A stretch of 64,000 nucleotides of DNA from Paracamarosporium sp. OC-R06-R3 (Eukaryota > Ascomycota > Dothideomycetes > Pleosporales > Didymosphaeriaceae): NCBI GenBank assembly GCA_019828545.1, contig JACVRA010000128.1, positions 310,001 to 374,000 of the forward strand, given 5' to 3'. The position numbers were made by a program, and so were the translations under genes. Below the pieces are notes generated by a model. It was given only the letters and a program-made list of their open reading frames with translations. It had not been told where the DNA came from and made no database searches. Below, piece by piece: positions 1 to 64,000 of the stretch; position 1 is the stretch's first letter, and each line of letters begins with the position of its first letter.

Positions 1-3000
1 TCGTCCTTCAACATGCCTAGTCGAGACAGAGTAGACAGCTTGAAACCATTCGCCTGCTTGTTCGCATCGTTCATGAAGTTACCAATGTCGAGAATAAGAC
101 CTAAGACACTGATCAGGCTGGACGAGCTCCTTAGACTGTCTGCCACACGCGAGATTTCAAGAAGCTTGTTAGAGATCTCATCGTACTCAATCTCATAGGT
201 GCGAGTCAAACTAAGAGCTCGCATCCTGCTCTTCCAGTAGTGATGCAATTCATATGCGGTGTACAGATAAATCTGATCTTCTCGAGTGAGATCCTCCGGA
301 TTCTGTTCACGTTTGCTTTCACTCGCGTTTGGTCCAGTCCAGTCCTTCGAGTATGGCGCTATAAGCTTCGCAACGTTGTCAGGCACATCGCAGAGATCGT
401 TCTTCTGCAAGAACTCCATAACAACGGGATCGTCAAGAATCTTGGTGTCGCAGTGGATGATCATGTTCGTAACCTCTTCAGCCGAATACTGCGAGAACTT
501 GGCCATACTGATCTGGAAGGTGTGCATCAAGTCGCGTGAGATGACCTGCTTCTTGTCGTCCTTCTTGGACGACTTCTTGCCGATGGCCTTGATCTCCTTT
601 GCCAAGAACAGCTTCTCCACCTCGTCTAGTACACCCTTCTTTGAGAGTTCCCGGTACTTCTCTTCTTTCTCTTCTGAAGTCAATCCATGAGCAGCCCAGA
701 CAGTGGTCTGAGGCGAGTCGACCTTGTCCCAATGCAGAGCCTTGAGCTTCTTCTTTGGTCGTGGCCCTGTCAAGTGCATCGAAGGAGCACCTGGGAAGGC
801 AGGTGCCTTGGGCAAGAAGCCAGGTCGTTTTGCACCCGGCATTGGTGGAGGTGGAGGGGGTGGCGGAGGCATACCGCCATTCATGCCAGGCATAGGAGGG
901 GGAGGCGGAATGCCAGGAGCAGCGGGGAATCCCAATGATCCTGGAGGAGGCGGTGGTGGTGGAGGGGGAGGAGGCATAGCACCGTTAGTGCCAGGCATTG
1001 GTGGCGGAGGGGGTATGTTGGCGGGAAATCCAAGCTGACCGGGGGGTGGAGGTGGTGGAGGCGGCGGAGGTGGCGGCGGAGGAGGTGCACCAGCTTTAGG
1101 TGCTTCGCCTTGAGCTTCGCTGCCAGACATCTCAACATCTGGTGTGGGACCACCCTCACTCTCATCCGCTTCCGCATCTCCATACTGTTTAACCTTCGCC
1201 GTAATCTCATCCAACAGCCCGTCAGGAGCGCGAGCGTTGCTGAGCTTGGGCTTGTGCATTTGAACGAGTCGAGGCTTCTCGATGATAACGTCTTCCTCAT
1301 CTTCAGGAACGTCCGGCATGGCCTCGTCGTCATCAAAACTGCCCCCAACAGGTTTTCTCCGCACGACACCGCTCTTCGCTCTTGATGAGCCGAGGGAGTT
1401 GGGATCTAAACCATCGAAGTCACCGTCAACCTGGCCATCCATTCTTTCCCTAAGCTCCCTGAGCTTCTCGCTCGGCTGGAGCTGGCCCAGTGATTTGCCT
1501 TCAAGTGTGGCCTGCGTCTTTGCTCTTTGCAACTGGATCTCTAATCGGTTCATCAACCTCTCACGATCCAGAATGCCTTGCATTTGCGTGGGGTCGGCAG
1601 CACCCAGACCCTCTTTCTTGTTCTTGGCTGCTGATGCTGCAACATCTTGAGCGTCCCTAAGCATCAAGTACAGCTCACGCGTTTCGAGCTCGTTCCGTTG
1701 CAGCTCCTGGGCTCGTATTCTCGAGATCTCAGCTAGCTCTGCCTTCATCTGCTCGATTTGCCTTCCGCGTACAGCTATGATGTTTTCCTGCTCTGCAAGC
1801 TGTTTCTGAAGCTTCTGCACCAAGCCATCTGCACCCAATTCAAGCTGAGCCTTTGCCTCATCACGCTCAGCAATTGCAGAATCCGCAATCTGTCGAGCTT
1901 CAATGGCTTCGTCTCGTACTTGTCGGGCTTCCGAGTCGGTGTATAGCTTGTCGAGCAACGACTGCACAGTGAAGTTCAAACTCTGCTTCAAATCCATATC
2001 CGGCAAACGGCGGTCCATAGCAACGTAGCTGAGCATCGAATCGACAAGCTGGAACATCTTCAGACGGTCTTCGCCGTTGGTATCGCGAATAATCATAAGA
2101 TGTTGCATCGCCGAAACAAAGTAGTCCTGTTCCCGGGTGTTGATGATCCTGCTGTTAATCGCATCTGCGATCTGGATCGGGTCATTGAGATCTTTGCCTT
2201 CACCCTCCATGCTGTCCACCATGGAGTTGTTCTCGGTCTCCAGGTACTCTTCATAATCAACAGCTTCGTTGGTCATATATCGCTCGATCTGCTTGTCAAT
2301 GACATCGTACTGGAAGCCCTCCATCTTCTTGAAGATGCGCTTGATACCGCATCCTGTAAATTGTGCTCGGATATGCATCCTGAGCTGCAGGTCTCGCTCT
2401 GGGCTATCCACAATCATGTTGATGAGGAACAGTGTAGCGATTGCATATTCCATTAGCAGATTCTCCACACCAATACCTCCACTTCGGACCTCCTCAGAAG
2501 CGCCCACCATGGAGCCCATCTTTCCACGTCCGTCGACTGTGACTTCTACGATACGCATCCAAGCGTCAAACCGCCCGTTCTCGCCATATTGCGTCTTTAG
2601 AGCATCGAGAGCCTGCAAAACCTTCTCGTGGCCAGCACCGCCACCGAAATGGCAGAGGAAGGTCAAGACGTCCGAAACTACTTTTCGCGTGTTCAACCGT
2701 GAAGAAATGAGCGATCCGGCGAGCGCTTGAATGACTGAAGGATATTGCAACGCATTATCGGCCCCGTATTTGTTGTTCATCAATGCCTTCAAGCACTTGA
2801 TGATTTCGTACTCGCGCTCCGTATCGTTTTCCGCTTTCTGTAGGACTGAATTTGGTGGAGGTGCGGGTCCTTGTCCCTTTCTGCGGTTGATCTTGGCCAA
2901 CACATTCGTGAGCGCAATCTGACCCTGTGCCTCGATGAATCCTCGCACCCAAGCAATTGGCTGTGTTCGAAGACTGATTTCCAAACTCGACATCTGCTTC

Positions 3001-4100
3001 AACGTGATGGAATTGTCCATGACCTTCTTCACGTACCACTCCGGGGAACCCTCCTCTTCAGCCCTTGCTAAGACATCAGGGCTCGCGCCTCCTACGTATG
3101 TGTTCCGCGCTGTCTGTCTCTTTTTCTCCTCATGTTTGAACTCTGCCAGCTTATCCTGATGTACCAGTGTCCACTTTTTGTCAATCTTGTAGGCTTCCAT
3201 TTGCCGCCGCGCCTGCTCCGGCAAGCTCTTCCACCCTCTCTTTACCATTAAATTCATAAACTCCTGCTCCACCACATGATCTGGCGGTCTCTGTATCGAG
3301 AAGCCATTCTGCCCAAAAGATGATGTCGACGAGAATGCTGAAGGGTGGTTGGACTGTAGTAAATGGCGGTGGGAATCGCGCGGTGTGGAAACGGCCGTGG
3401 GGAGGAGGCTGCCGGCATCGAGCCCGATGGAAGAGAATGTGGATTGGGACTGGCTCTGCTGCGGGTAGTAGACATTGGAGTTGCGTGTTCTGGAGTCATT
3501 AGAGTAGACGCTCGCCTGGTCCGAAGACGTGCGTGTATTATTGGAGGAGTCGGTGTATGATGTGTATGTATTGCCGTTGCTTCCCCTTCCTGCCGAGCCC
3601 CACTGCTGTATCGAGACCCCTCTGTCGCCGGGTTGGGAAGAAGCCATGGCGGTGCCCGCGGAGTGGGGTGGCGGGCGCGGGGGCCCAGCGTTCGCGTAGC
3701 CATTCTGGGGCATCTTGGAGGTGTCGAAGACGGGATACTGGTGGTAGTCGGCGGTGGTCTTGTCGAGGTGGTGCGGCTGGGGCGCACCGTAGCGGTCCTC
3801 AACCAGGCGCGGGGCTCCCGTGTTCTGCTCGTAGGAAGGAATGGACGAGTACACGCCGGCCTGCATGGCCAGGCCTTGCTCCGGGCCGAGGGACAGCGGG
3901 CGATCTACGGAGGCGACGGAGCTCGAGTGCTTGTGTGAGTGTCGTGACGACTGCGAGCCGTGGGCGCTCCCCGGGGGGCTCTGTGTCGAGAGATGGGCTT
4001 CACTGGCGGGCTTGTCCTTGTCCTTGTGGTGGCGGCGGCCAAAGAACTTGCCCGCCGAGCTCTGCCTCCCCTTGCTGTCCTGCGACGTGCCGGAAAACAT
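1..4100 (-). CDS. sepA: Cytokinesis formin, SepA/Bni1 type (C-terminus beyond the window)
   Basis: Diaphanous-related formin that nucleates and elongates actin cables and the septal ring at hyphal tips and septa. One frame is open without introns from the ATG at 4100 to position 1, at least 1366 codons. In order: a Ser/Gln/His-rich disordered N-terminus (1-270); a GTPase-binding/FH3 region (about 272-700, with EWYVKKVM and an armadillo-like run containing TFLCHFGGGAGHEKVL); a coiled coil (about 700-860); an acidic linker; an FH1 region (about 1002-1088) with proline runs up to 15 long separated by PGQLGFP- and MPGTNGAMP-like spacers; and the start of FH2 (LKALHWDKV near 1118). The rest of FH2 and any DAD tail lie off the left edge. 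The start was chosen as the first ATG of the frame. Transcribed divergently from the small membrane-protein gene at 4806. Family assignment is secure; the symbol follows the Aspergillus name. Confidence 0.95.
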   Translation of the reverse strand, partial: MFSGTSQDSKGRQSSAGKFFGRRHHKDKDKPASEAHLSTQSPPGSAHGSQSSRHSHKHSSSVASVDRPLSLGPEQGLAMQAGVYSSIPSYEQNTGAPRLVEDRYGAPQPHHLDKTTADYHQYPVFDTSKMPQNGYANAGPPRPPPHSAGTAMASSQPGDRGVSIQQWGSAGRGSNGNTYTSYTDSSNNTRTSSDQASVYSNDSRTRNSNVYYPQQSQSQSTFSSIGLDAGSLLPTAVSTPRDSHRHLLQSNHPSAFSSTSSFGQNGFSIQRPPDHVVEQEFMNLMVKRGWKSLPEQARRQMEAYKIDKKWTLVHQDKLAEFKHEEKKRQTARNTYVGGASPDVLARAEEEGSPEWYVKKVMDNSITLKQMSSLEISLRTQPIAWVRGFIEAQGQIALTNVLAKINRRKGQGPAPPPNSVLQKAENDTEREYEIIKCLKALMNNKYGADNALQYPSVIQALAGSLISSRLNTRKVVSDVLTFLCHFGGGAGHEKVLQALDALKTQYGENGRFDAWMRIVEVTVDGRGKMGSMVGASEEVRSGGIGVENLLMEYAIATLFLINMIVDSPERDLQLRMHIRAQFTGCGIKRIFKKMEGFQYDVIDKQIERYMTNEAVDYEEYLETENNSMVDSMEGEGKDLNDPIQIADAINSRIINTREQDYFVSAMQHLMIIRDTNGEDRLKMFQLVDSMLSYVAMDRRLPDMDLKQSLNFTVQSLLDKLYTDSEARQVRDEAIEARQIADSAIAERDEAKAQLELGADGLVQKLQKQLAEQENIIAVRGRQIEQMKAELAEISRIRAQELQRNELETRELYLMLRDAQDVAASAAKNKKEGLGAADPTQMQGILDRERLMNRLEIQLQRAKTQATLEGKSLGQLQPSEKLRELRERMDGQVDGDFDGLDPNSLGSSRAKSGVVRRKPVGGSFDDDEAMPDVPEDEEDVIIEKPRLVQMHKPKLSNARAPDGLLDEITAKVKQYGDAEADESEGGPTPDVEMSGSEAQGEAPKAGAPPPPPPPPPPPPPPPGQLGFPANIPPPPPMPGTNGAMPPPPPPPPPPPGSLGFPAAPGIPPPPPMPGMNGGMPPPPPPPPPMPGAKRPGFLPKAPAFPGAPSMHLTGPRPKKKLKALHWDKVDSPQTTVWAAHGLTSEEKEEKYRELSKKGVLDEVEKLFLAKEIKAIGKKSSKKDDKKQVISRDLMHTFQISMAKFSQYSAEEVTNMIIHCDTKILDDPVVMEFLQKNDLCDVPDNVAKLIAPYSKDWTGPNASESKREQNPEDLTREDQIYLYTAYELHHYWKSRMRALSLTRTYEIEYDEISNKLLEISRVADSLRSSSSLISVLGLILDIGNFMNDANKQANGFKLSTLSRLGMLKD

Positions 4101-4805
4101 CGTCTATGCGTGTGGGCGCCGTTATGCGGTGCGGCGGCGGCGGCGTCGATTCGCCGCTGGTCGTGTGGGAAGCCCGCGGGGGCCTCTGTCGCCGTCGACG
4201 GCCAGAGTGGCCCAGGACGCCTGAAACGTGGTGTGCGGGGCGGGGCGAAGGCCTTCACGCTCGTGTGCTGCTCCCGTGGTCTGTGGTCGTGGATGCGGGT
4301 CGCTGTTGCGGTCGGCGAACCTCGCAGGCGGTGCCGGGTTAGCGATCAGCGGGATGCGGTGCGCATCAAAGGGGGCCGCGGGGAGAGACGCTCGCAGCAG
4401 GCTCCGGGGGCGTGTGCAGGATCTGCAGCTCTCACGCCGGCTCTGTCTCTGTCTCGCGTGCTGTCGCTTTCCTCCCACAGATGCCGCATTGGGTTGTGAA
4501 ACGCCATTCAAGGCGCCCCTGAAGCGTGCTTAGATCGCCCTGTGGCGTGCGTCAAGCCCGCGCTCCGGCCTCCTGCGCCGCCTGCACATCCATCTCAAGT
4601 CTGTTTGGACTTCACCTCTACTGACGTCGAGAGCCCGGAGCGCGGTCCGACAGCTGACAGTCGTGCAGAGTTGCAGGCCCTACAAACATTGCTTGCAGCG
4701 TGCTCATACGTACTGCGTACATATCTACGGCGTGCATCCCTAGCGCCCCTACATACCATACCACATTCACAGCCAGCACCAACAGCGTGCTCCACCTCCA
4801 ACGCC
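4101..4805. other. Divergent intergenic region, formin / 4806 gene
   Basis: About 700 bp between two divergent start codons, so it should hold both promoters. GC-rich with CG-rich runs near the formin start. The overlapping open frames here have no recognisable protein features and look like by-products of base composition. No clear TATA box seen. Confidence 0.6.
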
Positions 4806-5414
4806 ATGGCCGGCTTCGCCCACTTGGTCAAGGTGAGTCCTCTGGTTCACTAATACCTACAACAAATGCCATATCAGACCACCTAGGTAGAGCATTGCCT
4901 CTGCTCGATCCAGCTATTACACCCCCCCAACTGAAGCGTGCTGACGCCCCGCCAGAGCCTCCTGATACCGCTCTTCCTCGCCGCCATCCTCTACGTCGCC
5001 CTCGCCCACGCCATCATCCCCTTTGTGCGCCGCCACCGCAGCCGCTACAGCCAGTACCTCCCCATGTCCGCCGGCGTCTCCTCGAGCACGGCATCCTGGC
5101 GGACCCGGATATCCGACGCGCTGGCCAACCTCTTTGTTCCCTCGGGGTGGCTGCGCCGAAGGCAGGTGGTAGTGGACGGGAGCGGGGGCGAGCACAACGA
5201 GGACGAGCTCTTTGACGACGAGGAAGGCGAGGGCATGGTGGGCTTTGATCCTATCGACGAGCGCAGACGGGAAGCGCTCGAGCAGCGGAGGAGCATGATG
5301 GATGACCGGCGGCTGAGCCGGGAGCTTGAGGAGGGCTTCAAGGACGAGAGTGATGACGAGCATGAGGATGAGCGGCGGCGGTCTTTGTCGCAATCGCGCG
5401 TCTCGGCGTATTGA
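4806..5414 (+). CDS. Small single-pass membrane protein, function unknown
   Basis: Predicted 161 residues from two exons, 4806-4832 and 4956-5414. The intron 4833-4955 starts GTGAGT, has CTGAC at 4941-4945 and ends CAG, joining MAGFAHLVK to SLLIPLFL. One hydrophobic segment lies at about 10-33 (SLLIPLFLAAILYVALAHAI), followed by a basic stretch (RRHRSR) and a long charged tail with acidic runs (DELFDDEEGEG, DESDDEHEDE) alternating with arginine-rich patches. This fits a tail exposed to the cytosol and an anchor in the endoplasmic reticulum or another membrane. I do not recognise a family. The start is supported by the splice junction and by the lack of another ATG in frame. Confidence 0.7.
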
Positions 5415-6073
5415 TGATGTACGGGGTTGGTTACTTGTGCATATTCGCTTTGCATACGCATTATATACCCTGTTCTTGTGTCTTATCTTCGACGCATTAG
5501 ATACCCGTCCCTTCTATGCGTCTGATTTCTGCCATTACTACATACCCCCGATTCATCCGACCCAACCCTACATAATCTTAATCTTTATTGATGTCTCGAT
5601 ACTTGCGAGAAAACATCTATCTGTCCTTTGAAATATGACCTAGAAGTGGACTGTGTACTTGCCATTACTTTATTAGAGCTAATTTAGAAGGAGTTAGTGA
5701 AGATGTAGGTTGAGGGTTCAGACTGGTGGCACGATAACGATCCAGGCTGCTTCTTCAAGGGTCGTCAGACGGGTGAAGACGGTGGGACGGAACAGAGCCC
5801 GATAGGCTGAAGGCTATGCAGGGCAACTGTGACCAGTAGGAGATATGTATGACTACGGGTGATATAGTCTTTAGGTTTCGGCATCATCCGCGCCACAAGC
5901 GGCACGCGATTCTCACCCAAGTCAACAATCTCACACATATGCATGATAAATGGCAAAATTTGGAGTTCAATCATATCAATTGGTTCTTGTAAAACACGCT
6001 AGAAATACCCCGTCCGACTCCATGTAGAACTAGTAGGAAATACACGTGGGAATCATGCAGCAAGGAAGAACAT
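5415..6073. other. Convergent 3' intergenic region
   Basis: Lies between the 3' ends of the small membrane-protein gene and the formate dehydrogenase gene, so it should hold two 3' UTRs and terminators. AT-richer than its flanks. No gene seen. Confidence 0.6.
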
Positions 6074-7550
6074 CTATTTCTTCTCGCGCTGGCCGTAGGC
6101 CTTGGTTGCGTAGTCGCCGTTGTGGACGATGAGGTCCTCGGGCTTGTAGTCGTGGCGGCCCGAGAAGTATGAGTCGAGGATGGCCTTGGTGCCCTCGGCG
6201 TATCGCTGCGTTCGTGTGAGTACAAAATGCTTGTGAATGGGCGTGGACTGCAGCTTACCTTCTGAGCATCGATTGAGGTACCGGACATGTGGGGAACCAT
6301 GGCGTTGCCTCCGCCCCAGGGGTTCTGGGCGTAGCGGAGCGGGTGGTCCTTAGGTGCGGGCTGGGGGAACCAGACGTCACCACCGTATCCGCGGAGGTGG
6401 CCGGACTTGAGGGCATCAGCAACGTCCTCCTTGACGACGATGGCGCCACGGGCGGTGTTGATGAGCCATGAGCCCTTCTTCATCTTGGAAATGAGGTCCT
6501 TGTTGAAGAGACCGCGGGTCTTCTCGTGGAGCGGGCAGTTGATGGTGACAACATCGCACTGCGCAAGCATCTCCTCGAGGTTCTCGACACGGCGGCAGCC
6601 AATCTCCTTCTCCTTCTCAGGAGAGAGCGGCTGGTAGTCGAAGTAGAGCAGCTCCTTGCAGTCGAAGGGCTTGAGACGGCGGAGCACACGCTCACCGATA
6701 CGGCCGACAGCGACGGTACCGACGACCTTGTTCTCAAGGTCGTACTCGTTCTTGGCAACAGCGGCGACGTTCCACTCGCCGGCAGCGATCTGCTCGTGGG
6801 CGGGGACGAAGTTGCGGACGAGAGTGAGGATGGTCATGACGACGTGCTCAGCGACGGAGACGACGTTGGAGCCCGTGACCTCAGCAACGGTGATACCGCC
6901 ATTGGTCTTGTTGGCGGCGTTGAGATCGACGTGGTCGGAACCGATACCAGCGGTGACGGCAAGCTTGAGGTTCTTCGCCTTGGCGAGACGCTCAGCAGTC
7001 AGGTAACCGGGGTGGAAGCTGGCGGTTTGATTTACGTTAGCAGACGTACGGCTTCCAGATCGGGGCAGATGTGGGGAAGCGGCGTTGCGGGGCGCGTGCG
7101 GATGCGCGTATGCGGGGTAGGTCGGTAGCTGGCCAAGAGCATCAAACTTACGGGGTGGTGATGATGACCTCGGCGTCGACGAGCTCCTGGTCGAACTTGG
7201 AGTTCTCGCCCTCCTTGTCCGAGGTGGTAACGAGAGTGTGACCCTGGTCCTCGATCCACTTGCGGATACCAAGCTCGTTCTCGGTCGTACCTAGGAGCTG
7301 GGGCTCCTGCTCGGCGTGGATGCCACCCTGATGCTGTCAGCCTGGATCGCGTCCAATTGGGGAGCAATTGACCTACATCGTACAGTACGAGAAGTACTTT
7401 GCCCTGTTGTGTAGCAGTTGCTGTCAGCGTTCGGATCGCATTTGGCTGGCGGGCGAAGGAGGCTCCGGCAGTGAGACGAGGGCCGGCTCGTGCGGATAAG
7501 AGAGAAGAGGCAGGGCGTGCGAGGCGTGAAAATGAGCGGATAAATACCAT
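6074..7550 (-). CDS. fdh: NAD-dependent formate dehydrogenase with mitochondrial-type presequence
   Basis: Oxidises formate to CO2 with NAD+. Four exons, 7377-7550, 7152-7327, 6259-7018 and 6074-6205, give 413 residues. The core is a D-2-hydroxyacid-dehydrogenase-fold formate dehydrogenase: [17 protein letters not shown] substrate-domain segment, [20 protein letters not shown] nucleotide-binding loop (the AVGRIG form is usual in fungal enzymes), [34 protein letters not shown], and the catalytic histidine motif MVPHMSGTS. The introns are 49, 133 and 53 nt and rebuild the conserved joins VLYD/GGIHAEQ, IITTP/FHPGYL and DAQK/RYAEGT. About 45 N-terminal residues are rich in Arg, Ser and Ala with no acids ([15 protein letters not shown]), as in a mitochondrial presequence; a cytosolic form from a later start is possible. 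A TATA box and a likely 5' UTR intron lie upstream. Confidence 0.96.
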
Positions 7551-7627
7551 TGTGCGTGTCTAAAGAAGCTGGAAGCTAATGGAGGGTATCCAGGTGGTTT
7601 ATGTAGCAAGAGACACGGTACGTGATC

Positions 7628-7684
7628 CTGACGCAACCGGGGTTAGCGGGCACTCGCGCATGGCGTCCGGGGTTGTAGACATAC
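7628..7684 (-). other. Probable 5' UTR intron of formate dehydrogenase
   Basis: On the minus strand a 57-nt stretch starts GTATGT (7684), contains GCTAAC and ends GTCAG (7628), all between the TATA box and the start codon. It holds an upstream ATG that splicing would remove from the leader. Inferred from consensus sites only. Confidence 0.5.
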
Positions 7685-7778
7685 CTCTTGCAGTAGTTCG
7701 TGACGTAAAGCTGGGAGTGAAGCTTATTGAGTGCTGAGGAGTTGGGGTGGGTGTAGAAGGACGTCCGGACAAGAGGGG

Positions 7779-7786
7779 TTTATATA
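7779..7786 (-). promoter_or_regulatory. TATA box of formate dehydrogenase
   Basis: TATATAAA on the minus strand about 230 nt before the start codon. With the 57-nt leader intron removed, the transcript leader would be of ordinary length. Confidence 0.55.
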
Positions 7787-9888
7787 CCCTTCGCAGCAAC
7801 AGATCCCACTTGTACACATTGCCTCGCGCCCCGTATCTGGTCATTTGTCTTTGTTACTGCTTAGCTTCCCCACTCGAGCATGCAGCGCCGCCTGGCAAAC
7901 GAGCGGCCCAACGCCGCTGCGGGCATTGCGGTCGTCTTGGGAAATGGCTCTGATGGCACATGGTGCGGGGTCGCAGCGAATGGTGCTACGCGTCGGCGGG
8001 ACGCGATTGACGAGCAGCCCGCCCTGAATACCCGCTTAATTCGAAGCTTAACCACGCAGTTGCATCGATAGTGCCTGTTCCTGAGCGGTGCGTGTGAGAG
8101 CTCCTCGGCGCCTAGTTGTGACGCCGACACCGCATCCTGGTCGAGGAGCTGCTTTCCGAGCGGCGTTCCGAGTGAAGCCCTGCGCGGAACGCCCGTTCAT
8201 CGCCCGCCTCCTGTTGCTCTCTACATGCCGTGAGTCGATCAATCGTGCAAGGTTGCCTACATCTCGAGAGTTGTGCCGTGGCTTCATCCGGGACAAGTTA
8301 CCCCATCTGGGAAGAGAGCGCGATGGCGGAGCGGACCATCACCAACTACGCGACGAGAGGTGGGCTGGCCTAGAACGGCCAGAGGCGGGATTCGACAGCA
8401 GCAACACGCGGGTGTGGTTCGTGGCGGAGCGCGCAAGCGGATCAGCGTCGCCAGCGCGCGGGTGCGATGTTTCTCCATGCAAGCGCCGTCGAAACTCGGT
8501 CGTGGCGCGGTCGTGACGCGGGGTTGCCGCTGGAAGCCTGGGCGACGCTCGGTGGAGCCACGGGATCTTCGGTGATAACGTCGGATCAAGATCGGAGAGC
8601 CGGGAGATGGCTCGGTGTACCGCTCAAGTCTCGCCGAGATCTCCTCATACTCTCGGTCTACTGGCCGCACGTTCCCTGGGGCTGCAAAAGAGGGGCTTGA
8701 AGCCGGTCAGAGACGGCCAGGCGTACCGGGACCCATCCCGATGGCCTCGGCGTAGCTATGATGCAACTACCAGCTACGGTAGATGGGGGTGCAGAATCCA
8801 AGCGATCGACATCTGTAGAATCCCAGGCCATGTTTGCCGTCCGAAGTCGCAGCCACTAGTTTGAGTACCACCACGTCCCGACGTGCTCAGCCATTGCCAT
8901 TTCTGGGCAACGAGGCCATCAACAGTGACTTGTTTTTCATTGCAAGTCAACTTTGTTCCTTATCTCATATCCACGGTTTTCCTCTCCGAAGCATATCGTG
9001 TCGTCCAAGATGATGCGCCGTGTTGTCGGGCTATTTTACTCAGGGCTTGTACTGAGCGGTCAAGCAAGAGCAAGAGCAAGAGCAAGAGCATGAGCATGAG
9101 CATGAGCATGAGCATAAGCATTTATATTTGCAAATTGATTCATCAGGCTTATTTACTACATCTGCTACACCAGCATCACTTTCGCAGAGGTAGATTGACC
9201 AAAATCTTCAATGTTTCGACCGTTTATCGCTCACGAATTCCATCTCATTCTCCACGTGGCTGAACCTTTACTTCCTGGAAAACCGGTTCTCTTCGAAACA
9301 AATTCTTGTTCTGTCAAAATCATCCTACAGGCAAAAACACTGATTTTTCACGAACAAAGATCAAATCGTAGCTTACATTATCTTTCCAGGTCAATGGCCC
9401 ACCAAATCATGATCCAACCCATACTGATACGGATGTTTTGCAATTATGATAAACAAAATCCGTCTTAAATTGCTTCTACAAAACTCCTGATGCTGCAGCT
9501 GGTATTGCCTAGCGTTTTGTCCCGCGAAAGACAGCTTCTCTTGGTCTGTCGAGGAACCTCAATATAAACCGTTCACTACTCGGCTCTAAATTGCTCTCGA
9601 AATGCGAAAAATCATTCAGGATCACGGGGATTCGAACGCACAGAACCTCTCCCAGAGAATCGGCCACTTGTCAAAAGTCCCGAATGCTGCCGCCAGCGCT
9701 GCTACGACTTGTGTCCAAAACAATCATTTATGCGGACTAATTTGGCCATGCACTTCGGGACTGACTCTCTTCACTAAAACATATATCGATGGTATGCGCA
9801 GATATCACAAATACATGACATCACAAGATTTGTATTTGATTACACTTATTGAGAATACTACAAACACCCGGCATGGTTTACCAGATAT
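7787..9888. other. Gene-poor region before the oxidative cluster
   Basis: About 2.1 kb with no gene I can support. The first kilobase is GC-rich and has overlapping open frames on both strands (for example 8088-8516 and 8284-8670) whose translations are Arg-rich and featureless. From about 8900 it turns AT-rich, holds the hexamer repeat at 9061-9120 and a tRNA-like fragment near 9617-9680, and then runs into the 3' end of the first BVMO gene. Confidence 0.6.
9061..9120 (+). repeat. Hexanucleotide microsatellite AGCAAG / AGCATG
   Basis: About four AGCAAG units followed directly by four AGCATG units and one AGCATA. The two phases differ at one position, so a single array probably diverged in its second half. 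It lies outside any supported gene. Confidence 0.9.
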
Positions 9889-11721
9889 CTACCTAACAAG
9901 CAACAAATCCGAATACTCCCTAGCCTTAACATCATCACACCTCTTCCTATACCCCGGCGCCGACCCATTATACCGAGCAATACTCCGCTTCTGCTTTCCC
10001 GCAACATTCTTATTCACGCCCGTCATCCAACTATCAACCTCGTTCGCCAGCAAACCTTCCGCAGTCTCATGCACATGCTGTGTCCACGCCTTGACCCCTT
10101 CCTCTGTCGCCTCTGCTCTAACAACCCCAGTCTTAACAGCGTATTCGATAAAGTCAGCAATCCAACCCACAGCATACTCAATCGACCGCGGGATATTGCC
10201 GAACATCTGATGCGGGCCCATGACCATGAACATATTAGGAAAGCCGTGGACCGTGAGTCCAAGGTACGTGCGAATCCCCTCGCTCCACTCATCTTTCAGC
10301 TTGTGGCCGCCGACCCCGCGGATATCAACAGCGTTGAACGAGCCTGTCACAGCGTCGAATCCGGTCGCGTAGATCATGACATCAAACTCCATATTCTCGT
10401 CCTTAGTCTTAACGCCTTTCTCGTGGATGTACTCGATGGGATTCTCATGCAAATCAACAAGCCTAACATTAGGCTGATTAAAAGCCTCATAATACCCGCC
10501 TTCGAGCGGTACCCTCCTCGTACCAAAGCCATGATTCTTCGGAATCAGCTTCTCAGCTATAACCGGATCGTCGACACGCTGACGAATCTTATCTGCTACG
10601 AACTTCGAGAAAAGCCCGTTAGCCTGCCTGTTAATTCCGGTATCATAAAAGTTCGCCAGCCATTTTGAGAAGCCGGGTTTTGCGTAGATGTCTTCCCAGT
10701 GTGCTTCGCGCTCTTCTGGAGTGAGATCCAGGGTTGATCGCGGGTCGCTTTTGTGGATGAAGCAGGAGTAGGAGTCGAGGCAGGCGCGGAAGATTTCTGG
10801 GTACCGCTTGCGGATGTCGGACATTTCTTGTTTGCTGATTGGCGTGTTTCGGAGGGGTGCTGTCCAGTTGGGTGTTCGTTGGAAGACGGTTAGGCTTCCG
10901 GCGGTTTTCTTGATTTCTTGGATGATTTGGATTGCTGTTGCGCCTGTACCGATTATGCCGACTCGTTTGCCATCTGGGTGGTGGGGTTTGAGTTAGTGAT
11001 GTTATCCACAGGATAGTTTGAAGCACTTGTGGGTGATGTCGAGGATGGGGACAGCGGCAGGCAATAATTACACATTAAAGAACACTAAAACCGTATTTTG
11101 AAAGACTTACCGATGATAGAATGGTCATCCGGCCACCTCGCCGTGTGAAAGGCTGCTCCTTTAAAGTCATTGACACCCGGGATATTGGGTAGCGTGGGTC
11201 GATTCAGGATACCCATTGCGGATATTAAGAAACGGCAAGTGTACGTTTGCTCGTTCTCATCCCTGAGTAACCACGAATTTGAATCCTCGCGATACTTTGC
11301 AGATGCGACTCTTGTGTTGAACTGCATATCTCGCCTCAAGTCAAACTTCTCCGCGAAGTACTGGCAGTATCTTAGAGTCTCCGGTTGACTGGAAAAGTGT
11401 TCTGACCAGTCCCACTCATCGAGAAGGGACTGGTCGAAAGAAAATATGTATGAATAAGACTCTGAGTCAAATCGTGCTCCGGGATATGTATTCCTGCGCT
11501 ATCGTTAGTTCTCTATAGTATCAATCATACGTATAGTTCTTATACCAAAACCACGTTCCACCTTCGCCCGATCCAGCTTCAAGCACTCTTGTCTTCAGAC
11601 CGAGTTGGTTCATACGATGCAGTGAATACATCCCGCTTTGTCCTGCGCCAACAATGAGTACATCGTAATCGAGTGACGCGTCAAGCGTAGCCGGAGCGGT
11701 ATCGTGGTCTTTAGCGATCAT
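9889..11721 (-). CDS. Flavin-containing Baeyer-Villiger monooxygenase, first copy (547 aa)
   Basis: Predicted type I BVMO: uses FAD, NADPH and O2 to insert oxygen next to a ketone, giving an ester or lactone. Exons are 11546-11721, 11111-11493 and 9889-10973. The first intron (52 nt, donor GTATAA at 11545) joins GGTWFW to NTYPGARFDSESYSY, the family consensus. Visible motifs: FAD-binding VGAGQSG at 24-30, the BVMO fingerprint FKGAAFHTARWP at about 168-179, and a second dinucleotide fold IIGTGATAIQ near 190-200. Near the C-terminus DVMIYATGFDAVTG is the usual ATG motif. It has neither the long N-terminal extension of the second BVMO at 19070 nor a peroxisomal tail. Substrate cannot be read; cyclohexanone-, steroid- or acetophenone-type enzymes all share this pattern. 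Neighbours point to a catabolic cluster. Confidence 0.93.
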
Positions 11722-12140
11722 GTTGGTGAGATGTTACATTCGAATGTACAAGACGACAATGTATCAAGTTTCTATCGAAGTTAAGTTCAGTGTATCTTAT
11801 CTGAGTATCAGAACGTTACCGCCCCACTGTGTTAGCAGCACTCAGTCGTAGTCCAAACAATCCGCACGGCCCGCATCGAGGACGACAGACTCGCATTAGT
11901 GGAGACGACATAATGCGGGGGATTCGGCTTTTCGGTAAGTCGTGTTTGGTTAACCGCCCCGCGGGGGAGATAGTGCCGACTTCTCCGCTGGTTACACGAA
12001 TGTAAGCTCAGCTACCAGTCACATGCGCAGGGCAGTATGGAAATGGCAACGAAGAGTACTGATATAATTCTTACAGTTCCCTATTTTAATAAATTTAGAA
12101 CTCGATTACGAAGGACGATATACTGTCCAATATATTAAAT
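11722..12140. other. Upstream region of the first BVMO
   Basis: Lies between the BVMO start codon and the stop of the MBL hydrolase; both genes point left, so this holds the BVMO promoter. It contains TGGTTAACCG at 11947-11956, which differs by one base from the palindrome at 13623. Confidence 0.6.
11947..11956. promoter_or_regulatory. Candidate Zn2Cys6 site, near-palindrome TGGTTAACCG
   Basis: Matches CGG-N4-CCG except for T at the first base, about 230 nt upstream of the first BVMO. Inverted CGG triplets are the known target type of Zn2Cys6 proteins. Assignment to the cluster regulator is inference. Confidence 0.35.
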
Positions 12141-13283
12141 CTACACGATACCCTGCTCTTTCCAGTATGGCTCAAGATCACGGAAGAATCTCCACTTGAG
12201 TGATTTGCCCCATCCTCTATCCTTCCAATCGTTCAGTGATTTGGGAAAATGATCCACCTCGTCTCTAACCGTAGAATCATGTGCAATGATGACAAATATA
12301 TTTTCGTCACAGTCTAGCTCTTGGAGCCAGCCTGAGGTTTTCTGAGCCAAGGGAACGTCATGCCCAAAAGTCATGTCATATAAAGTGTCTGTTGGGCATC
12401 TGCCTCTTGCTTTTTGGAGGTCATCAAATGCGCTCCCAGGACAGAAGGGAGCACCAGGTGCATGGCTCGCGCATGGATTCGGTTCAATTGTGTCCGGTAC
12501 AGGCAAATACTTCGATGGTCTGAATATACCAGGATAATGACATATATCACCACCGAGTAACACGAACGTGTCTGGGTGTGTGGTCGTCCGTGCCAGCCCG
12601 CACAAATGCCCAATCGCATGTCCAGGACTATCGAGCAGAAAGAAACTCCCGTCACCAAAGTAATCGAACGCAGGGAATTTGCCAATCTTTAGATCTCCGT
12701 CGAATGTAATCTCACGAAGATGGCGTTCGGCATAGTCGCTCTCTCGGATTGGTGAGTCTGGGTTCGTAGGATATCCGGGCAGCATGGCGTCTTTGAAGCC
12801 TTGGCCAACGACCAAATCCACTTTGCTCGGGAAACTCGACGGGTCTCCGATATGATCCCAGTGCCAGTGACTCCATATTACCGACTCTATTGCTTCGCCG
12901 CGTATCCCGTTTTCTTCGAGAATATCGATGACGTTCTTTTCGACGTCAATTTTGTATTTCGTTGTGGGGAGATAGTCTGCAATCGCTTTTGAGTAGTTTT
13001 GATAGTCTTTCCTAATGCCGAGATCCCATACTAGCTTCTTCCCAGATGGGTGTTCGATCAGAAAAGAATGTGAAGGTGATGTTTTGAATGTTTCCAAGCC
13101 GGGGACTGGCGGGGCCATGAAACGCTGGATCTGCGCGGGTCCAAAGTTGACTGCGTTTATTAGGCTGACTTTGACGGTCGTTGAACCTGCTGGAATCGAA
13201 ATCTGCGGTGTCGTAGCCATGTCGCTTCTTGAGGCACTATCTGAGAGAGTGTTGGTATGCTCCAGTAGACGTTTACTGGACAA
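12141..13283 (-). CDS. Metallo-beta-lactamase-fold hydrolase, lactonase-like
   Basis: Intronless, 380 residues from the first ATG; a second ATG 63 nt downstream (at 13220) would give 359. The di-zinc site is complete by eye: SHWHWDH at 138-144, DSPGHAIGH around 219-226, GGD with Asp at about 246, and a C-terminal IIAHDS. HxHxDH with a later His, Asp and His is the pattern of AiiA-type N-acyl-homoserine lactonases and other MBL-fold lactonases and esterases. No signal peptide, so probably cytosolic. Next to two BVMOs, the simplest role is opening the lactone or ester they make; this is inference from context. It shares a divergent promoter with the MFS gene at 14014. Confidence 0.85.
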   Translation of the reverse strand: MSSKRLLEHTNTLSDSASRSDMATTPQISIPAGSTTVKVSLINAVNFGPAQIQRFMAPPVPGLETFKTSPSHSFLIEHPSGKKLVWDLGIRKDYQNYSKAIADYLPTTKYKIDVEKNVIDILEENGIRGEAIESVIWSHWHWDHIGDPSSFPSKVDLVVGQGFKDAMLPGYPTNPDSPIRESDYAERHLREITFDGDLKIGKFPAFDYFGDGSFFLLDSPGHAIGHLCGLARTTTHPDTFVLLGGDICHYPGIFRPSKYLPVPDTIEPNPCASHAPGAPFCPGSAFDDLQKARGRCPTDTLYDMTFGHDVPLAQKTSGWLQELDCDENIFVIIAHDSTVRDEVDHFPKSLNDWKDRGWGKSLKWRFFRDLEPYWKEQGIV

Positions 13284-13358
13284 TTGTTGATGATTACGGT
13301 GGTTACCGAGTCATCTGAAAGGCTTTCAAGATACGAACACTACTGAAGGTGGTGGAAG

Positions 13359-13376
13359 CTTACGTGCGCACGTAAG
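13359..13376. promoter_or_regulatory. 18-bp perfect palindrome CTTACGTGCGCACGTAAG
   Basis: Perfect inverted repeat, 9 bp per arm with no spacer, about 75 nt upstream of the MBL hydrolase start. A symmetric protein-binding site is the natural reading. It contains two ACGT cores as seen in bZIP targets, but no regulator is identified. Confidence 0.5.
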
Positions 13377-13621
13377 AGAACCTCATGGGAATAGGTTACT
13401 CCCCTAGGGAAAGGGAAGGTTTAGCCGAAAACCCTCTGAACCGACCCCGCGCGTATCCGCTTCAGCCATCGGCCATTACGACGCGACGGCCGCTCCCATC
13501 GCACATCTTCTTCGGACAAAACAACAGAAACAGAGGATAATGTCGTACCTTAGCTCTCCCGATCGAGTAAAAGGGGAGGCACCTGGCTTCCAGCGGCTAC
13601 GTACTGAGATCTTGGCGATCC

Positions 13622-13633
13622 TCGGTTAACCGA
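13622..13633. promoter_or_regulatory. Candidate Zn2Cys6 operator TCGGTTAACCGA
   Basis: A 12-bp perfect palindrome with CGG and CCG separated by TTAA, in the divergent MBL/MFS promoter. The closest relatives in the window are at 13823 and 11947. Confidence 0.5.
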
Positions 13634-13822
13634 ATTGAGGCTGCCGAGCTCAAGACTCCAAGCTTGTTCTCCGCGTTTCGAAGTCGTGACAAGTAGGAGC
13701 TATCGGCTGCCTACGGAAGAGTTATTCCGTGGCTAGGAGCTCTGGATCATGATCGCTCTCGCTGGATTGGGTTGTGCGACTCTACCCCGGACTCCAGCCC
13801 CCGCGTTTACTTCCCCAGATTA

Positions 13823-13832
13823 CGGATAACCG
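13823..13832. promoter_or_regulatory. Candidate Zn2Cys6 operator CGGATAACCG
   Basis: CGG-N4-CCG, one base away from the site at 13623 and about 180 nt before the MFS start codon. Confidence 0.4.
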
Positions 13833-14013
13833 AAATAGTCGACTCGGTGATGCCGGCGACATTGCTGGGAAGACTGTCGTATTCATGCGGGCGTTCCGGT
13901 TCCATGGCCCTGTGAACAGATGTGGCGCTAGAAGCCCCTTTTGAGATCTTTCACATATTGAGCATCCATAATTCCCACTTTCAAGGTTTCGTCTTCGTGA
14001 TCAATACTCAAAA

Positions 14014-15830
14014 ATGGAGAAACCTTCCGATATGGAGCCAGAACGGATCTCAAATCACGATATCGAGATTGGAAACAAGCTCGACCTTGTCGACACCGTC
14101 CATCAAGATGAGGCCATGAAGGTGCTGAATGCCTACCATGGCGAGGAGACTTGGACAGAGCAAGAAGAAAAAGCTTTGAGACGCAAGATCGACTGGAGGC
14201 TTATGCCAGTGTTGTGTGCTACATACAGTCTTCAATACTATGATAAAGCAATGTTGGGACAGGCGGTATGTCTTCATGTCCTTGTATAAAACTGCTCTGA
14301 CTAGTTAGGCTCTCTTTGGTTTACGAACGGACCTAAATTTGACTGGCAATCGGTATTCCTTTGCAGCAGCCATTTTCTATTTAGGTTTTGTCGTTGGTGC
14401 GTATCCAGCGATGATGCTCGTTCAAAGATTTCCGATCGAGCGTGTAGCCTCAGCCGTTGTAACAGTGTGGGGCATTTGCCTGATACTTACTGTGGTTTGC
14501 AACAATTTCCAGGGACTGTATGCACAGCGATTCTTCCTCGGAGCACTTGAGAGTGGCATCAGCCCCATGTTCATGGTTATTGTAGGAAGCTTTTACAAAA
14601 AGGATGAACAAGCATTCCGCATGGGGTAAGAATTCTGAACGCTTATCGAAGACAGAGCTGACAGCACGAAGTATATGGTACTGTTGCACAGGATATGTCT
14701 CCATTTTCTCTCCACTCATCAACTATGGACTCGGCCAAGCGGGAGGCCCTCTGTCTCCCTGGAAGTACATGTACTTGTTCTCGGGTAGCCTCACGATAGT
14801 CTGGGGGATTGCGTTGTTCTGGATACTCCCACCCGATCCTGTCCGTGCCAAGGGATTTTCAGAGCGCCAGCGTTACATTTCAGTTGCCCGTCTCCGAAGC
14901 AACAATTCTGGGGTACGAAACACACACTTGAAGATTGATCAAATCCAAGAGTTGCTGCTCGATCTGAAATTCTGGCTGCTTTTCTCAGTCTCATTTCTTA
15001 GCATGATCGCCAATGGTCCCATAAGTACGTTTATTCCGATCATAATCAACTCATTCGGATTCAGCACACTGAACTCTCTGCTACTTCTTATGCCAGCTGG
15101 AGCCTACGGAGGGACCATACAACTTCTTGTTCCATACCTGTGCTACAAGTACACAAATATGCGATCAATCAGCATATTCTTGTGCCAGATGGGCACTACA
15201 CTTGCTTCATTTTTACTCTGGCTTCTTCCCCGACACGAAACCGGGGCTCTATTGTTCGCGTGTTATATCTTGCCATCAGTCGGTGGCGGCTATGCAGTGC
15301 TCATGGGACTGCAGCTCGCCAACACGGCCGGGTACACGAAGCGTACCGTAGTGTCCTCGGGTATATACATCGGCTACTGTTTTGGTAAGTCTTCCGCTTC
15401 TAGAGATCCAGACTCTGGAGGATGATAGTGTTCAACTGGAACTTCTCAGACCTCCTTTCAACAGCATTATTTCTAGATATTTTAATGTCTAAAAACATCG
15501 TGCCAGAAGTTCCTGTACGCACCCATTAACTTGGTCTTTCAGGTAATTTCGTCGGTCCATTAATATTCACGGAGAAAGACGCTCCCCGTTACACTAGAGG
15601 TTTCATCGCCGTCACAGTCACAGCGATTGCGGCAGGCATTCTGGCTCTAGTTTATCGTGGGCTCTGCATGTGGATCAATCGACGGAGAGATAAAGCTGGC
15701 ATTCCAGAGGGGTACGAACATGCTTATGACGATGACCGTACTGATATAAAGGTAAGAATTCTCACTTCTCAAAGGTAGAGACCTTGGTATTGATACATTT
15801 AAGAATCCTCAATTCCGCTACATCCTGTAG
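14014..15830 (+). CDS. MFS transporter, allantoate permease (Dal5) family
   Basis: Predicted plasma-membrane proton symporter for an organic anion. Five exons, 14014-14265, 14309-14625, 14672-15384, 15543-15751 and 15804-15830, give 505 residues. Family marks: RKIDWRLMPVLCATYSLQYYDKAMLGQA before and in the first membrane segment, the RFFLGALESGISPMF signature, YCCTGYVSIFSPLINYGLG, and a last exon that encodes only NPQFRYIL and a stop, resembling the C-terminus of Dal5-type carriers. Introns are 43, 46, 158 and 52 nt. About 12 hydrophobic segments are expected. Dal5 relatives take up allantoate, nicotinate, phthalate-like and other carboxylates, so the substrate is open. Its placement between BVMO, hydrolase and activator genes suggests uptake of the cluster's substrate. 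Confidence 0.92.
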
Positions 15831-16426
15831 AAATGACTGGATGCACTGATCCAGATAATTGAGAAGTTGAGATACGCAGAAATAGGGTATATTGGCAGCT
15901 ATGTGTGAGGAAAATCTGTCTATAAGATTTTCAGTTCATTTTGAAATATCACGGCTTGAGTAGTTATTCACTATCACATCTCGAAGTCCGATTCATGATT
16001 GAGTGACTCTCCATAAGTGAAATTATAGACTGGAAGTTTCGAATTCAGAGCATTCTTTGTCTGCAGTCAGATCAAAACCATAACCATATGAACCTCACAT
16101 ATACCTCAAGAGGTATAGTTTTCACGTTCTTTTCGTAGATGTTGGCCACCTTTGCTGGTGGAGAAGGGCCGAGGTGTTTGGCCGTGCGCGTGGTACGCTA
16201 GACAAGTCCGGCGCCTCGACCATGACGCTTCTCCGCACTTTCGCCCCAGCTCACATCACCAGCATTTACGTTGCAGTACCCCGGCAAAACTCATGATAAG
16301 CTATTAAATTCTCCGTCGCATCGCGCAGCTAGTCCTGGTGTCTTAATTCGTGAAAGCGTCACCACCCCGCGTTTCTGGAAGCCAACCTATACTTGGGAAC
16401 AAAGCCGACCCAAGCCGACACAAAAG
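15831..16426. other. Upstream region of the Zn2Cys6 regulator
   Basis: Nearly 600 bp between the MFS stop and the regulator start. AT-rich in its first 300 bp. An ATG at 16271 is in frame with the regulator and open, so the protein could be 52 residues longer. No CGG-N4-CCG site found here. Confidence 0.5.
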
Positions 16427-18827
16427 ATGTCAGCCGGTGAATTTGTACACTTCGACACGCACCAGCCGAAGCGGAGGCGAGCTGGGTTGGCCTGCATCGC
16501 ATGCCACCACAGAAAGGTAACTTCTACTACTTAGTTTCGTCATGAGGTTATTGATTTCTCAGAAAGGTCAAATGCGATATTCAACAACGTAGAAATCATG
16601 GAACTGAGGACTGTACAAACTGTAACAATGCTAGCCGGCCTTGTTACATTCGGCCATCAAAAAGAGAAGCAAGGCGTAAACCGCGTAGGGAGGATAATCG
16701 CACAAATCCAGGCATTATGGACCGTATGTCTGATGGAATCGACCCTCTTCTCGCCGCAAGTGAGGCATTTCAAGGTCTCCCGACTCCTGTTCCTGAGCAT
16801 AACGCCGATATAGTTGTAGGTTTCGATCACTTTCAAGAGCCTCGACGTAGTGATCAGTCTCTGTCACACCGATCCGTCTCTCCTCACCAAGTACACCATA
16901 ACCAATCTCCAGGGAGCTACACACAAGGTAGACAGAACCCTTCCCCTACGGTTCCACCTCTTCAGCATAGCGCAACCCACATTAGCGATGTGGATTCCTC
17001 TGGCTTCGTTCAAGAGGTTTATCGACCTGAAAATCTTTTGGATGCCGAAAATCAGGCCTTAGTTGCACAGCTTGAGCATCGCTACTCGTCTGTTCTCCAT
17101 CCAGATCTGGAACAGATTTTCACTGAAACCTATTTCTCGTACTGTTATCCCTGGTGTCCAGTCTTAGACCGTTTCACTTTATCAGCCGAGCTGGCCCGGT
17201 CTCCGTTACTTGCCAATGCTTTAGCCTTGGCTAGTAGTCATGTCCAGCCACCGTTGCTGCCACATGACGGCCCTGAAACTTACTATAAGCGCGCCAGAAC
17301 TATCTTTTATGAGGATCAGGAGTCGGACGAACTGACGTCACTAAAAGCAATCTGTTTGTTCTATTGGTGGGCACCGCGTGCATCTGCGAGGGCCAACCGT
17401 CATTCATCCTGGTAAGCTACATCTAGAGTCAATACACTAAAGTAATACAAAGTAACGCCTGTGCAGGTGGTGGACTTCAATCGTAATAAAACATTGCCAA
17501 CAGATGGATATCCATCGAGAGCAGTTCGCAGGTGATCCAAGCAAAGCAAAATTAGACCTAGGCTTGAAACGTCGGATATGGTGGACAGTGTTTGTAAGTT
17601 ATTAAAGGTCATTCTTACAGTCGATATGTTAGGGCTTTTATCCTTGACACAGCCCCGACATGTTTTGTCTCTTTCTGTGTTACCTGCTTCCATTAGATAT
17701 ACTTGGGCTTAATCATCTATGTCATCACGGCAACTTCTTCAAAACCCCCTGTTGACGTTCAGAACAGGCCAGAGAACGATTGACTGCGTTGTGTCAAAGC
17801 AAACCAGCTATAATCGACCCCGAAGATTGTCTTATTCAAGAACCCACTCTCGACGATTTTCCAAAAGATCCTCAAAGCCAACACCAAGGGGAAATATTTA
17901 TCTATTGGGTTCGCTTGTGCGCAATCATTGGTCGCATTGCAAAACTGCTTCTGCAGTCAAACGATAAAACCGGTCCTTTTCCTAATGAATTGCGCGAAGA
18001 ACTCGTATCTTGGGTAAATTCACTCCCAAAAGACCTTCGCTTACCTATTGAATCGCCAACAACGGCTTCTTTCGACCGCGATGTACACCAGCTACACTTG
18101 TTCTATCTCACTACAATCATAGTCCTACACTTGAGACGATCCGGAGGCCAGCTTCCGCAAGCTTTGCCACCTGCAATACTGGCTGCATCCTGTACGGCCA
18201 GGATTCTTCGCGACATACTTGCTCGTGGAAACTCGCGCTTTTTGATGGCCATCACCTGTTGGCACGTCGCAACTGCATATATTGCGCTTTTACAAGCGTG
18301 CAGGTATGTAGTTTTGGTGCAGAGTAGATATGTTTCAGCTGACTGTGTTTTTGTAATCTAGGATAGAACATTTGAAGGCGTATGCAAATGAAGATCTTAA
18401 TGTATTAGACATCACAGCCAAACAATTGCGACAAATGTGGGCATCAGGTAACATCATTGCCCAGGGAATGGAAAGGCTACGCCAAACAGATCAGCTGAAC
18501 ACCATGAACGGTCATGCTGCTGGTATAGATACCCAACCAACTGCTAGTTCAGCGATGCCTGGGAGTACTCATAGCGCTACGAATGTGGTTGATTTCGACA
18601 GTGCGGATGATTTCGACTGGATGCGATTTTTTCCTTTCGTATCAAAATCTACAAACGGGATCGCAGAAAGCCTTATCTCGAGAAGAGAACAAGGGACCGT
18701 AACGTATGGCTTTCCGTCACCCGACAACGAACTTTTTCACGGCACACTCTTAGCTCAGTATCAGGACCTACTAGACCCATTTGCTGGCTATACGATGGGC
18801 CTCTCAGATTTCGCGATAAATCCATAA
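16427..18827 (+). CDS. Zn2Cys6 fungal-specific transcription factor
   Basis: Predicted nuclear DNA-binding regulator of the surrounding cluster. Five exons, 16427-16516, 16567-17411, 17467-17593, 17768-18303 and 18362-18827, give 687 residues. The binuclear zinc cluster is complete across the first intron: Cys 23, 26, 33, 46, 49 and 56 (C-X2-C-X6-C-X12-C-X2-C-X6-C), preceded by basic PKRRR. The middle region is the usual fungal transcription factor domain: YCYPWCPVLDRFTLSAEL, KAICLFYWW, RRIWWTVFARERLTAL and a later LFYLTTIIVLHLRR. Introns are 50, 55, 174 and 58 nt. The start at 16427 was chosen because it lies close to the zinc cluster and follows aaaag; an upstream in-frame ATG exists. Such regulators bind CGG triplets, which fits the palindromes in neighbouring promoters. 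Confidence 0.92.
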
Positions 18828-19069
18828 CGCTGGTGGGAGTAGTCGGACAGCTACTATAGAACATCCAAATAAAAAAGAGTAACACAACGCACAGGCATAT
18901 CCAGTCGTGTGATTCAGATCTGTAATGTGAACCGATGTAAGCAATGCGATTCCCTTCCATTCACGGGAACCCGGTAGTGTAATAGTGATGTTGTGGAACT
19001 TAAAACAGACTAATAAATAACTATGAAGTGCTTCAATACCCTAACACTGTGTAAATGTGCCATGCTACT

Positions 19070-21084
19070 CTAGTCTTTGCCACTTTTAGCTGCAATATCT
19101 GGGCCTCTGCCTTGTGCTTCCTCTGCCACTTCTACATACCATGAGAGATCGTTATCCTCGCCCATTTCATACTCGGTAAATCCGTTCCCCATGAACCGGA
19201 ACTCGTTCGCGGTATTGTATACAATATTGAAATCTTCTCCGCGAATGTCACTCAGCAGGCGATTAAAAAGATGAGCACTACCACCAAACAACGCTGTCAC
19301 ACGTCCATCAGCGCGACCGCGCTTATACCAACTCTTACAGGCGCCCGTCCAGACCAGCGTCTTATGTATTTGATCCACATATTTCATGAACGAGTCCACT
19401 ACTGATCTCTTTGGGGTGATGTATTTGATGTCCTCGGTCGCTATCTTCTTGATCCACTTGACAAAGTAATCTCCCGTCCAGTTCAGCGATTCGACAAGAG
19501 AACCGTGACCGCCGAGGCAGTTTGGACCCATCATCATGAAGTAATTGGGGAAATCTGGCGTCATGACCGAGACATATGACTCTGGATCCTCTGCCCACTT
19601 CTCACGGAGATTGATGTTGTTCTGACCAATGAATGGGTAGCGTGGACGATGCGAGACATCGAATCCGGTTGCGCAAACAACTAAGCACCGACATTAGTAC
19701 CTTGATGCTTATGGCGCACTGGGTGTGGAAAACAAATAGCACCTACCAACATCGCACTCGAAGGTCTTCCCGTCCGCTGTGTGGACTGCATTCTCCGATA
19801 TTCTCGTAATAGCGCTGTTAGTGATATCGCAATTATCTCGCAAGAATGACTCAAGGTAACCGGGTCCAGGAGTGATTCGTCTGCAGCCAAGCTCCCACTT
19901 GGGAATCAGGATATCGCATAGCCTAGGATCATGCCCCAGCTTCTCTGCCATTTGTTCCGCGGCGGCCTTCATTGCTGATTCGTTGTTCTCGCCTCTCAAG
20001 AAGATATAGAAAGACTTATTCGTTCTCGATATGATTCCCTTACGATACCTGTGATGGTGTTCTGGGTCGCGAAACTGGTCCTTCTCTTTATCTGAGTATG
20101 CAGGGTTTGGGTCATCAACCTCGCGTCCGAGGTGTTTGGATGGCGGTGCTCGGTAGTATACCCAAGCCGGTCCACGAACAAAGTTCTGGACAGTGGTACC
20201 GGGTAGCTTCGCCATCTGAGGTACTATCTGTATGCCAGAAGATCCGTTACCGATGACAGCGATTCGTTTGTTTGAATAATCGTAGTTGTGGTCCCAACGT
20301 GCGGAATGAGTTATGTGTCCCTTGAAATCCTTGAAACCCGGGACATCAGGCCAATTTTCATGCCTTTTATCATTAGTGCTGGTAGGACCTTAGTTTCATA
20401 TAGAAAATGGACATACAGTAGCACTCCGCGACCCGATATTAGCACTTCACAGTATTCATCCCGCTGTATCCCTTGATGTTCGACTGTGACCTTCCACCGG
20501 CCCCGATCTTCCAGCCATTCGGAAGCTACCACTTTCGTATTTAGCTGCAAGTCACGGTCCAAATTCCATTTCTTGACCGTATCCTTGAAGTACTGCAAAA
20601 TTTCTGCTCCACTGGCATAGAAGCGTGTCCACTCTGGATTAGGGTCGAACGGAAATGCATAGATATGTGCTGGTACATCGCATTGTACGCCAGGATAGTC
20701 GTTAACAAACCAGGTCCCACCGACCTCAGAGCGCGCCTCGAAGATGGTGTGGTCGACTATGTCCTGCATCTCAGGATAACGATGCTGGAACTTGTGTGCT
20801 ATCAGCAGACCGGAGAAGCCGGCACCAATCGTGATCACACGAAGTTTTCGAGGCGTGTAGGCATATTGTTTGTTAAGTTCGAATGGATCAAATACTTCCT
20901 CTTTTGAAATACCAGGTCCGCCGTTAGGGCCGTTGCCATTGACTGGCGGTTTCGAAGGGGTGGTTGAAGCTTTGACCTGGGGAATTTCCCCCTCAGTTGC
21001 GGGTGCTACTACTGAATCGGCCAATTTCATGGGATATTTGTCAAAGCAGTGACCCGCAGGTGGATTGTCAACAAAGACTGTCAT
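19070..21084 (-). CDS. Flavin-containing Baeyer-Villiger monooxygenase, second copy (631 aa)
   Basis: Second type I BVMO, clearly different from the one at 9889. Exons are 20417-21084, 19747-20363 and 19070-19680, with introns of 53 and 66 nt, giving 631 residues. A low-complexity N-terminal extension of about 80 residues (NGNGPNGGPG) precedes the FAD fold IGAGFSG at 86-92. Then come GGTWFVNDYPGVQCDVPAHIY, the fingerprint FKGHITHSARWD at 236-247 (Asp in place of the more usual Pro, as in the longer BVMO group) and IGNGSSGIQIVP. VVCATGFDVS spans the second intron join. The segment before the first join reads ISGRGVLL where relatives usually have an Ala/Ser-Thr-Gly run. No peroxisomal tail. It is divergent from the SDR gene, so the two may be co-controlled. 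Confidence 0.93.
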
Positions 21085-21787
21085 GATAGATGCCAGACCA
21101 ACGACGAAGAAAAGATTAAGGTTATCTTAAGATACACCTGAGCTGAGAGTAATTGTTTGTAGCTCACGATGGTGGTCGAGCAGAATGGTATCTTTTGATG
21201 TGCGGCTATTCCCAAACAGACTTGCATGCGCCGGAGGCCAATCAGTCACATCATCACAGTAGCCCAAGTCATCATCCAGTAATGATGTGGGAACACCCGA
21301 GGCTGCCTGCTTTTCTTCGGTCCCTACAATGTCAGGCCACGCGTACAGTCGTGCACGTCTTCTGCCGGAATTCCCCCTGCTTACCTCAATACTGCCGTTC
21401 ATTGTGCCGCTTCTGTGATGTGCAAGTTGCGTGCTAAGACGGTTATCTATTTTGGGATAGCCGAACCGCCACTCATAGCCGAACGAGCCGGAAATAGGGT
21501 CACCTGGCTGTCGGAGCAGAAGAGCTGTATGGTTTCCCCGCACAGAAGCCCACAGCAGTGTCAGGCCCCCGAGCTAGGTATGCAATATTGCTGTATGCTC
21601 GGTACGAATGCCTGGAGACATGTTCGTCGTTAACAGGTGACCAAGCTTTGATCATCGTTCACGTCTAATTAAAGTCTCCAGGCTTCGAACGTCAAGGCTG
21701 CGCAATAGAATCTACTTGTCTTCTTTAATCCGAATCGTCCAACAATATTGTTCGCGTGTACAGGCTACAATAGCGTTAATCGTGAAA
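21085..21787. other. Divergent promoter, second BVMO / SDR
   Basis: About 700 bp between divergent starts. It holds an interrupted inverted repeat at 21440-21463 related to the CGGATAACCG site. No gene seen; the open frames in it are featureless. Confidence 0.55.
21440..21463. promoter_or_regulatory. Inverted repeat CGGTTATC-N8-GATAGCCG
   Basis: Two 8-bp arms with one mismatch around an 8-bp spacer. The left arm is the reverse complement of GATAACCG, the right half of the site at 13823. Candidate regulator site for the second BVMO and the SDR. Confidence 0.35.
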
Positions 21788-22814
21788 ATGCCAATTTCAC
21801 CTTACACATACAATGGCCCAATCGACCACACAACTCCTATAGACGAAGCTAAAATTAAGGGGAAATCTGTGATCATTACTGGAGGTGCCAATGGTATGGG
21901 TGAGACTTGCGTTCGACGCTTCGCCGAAGCAGGGGCATATATCACCATTGCCGACATGAACCAACGAGGTGCTACTATCGCCAAAGAACTCAACGAGAAG
22001 TATGGCGGCCAGCGCGCGATATTCGTGGAAGTTGATATACGCGACTGGGAGCAGCAAAAAAGTATGTTTGAGAAGGCGAAGCAAGCATTTGGTTATGTGG
22101 ATGTGGTCATAGCGAACGCAGGTATCTCTAGGAGCTCAGGAGACAGTCTCTGGAATCTAGATGATCCTAATGGCGAGCCCACGAAACCGAATCTCAACAT
22201 CGTAGAAGTGAACCTAAAAGGAACTTTCTACACATGGAAGCTCGCGGTACATTATTTCAGGAAGCAGGCAGAGAGCGAAGACCGTGATCGGTGTTTCATC
22301 ATTACGGGAAGCATGGTCGCATGGATCGACTCACCGGGTAATTGGGAATATACGGCAACAAAGTACGGATTGAGAGGTTTCATGCGCACAGCTAGACGAT
22401 CATCCTGGGAGCAAGGGATCCGGATTAACTATGTTGCGCCGTGCTGGATTAAGTCCGCGATCCGGACAAAAGAATACGAGCAATGGTTGATCGACCACGG
22501 CATTGAATTTGGGGAGCAAGAAGACGTCGCTAATTGTATGCTCCGAATAGCTACTGATCGTTCCATCAATGGTAAGCCACTATATAATCAGACACGCTGT
22601 CTTTGAGCCTTGCTAATCTATTGATCTAGGCAAGTCGCTTATGATTGCGCCCCGTACTGTTGCGAAGGAAGGATTTATGGACATTGACAAGGATGATTAT
22701 ACTCAAGAAGACGGTCATGGAGGATACTTCAAGAGAACGCAAGACACGCAGTTGGTTATAATTGAAGACAAGTGGTTGGATGATTATAAAGTGAGAGTAT
22801 ACAAGGATGACTGA
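21788..22814 (+). CDS. Short-chain dehydrogenase/reductase
   Basis: Classical SDR of 322 residues; predicted NAD(P)-dependent alcohol/ketone oxidoreductase in the cytosol. Exons 21788-22571 and 22630-22814; the 58-nt intron joins RSING to KSLMIAP. Rossmann motif TGGANGMG at 31-38, ADM after the second strand (acid at 56, favouring NAD), NAG at 110-112, Asn in VNLKG, catalytic Ser 175 (ITGSMVAW), Tyr 188 and Lys 192 (YTATK). The C-terminal 70 residues after the intron are charged and longer than in minimal SDRs. Relatives include 15-hydroxyprostaglandin- and cyclic-alcohol-dehydrogenase-like proteins; the exact substrate is unknown. Divergent from the second BVMO, it could make that enzyme's ketone from an alcohol, or oxidise the ring-opened hydroxy acid. 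Confidence 0.9.
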
Positions 22815-23316
22815 GGAAGTCCAACTTGCTAAGTGCTTGTAGGCTCAAGGGCGGTATAAGCTGTATATAACACGAGACATTTGCCTTCGGGAACCGCGGT
22901 CATTTTCCTGGTCTTTAGTGTCACAGTTAGTAGCTCGTGAGCTAGGTCACAAAATAAACAAGCTTTTTCGAATATCTGATTATGTTTGCTTTTGTCTTTG
23001 TTGATCTATACCTCCTATTTTTCGCTCGGGAGTAGTGTTGCACTAGGGCAGCTCATCTGCGTGAAGACGTTCGTTTGCGATTTATGGCCGACGGCTGACT
23101 ATATCCGGTTTAGTCTATCAATATCCCAATGCGGGGTTCTGTGATCCAATACCGGTCGGAACTATGCACACTAAACGTTGAGACCGGGTGACAATTCGTA
23201 AGGGGCCTCGATGAGTGAGACCGCTGTTTCATATTCGCTCGAGAAGAAGCCGCACATAAGTTGATGTAGGAGTCCGTCATAATATCACATTTTCTGGGAC
23301 TCTTTTCGAGAACAAG
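22815..23316. other. Intergenic region, SDR / alcohol dehydrogenase
   Basis: 500 bp holding the SDR 3' end and the alcohol dehydrogenase promoter. A CCGGTTTA half-site-like sequence lies at 23106-23113, but no full palindrome of the cluster type is seen. Confidence 0.5.
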
Positions 23317-24526
23317 ATGGGCTCGTTTTCAGAAACACCACCTGAAGTACCGTCAATGATGGGAGCATGGCGAAAACATAGAGGCAAGATGGAAGCAGTG
23401 GGTTCATCTCGTCTTCAAGACCCGCTCATGTACAACCCAACTGTATCGTGTCTTATGCTGATGATTGTGTAGGCGTGGGCAGAAGTACCTGTTCCCAAAA
23501 CACCACCAAGCGGGTTTCTCGTCAAGCTCCTTGCTTCTGGAGTATGTCGCTCCGACCACAATCTTCTGACCAACGAGATGCAACCGGCCTGGTTTCAAGA
23601 TCAATTTACTCTCGGTCACGAGGGCTGTGGTCGCATCGTTAAGGTTGGAGACCAAGTACCGTCTAATTCTGGCTTTGCCATCGGCGACATCATAGCATTG
23701 CTCGCAGTTCCTGGGTGCGGGAATACCGATTGTGAAGAGTGTAGCAGAGACCTCCCACAGCTGTGTGCGCGAGGCCACCACTCCGGCATAGGCCAAGATG
23801 GATTTTACGCTCCTTATGCAGCAATAGATGTTCGTGGTGTGGTTAAAGTACCTTACGGTGTTACACCCAGCCAAGCTGCTGTTGCAACGGATGCAGTTAC
23901 AACAGCTTATCACGCCATCCATCGGCGGGGAGAAATCAAGAAAAACGAAGTCGTATTTCTTTTTGGCCTGGGTGGTTTAGGATTCAACGCGCTGCAAATC
24001 ATCCGAGCAATAGGTGCAAGAGTTCTTGTGAGCGACGTAAAGCAGCAAAATCTCGACGACGCAATACATATTGGTGTGGAAGAAAGAGACATAGTACCCA
24101 TAGGGAAAGGCATTAGGGAATGGGTAGAGGAAAATGGTTGGGTCGGAAAGATCGACATCGTTGCAGATTTTGTAGGGATGAAGCAAACTTTCAGTGATGC
24201 ACAGTATATTGGTGAGTCTAAGTAGCCGACTAAGAGCAGAGTGTATTTCTCACGACTCCGTAGTAAGACAAGCCGGGAGATTGCTGTGCGTTGGGACATT
24301 GAACCACGATAATATTGTCCACATGAAGATCGGCATCAGAAAGCGAGTCACCATCATCTTCTCGTATGGAGGACAGCTACGAGATTTAGAAGAAGCTTTA
24401 GAACTAATTGCGCGCGGTATTTTGAATCCTATGGTAGCTGACGGAAAGCTAGCGGATTTTCCAACGGTGTTGCGCGATTTGGAAGCTGGCAAAGTCAAAG
24501 GAAGGATAGCTCTGTTGCACGAGTAA
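23317..24526 (+). CDS. Zinc-dependent alcohol dehydrogenase
   Basis: Medium-chain (GroES-like plus Rossmann) dehydrogenase, 360 residues. Exons 23317-23397, 23473-24211 and 24264-24526. The first intron (75 nt, donor GTGGGT) contains an in-frame stop, and removing it restores KMEAAWAEVPVPKTPPSGFLV. Catalytic zinc ligands Cys 52 (ASGVC) and His 76 (LGHEGCG). Structural zinc lobe with Cys 109, 114, 117 and 125 (PGCGNTDCEECSRDLPQLC). Nucleotide-binding GLGGLGFNALQ. Asp in VSDVK suggests NAD. Last gene of the cluster; it could supply the ketone for a BVMO, or oxidise the omega-hydroxy acid after ring opening. It resembles the second zinc alcohol dehydrogenase at 50052 in fold, but with low identity and different gene structure. 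Confidence 0.92.
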
Positions 24527-24832
24527 ATTAGTTGACTATTATATTTGCGTACTGCCTGCTATTTGTTTTCTTATGCCACAAATGTTGGCTATCCTTCGCT
24601 GTTGTGATGATCACTGGAGTGCAAATAGCTTTTGAATCTATGACGTACTTCATTCCGACTTCGCTTTGTCTCAAAATTTCGCAACATACATAAATCCTCA
24701 ATCATTTAATTCCAAAAGCATTGAATTTGTATTATATTATTGCAGCAAGAATTAGTTTTTGATTCCGTTGGATATACGGCATTGTGCAAAAACTTACGGC
24801 TCGTCGGGAGAGTCACCCTCAATTGATTGATC

Positions 24833-25504
24833 ATGTCGCAATCCACACCAACACTCGCCGGCCTCCTCGAAACTCTCCTTCCAACTGTGCACCTCACCCG
24901 ACCTCCACCGCATCCCATACATCCCTCTTTAACCCCCGCTATATCATCCCTCATTTTGCACCCCACCCTCGAAGCTACACTACATCTTCTTAATGGCGAC
25001 CTACCATCTGCACACTTCCTCGTGCGCCACATGCAAGCACCACCCGCAATCGAGGGAATGCTACTCCACTCAATTCTGCATCGATGCGAGGGCGACATGC
25101 GCAATGCGCGACTATGGGCGAGTGATGTCCTAGACGCGAATGATAGGTGGGTGCCGAAGCACAAGGGAGAAGAGCGACTTGAGTTCGAAGTAGTGCAGGA
25201 AATGAAAGGAAAGGTGACGGGTGGAGTAAGATTTGCGGAATATGTGTACGGGAAAGATGAGAGTGAGCTCGAACGCCTCATCAATGATGTTGAGAGGTTT
25301 CGGACGGATAAGGCAAGCGAAGGGGAGGTAGAGCTTGAAGAAAGGATACGGAAAGAGTTAGAGAGGATTCTGGAATGGTGCAAGAAAAAGTTTGGGGATG
25401 GCGAGTGGTTGGATGCTAGCGCGGCGTGGGTGAGACATAGCGAAGAAGTGCGGAAGAAGGGACAAGACATGGTGAGTGGAGGGAAGGGATTTAGGGATTT
25501 TTAA
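24833..25504 (+). CDS. Conserved-looking hypothetical protein
   Basis: Intronless, 223 residues from the ATG at 24833. Hydrophobic N-terminal half with a proline-rich patch (RPPPHPIHPSL), then HLLNGDLPSAHFLVRHMQAPPAIEGMLLHSILHRCEGDMRNARLWASDV, which reads like paired helices with a repeat-like spacing. The second half is strongly charged and probably coiled coil (KASEGEVELEERIRKELERILEW). No signal peptide or membrane segment. I do not recognise a family. It may or may not belong to the oxidative cluster; its promoter is short (306 bp) and shares no palindrome. Confidence 0.7.
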   Translation: MSQSTPTLAGLLETLLPTVHLTRPPPHPIHPSLTPAISSLILHPTLEATLHLLNGDLPSAHFLVRHMQAPPAIEGMLLHSILHRCEGDMRNARLWASDVLDANDRWVPKHKGEERLEFEVVQEMKGKVTGGVRFAEYVYGKDESELERLINDVERFRTDKASEGEVELEERIRKELERILEWCKKKFGDGEWLDASAAWVRHSEEVRKKGQDMVSGGKGFRDF

Positions 25505-25678
25505 GTACGCTGTGGATGGTTGACTGGGGTTGACTCGGCACTAGAAGATGGGTTATTATATGTCCCTTATAGGATGTGTACTTGATCCTCTGTCTATCAA
25601 TAATACTATGTATCTAGACGAAGATTGAGAAAACTACATATTGTGAGAGGTAACCAATGTGTCGCCACAAGTAGCAAT

Positions 25679-28510
25679 CTAAACCAGAACAAACTCTTCC
25701 ACATTAGTCCCCCGCTTGCGAAGTTCTTCCGGTGTCAGTCTAGGATCATAGCAAGTATTTTCTCCGGTCATCGTGTTCACAAATATTCTTAAATCCGTTT
25801 CAGTTGGTTTGTATTCTTTTAAAAATTTCCATCCGTCGGGTAGAGGGCCTAGTCGCGGATCATTAAAACTTAATTCACCATTTTCCAGATTTCTGAAACA
25901 TTGTCTCAATCTCCCGTGCCAATCGACTAGTTTTAATGGTTTGTATGCAGCAGGCAGAGGACCTAGGAAAGCCTCTGTGTGTCGAAGGCTGCTAACCCAT
26001 GCTGGCCCAATTACCACATAGTTGGCTGGTTTTTGACAGCTTCTCCGGAGCAAGAGAGGATTTCTAACTCCTAGAATAACGACTAACAGATCTCCTTGTT
26101 TGATCCGTTAGTTAATGCTTGCGATGATACGTAAATTGAAACATGAACGGTTCATGTTTCGTTTCAAATTGTCTTTCATAAGTGCGACAAAGAACAAAAT
26201 AAAAAACGATCAAAATCATGAACTTACCTTTCCTAGCCGCAGGGAAACTTAATCCCAGTCCCCCATCACTGCATTTGAAGATGCATCTGCCTTGGACGTT
26301 TCGAGATATCATCGGCTCACCATCACTGTCAAAATATGCCTTCCAGTAGTGTTCAAAACTTGGGAATCCAGTATCAAGGAGAGCCTCCTCGTAGTTACCG
26401 CATGTTAAAATCTCTATGAATCTTTCCCCCCACCTCTCATCGGTACTTTTCGCTAGTTCTTCCCAAAGTTGTAGGTTTACTCTCATGTCACCACGAAATG
26501 ATGCCTCATCGCCCACTTGCTCTACGATTCCGCATAACACACCATGGACCGTAAGCTGTGGCCCATCAAAGAGATCCATTCGTTCGCAACTTTCTCCAGC
26601 AGCAAAATCCCCTTCAATTTGCTGTTGGGGATGCCACGTTGACCAATTTGGTATCCATGAGGGATGATCGAAGTCCTGTCCATGCGTAGACCAGTCGCAA
26701 TAGAGAAGGAAATTCAGTGTATCATATTTCTTCCGAAATGCTATACAAACGTTTCGGAACACGGCAAAAATAGGCAGGCTATAGTCTACGTTGATCAGGG
26801 TGGCGTCCTCGGGTCCGAGTAGTCCAAGAAGTGCGAAAACACGATCGTGTGGATTGGCATACTCTGCAAATCTTGTGGTATCGAGAAGATTCAGAATACT
26901 GCCATGATAGTTATCTCCAAGAACAAGTTGACCGCGTTTGTCCAGCAAAGATGGGGGAATGCCAGTCTTAGCCTCCTCCAAATCTTGGGACCAGATAAGA
27001 GCTATTGCTTTCCGAATGTGTTCCCACGGTCTGAAGTGTGATCCGCATTGTACCACAGTAGAAAAACTAGATAGATGGATTTCTTGCCAAATCCCTATAT
27101 TGGTAACGGTCAGCATGATTATTGTGACAACATAGGGTTTACAGGTCGATTTTAGTACAACTTCCCCCATTTTGAGGTGGCCTATAAACGCCCGAAAAGA
27201 CTAGAAGTGGGGGAGTTTAACTTATGACTGCGATAGGCTGGGCAAGAAAAGAAAACGACCCAAGCAGCATAAAGCATTTTATACATCAAAAGGGAAACTC
27301 ACTGGTACTAGGATTAGAATTTAAACTAACTCGTTTGCTTATTTCTAATATGACGTACCATAGTCTGTCCCACCAGGGCCGGTCCAGTATCTCATGAATC
27401 GCCTGATAATCACGGAGAACGTACGGTATTTCTTTGCCTGGCGAAAATGATAGTAATTTATCTCTGGTGTCCTGTGGAATAGAATCCGACCCGTCTGGTT
27501 TATCCATAGGCGGGGAAGGGAGCCAGCGATTTTCTGAAGTAAGTCCTACGCGTTCACCTAGAGATGCAAGTAGGTCGAGTCCCTTAGTACTTGCCTCACT
27601 CGCTGGTCCAAGCCATACTACCACTCTCCGAGCTAGCGTATATATGCTACCCATTCTCTGTACCTCTCGACTGCGTTCATTTAAATCTAATTGGTTTATA
27701 CATATGGCGTCAATCCAAAAGACACGGCGAGAGGTCACCTGTCGAAGACTTCTCAAGGCTAGCACCAAATTCGGCCGCAAATCTAGTCTTGCTGGACTTT
27801 TTCTAGTCGTCGAAGGAATGACTCGTGCTTTTATTGTAGTTTCATCTTCCCCCCATGCATATGAAAGTGCTACGACAAAATCAGTAATTGCACACACATG
27901 TATTCTATGTCGTTCTCTACCCTCTACAGTACAGTATAAGTATATAGTTGTATACACCGATGTTTCACTCTTTCTTTTAAGCGCGTGTTGAGTTCTTGCT
28001 TGGGTAGAATAACGTTTTATCCTATGTATAAAACCTCGACCACTCCCTTGACTGATAAAGGTATTCCAGGATACATGCTTGGAGACTAGTATAATGAATC
28101 AACTCACCTTCATACGCAGGTTGAAAACCAGGATAAGGGTCAAGAACAGCATCGCAGTGATACAAGTCACGATCAATATCCGTATTAGGATGCGTCCAAT
28201 GTGTGGCGTCAGTAGCTATTTCCCGAAACAAATATCGCCCGTCCAGTGTTTTATACACCTCCCAGCCTTCAGGCATAGTAGCCCGAAGCTCGTCAAAACC
28301 CAATCTCGTATCCGGCGCTCTCTCCGGCTCGACGAATGGTGCGTGAAAGATCTCGACCTCAATCTCATCGTCGTGGTTCTCAGCGGGTAGTAATTTTAGC
28401 AGCCTGATCTCTTGGGCATTCTGATCAAGTGGTTGATACTGGTAAGGCTCCAGATCAGCAGTTCGAATAGGTTCTGGAGGAGGGCGCTCGTGCTCAGGGA
28501 CGTCGTCCAT
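25679..28510 (-). CDS. HET-domain protein with three WW-like modules
   Basis: Heterokaryon-incompatibility-type protein, 750 residues, from exons 28108-28510, 27303-27869, 26228-27094 and 25679-26094. HET domain: YQYQPLDQNAQEIRLLKLLP at 23-42, YEALSYAWGED across the first join (about 133-143), VFWIDAICINQLDLNERSREVQRM, ARRVVVWLGPASE. The C-terminal HET-partner segment ends GDLLVVILGVRNPLLLRR. A WW domain (about 79-110; MPEGWEVYK, Trp 83, Trp 105, Pro 108) interrupts the HET N-terminus, and two degenerate WW-like repeats (about 659-693 and 697-731, each ending in DPRL) form the C-terminus. The first intron is 238 nt, the second 208 nt, the third 133 nt. The second join is the uncertain one (see findings). 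HET proteins trigger cell death on non-self fusion; the partner is unknown. Confidence 0.85.
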
Positions 28511-28689
28511 CGCGGTTATCGTTGATTGTAGACAATAGAGATAGGAAAAATTGTGGTGCAGGAAGAAAGAGGAAGGAAGTCGTCGCGTCAGGCAGTAGGG
28601 ATGGCTGTGCGGCAGGCGCAGCTTTCCACCTCAGCCTCGAGCAGGGGTTGCATTGCGGGGCAACGTCGATTAGGCTGAGGTGGGAGCTG

Positions 28690-30457
28690 CTACTGAACCA
28701 CCACCGGCATTCCGATACCTTCACTCCACACCTCCTGAATAGCTGCTTCTTCCTTGGCCAGATGATACATCATGCCAAAGCGCTCAGTGTACTCAGCGCT
28801 ACCCAATGTCCAGCGATTCGGATGCGCTATACCCATTTCACCAACCATTCCATGATTCGCAAATACCTCAAAACGATGTGGCCATTTGGAATCGTACCCC
28901 TCGTACCCTTCATGGCACAATTCGTCCTTCTCACAGAGTTCATTTTCTCGATTCTCATTGTAGCGGTATTTCTTCCCTCGAAGTCTCACCGGAAGCTTGT
29001 CGTCGGAAGCCAGGAAGTTCCATGCAAAACAGATCTGCTTTGTCCGAATGCGGTGTGGGTCTATCCAGCGCCAATCTCCCCAGCGTATCACCCGTTTAAT
29101 CATAGAATTGCGTGTAGGTCCATCGCACAGCCGGTTCCACTGGGAAACAGCAAATCGAAATTGCTCCACAGACCCGTAATGTTCTAGCCTAGGCCCTGGC
29201 CCGTACGACTGGGATTTTTCGTCTTGTTCGGCGTACTCACAATCGAATTCGATCTGGCAGTCTAATACGTATCTGCCCTCGTCACATTTGCCCTCTTCGC
29301 ACCTACCTTCACAGTCTTCATCGCAATCGTTACCACACTCTTCCGGATGAGGGCATTCGATGTGGTGGTCGCATTCGTGGTCGCATTCATGCAAGCAGCA
29401 GCCATTATGATCATGCGGGTATACCAGATTAGGCATTTTTCTATATTCGAGGTGTGCCTGGAAGTCCCGCTCGTCTTGAAAATACAACCAGTCAGAACCG
29501 ATGTTATCGCCCATACGGTTAAGGTTAGAGCGAAGCAAATCGATGAATTCCCTGTGATGCTCCCTCTTCTTATCATCGTCTGCGACTCTATCCAGTGCCA
29601 ATTCGTTCGGGGTCGAGGGATCGTGAGATGACACTGCACCGCCACGGGTGAATATGATAGTGACTTTATCAAAGGGATGTTCAAGCAGGTTTCGCCAAGA
29701 AGTTTTTCGATGATTGTTATCTCCACGACATGTATCGAATATGGATTTCTTTCTCATGGACATGGTAATGTCGGATTGGTCAAGCATATTGTCGGAGAAG
29801 CTAGCGTCGAAAGACAACGTAAGTGTACGAAGCGCCTCCCAACCCCTGTGCAGAGAAACAGGCTTGTAAAGAGCAATTGGTGCACCAGTATTCCTTTCGA
29901 AGTCCAGGATGAACGCGTCCATGTAGTGTTTCAGGTGCCGGCCAGCTGCCTCTGATAACTCCTGTATTCTGTTAGCAAACGGATACGGGTTGAGCGTTGC
30001 TACAATAAGTGAACCAATCGTAACATACCTTATTAGCCTGCCTACAGGACAGCAGCAAGCCGCGACAGTCTTTATCCATGAGACTATTCCAGGATTCCAT
30101 CAAGTCACGACGATAATTAAACCAGGAAGCATTCCAGTGCTTCGTATACGCTAGGGGAGGAAGCCATTCATATAAGTAGTCGTAGATAACCATACGTACG
30201 TCACGGTTAAGCTTCGTGAAGAAGGAACTCCTCTGGAAGAGAATATTGACTGCAGTGATGGTCTGCCCCTGCGTGTTTAGTTGTTTTGAGATGTTGTCGT
30301 CTGCAACGACTGACACTCGACACTCCGACATCTCCACGAAAGGTGTATTCTTTTCAGTTGATTCAAAGTTGAGGTGCAGGTTTGATATACACTCAGTATC
30401 AACAAGGGTCGGTGAGGTCTTTATAATAGGCCTGGACATGTGCCAAGACACTAGCAT
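28690..30457 (-). CDS. 2EXR/F-box-like protein with Cys/His-rich acidic insert
   Basis: Two exons, 30029-30457 and 28690-29961; the 67-nt intron joins CRQANK to ELSEAAGRHLK. 566 residues from the ATG at 30457. The first part has FFTKLNRDVRMVIYDYLYE followed by LLLSCRQ, the pattern of fungal 2EXR/F-box-like proteins. A middle segment (about 325-370) packs ten Cys and several His among Asp and Glu (CCLHECDHECDHH, CGNDCDEDCEGRC). The C-terminal part is rich in Trp, Arg and Glu (RWGDWRWIDPHR). The start is uncertain: the frame stays open up to 30541 without another ATG, so an upstream exon may be missing. Its neighbour is the HET gene, same strand, 180 bp downstream. Function unknown. Confidence 0.72.
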
Positions 30458-31635
30458 TCCCTCCAATGAAACTCCTAGATTAGTGAGTAGACGTGTTTTG
30501 TACTTGTAACTGGGTTTACTTTCACCCTGAGCAAGTAGCACCTAAGCCACGAGAAGCATCGTCAAACTTTGTATTGAATGGGTGTTGGGCCTAGTGTTGA
30601 ACTCGGTGGGTCAACTCCAGGCTCCAGAGTTGGAACTACGCACTAAGTGCTGTACTGTTAATAATCGGTAACTTTTCATGGTTCTGCTCGTCAACAGTCT
30701 CCTTTAGATTCGTTGCAAATGTATGGTTTGATGAGGATAGCGAGGAGTCATGCCTCAGAGAAGTTGAATATTTCATGCAGGCTGCAGAGCTATGTGGTTT
30801 CACATACAGTCAAACTTTGTATTGACTTTGTCTATCTAACCTCCAACGCGGAGTTAACCTCATAACTAACAGAATACTTAACGGTGAGCCGAGTTCCATA
30901 TAAAATCGATAAAACTCATGTGTGAACATTTCAGCCCACGAAAACACACCGCAACATAGTGTTACATAGTGTTTTCTCTATGTAGCTCTACGCGATTGTG
31001 CAGAGAGATATAAGAGAGACATTGTTAAAGAATACATAATTTCTTAACGATATAGAACAGGCAATGTTACAAAGGTAAGAAGTAGCCTTTTCTGCTCATA
31101 TCTCTATACACATAGCTCCAAGAGATTCTAAAGTCGGCTATTTTCAAAGGATTATAACTAATAGACGACGAAGTGTAGATACGCGGTAAAGAAAGTAATC
31201 TATAGAAAACAATGGTAAAATGCTGCCTCTTTGTAGACATATCTTTGTGAACAAGGTCAAATCTTCCCAATCGAATGTCAAAATTTTGTATGGGGACACG
31301 GATTTGGGTCTCGCTCGCCTCACCGTCACAGTGCTCTATTTGACTTTACCACGGAACAAGTAACGAAGTTTTCATATATACAATCTCACTAGCATTTCTC
31401 TTCCTACGAAGAACTATTTTGAACGCAATAAATGGCATCAATACACGCATAACCGCGCGTCCACCAATTTATCCACCCAACCTCCGCCGCGCTAGAAATA
31501 CATTTTCGCAGCTGCTCCAAACAAACAAGCCACCCAAACGCCGATGATATGATAGGGGAACGGAAAATCTACGTGTCGTGTGTAGGATATAGGTGGCGGT
31601 GGTAGTAAAAGGTTTCGCTCCAAGCAATTACAACT
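30458..31635. other. AT-rich gene-free region
   Basis: About 1.2 kb that marks the right end of the accessory region. AT-rich, with only short featureless open frames (for example 31067-31270). No transposon ends or tandem repeats recognised. Confidence 0.6.
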
Positions 31636-32636
31636 TTACGAAGAAGTCTTGGACTCCTTGTGAGACTCGTCGCTCTGCTTCTTCGCCTCAGCCTCCTGCT
31701 TCTTGGCCTTTGCTGCAGCCTCCTTGCGCTCGTTCATTCGTCGCTCCTCGGCCTCGACCATTTCTGCGGGATGTGTTAGTCGACTATATTCCTGATGCGG
31801 TAATTCACCTTGCCAAGCCTTGTTCATTGCGTTGCAGTATGACGAAGCATGACAAGGCCCATCCCCATGTGTTGAGATGCAGAAAACGTACCTCTCCATT
31901 GGTCCTCACCCGCATACCGCTCATGATGTATCTTCTTCTCAATCATGTTCTTGTGCGTCGGGTCGTTCGGGTCCAAGACCTTGATCGTCTCCCACCTTCC
32001 CTTGCCCTTCGCAGCATCGTTGCCCTCAAATGCGAAACTCGCTAGTAGCGCTGACAACGTCAAGCCCTGTGCGTACATACGCGCCTGCACCAATTTTTGC
32101 GCGCCGGATAATGTGCTCTGACGGTTGACAGCCATCCACGACCCCGCCATGGAGGCTACCCAGAAGCCAAAGAGGAGCGGGTATCTATTCTCTGAAGCCC
32201 ACTCCTTTGCGCGCTGCATGGCCGTCTTGTTGGCATTGTAGAGTTCATCGCGTTGGCGTTCGCGTTCGAGTTCGCGCTGTTTTTCGGGGTTGTGCTCGAG
32301 GTCGAACCGGGCGGAGGCACGATCGGCTGCGATAACGGCTGTTTTGCGGTCAGTATGTTATTTGACGGTTTGTACATAATCTTCACGTACCGGCGAAGGA
32401 ACCTGCAGATGTGACGAGAAAAGCTCGGAACGGTACTGAGAGGGCTCTGAAGCTGGGGTATCTCCTGCTCGCGCCCACAACCGCGAGACCGCCTACTGCC
32501 GTACCAACGAGACCGTAAATAGTTCCACCCTTCACAGTCGCACTGCGCACATGTCAATTTTCAAACTAATTCAAAAAAATATTTCCCGTACTCACTTGTA
32601 ATGCGCCTGCTCCTCTTCTTTCGTAAGAATCTTCAT
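31636..32636 (-). CDS. rcf2: Respiratory supercomplex factor 2-like, HIG1-domain protein
   Basis: Inner mitochondrial membrane protein that in yeast associates with cytochrome c oxidase and respiratory supercomplexes. Four exons, 32596-32636, 32391-32542, 31892-32338 and 31636-31763, give 255 residues. The start MKILTKEEEQAHYNATVKGG closely resembles the start of yeast Rcf2 (MKILT followed by an acidic EAH box and LKGG). Hydrophobic segments: GTIYGLVGTAVGGLAVVG, then a pair in the HIG1 domain (LLFGFWVASMAGSWMAV and GLTLSALLASFAF) joined by the QARMYAQG motif. After these comes a soluble tail ending in an Ala/Lys/Glu-rich coiled coil (NERKEAAAKAKKQEAEAKKQ). Introns are 53, 52 and 128 nt. Ortholog call rests on the N-terminus and HIG1 pattern. 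Confidence 0.88.
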
Positions 32637-33439
32637 GATGTGTGCGGTTTCCGGTAGCTCTGTTCAGTCGAGTCGCGCAACGTCCACGATATGGGTGGTG
32701 TGTATGTCGTATGTATGCGAAGGGAGGAATTGACGTAAGGCCAGCAGCGACAGGCAATTTTATAAAAGATAAAGGTGCCAGCGGGCCGCAGGACGACGGC
32801 AATAATACTCAATGGTGACGTCGCCGAGCGTCCCGAGCTCTAGCCTAGAGTCGGCGGCGGCATCCGGCTTACACAACAGATCTCGAACGACTGCCGTCAG
32901 TCCATCACGCGATATGTTGGGAACCGTCGCGTTTGCAGTTACACTTGGCTTTGGTGTCCCATCCTCGAAGAGGTACTAAGTAACGACAGTTTATTTTAAG
33001 CGTGCTAGACGCGCTCGCACTCCATGTGAAAGTCATACATGTACCATATACCAGCCTATGTGCTCGAAATCAATGACGACATCCTCATACAATGTACTCC
33101 TTACAGCACCCACCTACCCACCTTCTATTCAGCACACACGACCCTGCAACAATCCCATCCCATTGTACGCCTCACCACTCGGTACCCCCTCGCCCACACC
33201 CCGGAGCACCGCAAAACCCTCGGCCCAAACTCGAACTTGCCGCTTCGGCTTCTCTGCCGCATGCCGCATGCCGCAGCAAAACTCCACCCAAACGCCACCA
33301 CAACACAAATATCGGCGCGTCCAGCTTTCCCCTGCTTTTTCAGCAATGCCTTTGGAATTTTCATGAACTATGCTTGACTTTCTAGTTTTTCCATTGTTGT
33401 GCTGTTTGATTCTTATTGTCGATGTTGAGGGTCAACAAA

Positions 33440-33496
33440 CCCCGAGTGCGATCCGATGCTGCACCGAGAGTCTCCGAAGTTCGCACATACTCGGGG
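33440..33496. repeat. Imperfect inverted repeat
   Basis: Left arm CCCCGAGTGCGA (33440-33451) and right arm TCGCACATACTCGGGG (33481-33496) pair except for a 4-nt bulge, around a 29-nt loop. A remnant of a mobile element or a transcript hairpin are both possible. Confidence 0.5.
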
Positions 33497-33712
33497 CTGA
33501 ATGTTTGCGCATCTAAGAATACTTGCGCAGACCAGCTCTTGCATGTATCGGTGCGTTCAACACTGTAGAAGCATTTGCAAAAGTAGCTCCATTTTCTCAA
33601 TCATGTTCTGGCTTCGTATTGCGGTAACACGTATTTACACCACGCCTGCCAGAGCGACCTTGAATGGTCAGAAATACAAGCGAATCTTTTCGGAATAAAT
33701 CGAAGCACAGGC

Positions 33713-33829
33713 GAGCCCACACGATTGTGATCACAAGATAAGAGATATAGTACAGCCGAATGTCTTCGGAGTACATGATGGTACAAATGAGCCCACACAA
33801 TCACGATCACACAAGATGAGAGACGTAGC
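33713..33829 (+). repeat. Degenerate direct repeat, two copies about 76 bp apart
   Basis: Both copies start GAGCCCACAC (33713 and 33789) and continue through GATCAC, AAGAT, AGAGA and TAG over about 38 bp. Apart from a 2-bp insertion the differences I see are nearly all transitions. Confidence 0.6.
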
Positions 33830-34326
33830 CAGGATGTCGTTGATTCGAAAAAAATACCTGCATCCTAGTCGAGCTCGTATTCGCGCTACCATTATTCTCG
33901 ACTTCTTTTTTTCCTTAAAGGATACGCATACAAAGTATCAAGTATCAAGTAGTCCCATCAGTTGACCTCCATACTAATCCTGCAAAAAGCCATTCTGGTT
34001 GCAGATATGCCATGATAAACAAAGGGGAATATGTGAAGGTAATGTACTTGCAGGAAACGATGGTAAACCAACCGCCAGTAGGAAATGCACCATTTTGTCG
34101 TATCCCAACGGCTTCGAACAATCTTTTTGACATGGAGCGTATTTTGGGCATATCCATGTTACTTTTCGTCGAGATTGAGGGTGTTAGCGAATGCGAGCGC
34201 GTCCACAGCTAACGTGCGATACCCAAGCGAATACAATGCTGCAACATTTGCGTGAATTTTAGGACAGAGGTGACGAATTGAGATAGTCACAACTGACATA
34301 TAGCGTCGATGGACTTGCGGCAACGT

Positions 34327-36790
34327 TCAGCGGAAGCCACCATAAGTACTGCCGCCTCCATTGCGATGGACGCTAGGGTAATTGCGCGAGATGAGACCAC
34401 CAGGCGGGCCGGGGCGGGTAGCAAGAGCTGGGTTGCAGCAGAGCATAGCGACACGCGAGCCATACTTCGAACCACGAAGGGAAACCATGTGCTTGCGGAT
34501 GTGTGAAGCAACAAGTTCACGGTGGTGGGCGCTGTTGGTGAGGATGTACTGGATCAGGTAGTTGCCGAACTGATCACCGGCAACTATTCGTCTGTTAGCA
34601 CTCTTCATCGTTGTGACTACTGATGGCTTCACTCACTATCAATCAGGGGCATGCGTGGACGGTCTTGACGACCTTCGCAGACCCTCTCGAGATAGCGGTC
34701 AAGAAATTCGTTGCCGCCAATCTTGAGGCACTTCTCAATGACCTTGGACGCATACTGATCAACGCTGTAGTCGGTTGCGAATCGAAGAATATGGTCAATA
34801 GCTCGGCTACGGTCGGCTGGAGCACCATGCTCGCAGATGTGCTGGATGCACCAATTGCCGAACTGGCCATGGGAAATCACGTCGATGCTTGCCAGAACCT
34901 CATTGATGCAGGGACGCTATCGTGTGTCAGTTCATGATAACTTCACGTAATTGCTGTCGTACCTTGTCTTCCTCAAGGCAGTTCTCGAATATGTTCTGAA
35001 CGACCAGACTGCCAGTTTCGCCCAGAGCGACCTCGTGCCACATGCCGCGGAGTGCTTCGTTAACATAACGCATAATCTGAGGAGGCGAGTCGCTCCAGCG
35101 GAGCTCGAAGAGCTTCTGCCACACGTGGCAAGCATATCGGTGGATTACGGTTTCTGGAATGCGTCGAAGGAGCTCATGGACCATGGTGGCTTTGTATTCC
35201 TCGGGAACACAGTCGAAAGCTTTCTGCACGACATGGCAGCCGAACGGGTCCATGCTCAAGGTGAGAGTGTTTCCACGGATTGCGCCGGCAATGGCAATGA
35301 CCTACAGATATAATTCAGCAATACTTCTCAAAGAAAACAAGACGAAGGCGTACCTGTTCCGGGGTCCCGTGTTCGAAGCAGCGCTGCACGAGGAAGTTGC
35401 CGAAACGATTGACCATAAGAGGATACGCCTGGGCGATGATCGACTCGACGATCTCGTACTTCTGGTCAGGAGTGCCAACCTTCAGCTTCTGCTGCAGGAA
35501 GATGGAGGCTTGCTGATCGTTGTTACAGATGATCTTGTCAACAATGTACTTCCAGTTGCAGCTCATGTTGCGATCTAACAGACGACGATAGTTCATCGGC
35601 TCAACAGGCGCGACATATTGAGCACCATTGCCTACATCTGAGGGCGGCTACGAGTCATTAGCTACATGCTGCGAGGGGCATTCTATGGAGACATGTTGAC
35701 TCATACCTGTGAGTTCCAGGGCGACGGACCCATGGCGGCATCAACGCTGAACTCAGACGCCTCAGGAGAGAGCCTAGTGCCCATAGGTGCAACAGTTCCA
35801 ATGGGGGTGGGCTGGTAGGGTGTGTACATCTGCGGACCCATGTACTGGTTGTACATTGGGGGATCGAAAGCAGAACCTGGGCGGCTGGGCGGGTTGCTGC
35901 CACCACGAAAGCCGTTGTCGAGAGGGAAATGGGTAGGCTCATTCAGATAGTTGTTTCGACCGCGGTAGTTCTGCTGAGGCATGGGTGGACGGGCCTGACC
36001 CTGGATGCTTGGAAAACCTTGTTGAACACCAGCATTATAGAAGGGACGGGTCTCATTGCCCCAACCATAGTTACGGTTTGCTGCGTTGAATTTGTTTTGG
36101 AGGTGTGTGATGGTTTGTTCGGACACCTCTCCAGTGTAGGCGTAATCGGCCTCCGATGATTGACCAAGGTGCTCGACGGTGGACTTAGCAACATGGGCGC
36201 CATGAAGCTCTTGGTTCATACGAGCGACTTCGCTGCGCGCCTCTAGCAGTTCAGCTTTAAGCTTCCGCAGCTCAGCAGACTCAAGGATGACAGAGTTGAG
36301 TTCGGTATTGGGTGTGCCACTCATGTACTCGTCCGTGGCCGGAGTCAACGGGAAGGAGCCGTTAGATGAACCATACTGGTCGTGAGGAGATGACCGCTGC
36401 TCATTAAGGCGTTGTAGCAAGGTGTCAACAACGGAGCCCTCATCATGCTTGCCTTGCTCGATCTTGATCTTCTCAAATAGTTAATATTGATAAGGTGCAT
36501 AAGGGCGCGATGGTTCATCTTACCTTAAAAGCATCGATGCTCGGCTGCGAAATCATTTGATTTCCAAGGGTCGACGATCCTAGCGGATGCTTCGCTCCCT
36601 GCGTATTGGATGTCAACGATGCGCTGCCAGGCCAAACGTAATGAGGAGGGCGTTGACGAGTGCGAGTGCCTACCGGCCCAAAGCCTAGTACCTCTGGAGA
36701 AGTATCAAGCCTGAGATCGTTGGGCACGGGGAATCGAGAGACGGCCTTGCGAGGCGTGGGCGAACCATCCGAGGTAAGATTGAAGCTCAT
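34327..36790 (-). CDS. Pumilio-family (PUF) RNA-binding protein
   Basis: Binds 3' UTR motifs and represses or localises mRNAs. Six exons, 36524-36790, 35707-36468, 35354-35647, 34963-35301, 34637-34916 and 34327-34583, give 732 residues. The N-terminal half (1-360) is disordered, rich in Asn, Pro, Gln and Tyr, with a coiled stretch (SAELRKLKAELLEARSEVARMNQEL). The Pumilio domain begins near 361 and shows repeat cores NRFGNFLVQRCFEHG, DPFGCHVVQKAFD, YACHVWQKLFE, SLVVQNIFE, GQFGNWCIQHICEHG, YASKVIEKCL and DQFGNYLIQYIL. The third repeat has a His/Trp base-contact pair (H-x-W-Q) instead of the more common Asn/Tyr. Introns are 46-59 nt. The first acceptor could be three bases earlier, adding one Lys. 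Long pyrimidine-rich leader upstream. Confidence 0.94.
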
Positions 36791-37401
36791 GTTGCTGTCG
36801 GTAGTGTCGGGTATTGTAGATTGACAGATTCGAGAGATCCGAGATATCAGGCTCGAAATAAGATGTGAAACACAGTTGCGAACAGACCCCGGTTTGCGGC
36901 GTAGATGGCCAGAGTAGATAGAAACCGGTGGTTGGAGGAAGTAAACAAGTTAGATAGAAGCTGAAGAGCGCGAGGATTGCTTGAGCTAATGTCCCTAATG
37001 GGCAGCAGCGATAGCAAGGAACGTGCAAGGACCGGCGACTGCAGCGGCAATTATAAAAGAAGGTGGAAAAGAGAGTGCAGGAGAAAGGTGGAAAGAGGAG
37101 ATGTTGAAGCAAAGTTGAGCGAAGGTGCGGGAAACTTTTAAAAGGGCAGGTGCGACAGCGGCAGTCGCGTTGCCACGTTTGTTAGCAGCTTCACGAAACG
37201 CGTCGAAATATGACAAACAGGCATGGCCCACCGTGTAGGCACCTCGAATGACGCGTGATTGACGCGGTACTCGAAAGGCGTGTGGTGAAGGTGAAAGTGA
37301 ACAGTAAACAGCGGCAGGCACGGAACCCTGCTAACACCTAGTAGCTCCTAAATCGACTCTAGATTGAAACACTGTAGTATGTAGATCTACAGCAGAGTCT
37401 C
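36791..37401. other. Upstream region of the PUF gene
   Basis: About 600 bp between the PUF start and the 3' end of the secreted hydrolase; both genes point left. On the transcribed strand it is C/T-rich near the PUF start, as in many fungal leaders. No gene supported. Confidence 0.55.
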
Positions 37402-40400
37402 CTAGGAGAGAACTGACGAAGCAGTAACCGCCCATTCATGATCGAAGAACCCGACCGCAAGCGTGCCATCTACACCCTTCCACCTGGCTTTCATACCCAG
37501 GACGACAAAGTCCGGCTGGCCTACCCCAGTCACCATTGGCACCAATCTTGCAGCCTGCTTCAACGCCTCTTCATCACTTCCCCAAATCACAAGCTCCAGC
37601 CTTTCGTCTCGCAAAGGCCTCAAGAACGCCGCACCAATCGACTCTCCGTTCCCACCGTATTGACGTTGTTTTTGCGTACCACGTCGAACTGTGATACCTG
37701 AGACTGAAGGTTTGATAGGAAAATCGGAGTGGAAGCTGGAAGGCGTGGTATCACCCAGCGCGATGGTGATAATGTTGCCTGTGCCGTTCGTGGTACCTTC
37801 CCAAGATGTGGAGGAGACGATGTTTGCGTCAGCTTGGAAGTATTGGTGAAGGTTGCGGGAGATCTGGAGGGAAAGATGTGTAGTTGTGACAGCGCCTTGA
37901 TGACGGATGATGAACGGGCCTTGTGTGCGAAGGATAGCAGTCATGGAGCCAAGTTGTCGGCCACGACGAGATCGAACATCGTCAGTGGTTCTATCAGTCG
38001 AACTGGAAGACCAGGTATCTTCGGATTTGATAAGTGTTATGGGTTCGGTATCATCGTTCTCTCCCTGGGACGAACTCTCGACGCCGTCAATCTGCAATGA
38101 ATCGGCATTCCAGATTGTTGGATCAAACTCTAGGCTTAGTACGTTGGACGTAGTGATTGCATGGCCGTTCACCGTCACTCGACCGTACTGACCAGGATCC
38201 TCCAGCTGGAGCACCTTGATCCCACCTTTCGGGCCCATGTCTCCAGGATCGGCCACAACAATTTCGAACTCTTTCAGCTGCCTGGGGAGGGTGTCGTTAT
38301 TGTTAGTTTGCGTGTAGTAAAAGTCAACCAATTGGGGCGTGGTCATGACAGTGTCCCACCAGTGGTTCTGACCAGCAACCTCGTTGTAGCTCGAATTAGT
38401 GCCTGAAAGGAACAGCTGCTGAGAAAGAAGCCGCGAGTTATATGCTGGGACGTTGTCGTCTATTTGGCCGTGTTGCTGCTGTATTGGAATGCCATGCGCG
38501 TTGGCCATGAGCATTTCATGGCGATAACTATTGATCGAAGCACTGAGTACAGCAGTGCGTCGGGGATCTGCCGGCTGCCAGAGCTCATATGGGACGTATT
38601 CTGTAGCGAGTCAGACATTGATACGGGAGTAGTAAAAGACATACTCTGAATCGAAGCATAGCCAGATACAGGCGCGGCCGCCAACATCTTGTCCGGCCTG
38701 TGCGTAAGTGCATACCAAGTACCTTGCCCTCCGTTCGAATGACCGGACACAATCCAGCGGTTAACATCGACACCCGGTCCTTGCCAGCTAACATGTTGGA
38801 TCCAGTCCGGGATACTATTTACAGCAGCCTCAACGTCAGCGAAGCCCCAATTATCTGAACTGCGTCAGCTTGTTCTCCTAGTTGGTTCACAAACGCAAGA
38901 CTTACGCCAATCATCACCCGACCACGGCGTTACACCTGTAGGGTACATGACAAACGCGCAAAGATCTGGCACGGGATCGAGAGCATGTGCCACAATGCCA
39001 TTGTCAGCTTCCAGGCCCGCACCTTTGTTCGATAAGAGTCAGTACATACCATCTACACGATGCGTGTCTTAAATTAACTCACCATGAAGTTGTAGAAGAA
39101 CAGGCAAGCTAGAAGTTTGTCCTGGAGTACAGGTTGCGTTCTTTGCAGGAGGCCTGAGCATAGCATACGACACCATGCCGCCAGGGTGTAAGAATGTTAT
39201 CTTATGCGGCTCATATACAGATGATCGAGTTAAGTTTTGCAGGACCTCTAGTGTCGAAAGACGGCCGCTACCAATAGTCCTGTAGGTAATTATGTACTGT
39301 ATAGAAGAAACATTATGGGAAGGTAAAGAGACATTCAGTGTCACCGGTCTTGTCTGACCAGCTGCAAGTATTGTGCTGGATGTATTACTGTTGTTCGAAC
39401 TGTTTGTCTGCGCAGGAGTCAGCACTCGCGAGTCCTGCGCGAGGACTATTTGGAAGCCGAGCTCCGGCTCCTGCAAAGAAATAGGATGTCCCACATCGGA
39501 AGGTTTGATATCCACAATCTCTACATCATCTTCTCCGCTATTGCGAAGAAACACAGAGCCATACGGCGCGGCTAGCTTTCCATCGACAACATCCGATATC
39601 AGTATACCGGGCTTTGCCAGTTCTAGGGTACCAGTGGCCCGCTCAGCGTGCACTAGAACATCGATCGTGGGAGCGAGAATTCCGCCAAAAGCTCGCACGT
39701 CACGCACTAGACGGAGGTTGATCTGATGTGTGCCTGGGGACAGATGGAGCACCGGAGGGGCCTTTCGAAAGGTGAAGAAGTCACCCCCGAAATAATGGGT
39801 GTCGTCGACCCAATATTCGAGAATGGCATCTGTATACAGAACAAGGTGCTGGGTACTGTTTCCAGTTACAGTGAGTTCGCCACGTGCCCACGCTTGATAC
39901 TGGACAGCTGCCCAGCCATACACCACTTTGAGGAAGTCCCAATCCACATTAGAATACGCCACACTCAAAGTCGCATTGGCGGAGGTGGATGCTGAGGACG
40001 TCTGTGTTGCTTTGGTTACATTCCATTGGGCTATTCCATTGGTAGGCAAAGAGCTCCGGAACTGCGCTTCAGGGTCATATCGGAGCGAACGAAAACCCCC
40101 GAGATACTCGAGAGGGTCTGCTCCCCATGTAGCTTCTGCGGAGCAGTCAGTCTCGAGCAGTGAATCAATGGGTCATGCAATGTTGCCGTCCCTCTTGTTC
40201 CGATCTGAAACGGCCCCAAGATTTGCCATGAGCTGCTGAACGATAATAGTGCATTCTCTTCCCGAACGCCCAGCGGAACCATTACGCGTTCATGCGGCTG
40301 GAGGATCTCTCGAGGCAACTCGCCATGGCAAAGCACCACCGAGAGCCACGAGAGCCACAAGGACCACACCACAACGGAAAATTTCAGAGGCATCACAAAA

Positions 40401-40411
40401 TCGCAACGCAT
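37402..40411 (-). CDS. Large secreted serine hydrolase (S9-like alpha/beta hydrolase)
   Basis: Five exons, 40192-40411, 39083-40135, 38906-39022, 38645-38854 and 37402-38600, give 932 residues. The N-terminus is a signal peptide (hydrophobic FSVVVWSLWLSWLSVVL); a second ATG at 40393 gives a cleaner one. A long beta-rich region carries many N-glycosylation sites (NSSNNSNTSS). The catalytic region shows PVLLQLHGAG, CAFVMYPTGVTPWSGDDWHNWG and the nucleophile elbow GHSNGG with Ser 503, then a Gly-Gln-Asn-His-Trp-Trp segment that may carry the catalytic His. A C-terminal beta-rich domain follows. This suits an extracellular peptidase or esterase; substrate unknown. Introns are 56, 60, 51 and 44 nt. 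The first intron has GG where GT is expected, yet only its removal yields the conserved-looking GTR/EATWGADPLEYLGGF. Confidence 0.83.
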
Positions 40412-40788
40412 TGTATCGCTCACGATGTGGGGTGCAATGTGATGGTGGCGCGCGTGGGGCGGAACGTCATTGGGCCAAGAACCAAGCCCTCATCCCTGAA
40501 CGTAAATAGTGGCCCCTGTCGCGGAACCATGGTACCAATTTTGGGCGCGGGATGTCATGTCGCTAACAACAGCCACAACTACGGCGCAGCGCCAGCCAGC
40601 ATCCCTTTCCAGGCTCTGTCCAGATCTCTGCCAGTGCCCCCGTCGCATACGTGTACGACGCTGTGTGCCCCAGCGAGATTGACGCGTTGAGGCCACCTCA
40701 AGCTTCCGATTCCGACCGCATCATCTCAGCTCCCATGGCTTGACAAAGCACGCTCAAATCGCAAGACGTTCCTCCCCAACCGGCCACT
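40412..40788. other. Divergent promoter, secreted hydrolase / Sly41-like transporter
   Basis: 377 bp between divergent start codons. No TATA box or striking repeat seen. Confidence 0.5.
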
Positions 40789-42484
40789 ATGGCTACAGTA
40801 TCGCCGCTCGACGCACATCCCAAAGAGACATTTAAGTTCCCCGCCTTCCAGCCCGATCTGCTGCCGACGCATGAGGAGGAGCCGTTCGGCCTCACATCAC
40901 GAACTCCTAGCCCGAGCCGCAACCAGCAACCGACTACACATACCCCCGATCGTTGGCAGCCGCGAAGAGAACAGAGAGGAGGGTATGCAAACGGCTCGGC
41001 GCATGGCCCTACTACAAGACATGGGAGGCAGAAGAGTTTGAGTGAGGCCATCAGGACAATACGGACGCGCAAAGCGAGTGTCAGCCAGAATGCGGTTGAG
41101 ATTGCAGATGCGCTCAAGGCGCCCATCTCGCCTACACTCGTAGTATGTGGATAGCCATGAGATTGATCAGACGGATTGCTTACCGGCGTAGATGCTTTGC
41201 GGCGTTTGGTACATGACCTCCATCTTCTCCAACACCTCGTCGAAAGCGATTCTCACGGCGCTCCCGAAGCCAGTCACGCTTACAATCATACAATTCATGT
41301 TTGTCTCTGGATGGTGCCTTTTCCTTGCAGCGCTTGCTAGGAGATATCCGCGCATGAAGCAGACCATGCCCTTTCTTAAGTATGGCATCCGCCCACCAAC
41401 TAGAGAACTCATCATGACTACACTACCGCTCGCCTTGTTCCAAATCGGAGGACACGTTATGAGCTCGGATGCTACGAGAAGGATACCGGTATCTTTGGTT
41501 CATACCATTAAAGGATTGTCTCCCTTGCTCACCGTCCTGGCCTACCGTATCTTCTTTGGAATTCAGTATTCGATACCAACATACCTATCGTTGATCCCAC
41601 TCACGCTGGGTGTCGTTATGGCTTGTTCCGCGGATTTCAATGCAAACTTCATGGGGCTTATCATGGCTTTCGCGAGTGCTATACTATTTGTTACGCAAAA
41701 TATAATTTCGAAGAAGATTTTCAATGATGCTGCAGCGGCGGAGAAGGAAGGACTTCCGCCCTCAAGATTTACAAAACCCGATAAGCTGAATCTACTGTGC
41801 TACTCGTCGGGGCTTGCACTGATTCTGACGCTTCCGCTCTGGTTATGGTCGGAAGGCTTTGGATTACTGGGCGATTTCCTCCGCGACGCTTCAATCAATC
41901 TCAACGAGCACCCGGAAGCATACGACCACGGCCGCTTGTTCCTGGAGTTTGTTTTTAACGGCACCTTTCACTTTGGTCAAAACATCGTTGCCTTTGTCTT
42001 GCTCTCTATGATTTCGCCCGTCACATACTCTGTTGCCAGTCTTATCAAGCGCGTCTTCGTCATTGTATTCGCCATCATTTGGTTCGGAAAACCTATGACT
42101 AAGATACAGGCGCTCGGCTTTTTCCTAACCTTCCTTGGTCTGTATCTGTATGATAGGACATCGGATGCAGCAAAGAAGGATAAGCAGCCTCGAGCACTCC
42201 AGCCCAAGGCCCAAGGCACGCTGTTGCCTCTTACCACAGATAAACTACCTCGCCCCACATTTTCTGCGAGCCCAGCGACGATGTCTGCTGGCACCGGAGC
42301 CTATCCGTTGTCGAATGTTGCTGTGGAAAACCGAGATGAGAAGAGGGATGACAATCTGGGTGCGGGTAGGATCAATGGACATGCTCAGCCGGGTTGGTTA
42401 CCGCCGGGCACGAAACAAGAAGATACCTGGCTCCCTAATGGAATGAATGGGAAGCCCGGTGGCTTTGGTGTTGCATCTGGATGA
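40789..42484 (+). CDS. Triose-phosphate/nucleotide-sugar transporter family, Sly41-like
   Basis: Drug/metabolite-transporter-fold carrier, 548 residues. Exons 40789-41142 and 41192-42484 with a 49-nt intron (donor GTATGT). A charged, disordered N-terminus of about 115 residues is followed by about ten hydrophobic segments (MLCGVWYMTSIFSNTSSKAI opens the first). Characteristic stretches: FQIGGHVMSSDATRRIPVSLVHTIKGLSPLLTVLAYRIFF, TQNIISKKIF and SPVTYSVASLIKRVFVIVFAIIWFGKPMT, the KR-containing signature of the TPT family. A C-terminal tail of about 110 residues is disordered. Yeast Sly41 sits in the endoplasmic reticulum and suppresses loss of Ypt1; the substrate is not settled from sequence. 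Confidence 0.9.
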
Positions 42485-43076
42485 CGATTTTATGCTCGCT
42501 TGGGATTGTGTGAGCTTTCATATTCATGTTTGGGACGATTCGGTAAGGAAGATATCAAGACTCAAGAGGCACGGGAAAGGCGTTTGAATAAGGGAAACGT
42601 GATCTGCGTCTGTACAACAGGTCCTAGATAACCCCGTGTACCTTTACGGAAGCTTCAACTGTATATAATCACATGCCTGGTCGCAAAACATTTGTTTATT
42701 TAGACAAAGTGACAGCTGTCTGGCACACCGAAAATGGTCAAGTGCAACAGATGTCTTCAATGCCAAGACCAAGTAACCGCCGCCTACATATGCCAGCGCC
42801 TTGACAGATTTCTAGAAGATACTTCGTTTTCGATCTTGTGAAATTTTAACAGGCCAGGTGTCCTCCGCAGCAGGCCTTGCTTTCGCAGCGTGATGCACGC
42901 TTTCCGTCATGAGGCGGCAGCAACCACCTGCATGGCTAAGCGAGGGCGGGCCAGCGAATCGAGGCCACTGCCGTTCGACGCTCTCGGCGGACAGGTGACG
43001 TCTCGCGGAGCACCCTTTTCCCTAACACCAATTATTCCTTAGCCCGCGCCGCCATCGCAAGGGCCCGGAACAAACC
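42485..43076. other. Intergenic region upstream of Sey1
   Basis: About 590 bp with the transporter 3' end and the Sey1 promoter. No TATA box, repeat or gene seen. Confidence 0.5.
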
Positions 43077-45887
43077 ATGGCCGACTCTTTGAAGGCCAAC
43101 GGCAATGGCCGCCCCAGCAACATCAAGCACCCCTCCGCGCCCTCCCTGATGATGAACGCCCACTTTGCTTCGGTCGGCGAGGATGCCTCCCGCGAGGACT
43201 ACGAGCATGGCATCCAGGTTATTGACGAGGACAAGCTGTTCAAGTGAGTCTCTGCATATTCCCCTGAGACGCTGTCCTGGCTAATAGCACCCGGCAGCTC
43301 GAATTTGGGCACATATCTGTCCCTCGAGAAGGTCATCCCCGCCGGCTTCAACTACCACCTCATATCCGTCTTCGGTTCTCAGTCTACGGGCAAGTCGACT
43401 CTGCTCAACTACCTCTTCGGCACACAGTTCGGTGTCATGTCCGAGCAGGAACGCCGCCAGACAACAAAAGGAATATGGATGAGCAAGAACAAGCGCGAAG
43501 ACAGCGAGAGGGGCATGGCGGAAAACATTTTGGTTATGGATGTAGAGGGTACGGACGGGCGTGAGCGCGGAGAAGACCAGGACTTTGAGCGCAAGAGCGC
43601 CCTGTTCGCACTGGCGACGAGCGAGGTGCTGATTGTGAACATCTGGGAGCACCAGGTCGGCTTATACCAAGGCGCAAACATGGGCCTGCTCAAGACCGTG
43701 TTTGAGGTCAACCTCCAGCTCTTCGTCAAGGACAGCAAGTGCGTATGCTCTATCTGTAGTATGGACTTTGCTAATGCTTTACAGAACCAGCCCGCGATCT
43801 CTACTATTTTTCGTCATCCGCGACCACCTGGGAACCACACCTCTCACCAATCTCCAAAACACATTAATACAAGATCTAAACAAGCTGTGGTCAACAATAT
43901 CGAAACCGAACGGCCTCGAGCAGTCACGGATAGAAGACTACTTTGACTTTGCGTTCGTCGCGTTGCCTCACAAGATTCTACAGCCGGAGAAGTTCGAGCA
44001 GGAGGTGCAGAAGCTGGGCACGCGCTTCCGGGAAGGATACAGTGACCCCAAGAAGAGCGGTCTACTCGACGAGTCCTCGCTTCCCGTGTTTCTACCGCAG
44101 TATCACCGCAGGATTCCCGCAGACGGTTTTGCTGTATACGCCGAGGGTGTCTGGGATCAAATCGTGAACAACAAGGACCTAGATTTGCCAACACAGCAAG
44201 AACTTCTCGCACAGTTCCGATGCGACGAAATTTCGCGAGAAGTCTTGATTGCATTCGACGAGAAGATCACACCACTGGAAGACAAGCAAGCGGAAGATGC
44301 GCGGGCCGGGAAGCCCTCAGTCATCCCTGATCTGGGAAGTGTCATGAACGCTGCTCGGTCACAAATTCTCAAGGACTTTGAGACGAACGCTAGTCGGTAT
44401 CACAAGGGTGTCTACACACGCAAGAAGGCGGAGCTTGAGAGCAAGGTTGACACGCGACTGAAGGCACTCTTCCAGAAGCAGCTCAGCGCAGCTCACAAGT
44501 CTGGTGTGGAGGCGTTCAGCAATGCCGTGAGCGGAGCCGTTAAGAGCGGGCAAAAGAAGGGCGCATCGTACGACTTTGCCCAGATCGTGGACGGCGAAAA
44601 GAAGAAGGCTCTGGAGAAGTTCGAAGCGGATGCACTAGCTATTGTCGTCGAGGGTGCGGCGTGGAGTACCTACAAGCAAGAGACGAACCTGTACAAGAAG
44701 GAGCTCGATGAAGTGTCAAGTCGCCTGCGGAAAGAGGAGATGCGTCGTTTGGCCACGCGCGTGGAACGCTGGGTTCGGTCACGCTTGGATGAGTCGATCG
44801 GTCTGGAATTCAACAAGCTCGGCAGCGGCCGAGGCGGTTCTGGAGCGCCTGAGCACGGCGACCGTCCTCATTCCGAGAAGGATCTGTGGGACCGTGTATG
44901 GACCATTTTCACCGAGACTGTTCAAGACGCTGAAAAACGGTTTACCGACCGAGCGCAAAGCTTCGACGCTAGTCCCGACGAAGTTGAGGTTGGCTTGTGG
45001 AGGCTACGCCGCAAGTCATGGGGCGTGCTTCGTGCAAAGATTGATGAAGAAGTCATGGAAGGCAACATCCTGTTGAAGCTTAGGGAGAACTTCGAAGACA
45101 AGTTCCGTTATGATGAGCATGGCGTTCCTCGGATATGGCGACCTACAGACGACATCGAGGGTCTATACACCAAGGCGCGCGAGTCAACAATCACCCTCAT
45201 CCCTCTTTTGGCTCGCTTCAAGCTGTCGAAAACGTCTTCGCCCCCTCCACTCGATGCTTGGATTGGCGATGCCCCTGCTTCGGTCTCTCCTGCTGACGAA
45301 GAGGACCTGACGCCCATTGGCGGCGTAGATGATGATGAGGGCAAGAGCCTCGAAGAAGAGATGACTACTATCAGTGACGCAAAGCAGGCCGACCTGCTCG
45401 TCCGCTTCAAGAAGACGGCTGATGGAGTTTACGTCGAAGCCAAGCGTAGCGCGATTGGCGGAATGACGCAAGTGCCCTTGTACTTCTACGGTTTACTGCT
45501 TGCACTGGGTTGGAACGAGATAGTAGCCGGTAAGTCCAACCCATCTCCATTTGCACCTCGATCCATATACTCACATGAACAACAGTTCTTCGCAACCCAA
45601 TCTACTTCATCTTCCTCATCCTCCTTGCCATCGGCGCCTACGTCACCTATACACTTAACCTGTGGGGTCCCATGGCTCGCATGGCCAACGCTGCATCCGC
45701 ACAGGCCCTCGATATCGGCAAGGAGCGGCTCCGCGAGTTCCTTGAGTCCTCGGACAGGGGACGCCAGGCTATGGCTATGGCGGACCAGCACGGTGGCAGG
45801 ACGAGGGACGAGGGTATCAGGATGGATCGCTTGAATGGCGATGGAAAGAAGAAGTCTGATGATGACGTGGATCTTGATGATATCTGA
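43077..45887 (+). CDS. sey1: Sey1/RHD3 dynamin-like GTPase of the endoplasmic reticulum
   Basis: Mediates homotypic fusion of ER tubules. Four exons, 43077-43243, 43298-43738, 43785-45529 and 45586-45887, give 884 residues. GTPase motifs are complete: P-loop GSQSTGKS at 82-89, switch I Thr in [22 protein letters not shown] (G3), and FVIRDH (G4). The long helical bundle follows, then two membrane segments near the C-terminus ([19 protein letters not shown] and [20 protein letters not shown]) separated only by the last intron join, and a cytosolic tail with an amphipathic helix. Introns are 54, 46 and 56 nt with consensus sites. The start ATG sits in CAAACCATGG and gives the usual short acidic leader. 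Length fits the family. Confidence 0.97.
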
Positions 45888-47000
45888 TATCTGATGTTGT
45901 AATGGTATTGGCAGCGCGGGTCCGACCTAGATTATGATGAAACGTATTCTTTGTTGGTAAGAGTTGGGTTGGATAGGTGGTAGTTGATGGCTTGGTTGGC
46001 AGGACTGCTAAGTTCGTGTTGCGAGCTTGACGAATAGAGGTATAGAAGAGAAGGGATAGGATGGGGTTCTTGGTAACGAAATATGTGTTATGACTGATTG
46101 TTGTCCATGTGTCTGTGATCTGTTCTTGGTCTGTTGTTCATGATACCTGCAATGCCCTTCACGTGATGCGATACTTTCTGGCCGTGAGCTAGCGATTATG
46201 TCTCCCACAGCCACCTCACCGAGCAAGCACAAGCTTCGCCCGACTTGCGCATGTCGTCTCCGCGCCGGCCGAACCCCAGGTTGAGCCCAGATGGAGCTTG
46301 CCCAGTTCGGCCTGGCTCCTCACGTTGGACGTCCGCGTGGCCCACTTTTGCGCCAGAGCACATGTGAAAGGGACCTTCATGGCATGTGAGGCTAGGAGGT
46401 GCATATACCACAAACCCATGGTATAGAACACACGTAGCAAGTACACGCAGAGCCTCACGGTAAATCTCCGCGCAGCCAACAGCACAGCGGAAGTCGTGCA
46501 ACAACGATGTCGCGCATCGGCAACGCCTAGCCGAAACGCGTAATTCAGTCGGAAGCCCGTAAGCGGCGGTTGCGATTGGCTGGGCGGCGTGCCTCGGTCC
46601 ACGGGCGGGCCAGCTCTATGCGACGAGAGCATCCTTTGAAAAGGTGGACCGCCGTGTGCCGCGGCTCCCTCTGGGCTGTTCTCCAGATTCTCCAGATTCC
46701 CCAGGTCTCGTACAGTGTTTCTTGCCCGGACGGTCATTTATTAAACGGCGGCTGAACTGCGTTGCGCGGCGAGCTGGGCTGAAAGCATTCTGTCATACCT
46801 ACGAAGTACCGTTAGCCAAGATCCCTGAATAGTAGGTATGTCATTGGGACAGTCGGACACGCCGACGCCTGCTTTGGCTCTGGTGGATGATCTGTCTCTT
46901 CGATATGGAGCGCTCACTGAAATTAATCTCAGTATATACACCGTGCAACAGCACCCGTTATACGTCGTCGACCTCCGCCGTTCGTTGTGTTTTGGCCGCG

Positions 47001-47024
47001 GAGCTTGAGCTTGAGCTTGAGCTT
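47001..47024 (+). repeat. Hexamer tandem repeat (GAGCTT)4
   Basis: Four perfect units, about 20 bp upstream of the TATA box of the acyl-CoA synthetase gene. Confidence 0.85.
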
Positions 47025-47045
47025 TACAATTGCGCCACCCTCGAG

Positions 47046-47056
47046 ATATATATATA
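47046..47056 (+). promoter_or_regulatory. TATA box of the acyl-CoA synthetase gene
   Basis: ATATATATATA about 40 nt before a start codon in the strong context CCACCATG. A short leader is implied. Confidence 0.6.
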
Positions 47057-47095
47057 CCCACGTAGCTTCGAAGCGGACACCGTACATAGGCCACC

Positions 47096-49531
47096 ATGTT
47101 CGGAACGTCAGACCTCCAGCTGCAGCGCGCGCAGGAGCTTGCGCCGCCGCCGCAGAAGGGCCAGCCTTATGGCGTGCAGCTTCCAGGGTCCAAGACGGAG
47201 GGCCGCAGCGCTGTGTACCGTCATTGGAGATTCGCGGATAAGCCTCTGTTGGAGACGTTGGATCCTGCGGTATGCAGCATCATCTTCTTCCAAGAATCGA
47301 ATCATAAAAGGAACAACTCAAGCTGATACAATAACCACAGATCACAACGCCTCACGAAGGTTTCGAAGCCGCCGGTACGTGCTACCAACACCCCATTACA
47401 CCCCGCTATTCCTCGCTGACTGGAAGTGCTAGCCACGAGATACCCGAAGAACAAGTGCCTTGGCCACCGTCCGTACGATCCTGTCACGAAGACATTCGGC
47501 GCATACGTCTGGCAGGATTACGAGACTATACAGAGAAGGAGGAAGAACTTTGGAGCTGGGCTACTCCATTTACATAGGAGAGCGGGAGTGACGGAGGAGA
47601 GCTTTGGCGTGGGCTTGTGGTGCCAGAATAGGCCTGAGTGGCAAATTACTGGTATGTGGGATTATCTTGCGTGGACAAAAGTTACGATTCGGTCTGCATG
47701 ACTAGGCTCTTACCGAGAAATGCACTGGACGAATCTCTTGCCCATGTTTACTGTCCTAGATGCAAAGGCTAACATATATAGATCTGGGATGCATGTCTCA
47801 GCGCCTCTACACTGTCTCGCTATACGACACCCTGGGCCCGGACACGACCGAATACATTATCAACCACTCAGGCTTGAACTGCGTTGTCACCGCTCTGAAC
47901 CATGTAGTCACCCTTTTGAAATTGAAGCCGCGGCTGCCGACCCTCAAGTTGATCATCGTCCTGGACCCGCTCTCCGCTGGCGAACAAGCAGGGTCATCAA
48001 AAGGCGATCTCTTGAACGACATGGCGAGCGACTTGGGCATCACCATCCATTACATCGGAGACGTGGAAGCCTTGGGTGAGGAGCAACCGCTTCCTTACAA
48101 CCCTCCTACTCCCGACGATATCGTCACCATCAACTACACATCTGGTACCACTGGGGACCCCAAGGGAGTCGTGTTGACGCACCGAGCTGCGGAAGCAGGG
48201 TTATGCTCATCTCTTATAATGTTTAACAGTACAAACACCGGCATCTATGCTTCTTTCCTTCCTCTTGCTCATATCTACCAACGATTAGGAGAACACAGTG
48301 CATTAAGCACGGGCTCTTGCATAGGCTATTTCCACGGTAACATTGCAGAGTTGGTCGACGACCTGAAGCTTCTCCGGCCGACTATGGTTCCTGGTGTGCC
48401 GAGATTGTACAACCGGTTCGGCGCTGCCATCAAGGACGCCACTGTCGAGCAGACTGGCGTGCGAGGTGCGCTGTCTCGCCATGTAGTGTCCAAAAAAATG
48501 GCCGCTATTGAAGACAAGCACAACCCGAGTAACACGCACATCCTATACGACCGCATATGGTCTAAGAAGGTTGCTGCCGGTCTGGGTCTCGACAGAGTGA
48601 AGAACATGGTGTCCGGATCCGCTCCAATCGACCCGTCCCTCCTCCAGTTCCTCCGCATCGTCTTCAGCAACAACTTCCACCAGGGATACGGCCTCACTGA
48701 GACCTATGCCATCGGCCTCGTGCAAAGCGAGGGTGACTTGACTGCCGGCTCCTGCGGTGGCCCCGCCCCTTGTGCGGAACTCTGCCTTGTCGACGTTCCC
48801 GACATGGAGTACCTGACCACAGACAAGCCGTATCCGCGCGGCGAGCTGCTCATGCGGTGCACCACGCAGTTCCGCGAGTACTTCCAAAACCCTGAGGAGA
48901 CGGCAAAGGCAGTCGACGCAGACGGCTGGTTCCACACCGGCGACATCTGCTCCGTGGACGAGCTCGGTCGCTTCAAGATCATCGACCGCAGGAAGAACGT
49001 GCTCAAGCTCGCGCAGGGCGAGTACATCAGCCCCGAGCGCATCGAGAACGTATACCTTGCTAACTGCGGGTGGATGGCTACTGCGTACGTGCACGGTGAC
49101 AGCCACCAATCTTTCCTCGTGGGCATCTTTGGCGTCGCGCCGGACATGTTCCCTGCTTTTGCGAGCAAGGTCCTGGGCGAGAAGATTGCGGTTGGCGATG
49201 TCGATGCACTGAAGGCAGCGCTAAAGGATAAGAAGGTGGAGAAGGCAGTGCTCAAAGAGTTGGAGCGTGCGGGCAAGAAGAACAAGTTTAACAGTTATGA
49301 GAAGGTCAAGGCCGTGAGGTTGTTCTTGGATCCGTTCACAGTCGAGAACCAGCTTTTGACGCCGACGTGAGTACCCTTTTCTTCTTTCGCTTCGAGAATG
49401 GTAAACTGACATTATACAGGCTCAAGTTGAAGCGTCCGCAGACTGCAAAGGCATTCAGACAGCATCTCGACGACTGCTACGAGGAGGCGCTTGCTGAGGA
49501 AGCAAACGGCAAGGTCAAGGCGAAGCTATAG
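47096..49531 (+). CDS. faa1: Long-chain fatty-acyl-CoA synthetase
   Basis: Activates fatty acids with ATP and CoA. Five exons, 47096-47269, 47341-47374, 47433-47651, 47782-49366 and 49420-49531, give 707 residues. The second exon is only 34 nt (ITTPHEGFEAA), and both flanking joins stay in frame. Motifs: YTSGTTGDPKGVVLTH near 260 (P-loop), FLPLAHIYQR, GYGLTETYAIG, DGWFHTGDICSVDELGRFKIIDRRKNVLKLAQGEYISPERIENVY near 520-565 (the fatty-acyl-CoA synthetase signature), and a closing LKLKRPQTAKAF. No N-terminal membrane segment; the C-terminal tripeptide AKL resembles a type 1 peroxisomal signal, so a peroxisomal form is possible. The symbol follows yeast FAA genes; which paralog it matches is not resolved. 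Confidence 0.95.
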
Positions 49532-50051
49532 AGCCGCATCACGGCGCATGTACATTACTCGTCCTAGACATAGACAGACTAGATCCTACCACCGCCATGT
49601 ACAAGTACACACCAACCAATACAAATAAATCTAGACCATCACCGCATTTCTTCGCAAAACTGCACCTTTCCACATACGCTATCTCGCATCTACTATCCTG
49701 CGCCTACTTCCTTCCTTTCTCCTCACCGCCAAGATTCATATCCTAGCAGGGCGAAATACGCCGCCTCGCCTCGCATACATTTTACCCCCTTTCGTGTGTA
49801 AGCTTACATCGCCCGACGACGACGACTCCACTGGCTTCCCCAATGACGTACGTAGCGCGGCACACCTCACTCCACCATATACCCGCAGCATTGACTCAAA
49901 TCGACCGCGCGAAGGATACATAAACGAAGTTTCCCTTCCCAGCTGAACGTAATGTAACGAACAACACACCGTCTACCTCCCATCTCATTCATTTCCTCTC
50001 CCTTACGTATATTCCCTTTCCTCTGCTTGCTTGCTTCCTTCCACCCCCACA
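49532..50051. other. Intergenic region upstream of the second alcohol dehydrogenase
   Basis: 520 bp with the synthetase 3' end and the dehydrogenase promoter. Pyrimidine-rich just before the start codon. No clear TATA box. Confidence 0.5.
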
Positions 50052-51170
50052 ATGTCCCCCCCTCCTGCAATCCCAAAAACAATGCACGCCTACCGCACCT
50101 CCTTCACCGACCCACCCCCGCGGCAGCCCTCCCTCCACAAAATCCCAACACCCACCCCCGGACCATCAGACATCCTCCTCCGCATCCTCGCAACAGGCGT
50201 CTGCCACTCAGACTGCACGCTCCTCACCCTGCCCTCCCCCATCCACGGCATGCAGTCCACCTACACGCCCGGCCACGAAGCCTGCGGGTCCGTCGTCGCG
50301 CTGGGATCCGCCGTTTCGCCCGCAGAAGTAGGCTTCGACATCGGGGATACGGTGGGCGTGCACATCATCCCGGGGTGCGGCGACGAAGCAGGATGTCCAG
50401 AGTGTTCGCGCGGGCTGCACCGCGTGTGTCGGCGTGCGGGGAGCGGGAACTACGGGCTAGGTATATCTGACGGATTCTTCGCCGAGTACGCGGTCGTTGC
50501 TGCGCGGGCGGCGGTTAGGGTCCCGCTGGGGCTACGGGTGCAAGAGGTGGCTGTGAGTGCCGACGCGGTGCTTACGGCGTGGCATGCCGTGAGGTACACC
50601 GGGGGTGTTAGACAGGACGACACGGTCGCGATTTTCGGGCTTGGCGGCGTGGGGTTGAATGCGTTGCAGGCTGTGCTTGCGCTGGGGGTGGATGTGGAGA
50701 GGGTGTTTGTGGCGGATAAGAGGGGGGATGCGCTTGCGGAGGCGGTGAAGTTGGGTGTGCGAAGGGAGCATGCGTTTTTGGTTGGGGAGGATGAAGGGGT
50801 GTCGATGGAGAGGTTTGTCGAGGAGAAGGGTGTCCAGGTTGACGTTGTGTTTGACTTTGTGGGGCATGAGAGTACGATGTTAGGCGCGCAGATGGTGGTT
50901 AGGTGTGGGGGGACGATTGTGCTGGTGGGATTGATGGGTCAGATGGTGCAGGTCCTGCCCATGGTAATGGTGCTCAAGGCGGCGAGTATCAGGACGGCGT
51001 ATAATGGGTCGATGGAGGCGTTTCGGGAGTGTCTGGAGCTGATGGCGAAGGGGGTGCTGAAGCCGGTTGTGGAGACGGACTCGATACGGAGGTTGCCAGA
51101 TGTGTTGAGGGAGTTGGATGAAGGGAGGATCAATAATCGGATGGTGCTGCTGCCTGACTGGGAAGAGTGA
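50052..51170 (+). CDS. Zinc-dependent alcohol dehydrogenase, intronless
   Basis: Medium-chain dehydrogenase of 372 residues without introns. ATG chosen in CCCCACAATGTCC. Motifs: ATGVCHSDCTLL (catalytic Cys), TPGHEACGSVVALG (catalytic His), structural zinc lobe IPGCGDEAGCPECSRGLHRVC, and nucleotide-binding IFGLGGVGLNALQ. Codons are strongly GC-ended compared with the dehydrogenase at 23317. The two share the unusual PGCG-x3/4-C-x2-CSR-L lobe and the GGxGxNALQ loop, so they belong to one subfamily. Physiological alcohol unknown. It is not next to other oxidative genes. Confidence 0.92.
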   Translation: MSPPPAIPKTMHAYRTSFTDPPPRQPSLHKIPTPTPGPSDILLRILATGVCHSDCTLLTLPSPIHGMQSTYTPGHEACGSVVALGSAVSPAEVGFDIGDTVGVHIIPGCGDEAGCPECSRGLHRVCRRAGSGNYGLGISDGFFAEYAVVAARAAVRVPLGLRVQEVAVSADAVLTAWHAVRYTGGVRQDDTVAIFGLGGVGLNALQAVLALGVDVERVFVADKRGDALAEAVKLGVRREHAFLVGEDEGVSMERFVEEKGVQVDVVFDFVGHESTMLGAQMVVRCGGTIVLVGLMGQMVQVLPMVMVLKAASIRTAYNGSMEAFRECLELMAKGVLKPVVETDSIRRLPDVLRELDEGRINNRMVLLPDWEE

Positions 51171-51661
51171 AGACATAGATGGCCTGGTGGGTTTGGCCAG
51201 CCTGTCGGTGCACGTAAGCCAGCGTGTTCTTGCATCGACAACATGTGTATAATCCGATGCTGACTTCCATGTTTCTAACATGGTTTCTGAGTCGGCATTG
51301 ACTTTGCTGTCATCGATCCGCTGCAAATATCCAATCACTGCGTGTCTGATCTTCACGAGCCAGAAAGGCAGACCAACGCAACTAACAGAAGGAAGGCAAT
51401 AGGTTCGGCATGGATATGGAGTTTCTTATGTACCAAGTGTAGAGTTCGCCTTCTATTATAGTCACATGCTGGTGGCTTAAACCGAGGTGTCTATGATTTA
51501 CACAAAAGGTAACGTGCAAAGTGCAAACACCCTCATCCAAAAACCAGGTGTACCGTATAGAAAACAAGGATGAGCCTCCGTGGTATGCAAGTACGCCAAA
51601 CACCGAAGTATGCATACGCCACAGGGGGATATCCAAGCGTAACACCAACTCCGCTCGACGT
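51171..51661. other. Convergent 3' intergenic region
   Basis: 490 bp between the ends of the alcohol dehydrogenase and protein phosphatase 5 genes. Should hold both terminators; nothing else seen. Confidence 0.55.
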
Positions 51662-53251
51662 TTACAGCATGCCTTGAAGGCCGTTTGATGCGTAGGCCAT
51701 GGGTTTGATGTTTGGATGCGGCACTGCTTCAAACTGCGTGAAATTGAGCTTGTATTCCGGTCCAATCTTGATGAAGGCTCCCTTGTTTCCGGTGCTATCA
51801 CAGTAGTGCGGTGCAGAAAAGACGGTGATACACTTGCCGTCATGCTCGACCTCGTAACCATCCATGCGGACTTCGTGGGAGCGGATAATGGCCTCGAGAT
51901 TGTTGTTCTCGCAGAAGCGCTTGGTAACATCGGGACCGAATTGCAGACCTACACCACGTTTCGAAGGACCACGGCCAGGCTGCGTCTGTGGATCCGTCCA
52001 GAGCATTTCCATCATCAGTCCTGACTGCCCGGGTTGCCGCTGCTTGAAGCGGTCCAATTTCCTCACGTCGTCGAGCGTGATGTTGTCATCTGAGAAGAGA
52101 CCGCCGTGGAGCACGAAGTACTTCTTGCCGATGAGCGTTGCGAGAGGAAGAGCGGAGAAAGACTCGGAGAAGAGCTTGAAGACGCGCTCGGTGTATTTGG
52201 CACGGCACTCGCCTTCAAACCCATACATGCGGTTCATGTCGTCGGTCTCGTGGTTTCCGCGGTTGAGGAAGAACTTATCGGGGTACAGCCACTTGTAGGC
52301 GTACAGCAAAAGCGCGATTTCAGTAGACCAAGAACCTCGGTCGACAAAGTCGCCGTTAAAGAGGAACATGTGCTTCTCTGAGGGCTTGCCAGCGAGGCGG
52401 AAGATCTCCATGAGGTCGAAGTATTGACCTGCGCGCAGTCAGCAACCAACATTCTAAGTCGAAACCACTGCAGGACCTACCGTGAGTGTCTCCGCAGACG
52501 GTAATCTCCTGGCCATTCTCGACATCCACTTCCACCATGGTCGGCTCTTTCTTGACAAGGTCCATGACGGCTAATATGATCTGGTAGACGTATTTCTTGG
52601 CCAACTTCTTGCCGTTCTTGAATCGCTCGATCATGTCTTCCACGAACTCGAGCGTGATCGTGTCCTCGAGTTTTGCGCCGTCGTAGGAGGGGTCGACAAC
52701 CATGTGCTCAACGTCCAGGCCTTCTGCTGCCGAGGGTGCATCTTCCACCTCGATTGCCTTCAAGAAGGCGTCACGCTTTACAATCTTCTCGCAGTCGGCT
52801 AACCGGATTTTGGCAGTGGCATCGCCAGGGGCCTTCTTCACTACCAGCTTCCAGTCACGTAGAGCTTCGCGGTGGCGCAAAATCGCGGTGTGTGCGGAGG
52901 CTCGACGGTAATATGCCTACAAGTGTGGTAAGCCCGGCGGCTCTGCACTGAAGCGCGGGTGTGTTTACCTTGACATTGTTCGGATCGAGCTCAATTGCCT
53001 TGTCGGCATCTTGTATTGCCAGGCCGTACGACTCTAACTTGATATTCGCCTGCTGTGTTGTCAGAAAGGTGGTCGCGTGTGCGGGGCAGTCCCAGGCTGA
53101 CCTGTGCGCGGTTCGTGTAGAACGACGGCTCCTTGTCGTAAGCCGCGATGGCCTTGTTGTACCAGTCTACGGCGGCAGGCCAGTCCTGCTTCTTGAAGGC
53201 CTCATTGCCCTTGTTCTTCAGCTCGGTAGCCTCGGCCAGCGAGCTCCCCAT
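51662..53251 (-). CDS. ppt1: Serine/threonine protein phosphatase 5 with TPR domain
   Basis: Hsp90-associated phosphatase. Four exons, 53102-53251, 52969-53049, 52481-52916 and 51662-52428, give 477 residues. Three TPR motifs occupy about 1-110 (ATELKNKGNEAFKKQDWPAAVDWYNKAI opens the first; Lys and Asn positions fit the Hsp90-binding carboxylate clamp). The PPP catalytic domain starts near 190: VCGDTHGQYFDL, FNGDFVDRGSWSTE, NRGNHETDDMN, HGGLFSDD, SHEV and FSAPHYCDSTGN. All metal and catalytic residues are present. Introns are 52, 52 and 52 nt. The C-terminus PMAYASNGLQGML keeps the usual autoinhibitory-helix region short. Divergent from the Spt4 gene with only 309 bp between starts. Confidence 0.96.
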
Positions 53252-53560
53252 GGCGGCGACTCGGAATGGCGGGGGACGAAGGCTGTAAGCGCAGCGAGAG
53301 CGGCGCGGGAAGGTGCAGACGGGAGCGCACGTGGAAAGAGCGGCCTGAGCGCCGTGAGTAAACAAAGTCGGCGGAAGGAGCTTGGGAGGAGGCAGGCGGC
53401 AGAAACACCACGGCAACCTGTGCAGCTCATAAAAACTCTCGACCGGTCCCCACGTTCCATCATAACGCCTCGCCTGAACCCGCCACCCGCAGCATCAACC
53501 GCGCATCAGCCAGCCAGCGATCCCTACCGTCCCGAATAGGCAAGGCTACCATCGACCAAC
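53252..53560. other. Divergent promoter, protein phosphatase 5 / Spt4
   Basis: 309 bp, GC-rich, without a TATA box. Should drive both housekeeping genes. Confidence 0.55.
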
Positions 53561-54532
53561 ATGACGAACCGGGGTCGCGCCGTCGTCGTCAAGAAGAACA
53601 AGTACCGGGACGTTTGGGTCAACTCCAAGGGCCAGGAGGTTTCTCCGCCGAGCTCGCCAGAGCGCGAGAGGGAGCTCCGTGAGAAAGCCTGTCTTGGGCG
53701 GCGAAGGATCGACCGTTGATGTGCAGCAGGTTCCAAGAGCAAGCCTCAGCAGAAGCTCTCTAGCGAGCCGCCGGCCCCGGCGCCGTCTAGAAGCCAAGGC
53801 TCCCCGATCACTGAACAAAGCGTTACCCGCCGCGATGCTCTTGCGCACCTGTTCGACGACCTCACTGACACTCAGGACCACGACAAGCCCGTCCCCTCAG
53901 TCGAACCCAGGCACACTCTTTCACGCACCAGTTCCTTCGGCGATTTGCTTGAGCAAGCGCTAACTTACGAGCGTTTCCCTAACGAGAACAAGAACACTCC
54001 CAACGAAGGCCTAGCTCGTCCTCCACAACCAGTTCCAGAGAAGAATCTCCAGGTCCAGCAGCCCACGCCCATCTCGCACGGCACTCTCTCCCTTTCACCT
54101 TTCAACGCGCCCTCCGCACAACCCGTCGAACAGCTTGGAGAAGCCGACGACATGGCCACCGCAAACAACTTCATCCCCACCAACCAGCACCGCAACATGC
54201 GCGCCTGCATGGTGTGCTCCATCGTCAAGACACACCAACAGTTCCTCAACTTCGGCTGCCCTAATTGCGAAAAGTTCCTCGAGCTCCGCAACAACCCCGA
54301 GACCATCCAGGACTGCACGAGCCAGGTCTTCGAGGGCCTCATCACCGTCAGCGACACGAGCAAGAGCTGGGTGGCCCGATGGCAGCGTCTCGAGGGTTAC
54401 GTACCAGGCGTCTATGCCGTGCAGGTGGAGGGTATCCTGCCAGAGGATGTCATCAGCTCGGCTGAGGAGAACGGCGTCCACTACATCCCGCGAGATGGAT
54501 CGGTGAACGAGGCGCTTCCTACAGATGGTTGA
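53561..54532 (+). CDS. spt4: Transcription elongation factor Spt4 with long N-terminal extension
   Basis: The C-terminal 126 residues (181-306) are a complete Spt4: RACMVCSIVKTHQQFLNFGCPNCE zinc finger, CTSQVFEGLITVSD and SWVARWQRLEGYVPGVYAV. Spt4 partners Spt5 in the DSIF elongation complex. Upstream the frame stays open, and a 51-nt intron (53679-53729, donor GTGAGA) joins it to an ATG at 53561 (MTNRGRAVVVKKNKYRDVWV), giving 306 residues. The extension is disordered and rich in Ser, Pro, Gln and charged residues (PPSSPEREREL). A shorter protein could start at the ATG at 54152, which lies directly before ATANNFIPTNQ. No other gene is seen in the extension. Either a real extension or an upstream gene read into spt4. 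Confidence 0.88.
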
Positions 54533-55062
54533 GCGCTTGTTGTTGGGAAGGCTTAAGAGTCTAAATACGGATATGGCACGGGGAGAGTCTGCATGTTGAA
54601 CGGAGACTTTGGCGTAAATCAGGACGTATTGTCTGGTTGTCTTGCTTATCGGCTGCAATAAACGGAACGGGAGCGGTACCATGCAGCATCTTCAGCGACG
54701 GAGTTACGGAAATACCACATCATAGTGTTGATTTCACGGAATGCTTTTAAAATTGGAGAGTACGGGACCTTTGTTATAGGATGCTTCTCATAGGGTGCAG
54801 CCCTCTAGATCAATGGACGCTGATATAGCTGTTTCACATTGTATGTGACCGTGTGACGGTCTTTCTTCGTAGATTCACGTCATGACACTCAGCATACCGT
54901 ATCTCTCAGACCTTACAGCTTTCGGCGTTAAGCCATCCGTCATTCGGGTATATACACAAATAATTCCATGCTTCAAATCAGCCCGAACGCCATAAAAATG
55001 CCCTCATCCCACGCTCCCATCGCCAATTATGAATACCCTTTCCCCCTCTACACACATTCTCT
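54533..55062. other. Convergent 3' intergenic region
   Basis: 530 bp between the ends of the Spt4 and Mid1 genes. AT-rich. No gene or repeat seen. Confidence 0.55.
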
Positions 55063-57087
55063 TTATACCCCCAACCAAGCTCCCACCAACCCAGCAACCA
55101 GCACCACGGCACCTACCCTCGCAATCACCGCCACCCCGGCATTCCGATCTTGATTCAAATCGACGACCGCCCCGGGGAAATTACACGTCAAGTTGAACCC
55201 GTCGGGATCCTTCTTCCCGTAGCTCCTCTCGCGCATAGACTCATCCGGGCACCCGAAACCCAGCTGCGCGGGACAACTTCGCACGATGTCGAAGCAGAGG
55301 TCCTCGCAGGGAAGAAGTTCCTTGTACGGGCCGGGCTTAATGAACTCGTCTATCTTCGCGTTACGGGATTGGTTGAATTCGAAGCGATTGCGCACCGTGG
55401 TGTTAAACGTCGTGGAGATGTTGTCGGTCGAGGGCACGGTGCCGTCCGCGAAGGCGGCGTTGATGTTGCGCGGATGCAGCCATTTGTCTGTTGCGGTCCA
55501 GTCTTCGCAGCGCGGGATTAGCACCGAGCATAGCCAGGCTTTGTAGTCGTTTTCGCAGTCTTTGCAGGTGCGTGCGAGAGAGTACTGCGCGGTCGACGCC
55601 GTGTCGCAGGCTACTTGGGCGAGCGACCGGCGGAAGTTCTGCATGTAGGTTTTTGCCTGCGAGTCGTAGAAGGCGATGAGGCCGGTGTCGTTATTTTTCC
55701 ATTGCCGCGAGGAGGGCACGGCGTATGCGACTGAGGAGCATTCTTCTAGGCCGAAGATTACTTGGCAGGAGTCGTCTGGGAGGGGTTAGTTGGGTGGAAG
55801 TGGGAGGGGGGATAGAGAGATGAGAGACATACCTGCTTTGGTCTGCCATTCGAAGGACTTGAAGACTCGGCCGCCGCCTTTGGTTGCGGTGCCGTCGATG
55901 GTCATGTTTGAGCTCCCGTTTAGAGCGAGGAAGCCTGTGTATTTCATCGACGTCTTCAAGCCCTGCACGTGAAATTGCCCCTTGGGCAATTCCTGTCCGA
56001 AATTCGTGGTAATGGACGTTGCGACGGTCAGATTGTTCGTATTCTCAAACTGCTCCTTCAAGCCGCAGTATGAGCGCTCCAGTCCCATCATGGGGCTCCA
56101 AGCGTCGTCGGGAAATGCATATATGCTAAACGGCATATTTACACCTTGATGCGAGCCTACCCACTCATTTACCCTTTCGGTGTCGTTGAAGTCGGTCAGG
56201 TTGTGGGTAATGAAGAGAGTCGAATCGCTGTCTGTGTCGACCATGTAAATGAAATTAGTCTGGTTATCGTAATTGTGGTAATAGCCCTCATCGACGGTTG
56301 CAGCGACTTCGAAATGCCAGCTTCCGAACCATCCCTCAGTTAGAGCCGGGGCCGAAACAGCAATATACACGTCTTCGTCGGTTGAAAGTGTGTAATTGGC
56401 ATAACCGCCATCAAATGTAGAGTTCCCTACTGCCTCCTTGGTGGAGCTGGGTCGTGCTGGTGCGCTACCCGTCGATGTCCAAACCCATAAGGTCAGTTGC
56501 GGCGCAGGCTCTGTGACGATCGGGAAAGTTGGAGTGGGTTGTCGACACGTGTTTGCGGATATCCAAAGCTGGGGTTGAGCCTGTCTCTTCTCCAGACCAT
56601 CTTCTGTACTCTCTTCTGAGCGACCCTCTACCTGGTTCAAACTCCCATTCCCAGTGTCGTCTGATCCCCGCGCAACCGGCACTAACCTCTTGTCTAGTTG
56701 GCTCTTCTTGAACCTGAAATGTCGTGTGGTATTTGGCATGATATCCATCTCTGCTATCTGGTTGTTGTTCAATTCTTTTGGTTTATCCTCTTCTTGCCTC
56801 CCAACTAAGCTTCTGTCAAAGTACGCAAAGACCGGCGCATAAAACGCATCGCCATTTTCTTCATCCCCCGAGCCGACTCTTATCTCTATCAGTGTATCAT
56901 CGGGTGGCGCTGGCGGTATCGACGCTTCAAACTCGCTGTGCTGAACGACTTCAGGAGGAACGGGTATCTCGGCAGCGTATGCGAAGTGACTCGGCTGGAA
57001 GCATACCCAGAGCACAACAACAAGGCATGTCGTAACCGCGAAAGCGAGGAGCCTCGATTGCAGAGGCGTGAGCTTCGGTAGCTGCAT
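55063..57087 (-). CDS. mid1: Mid1-type stretch-activated calcium channel component
   Basis: Plasma-membrane glycoprotein that works with the Cch1 channel in calcium influx. Exons 55833-57087 and 55063-55775, intron 57 nt, 655 residues. Signal or anchor segment near the N-terminus (LLAFAVTTCLVVVLWVCF), many N-glycosylation sites (NGS, NYT, NLT, NGSSNMT), and a Cys-rich C-terminal half with the family pattern: ACDTASTAQYSLARTCKDCENDYKAWLCSVLIPRCEDW, LLPCEDLCFDIVRSCPAQLGFGCPD and LTCNFPG. It ends in a hydrophobic segment (VAVIARVGAVVLVAGLVGAWLGV) that could be a membrane or GPI-type tail. Length matches filamentous-fungal Mid1. Confidence 0.93.
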
Positions 57088-57837
57088 GTGTACGTTCGTG
57101 AAGTTGCGAAACGGCCGTGAATGCGACGCCGGAACGCTTCGGCGCCGCTGCGCTGGGGTTACGGTCGGGGCAACAGGAGTTTGCGTGTCATCAGTCTTTC
57201 AGGGAACCGCGAGAGCTCGAATATTTGGGCGGCTGAGGCAAGTCGGCGTTGTGGGGTTGTTCCTGACATTGCGGCAGTGCTGATGCCGACCGTTCGAGGT
57301 CCGCATGTTGCCAAGACTTGGGGATCTATAAGACATGGGTGTTTCAGCTCGGGCGCTTTGAAGACGATTCTCGAACAGGTGAAATCGTCAATCTATGCAG
57401 TCTTACAGCGCAAAGTCCCGGCCCTCTGAATCGGCCGCCTGATCTTTTACGTTTGGGTCCGCCGCAGACCGTCTTCTTAGCGACATCTGAAGACCAACAA
57501 CGCAACATGAAAACTGGCAAGTATGATCCACCCAGGCCGGACTGAAATGCTCCACAACAAACCACGTCTCTAAATGCATCATCGCCAACAGACCGACTTT
57601 TAAAAGCCATGCGCCAGGCTCGGCGGGGCAACCAGCTGCAGGACCCCACGTGTGTTCATTCCCGCGCCTTTCCCTTTCCGGAAAAACAACAACAAGGGTC
57701 TGAGCCTGAATTCGATCTCCGTCCGATCGCTAATCAGCCTGCCACCCCACCACATCTTGCGTCTCACACCTCGTCCTGCGCTCGGCGCTCTTTATAACCC
57801 CTCGTCAGCTATGTGATGTAGCGACCGGAAACCCACC
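57088..57837. other. Divergent intergenic region, Mid1 / 57838 gene
   Basis: 750 bp between divergent starts. A TATA-like TTTATAA lies at 57791-57797, about 41 nt before the 57838 start. Open frames inside have no features. Confidence 0.55.
57791..57797 (+). promoter_or_regulatory. TATA-like element of the 57838 gene
   Basis: TTTATAA about 41 nt upstream of the start codon, at a spacing like the box upstream of the acyl-CoA synthetase gene. Confidence 0.4.
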
Positions 57838-59187
57838 ATGTCGCCGTACCAGCATCTGTTTTCCGCCAACGCCGTCCTCAACGTCTGGCGCAACTTGCGC
57901 AATACCCGCGACCAGAACGATCTTCTGCTCTCCTTCCATGTTCATCCCGACGACGTCCGGAATGGGAGGGATCCGCGATATGGAAAAGGTGGTGTGGTAG
58001 AGGCTACGGGTGATGAGGCGGGGAGGAAGAGCACCGTTGTGGATGGAAGAAGTACGATAGATGGGCGCAGTATCGGCTTTGTGGTGCCATGGCGGAGCAT
58101 GCAGGCGCAAAAGAAGGAACTTCGGGAGAAGGAAAAGGAGCTGGCAGACGCGTTGGTAGTTCTGGCGGGTGAGGTCTCATTCGCAGGTACGTGCTGCTAT
58201 ATCCAAATGTGCAGCCCGGTTACTCTCCGTCCATAACCCGGAGGTCGTTCTTCGGGTGTCCCAGCAAAAGAAATATCCCTTCTTTGTACACGCAAGCTCA
58301 TAAAGCATATTCACTAACACCAAGTAGACCTCCCTCCCGCTCTCCAATCCTCCCTTTCCCAGAACCCCCTCATACAAGTACGCCATCTGGCCGCCGGCCT
58401 CTCCCGCCAAATGTCCCGCGTGGAAATCCAAATGGCCGACAACGAGCCCTTCGCTTCCGGCAAGAACCTCTACAGCGGCGGGGAAATTATCCGGAAATAC
58501 CTACCCGACATCGAAACCCTCTTCCAGCAGCGCCCAACGCCCCAGCGCATGATCTTCGAGCTGCTCATGGAGCTCAAAGACCTCGTCTATGCCGGCATGC
58601 TCGGCTGCGAGAAAGAAGTCATAGAGTGGGACCTAAACAACTTCTCTTCTTTCGAGGACCTGGACGAAGCCATGGTCCGAGCCATCACGCCCATGCCCTC
58701 AGACCCAGCACCTCCCGGATCTACCACCGGAACACGGAAACTTCTCCGACGAAAACCTTCGAGTCTGGCAGGAACTTCAAGGCCGTGGCTCCACGATGAA
58801 GCAGAGATCCTCTTTCATCTCGAATCTCTCGACACCACCGCTTCCGCAATGACGCACCTCCCCGTCCCCGTCACAGACTTCGTCGCCAAAGCCGCCATCA
58901 CACTGCGACGCACGCTGCCCCGACAGGTCCTTAATGATCACAGTCTGGCGAAGAGGAAGAGAACGGGTCGGTGCGCCGAGTACGCCCGCTGCATGAAGTG
59001 GGCAGGCACCAGCTGGAGACAAGGCGGCGGGTGCAGGCGAGGATGTAAGAACGAAGACGAGGACCCGGAGGGTCTACCTAGCTGGCACAGCACTAGCCGG
59101 TGGTTTGACGAGACAGGGACGTACATGGTAGGAGGGGGAAAGGGAGATGTGGAGGGCAAAGCTGTGCCGCGGGTGAGGGACATTTGA
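57838..59187 (+). CDS. Hypothetical protein, 402 residues
   Basis: Exons 57838-58186 and 58328-59187; the 141-nt intron (GTACGT...TAG) joins VSFAG to DLPPALQ. Reading from the start: MSPYQHLFSANAVLNVWRNL, a Gly/Arg-rich region, a short coiled coil (MQAQKKELREKEKELADALVVL), a helical region with RQMSRVEIQMADNEPFASGKNLYSGGEIIRKYLP and LLMELKDLVYAGMLG, and a C-terminus with ARCMKWAGTSWRQGGGCRRGCKNE and an acidic patch. No signal peptide. I recognise no family. The start sits in ACCCACCATG. Confidence 0.75.
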
Positions 59188-59524
59188 TTTTTATCTTCAT
59201 CTTGGCTTGGGACGTTTGGGCTGGAGTATGGCGTTTGGGCGATGATACCCTCGATCTGCGTACGCGCCGAACTGATCCGGACGGAATCTATTTCTTTTGT
59301 GTGTGTGCGAAACTTGCGAATTGACTGGCTGCGTGTACGTCGTAGCTATCCTCATCAAATCACCTCTAGCTCCCTCCATTTCACCTCATACGAGCATGGC
59401 ACCGCTCAGCATATAGAACATATCATGACATTGTCCGCCCACCCGCCTGCCTACCCGTCCCAAAATGGTATCTGATCCTCTAACCCGGTTACTCCTCTAC
59501 GCCTCTATCGCGTACCTGGTCTCT
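59188..59524. other. Convergent 3' intergenic region
   Basis: 337 bp between the ends of the 57838 gene and the sulfhydrylase gene. Nothing but 3' ends expected. Confidence 0.5.
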
Positions 59525-61197
<1,673 letters not shown>

Positions 61198-62293
61198 CTT
61201 GAGGTGATTTTCAGCAGGTACAATGTGTGTAAGTCGAGTAAGGGGGTAAGTAGTCGGTAGACCCTGGGACCCCTCGTCCTCTATACGTTTCCCAGCCCCA
61301 CGCTACACGACCTCAATGGCGCGCCAGATATTGCACAAAACGCCATTTCGATCACGTCATCCACGCCTAGCTCTTTCCTGTTCCGTTCTCTTATCCAGAA
61401 GCTGCCCTGGGGCCGTAGTGTGCTCATGGGTCGGATTCGGTAGTTCTGGGTCCCGTTCCGCGACCACGGCTTTGGCGATCAGCTTACCATGGTGAGGTTG
61501 TCGATTGCTTGCAGCACGGACTACTTGCTTTTCAGCATTGGAGCAGCCTTTATTCAGAAAAGCCACAGAGGCTGTCCGGTTTCGCTACAGAGCGCGTAGT
61601 CGCGCGTCGAGCACGCCATAGCTACCCCGCTGCCCCGCTCCGCCGTGGGGTCGGGTGGGGTGTAATCGGCGTGACAGATGCGGACGTACACTTTAGTAGG
61701 ACAAATCAAATAACGTCGTGTCGTATTGGTGTAAGGGTATTTGAGAAAAAGGAAATCTATTGCCATTTAGAGTTGTCTTGGCCAGATCACTGTGTATTCC
61801 CTTAGTTGTCGCGTGGCCGTGCAGCTCCGAGTTCCAGTGTAGTCCATTAACCTTGTCGCAACATTCCAAGTAAAGAGCAAATCTCGTATTTCTCGTATTT
61901 CTTCGCAAAGAAACGGATTTGTAATATCAAGCACTGGGGACTATGGTTTTGTCCTATTCTTCCTTGACTATCATCACTGCATGGATACCGGAGCACCGAG
62001 TACCCACTACTAAACCATCCACTGTACTGTCAATCTCACAAATACCCACCACCCCATAGATCCACTAGGAGCTAGCTATTCGCCCCGAACACTTGGTTAA
62101 TTACCCATAAATCACCTATATCCGAAAGATCACTACCATATACTGTACTCCAACTTTTTCTTCCTTCAGTGTCCATTATAGAAATCTTCGGGTCGACGTG
62201 TGCCTCGCAGCCTTGCGATCAACCAACTCACCTCTTGTAGCAAGACGAACTGACTTATCTCATTTTGTAACTCTTAAGACATAGGAACAACTT
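61198..62293. other. Gene-free region upstream of the sulfhydrylase
   Basis: 1.1 kb between the sulfhydrylase start and the end of the Cys-rich membrane-protein gene; both point left. AT-rich in the second half. No gene, repeat or transposon recognised. Confidence 0.55.
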
Positions 62294-63535
62294 CTATCCT
62301 CTTCGAGTCCAACTCTTTGGGTCCAATTCGTGTACTGGAGCTCGAGTATATAACTCATACTTCTCTAGCCCCCCTGCCCCTCCCTCGAGCTCCATTGGAT
62401 TTGTGGGTATGTATGCAGTTGGTGCGCTAGTCACTGCTTGGATTTGCTCATGGTACCTCTTCTTTTCTCCCCTTCTTTTTCTCCACCACCAGAGAGCTAC
62501 TAGTAACGCAGCCAGTCCCACAACGCCACCCACAACCGGACCCGCGATCCATGCCTCGCTTTTACTACTCTGTTGACCCTGCTGCTCATGACCGGACGTA
62601 TCATCTGCTTGCCGTCGTGTGGCAGATATCCAACCATCTGAGGGTGACGTGCGTGTTTCCATTGTCGACTTGAGATAATAGTTCTTATATCCGAGGGTTA
62701 TTTTCGCATCGAAGTCACACCCGGTGCAATTATCTCGGGCAGAGCAGCTGTCGACACAATCCTGAATCGTCGCAGCATGTCGCGCCGGTATATCTTCGTC
62801 GGAGCCTCTCTGTTCACACGATAGTTGAAACACACTGCTGTCATTTGCCGTCACCGTTCCGTTCGAATCGAAGCCGCAACCATTCGAATCCGACGCAGTC
62901 CCTAAGAACGCCATAGCAGCATGCGTCCTAGAGTTTTTAACCCTTCCATTATTTAATTCGCGTAATGTTCCGTTTTTAGGGTAGCAGTTAAGATAACCAA
63001 TTTGGACAGACTGATCCCACGCAACCCCAGTACAAAGTGGGTGCAACGTTGAACAATAATCCAGACACTCGCCAAGGGTATTAGTATGCACCGTGCAGCT
63101 CTTAGTTCCGGGCTGTGGGACCTCGCAACCGTTCAAGTTCGCTATATCCTGGTTGCATACAATTTGGAAGGCAAGGCCATTTTGAGAGGTCTGATTCTTT
63201 CCGTTACCGCCGGGGCAGGTCGATGATAGAGGTTGCAGCTGTGTTTTGTTCGCAAAACCAAGAATCCATCCATTTCGAGGACTGGCCATCTTCCCAGTAA
63301 CAGTGCTATTTTTCAAGTAGCATTTGAATCCGTTCGAATCGAATGCTGCAGCACCACAGAGCTGGCCATTATATTGCGTGCACAGGTCGAGACATTCCTC
63401 AATGGTCTGAGCACCTGCATCGGCAATATCGCCCTCTTCTAAGTCTGAATTGCAGGAGAGAGAGAACTGTAGACCATCGACGCTGGTATGGCTTGTTTCT
63501 GAGCACTTGACCGCGGTAGTTGTTTCGGACGCCAT
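62294..63535 (-). CDS. Single-pass membrane protein with repeated Cys-rich apple/PAN-like domains
   Basis: Intronless, 413 residues. Three related Cys-rich modules: around 10-95 (CNSD, TIEECLDLCTQYNGQLCGAAAFDSNGFKCYLKN), 108-205 (CNQDI, TLGECLDYCSTLHPLCTGVAWDQ, LNCYPKN) and 225-310 (CEQRG, TIQDCVDSCSARDNCTGCDFD, YKNYYLKS). The shared pattern TIxxCxDxC-C-G is that of PAN/apple-like adhesion or carbohydrate-binding domains. One membrane segment (AWIAGPVVGGVVGLAALLVALWWW, about 328-351) is followed by a basic stop-transfer WRKRRGEKKR and a cytosolic tail. No signal peptide is seen at the N-terminus although the Cys-rich part should be outside. Start context CACCATGG; an in-frame stop lies just upstream. 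Function unknown, probably a cell-surface receptor or adhesin. Confidence 0.82.
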   Translation of the reverse strand: MASETTTAVKCSETSHTSVDGLQFSLSCNSDLEEGDIADAGAQTIEECLDLCTQYNGQLCGAAAFDSNGFKCYLKNSTVTGKMASPRNGWILGFANKTQLQPLSSTCPGGNGKNQTSQNGLAFQIVCNQDIANLNGCEVPQPGTKSCTVHTNTLGECLDYCSTLHPLCTGVAWDQSVQIGYLNCYPKNGTLRELNNGRVKNSRTHAAMAFLGTASDSNGCGFDSNGTVTANDSSVFQLSCEQRGSDEDIPARHAATIQDCVDSCSARDNCTGCDFDAKITLGYKNYYLKSTMETRTSPSDGWISATRRQADDTSGHEQQGQQSSKSEAWIAGPVVGGVVGLAALLVALWWWRKRRGEKKRYHEQIQAVTSAPTAYIPTNPMELEGGAGGLEKYELYTRAPVHELDPKSWTRRG

Positions 63536-64000
63536 GGTGATTAATCAAAGACTACAGACTGAATTAGCATATCCACTCTCAAACAATTCGAACGACTCAA
63601 TCGCACATCCAGATACTTAACGTAGAGTGATGATAGGATGCGAGCACCATTAAGAGCGATCCGGTACGTTTTTGTAAAGTCCACGGCTATATTAACCGCT
63701 GAGTTCTCGCCTCCCTTTAATCAACGTTTCAGATGCCTATTTCAGCTTTATGTGGTACTTCACCGCAATCGGGTTTCTACATCTGGCTCTAACACAATCA
63801 TCTCAGTCTACACATGCACACTCGATAACTCAGCGATGAGTATATATCCAGAATACCAAAAGCATCACATTCCTACCACTGCGAAATTTGAGCGCTTTGA
63901 CGTAAATCGGCAGCCTAACTTTTCCTTCAGCGTTTCCAAGTCGTTCCGTCATCCTGGACGAATGTTCTGCACAATGTTAGCAATGGGGCGCATAACATGC
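63536..64000. other. Right edge, non-coding
   Basis: 465 bp upstream of the Cys-rich membrane-protein gene. No gene seen; it may hold that gene's promoter. Confidence 0.5.

What the first reader, a model, noticed from the sequence alone, without database searches (positions are those of the whole stretch)
9889..24526. Seven-gene cluster for oxidation of a cyclic alcohol or ketone through Baeyer-Villiger cleavage
Two BVMOs, an HxHxDH lactonase-like hydrolase, an SDR, a zinc alcohol dehydrogenase, a Dal5-type importer and a Zn2Cys6 activator lie together with no unrelated gene between them. The sequence shows each family. From known pathways such as bacterial cyclohexanol and cyclopentanol breakdown, these activities form a chain: alcohol, ketone, lactone, hydroxy acid. 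No polyketide, peptide or terpene synthase is present. I infer a fungal catabolic or detoxification cluster that opens a lactone with an MBL-fold enzyme rather than the usual alpha/beta hydrolase. I know of no described fungal cluster with this exact set.
Basis: partly seen in the sequence, partly recalled or inferred. Interest (0 to 1): 0.88.

Follow-up and report, generated by a model that had tools for sequence, protein, structure and literature searches.

The report
Fungal ketone ring-opening gene cluster
This stretch of a fungal genome holds seven intact genes that together look able to import a cyclic compound, oxidise it and cut its ring open, and the three key enzymes sit close together in many other moulds, so it is probably a widespread breakdown route that still lacks a known substrate.

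Summary
All seven genes rebuild as intact spliced models at the stated place, with their families' motifs. Among scored candidates the nearest PKS match is 174 kb away, and no NRPS or terpene-synthase match lies on the contig.

Best reading: a conserved ascomycete route from alcohol to ketone to lactone to hydroxy acid. Substrate unknown, no activity tested; conservation of SDR, importer and regulator untested. Two BVMOs in fungal terpenoid detoxification are already described (Grosmannia): a new variant, not a new kind.

The parts
9889..11721 (-). BVMO1, CHMO/PAMO/OTEMO-type Baeyer-Villiger monooxygenase, 547 aa, exons 11721-11546, 11493-11111, 10973-9889
   Evidence: best PDB match OTEMO 3uov, 521.7 bits, 235 of 523 aligned residues identical; both BVMO fingerprints
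12141..13220 (-). MBL-fold dizinc-type hydrolase, predicted lactonase, 359 aa, single exon
13221..14013 (.). shared divergent upstream region of MBL and the importer, 793 bases
   Evidence: between two divergent starts; no convincing shared regulator motif found
14014..15830 (+). MFS importer of the ACS anion type (Dal5-like by recall), 505 aa, 5 exons
   Evidence: PF07690, 134.3 bits; TIGR00893, 181.5 bits, under the cut-off of 395
16427..18827 (+). Zn2Cys6 transcription factor, 687 aa, 5 exons
   Evidence: (PF00172 21.4 bits, cut-off 21; PF04082 56.9 bits)
19070..21084 (-). BVMO2, a second BVMO of another subfamily, 636 aa, 3 exons
   Evidence: several homologues are named stcW, moxY or cyclohexanone 1,2-monooxygenase by their sources
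21085..21787 (.). shared divergent upstream region of BVMO2 and SDR, 703 bases
   Evidence: frames in it have no Pfam match
21788..22814 (+). short-chain dehydrogenase/reductase, 322 aa, 2 exons
   Evidence: (PF00106, 122.2 bits)
23317..24526 (+). zinc alcohol dehydrogenase, 360 aa, 3 exons; best solved relatives are carbonyl reductases and secondary-alcohol dehydrogenases
   Evidence: (CPCR2-type carbonyl reductase, acetophenone reductase, Rhodococcus ADH-A)

Best explanation
A conserved ascomycete catabolic (or detoxifying) cluster for ring opening by Baeyer-Villiger oxidation. The ACS-type carrier brings in the substrate, most likely an anion (inferred from carrier family). SDR and the Zn-ADH oxidise a secondary alcohol to a ketone (inferred from family). 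BVMO1 inserts oxygen next to the ketone and makes a lactone or ester (fingerprint shown, activity inferred). The MBL enzyme opens the lactone to a hydroxy acid (metal-site residues and lactonase-like predicted fold shown, activity inferred). BVMO2, from a different subfamily, makes a second Baeyer-Villiger cut, either on a second ketone of the same molecule or on the keto acid formed when a dehydrogenase oxidises the hydroxy acid (inferred). The Zn2Cys6 factor switches the set on (inferred). The core shown by conservation is MBL, BVMO1 and BVMO2.
Confidence: 0.72

Rival explanations
1. Tailoring cluster of a secondary metabolite whose backbone gene lies elsewhere: BVMO2 is moxY/stcW-like, and MBL closes a lactone, as the hydrolase half of MpaDE does in mycophenolic acid synthesis.
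For: Several BVMO2 homologues are named sterigmatocystin stcW or moxY by their sources; three of 120 listed MBL homologues are named mpaDE and two more as P450s by their sources; MpaDE is described as a P450/hydrolase (lactone synthase) fusion (passages of PMC10144355). Two other MBL relatives in this genome lie near P450 genes.
Against: Nearest scored KS 174 kb away, no NRPS condensation or terpene-synthase match on the contig; the one P450 match listed on C24 is at 277081-278097, 42 kb away, although only 92 of 353 P450 candidates were scored. An importer-type carrier and two dehydrogenases point inward and oxidative. The core is found together in species of three classes, more typical of catabolism (general knowledge).
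Confidence: 0.15
2. Detoxification of plant or microbial lactones or lactams led by MBL, like the Fusarium FDB1 cluster, with the BVMOs acting on side products.
For: MBL-fold hydrolase with transporter and Zn2Cys6 regulator, as in FDB1 (PMC4726666 Table 2, passage).
Against: FDB1 lists two amidases, a dienelactone hydrolase and a salicylate hydroxylase, and no BVMO or ADH (its only dehydrogenase-like entry is an NmrA-like gene). FVEG_05854, the likely MBL of this cluster in F. verticillioides, is in no induced group for four lactam/lactone compounds.
Confidence: 0.08
3. Two or three independent functional units that happen to sit side by side (BVMO1-MBL pair; BVMO2-SDR-ADH; importer-regulator). 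This overlaps with the other readings and is not exclusive of them.
For: SDR, importer and regulator conservation untested; the gap between BVMO2 and the BVMO1-MBL pair varies between fungi.
Against: BVMO2 lies within 13 tags of MBL in 11 of 12 serially tagged same-length pairs, and 14 contig lengths hold all three genes. A BVMO1-ADH fusion model links ADH to BVMO1.
Confidence: 0.15

Closest known systems
Grosmannia clavigera terpene-responsive cluster and the BVMOs CMQ_6956 and CMQ_7007 (Wang et al. 2014, not held; seen only through passages of PMC8120277 and PMC3680317)
   Same: Fungal cluster that responds to terpenes; two BVMOs implicated in terpenoid detoxification. My recall of the 2014 abstract adds that limonene breakdown needed both BVMOs and an epoxide hydrolase.
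   Different: The cluster is described as having 30 genes; whether its BVMOs are orthologues of BVMO1 or BVMO2, or an MBL lies there, could not be tested because the sequences did not appear in my listings.
Bacterial camphor pathway: OTEMO of Pseudomonas putida
   Same: BVMO1 is 45% identical to OTEMO over 523 residues, its best solved match; use of two BVMO steps and a dehydrogenase (pathway recalled).
   Different: Among the seven genes no P450, no CoA ligase and no two-component ketolactonase; lactone opening assigned to an MBL enzyme.
Bacterial cyclohexanol/cyclopentanol clusters (recalled)
   Same: Alcohol dehydrogenase, BVMO and lactonase in one locus.
   Different: Alpha/beta-hydrolase lactonase there, MBL-fold here; a second BVMO, an ACS-type importer and a Zn2Cys6 factor here.
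FDB1 benzoxazolinone cluster of Fusarium (passages of PMC4726666)
   Same: MBL-fold hydrolase, transporters, Zn2Cys6 factor.
   Different: No BVMO or ADH in its gene table; amidases and a dienelactone hydrolase instead.
AHL lactonases and 4-pyridoxolactonase
   Different: About 17-22% identity, larger protein (359 against about 240-277 residues); far below NCBIfam cut-offs (56.3 of 390 bits for AttM).

Membership tests
Type I Baeyer-Villiger monooxygenase (BVMO1) | two dinucleotide motifs around FxGxxxHxxxW[P/D] and [A/G]GxWxxxx[F/Y]P[G/M]xxxD (fingerprints recalled) | tested here: met
   FKGAAFHTARWP at 169, GGTWFWNTYPGARFD at 54, GAGQSG at 25, GTGATA at 195
Type I Baeyer-Villiger monooxygenase (BVMO1) | closest solved relatives are proven BVMOs along the whole length | tested here: met
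   OTEMO 521.7 bits, PAMO about 470-480, CHMO and steroid MO about 390-436
Type I Baeyer-Villiger monooxygenase (BVMO2) | same two fingerprints | tested here: met
   FKGHITHSARWD at 241, GGTWFVNDYPGVQCD at 122
Type I Baeyer-Villiger monooxygenase (both) | NADPH-dependent lactone or ester formation from a ketone | not testable with these tools
   needs purified protein
OTEMO | acts on 2-oxo-delta3-4,5,5-trimethylcyclopentenylacetyl-CoA | not testable with these tools
   best sequence match only; no CoA ligase in the seven genes
AHL-lactonase-type dizinc MBL hydrolase | HxHxDH plus third His, bridging Asp and last His | tested here: met
   H118, H120, D122, H123, H201, D225, H314 invariant in 36 sequences; the role of each by recalled analogy to AiiA; metal binding itself not tested
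AHL-lactonase-type dizinc MBL hydrolase | fold closer to lactonases than to beta-lactamases | tested here: met
AHL lactonase AttM/AiiA (named families) | NCBIfam cut-off | tested here: not met
   AttM 56.3 bits of 390, AiiA 27.3 of 375, 4-pyridoxolactonase 33.4 of 325
MpaDE | P450 domain fused to the hydrolase | tested here: not met
   single-exon 359 aa with Lactamase_B only; MpaDE described as P450 plus hydrolase
FDB1 cluster | amidase, dienelactone hydrolase and MBL together | tested here: not met
   no amidase or dienelactone hydrolase among the seven; gene list of FDB1
Grosmannia clavigera terpene cluster | orthology of its two BVMOs with BVMO1 and BVMO2 | not tested
   sequences absent from the 120-row listings
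Biosynthetic gene cluster | backbone synthase in or next to the cluster | tested here: not met
   nearest scored KS match 174 kb away on C24, no condensation or terpene-synthase (PF19086) match on C24; prenyltransferases and other backbone classes not tested

The most novel reading that the evidence does not exclude
The cluster is an import-fed ring-opening route for plant cyclopentanone carboxylates such as jasmonates and their reduced (alcohol) forms. BVMO1 resembles an enzyme that cleaves a cyclopentenone acetic acid derivative, the carrier is of an organic-anion family, and the dehydrogenases could convert the alcohol form to the ketone. It would then be a widespread ascomycete way of destroying or feeding on a plant hormone. 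The evidence does not exclude this; nothing shows it.
Probability: 0.07. Interest if true: 0.85.

Novelty: new variant of a known kind. Interest (0 to 1): 0.52.

Why it matters
The physiological substrates of BVMOs are widely unknown (abstract of PMC4498894, seen in the listing). A core of two BVMOs and one lactonase-like MBL enzyme found together in three fungal classes gives a testable native pathway, proposes a function for an uncharacterised fungal MBL group (the 120 listed hits are 58-83% identical; those with names are fungal), and supplies a candidate enzyme pair (BVMO plus matched lactonase) for ring opening. It also gives published F. verticillioides tables (FVEG_05854) a new reading.

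Tried and rejected
Promoter motif: no 9-base word shared by three or more of five upstream regions; AAATAGGG occurs in three of them and nowhere else in the window but was one of thousands of words tried, and spaced CGG/CCG pairs are not clearly enriched; inconclusive.

Bacterial relatives: one scan of genome contigs (one genome for each of 84,980 species) gave only two weak loci (L020, L021), not followed up, so bacterial context gives no help. This scan used two strict peptide patterns and can miss relatives.

Gene transfer: third-codon-position GC is 0.43-0.57 in the seven genes and 0.42-0.74 in ten other frames of the window; an eleventh frame (FDHpart) was probably taken in the wrong frame or across an intron and is not used. 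Not evidence of transfer.

Literature: 10 searches. Wang 2014 and DiGuistini 2011 on Grosmannia are not held. Papers opened were seen as passages only, none read in full. A salicylate-catabolism paper with a BVMO and SDR beside a 3-hydroxyanthranilate cluster was checked (PMC7842363, passages): different cluster, no 'lactamase' in its text. PMC4368105 and PMC12628601 (passages) and PMC5225235 (passages) gave background only. The jasmonate-BVMO search returned no paper.

Contig-length counts: two BVMO2 rows without contig data (P0294, P0326) were left out, so 118 of 120 rows were used. Tag counts were read by eye and cover only same-length pairs with serial tags in both names; left out because JGI-style numbers need not be serial: Cercospora zeae-maydis and Aspergillus spectabilis (MBL-BVMO2), Aspergillus unguis (2 apart) and Microdochium trichocladiopsis (11 apart) (BVMO1-BVMO2). 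The second structure job was not used.
Full report
What is there. The window lies in a 43 Mb assembly, contig C24, bases 310001-374000; that it is a fungus, probably of the Dothideomycetes, I infer from introns, the Zn2Cys6 factor and the best-named homologues. I rebuilt the seven genes of the finding from reading frames and splice signals. Order and strand: BVMO1 (-), MBL (-), importer (+), Zn2Cys6 factor (+), BVMO2 (-), SDR (+), Zn-ADH (+). MBL and the importer, and BVMO2 and SDR, start back to back with 793 and 703 bases between them. On the left the next frame with a Pfam match that I found is a D-2-hydroxyacid dehydrogenase family member at 5974-7290 (-), formate-dehydrogenase-like by eye; on the right are a frame without a Pfam match at 24827-25501 and then a HET-domain frame. 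Further frames tested in the left gap and in gaps of the cluster have no Pfam match.

Conservation. The protein searches listed the best 120 clusters each for MBL (of 1244 hits), BVMO1 (of 8000 scored hits) and BVMO2 (of 3993 hits). The output gives the longest contig of each cluster; equal lengths almost surely mean the same contig, since 100 shifted-length controls gave 2, 0 and 3 matches in total. Of 120 MBL clusters, 39 share a length with BVMO1, 32 with BVMO2, 57 with at least one and 63 with none; 22 lengths join BVMO1 and BVMO2; 14 lengths are in all three lists. The lists are capped, so these are lower bounds for co-location on a contig; but many contigs are long, so closeness needs other evidence. 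First, locus tags, among same-length pairs with serial tags in both names. Of 14 MBL-BVMO1 pairs, 8 differ by one (Plenodomus lindquistii, Coniothyrium glycines, Coniosporium tulheliwenetii, Helicocarpus griseus, Penicillium argentinense, P. angulare, P. cataractarum, Stylonectria norvegica), 4 by 3-7 (P. herquei, Exophiala spinifera, Neoarthrinium moseri, E. oligosperma), E. xenobiotica by 17, and Elsinoe batatas by 347. Of 12 MBL-BVMO2 pairs the difference is 2-4 in six, 7-13 in five and 136 in Elsinoe. Of 8 BVMO1-BVMO2 pairs seven differ by 2-6 and Elsinoe by 211. Against: Penicillium flavigenum has MBL and the BVMO1 homologue on contigs named c002 and c012, and in Exophiala viscosa MBL shares a contig length with BVMO2 but not with the listed BVMO1 homologue. 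Second, all five listed BVMO1-family proteins that also carry the Lactamase_B domain are annotated fusions with MBL first, as in the window (Fusarium fujikuroi twice, Diaporthe amygdali, Rhypophila decipiens, Paramyrothecium foliicola), and one from a 7.5 kb contig is a BVMO1-ADH fusion; that contig length also carries an MBL. The fusions may be annotation errors, but they need tandem genes. One looked-up species each belongs to Dothideomycetes, Eurotiomycetes and Sordariomycetes; Elsinoe batatas is a Dothideomycete too. MBL and BVMO1 distances over 40 rows correlate (r 0.651; 0 of 1000 permutations as high), which fits long joint inheritance but also plain species history.

Same chemistry elsewhere in the genome. 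The second-best MBL match in the genome (C30, 39-40% identical) stands back to back with another BVMO that is not close to either BVMO of the window (about 25-36% in its longer pieces), beside a Zn-ADH, an aldehyde dehydrogenase and an APH-type phosphotransferase. Of the other MBL relatives, C241 and C245 have a P450 gene near, and the first of two on C50 has a Zn-ADH, a fungal transcription-factor domain and a carboxymuconolactone-decarboxylase-family gene near; the second on C50 and the one on C85 were not examined. This company of oxygenases and dehydrogenases suggests hydrolysis of oxygenase products as the family's theme. It is an inference from neighbours.

Is it biosynthetic? On C24 the only KS match listed is at 508967, 174 kb past the cluster's end (79 matches in the genome); no condensation domain (43 matches) and no PF19086 terpene-synthase match (8 matches) lies on C24. 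The only P450 match listed on C24 is 42 kb away (92 of 353 candidates scored). Prenyltransferases were not searched.

Published data that touch it. In F. verticillioides the listed BVMO2 homologue, 72% identical, is FVEG_05851, and FVEG_05854 is listed among beta-lactamase-domain genes, apparently in the MBL columns of a flattened table (PMC5610705 passage). FVEG_05854 falls from 8.6 to 0.29 FPKM under 2-coumaranone (PMC10512309 Table 8, passage) and is repressed by pyrrocidine B, log2 -3.15 (PMC7377494 Table 2, passage); Table 8 lists it in no induced group for 2-benzoxazolinone, 2-oxindole, 2-coumaranone or chlorzoxazone. If it is the cluster's MBL, which I infer from numbering only, this argues against a general lactone alarm and for a more specific role. 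A search for five neighbouring FVEG tags found only those two papers, neither of which, in the passages seen, describes a cluster there.

Likely mechanism and limits. The most economical chain is import, alcohol to ketone, ketone to lactone by BVMO1, lactone to hydroxy acid by MBL, and a second Baeyer-Villiger step by BVMO2. Genes, motifs, predicted fold and the recurring neighbourhood of the three core genes are shown; every reaction is inferred. Two distinct BVMOs recall camphor breakdown in Pseudomonas (recalled) and terpenoid detoxification in Grosmannia (passages), which makes plant terpenoids the first substrate class to try; cyclic oxylipins are a bolder option.

Verdict. The claim of novelty is reduced to a new variant of a known kind: a fungal Baeyer-Villiger catabolic cluster with an MBL-fold, lactonase-like enzyme.

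Noticed in passing
L017 (G000:C30:31000-40900): about 1013-9622: A second, diverged BVMO (-) and MBL (+) pair back to back, with Zn-ADH, aldehyde dehydrogenase and an APH-type phosphotransferase; possibly a hydroxy-acid breakdown cluster.
   Followed up: partly
L022 (G000:C241) 3542-6348 and L024 (G000:C245) 19-5808: Two more MBL relatives near P450 genes (and an SDR in L024).
   Followed up: partly
L023 (G000:C50:27000-36900): MBL relative divergent from a Zn-ADH, with a fungal transcription-factor domain, a 3-hydroxyisobutyrate-dehydrogenase-type gene and a carboxymuconolactone-decarboxylase-family gene: looks like another catabolic cluster.
   Followed up: partly
window 50046-51170 (+): A second single-exon zinc ADH in the window, 36.6% identical to the cluster's ADH, next to an AMP-binding, acyl-CoA-synthetase-like frame at 47760-49370.
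   Followed up: partly
window about 10000-32000: GC of 0.442-0.496 in 2 kb steps here against 0.506-0.590 elsewhere in the window, except 0.475 in the last 2 kb; covers the cluster and the HET-domain region.
   Followed up: partly
P0146, P0166, P0186, P0226, P0235: Annotated MBL-BVMO1 fusion proteins in four genera; whether any is a true fused enzyme or all are gene-model errors is open and worth an RNA check.
   Followed up: partly
homologue listing (P0036, P0057, P0087, P0116, P0119): Five of 120 listed MBL homologues of 305-363 aa carry P450 names, three of them mpaDE, although no P450 domain is recorded for them: probably transferred annotation.
   Followed up: no
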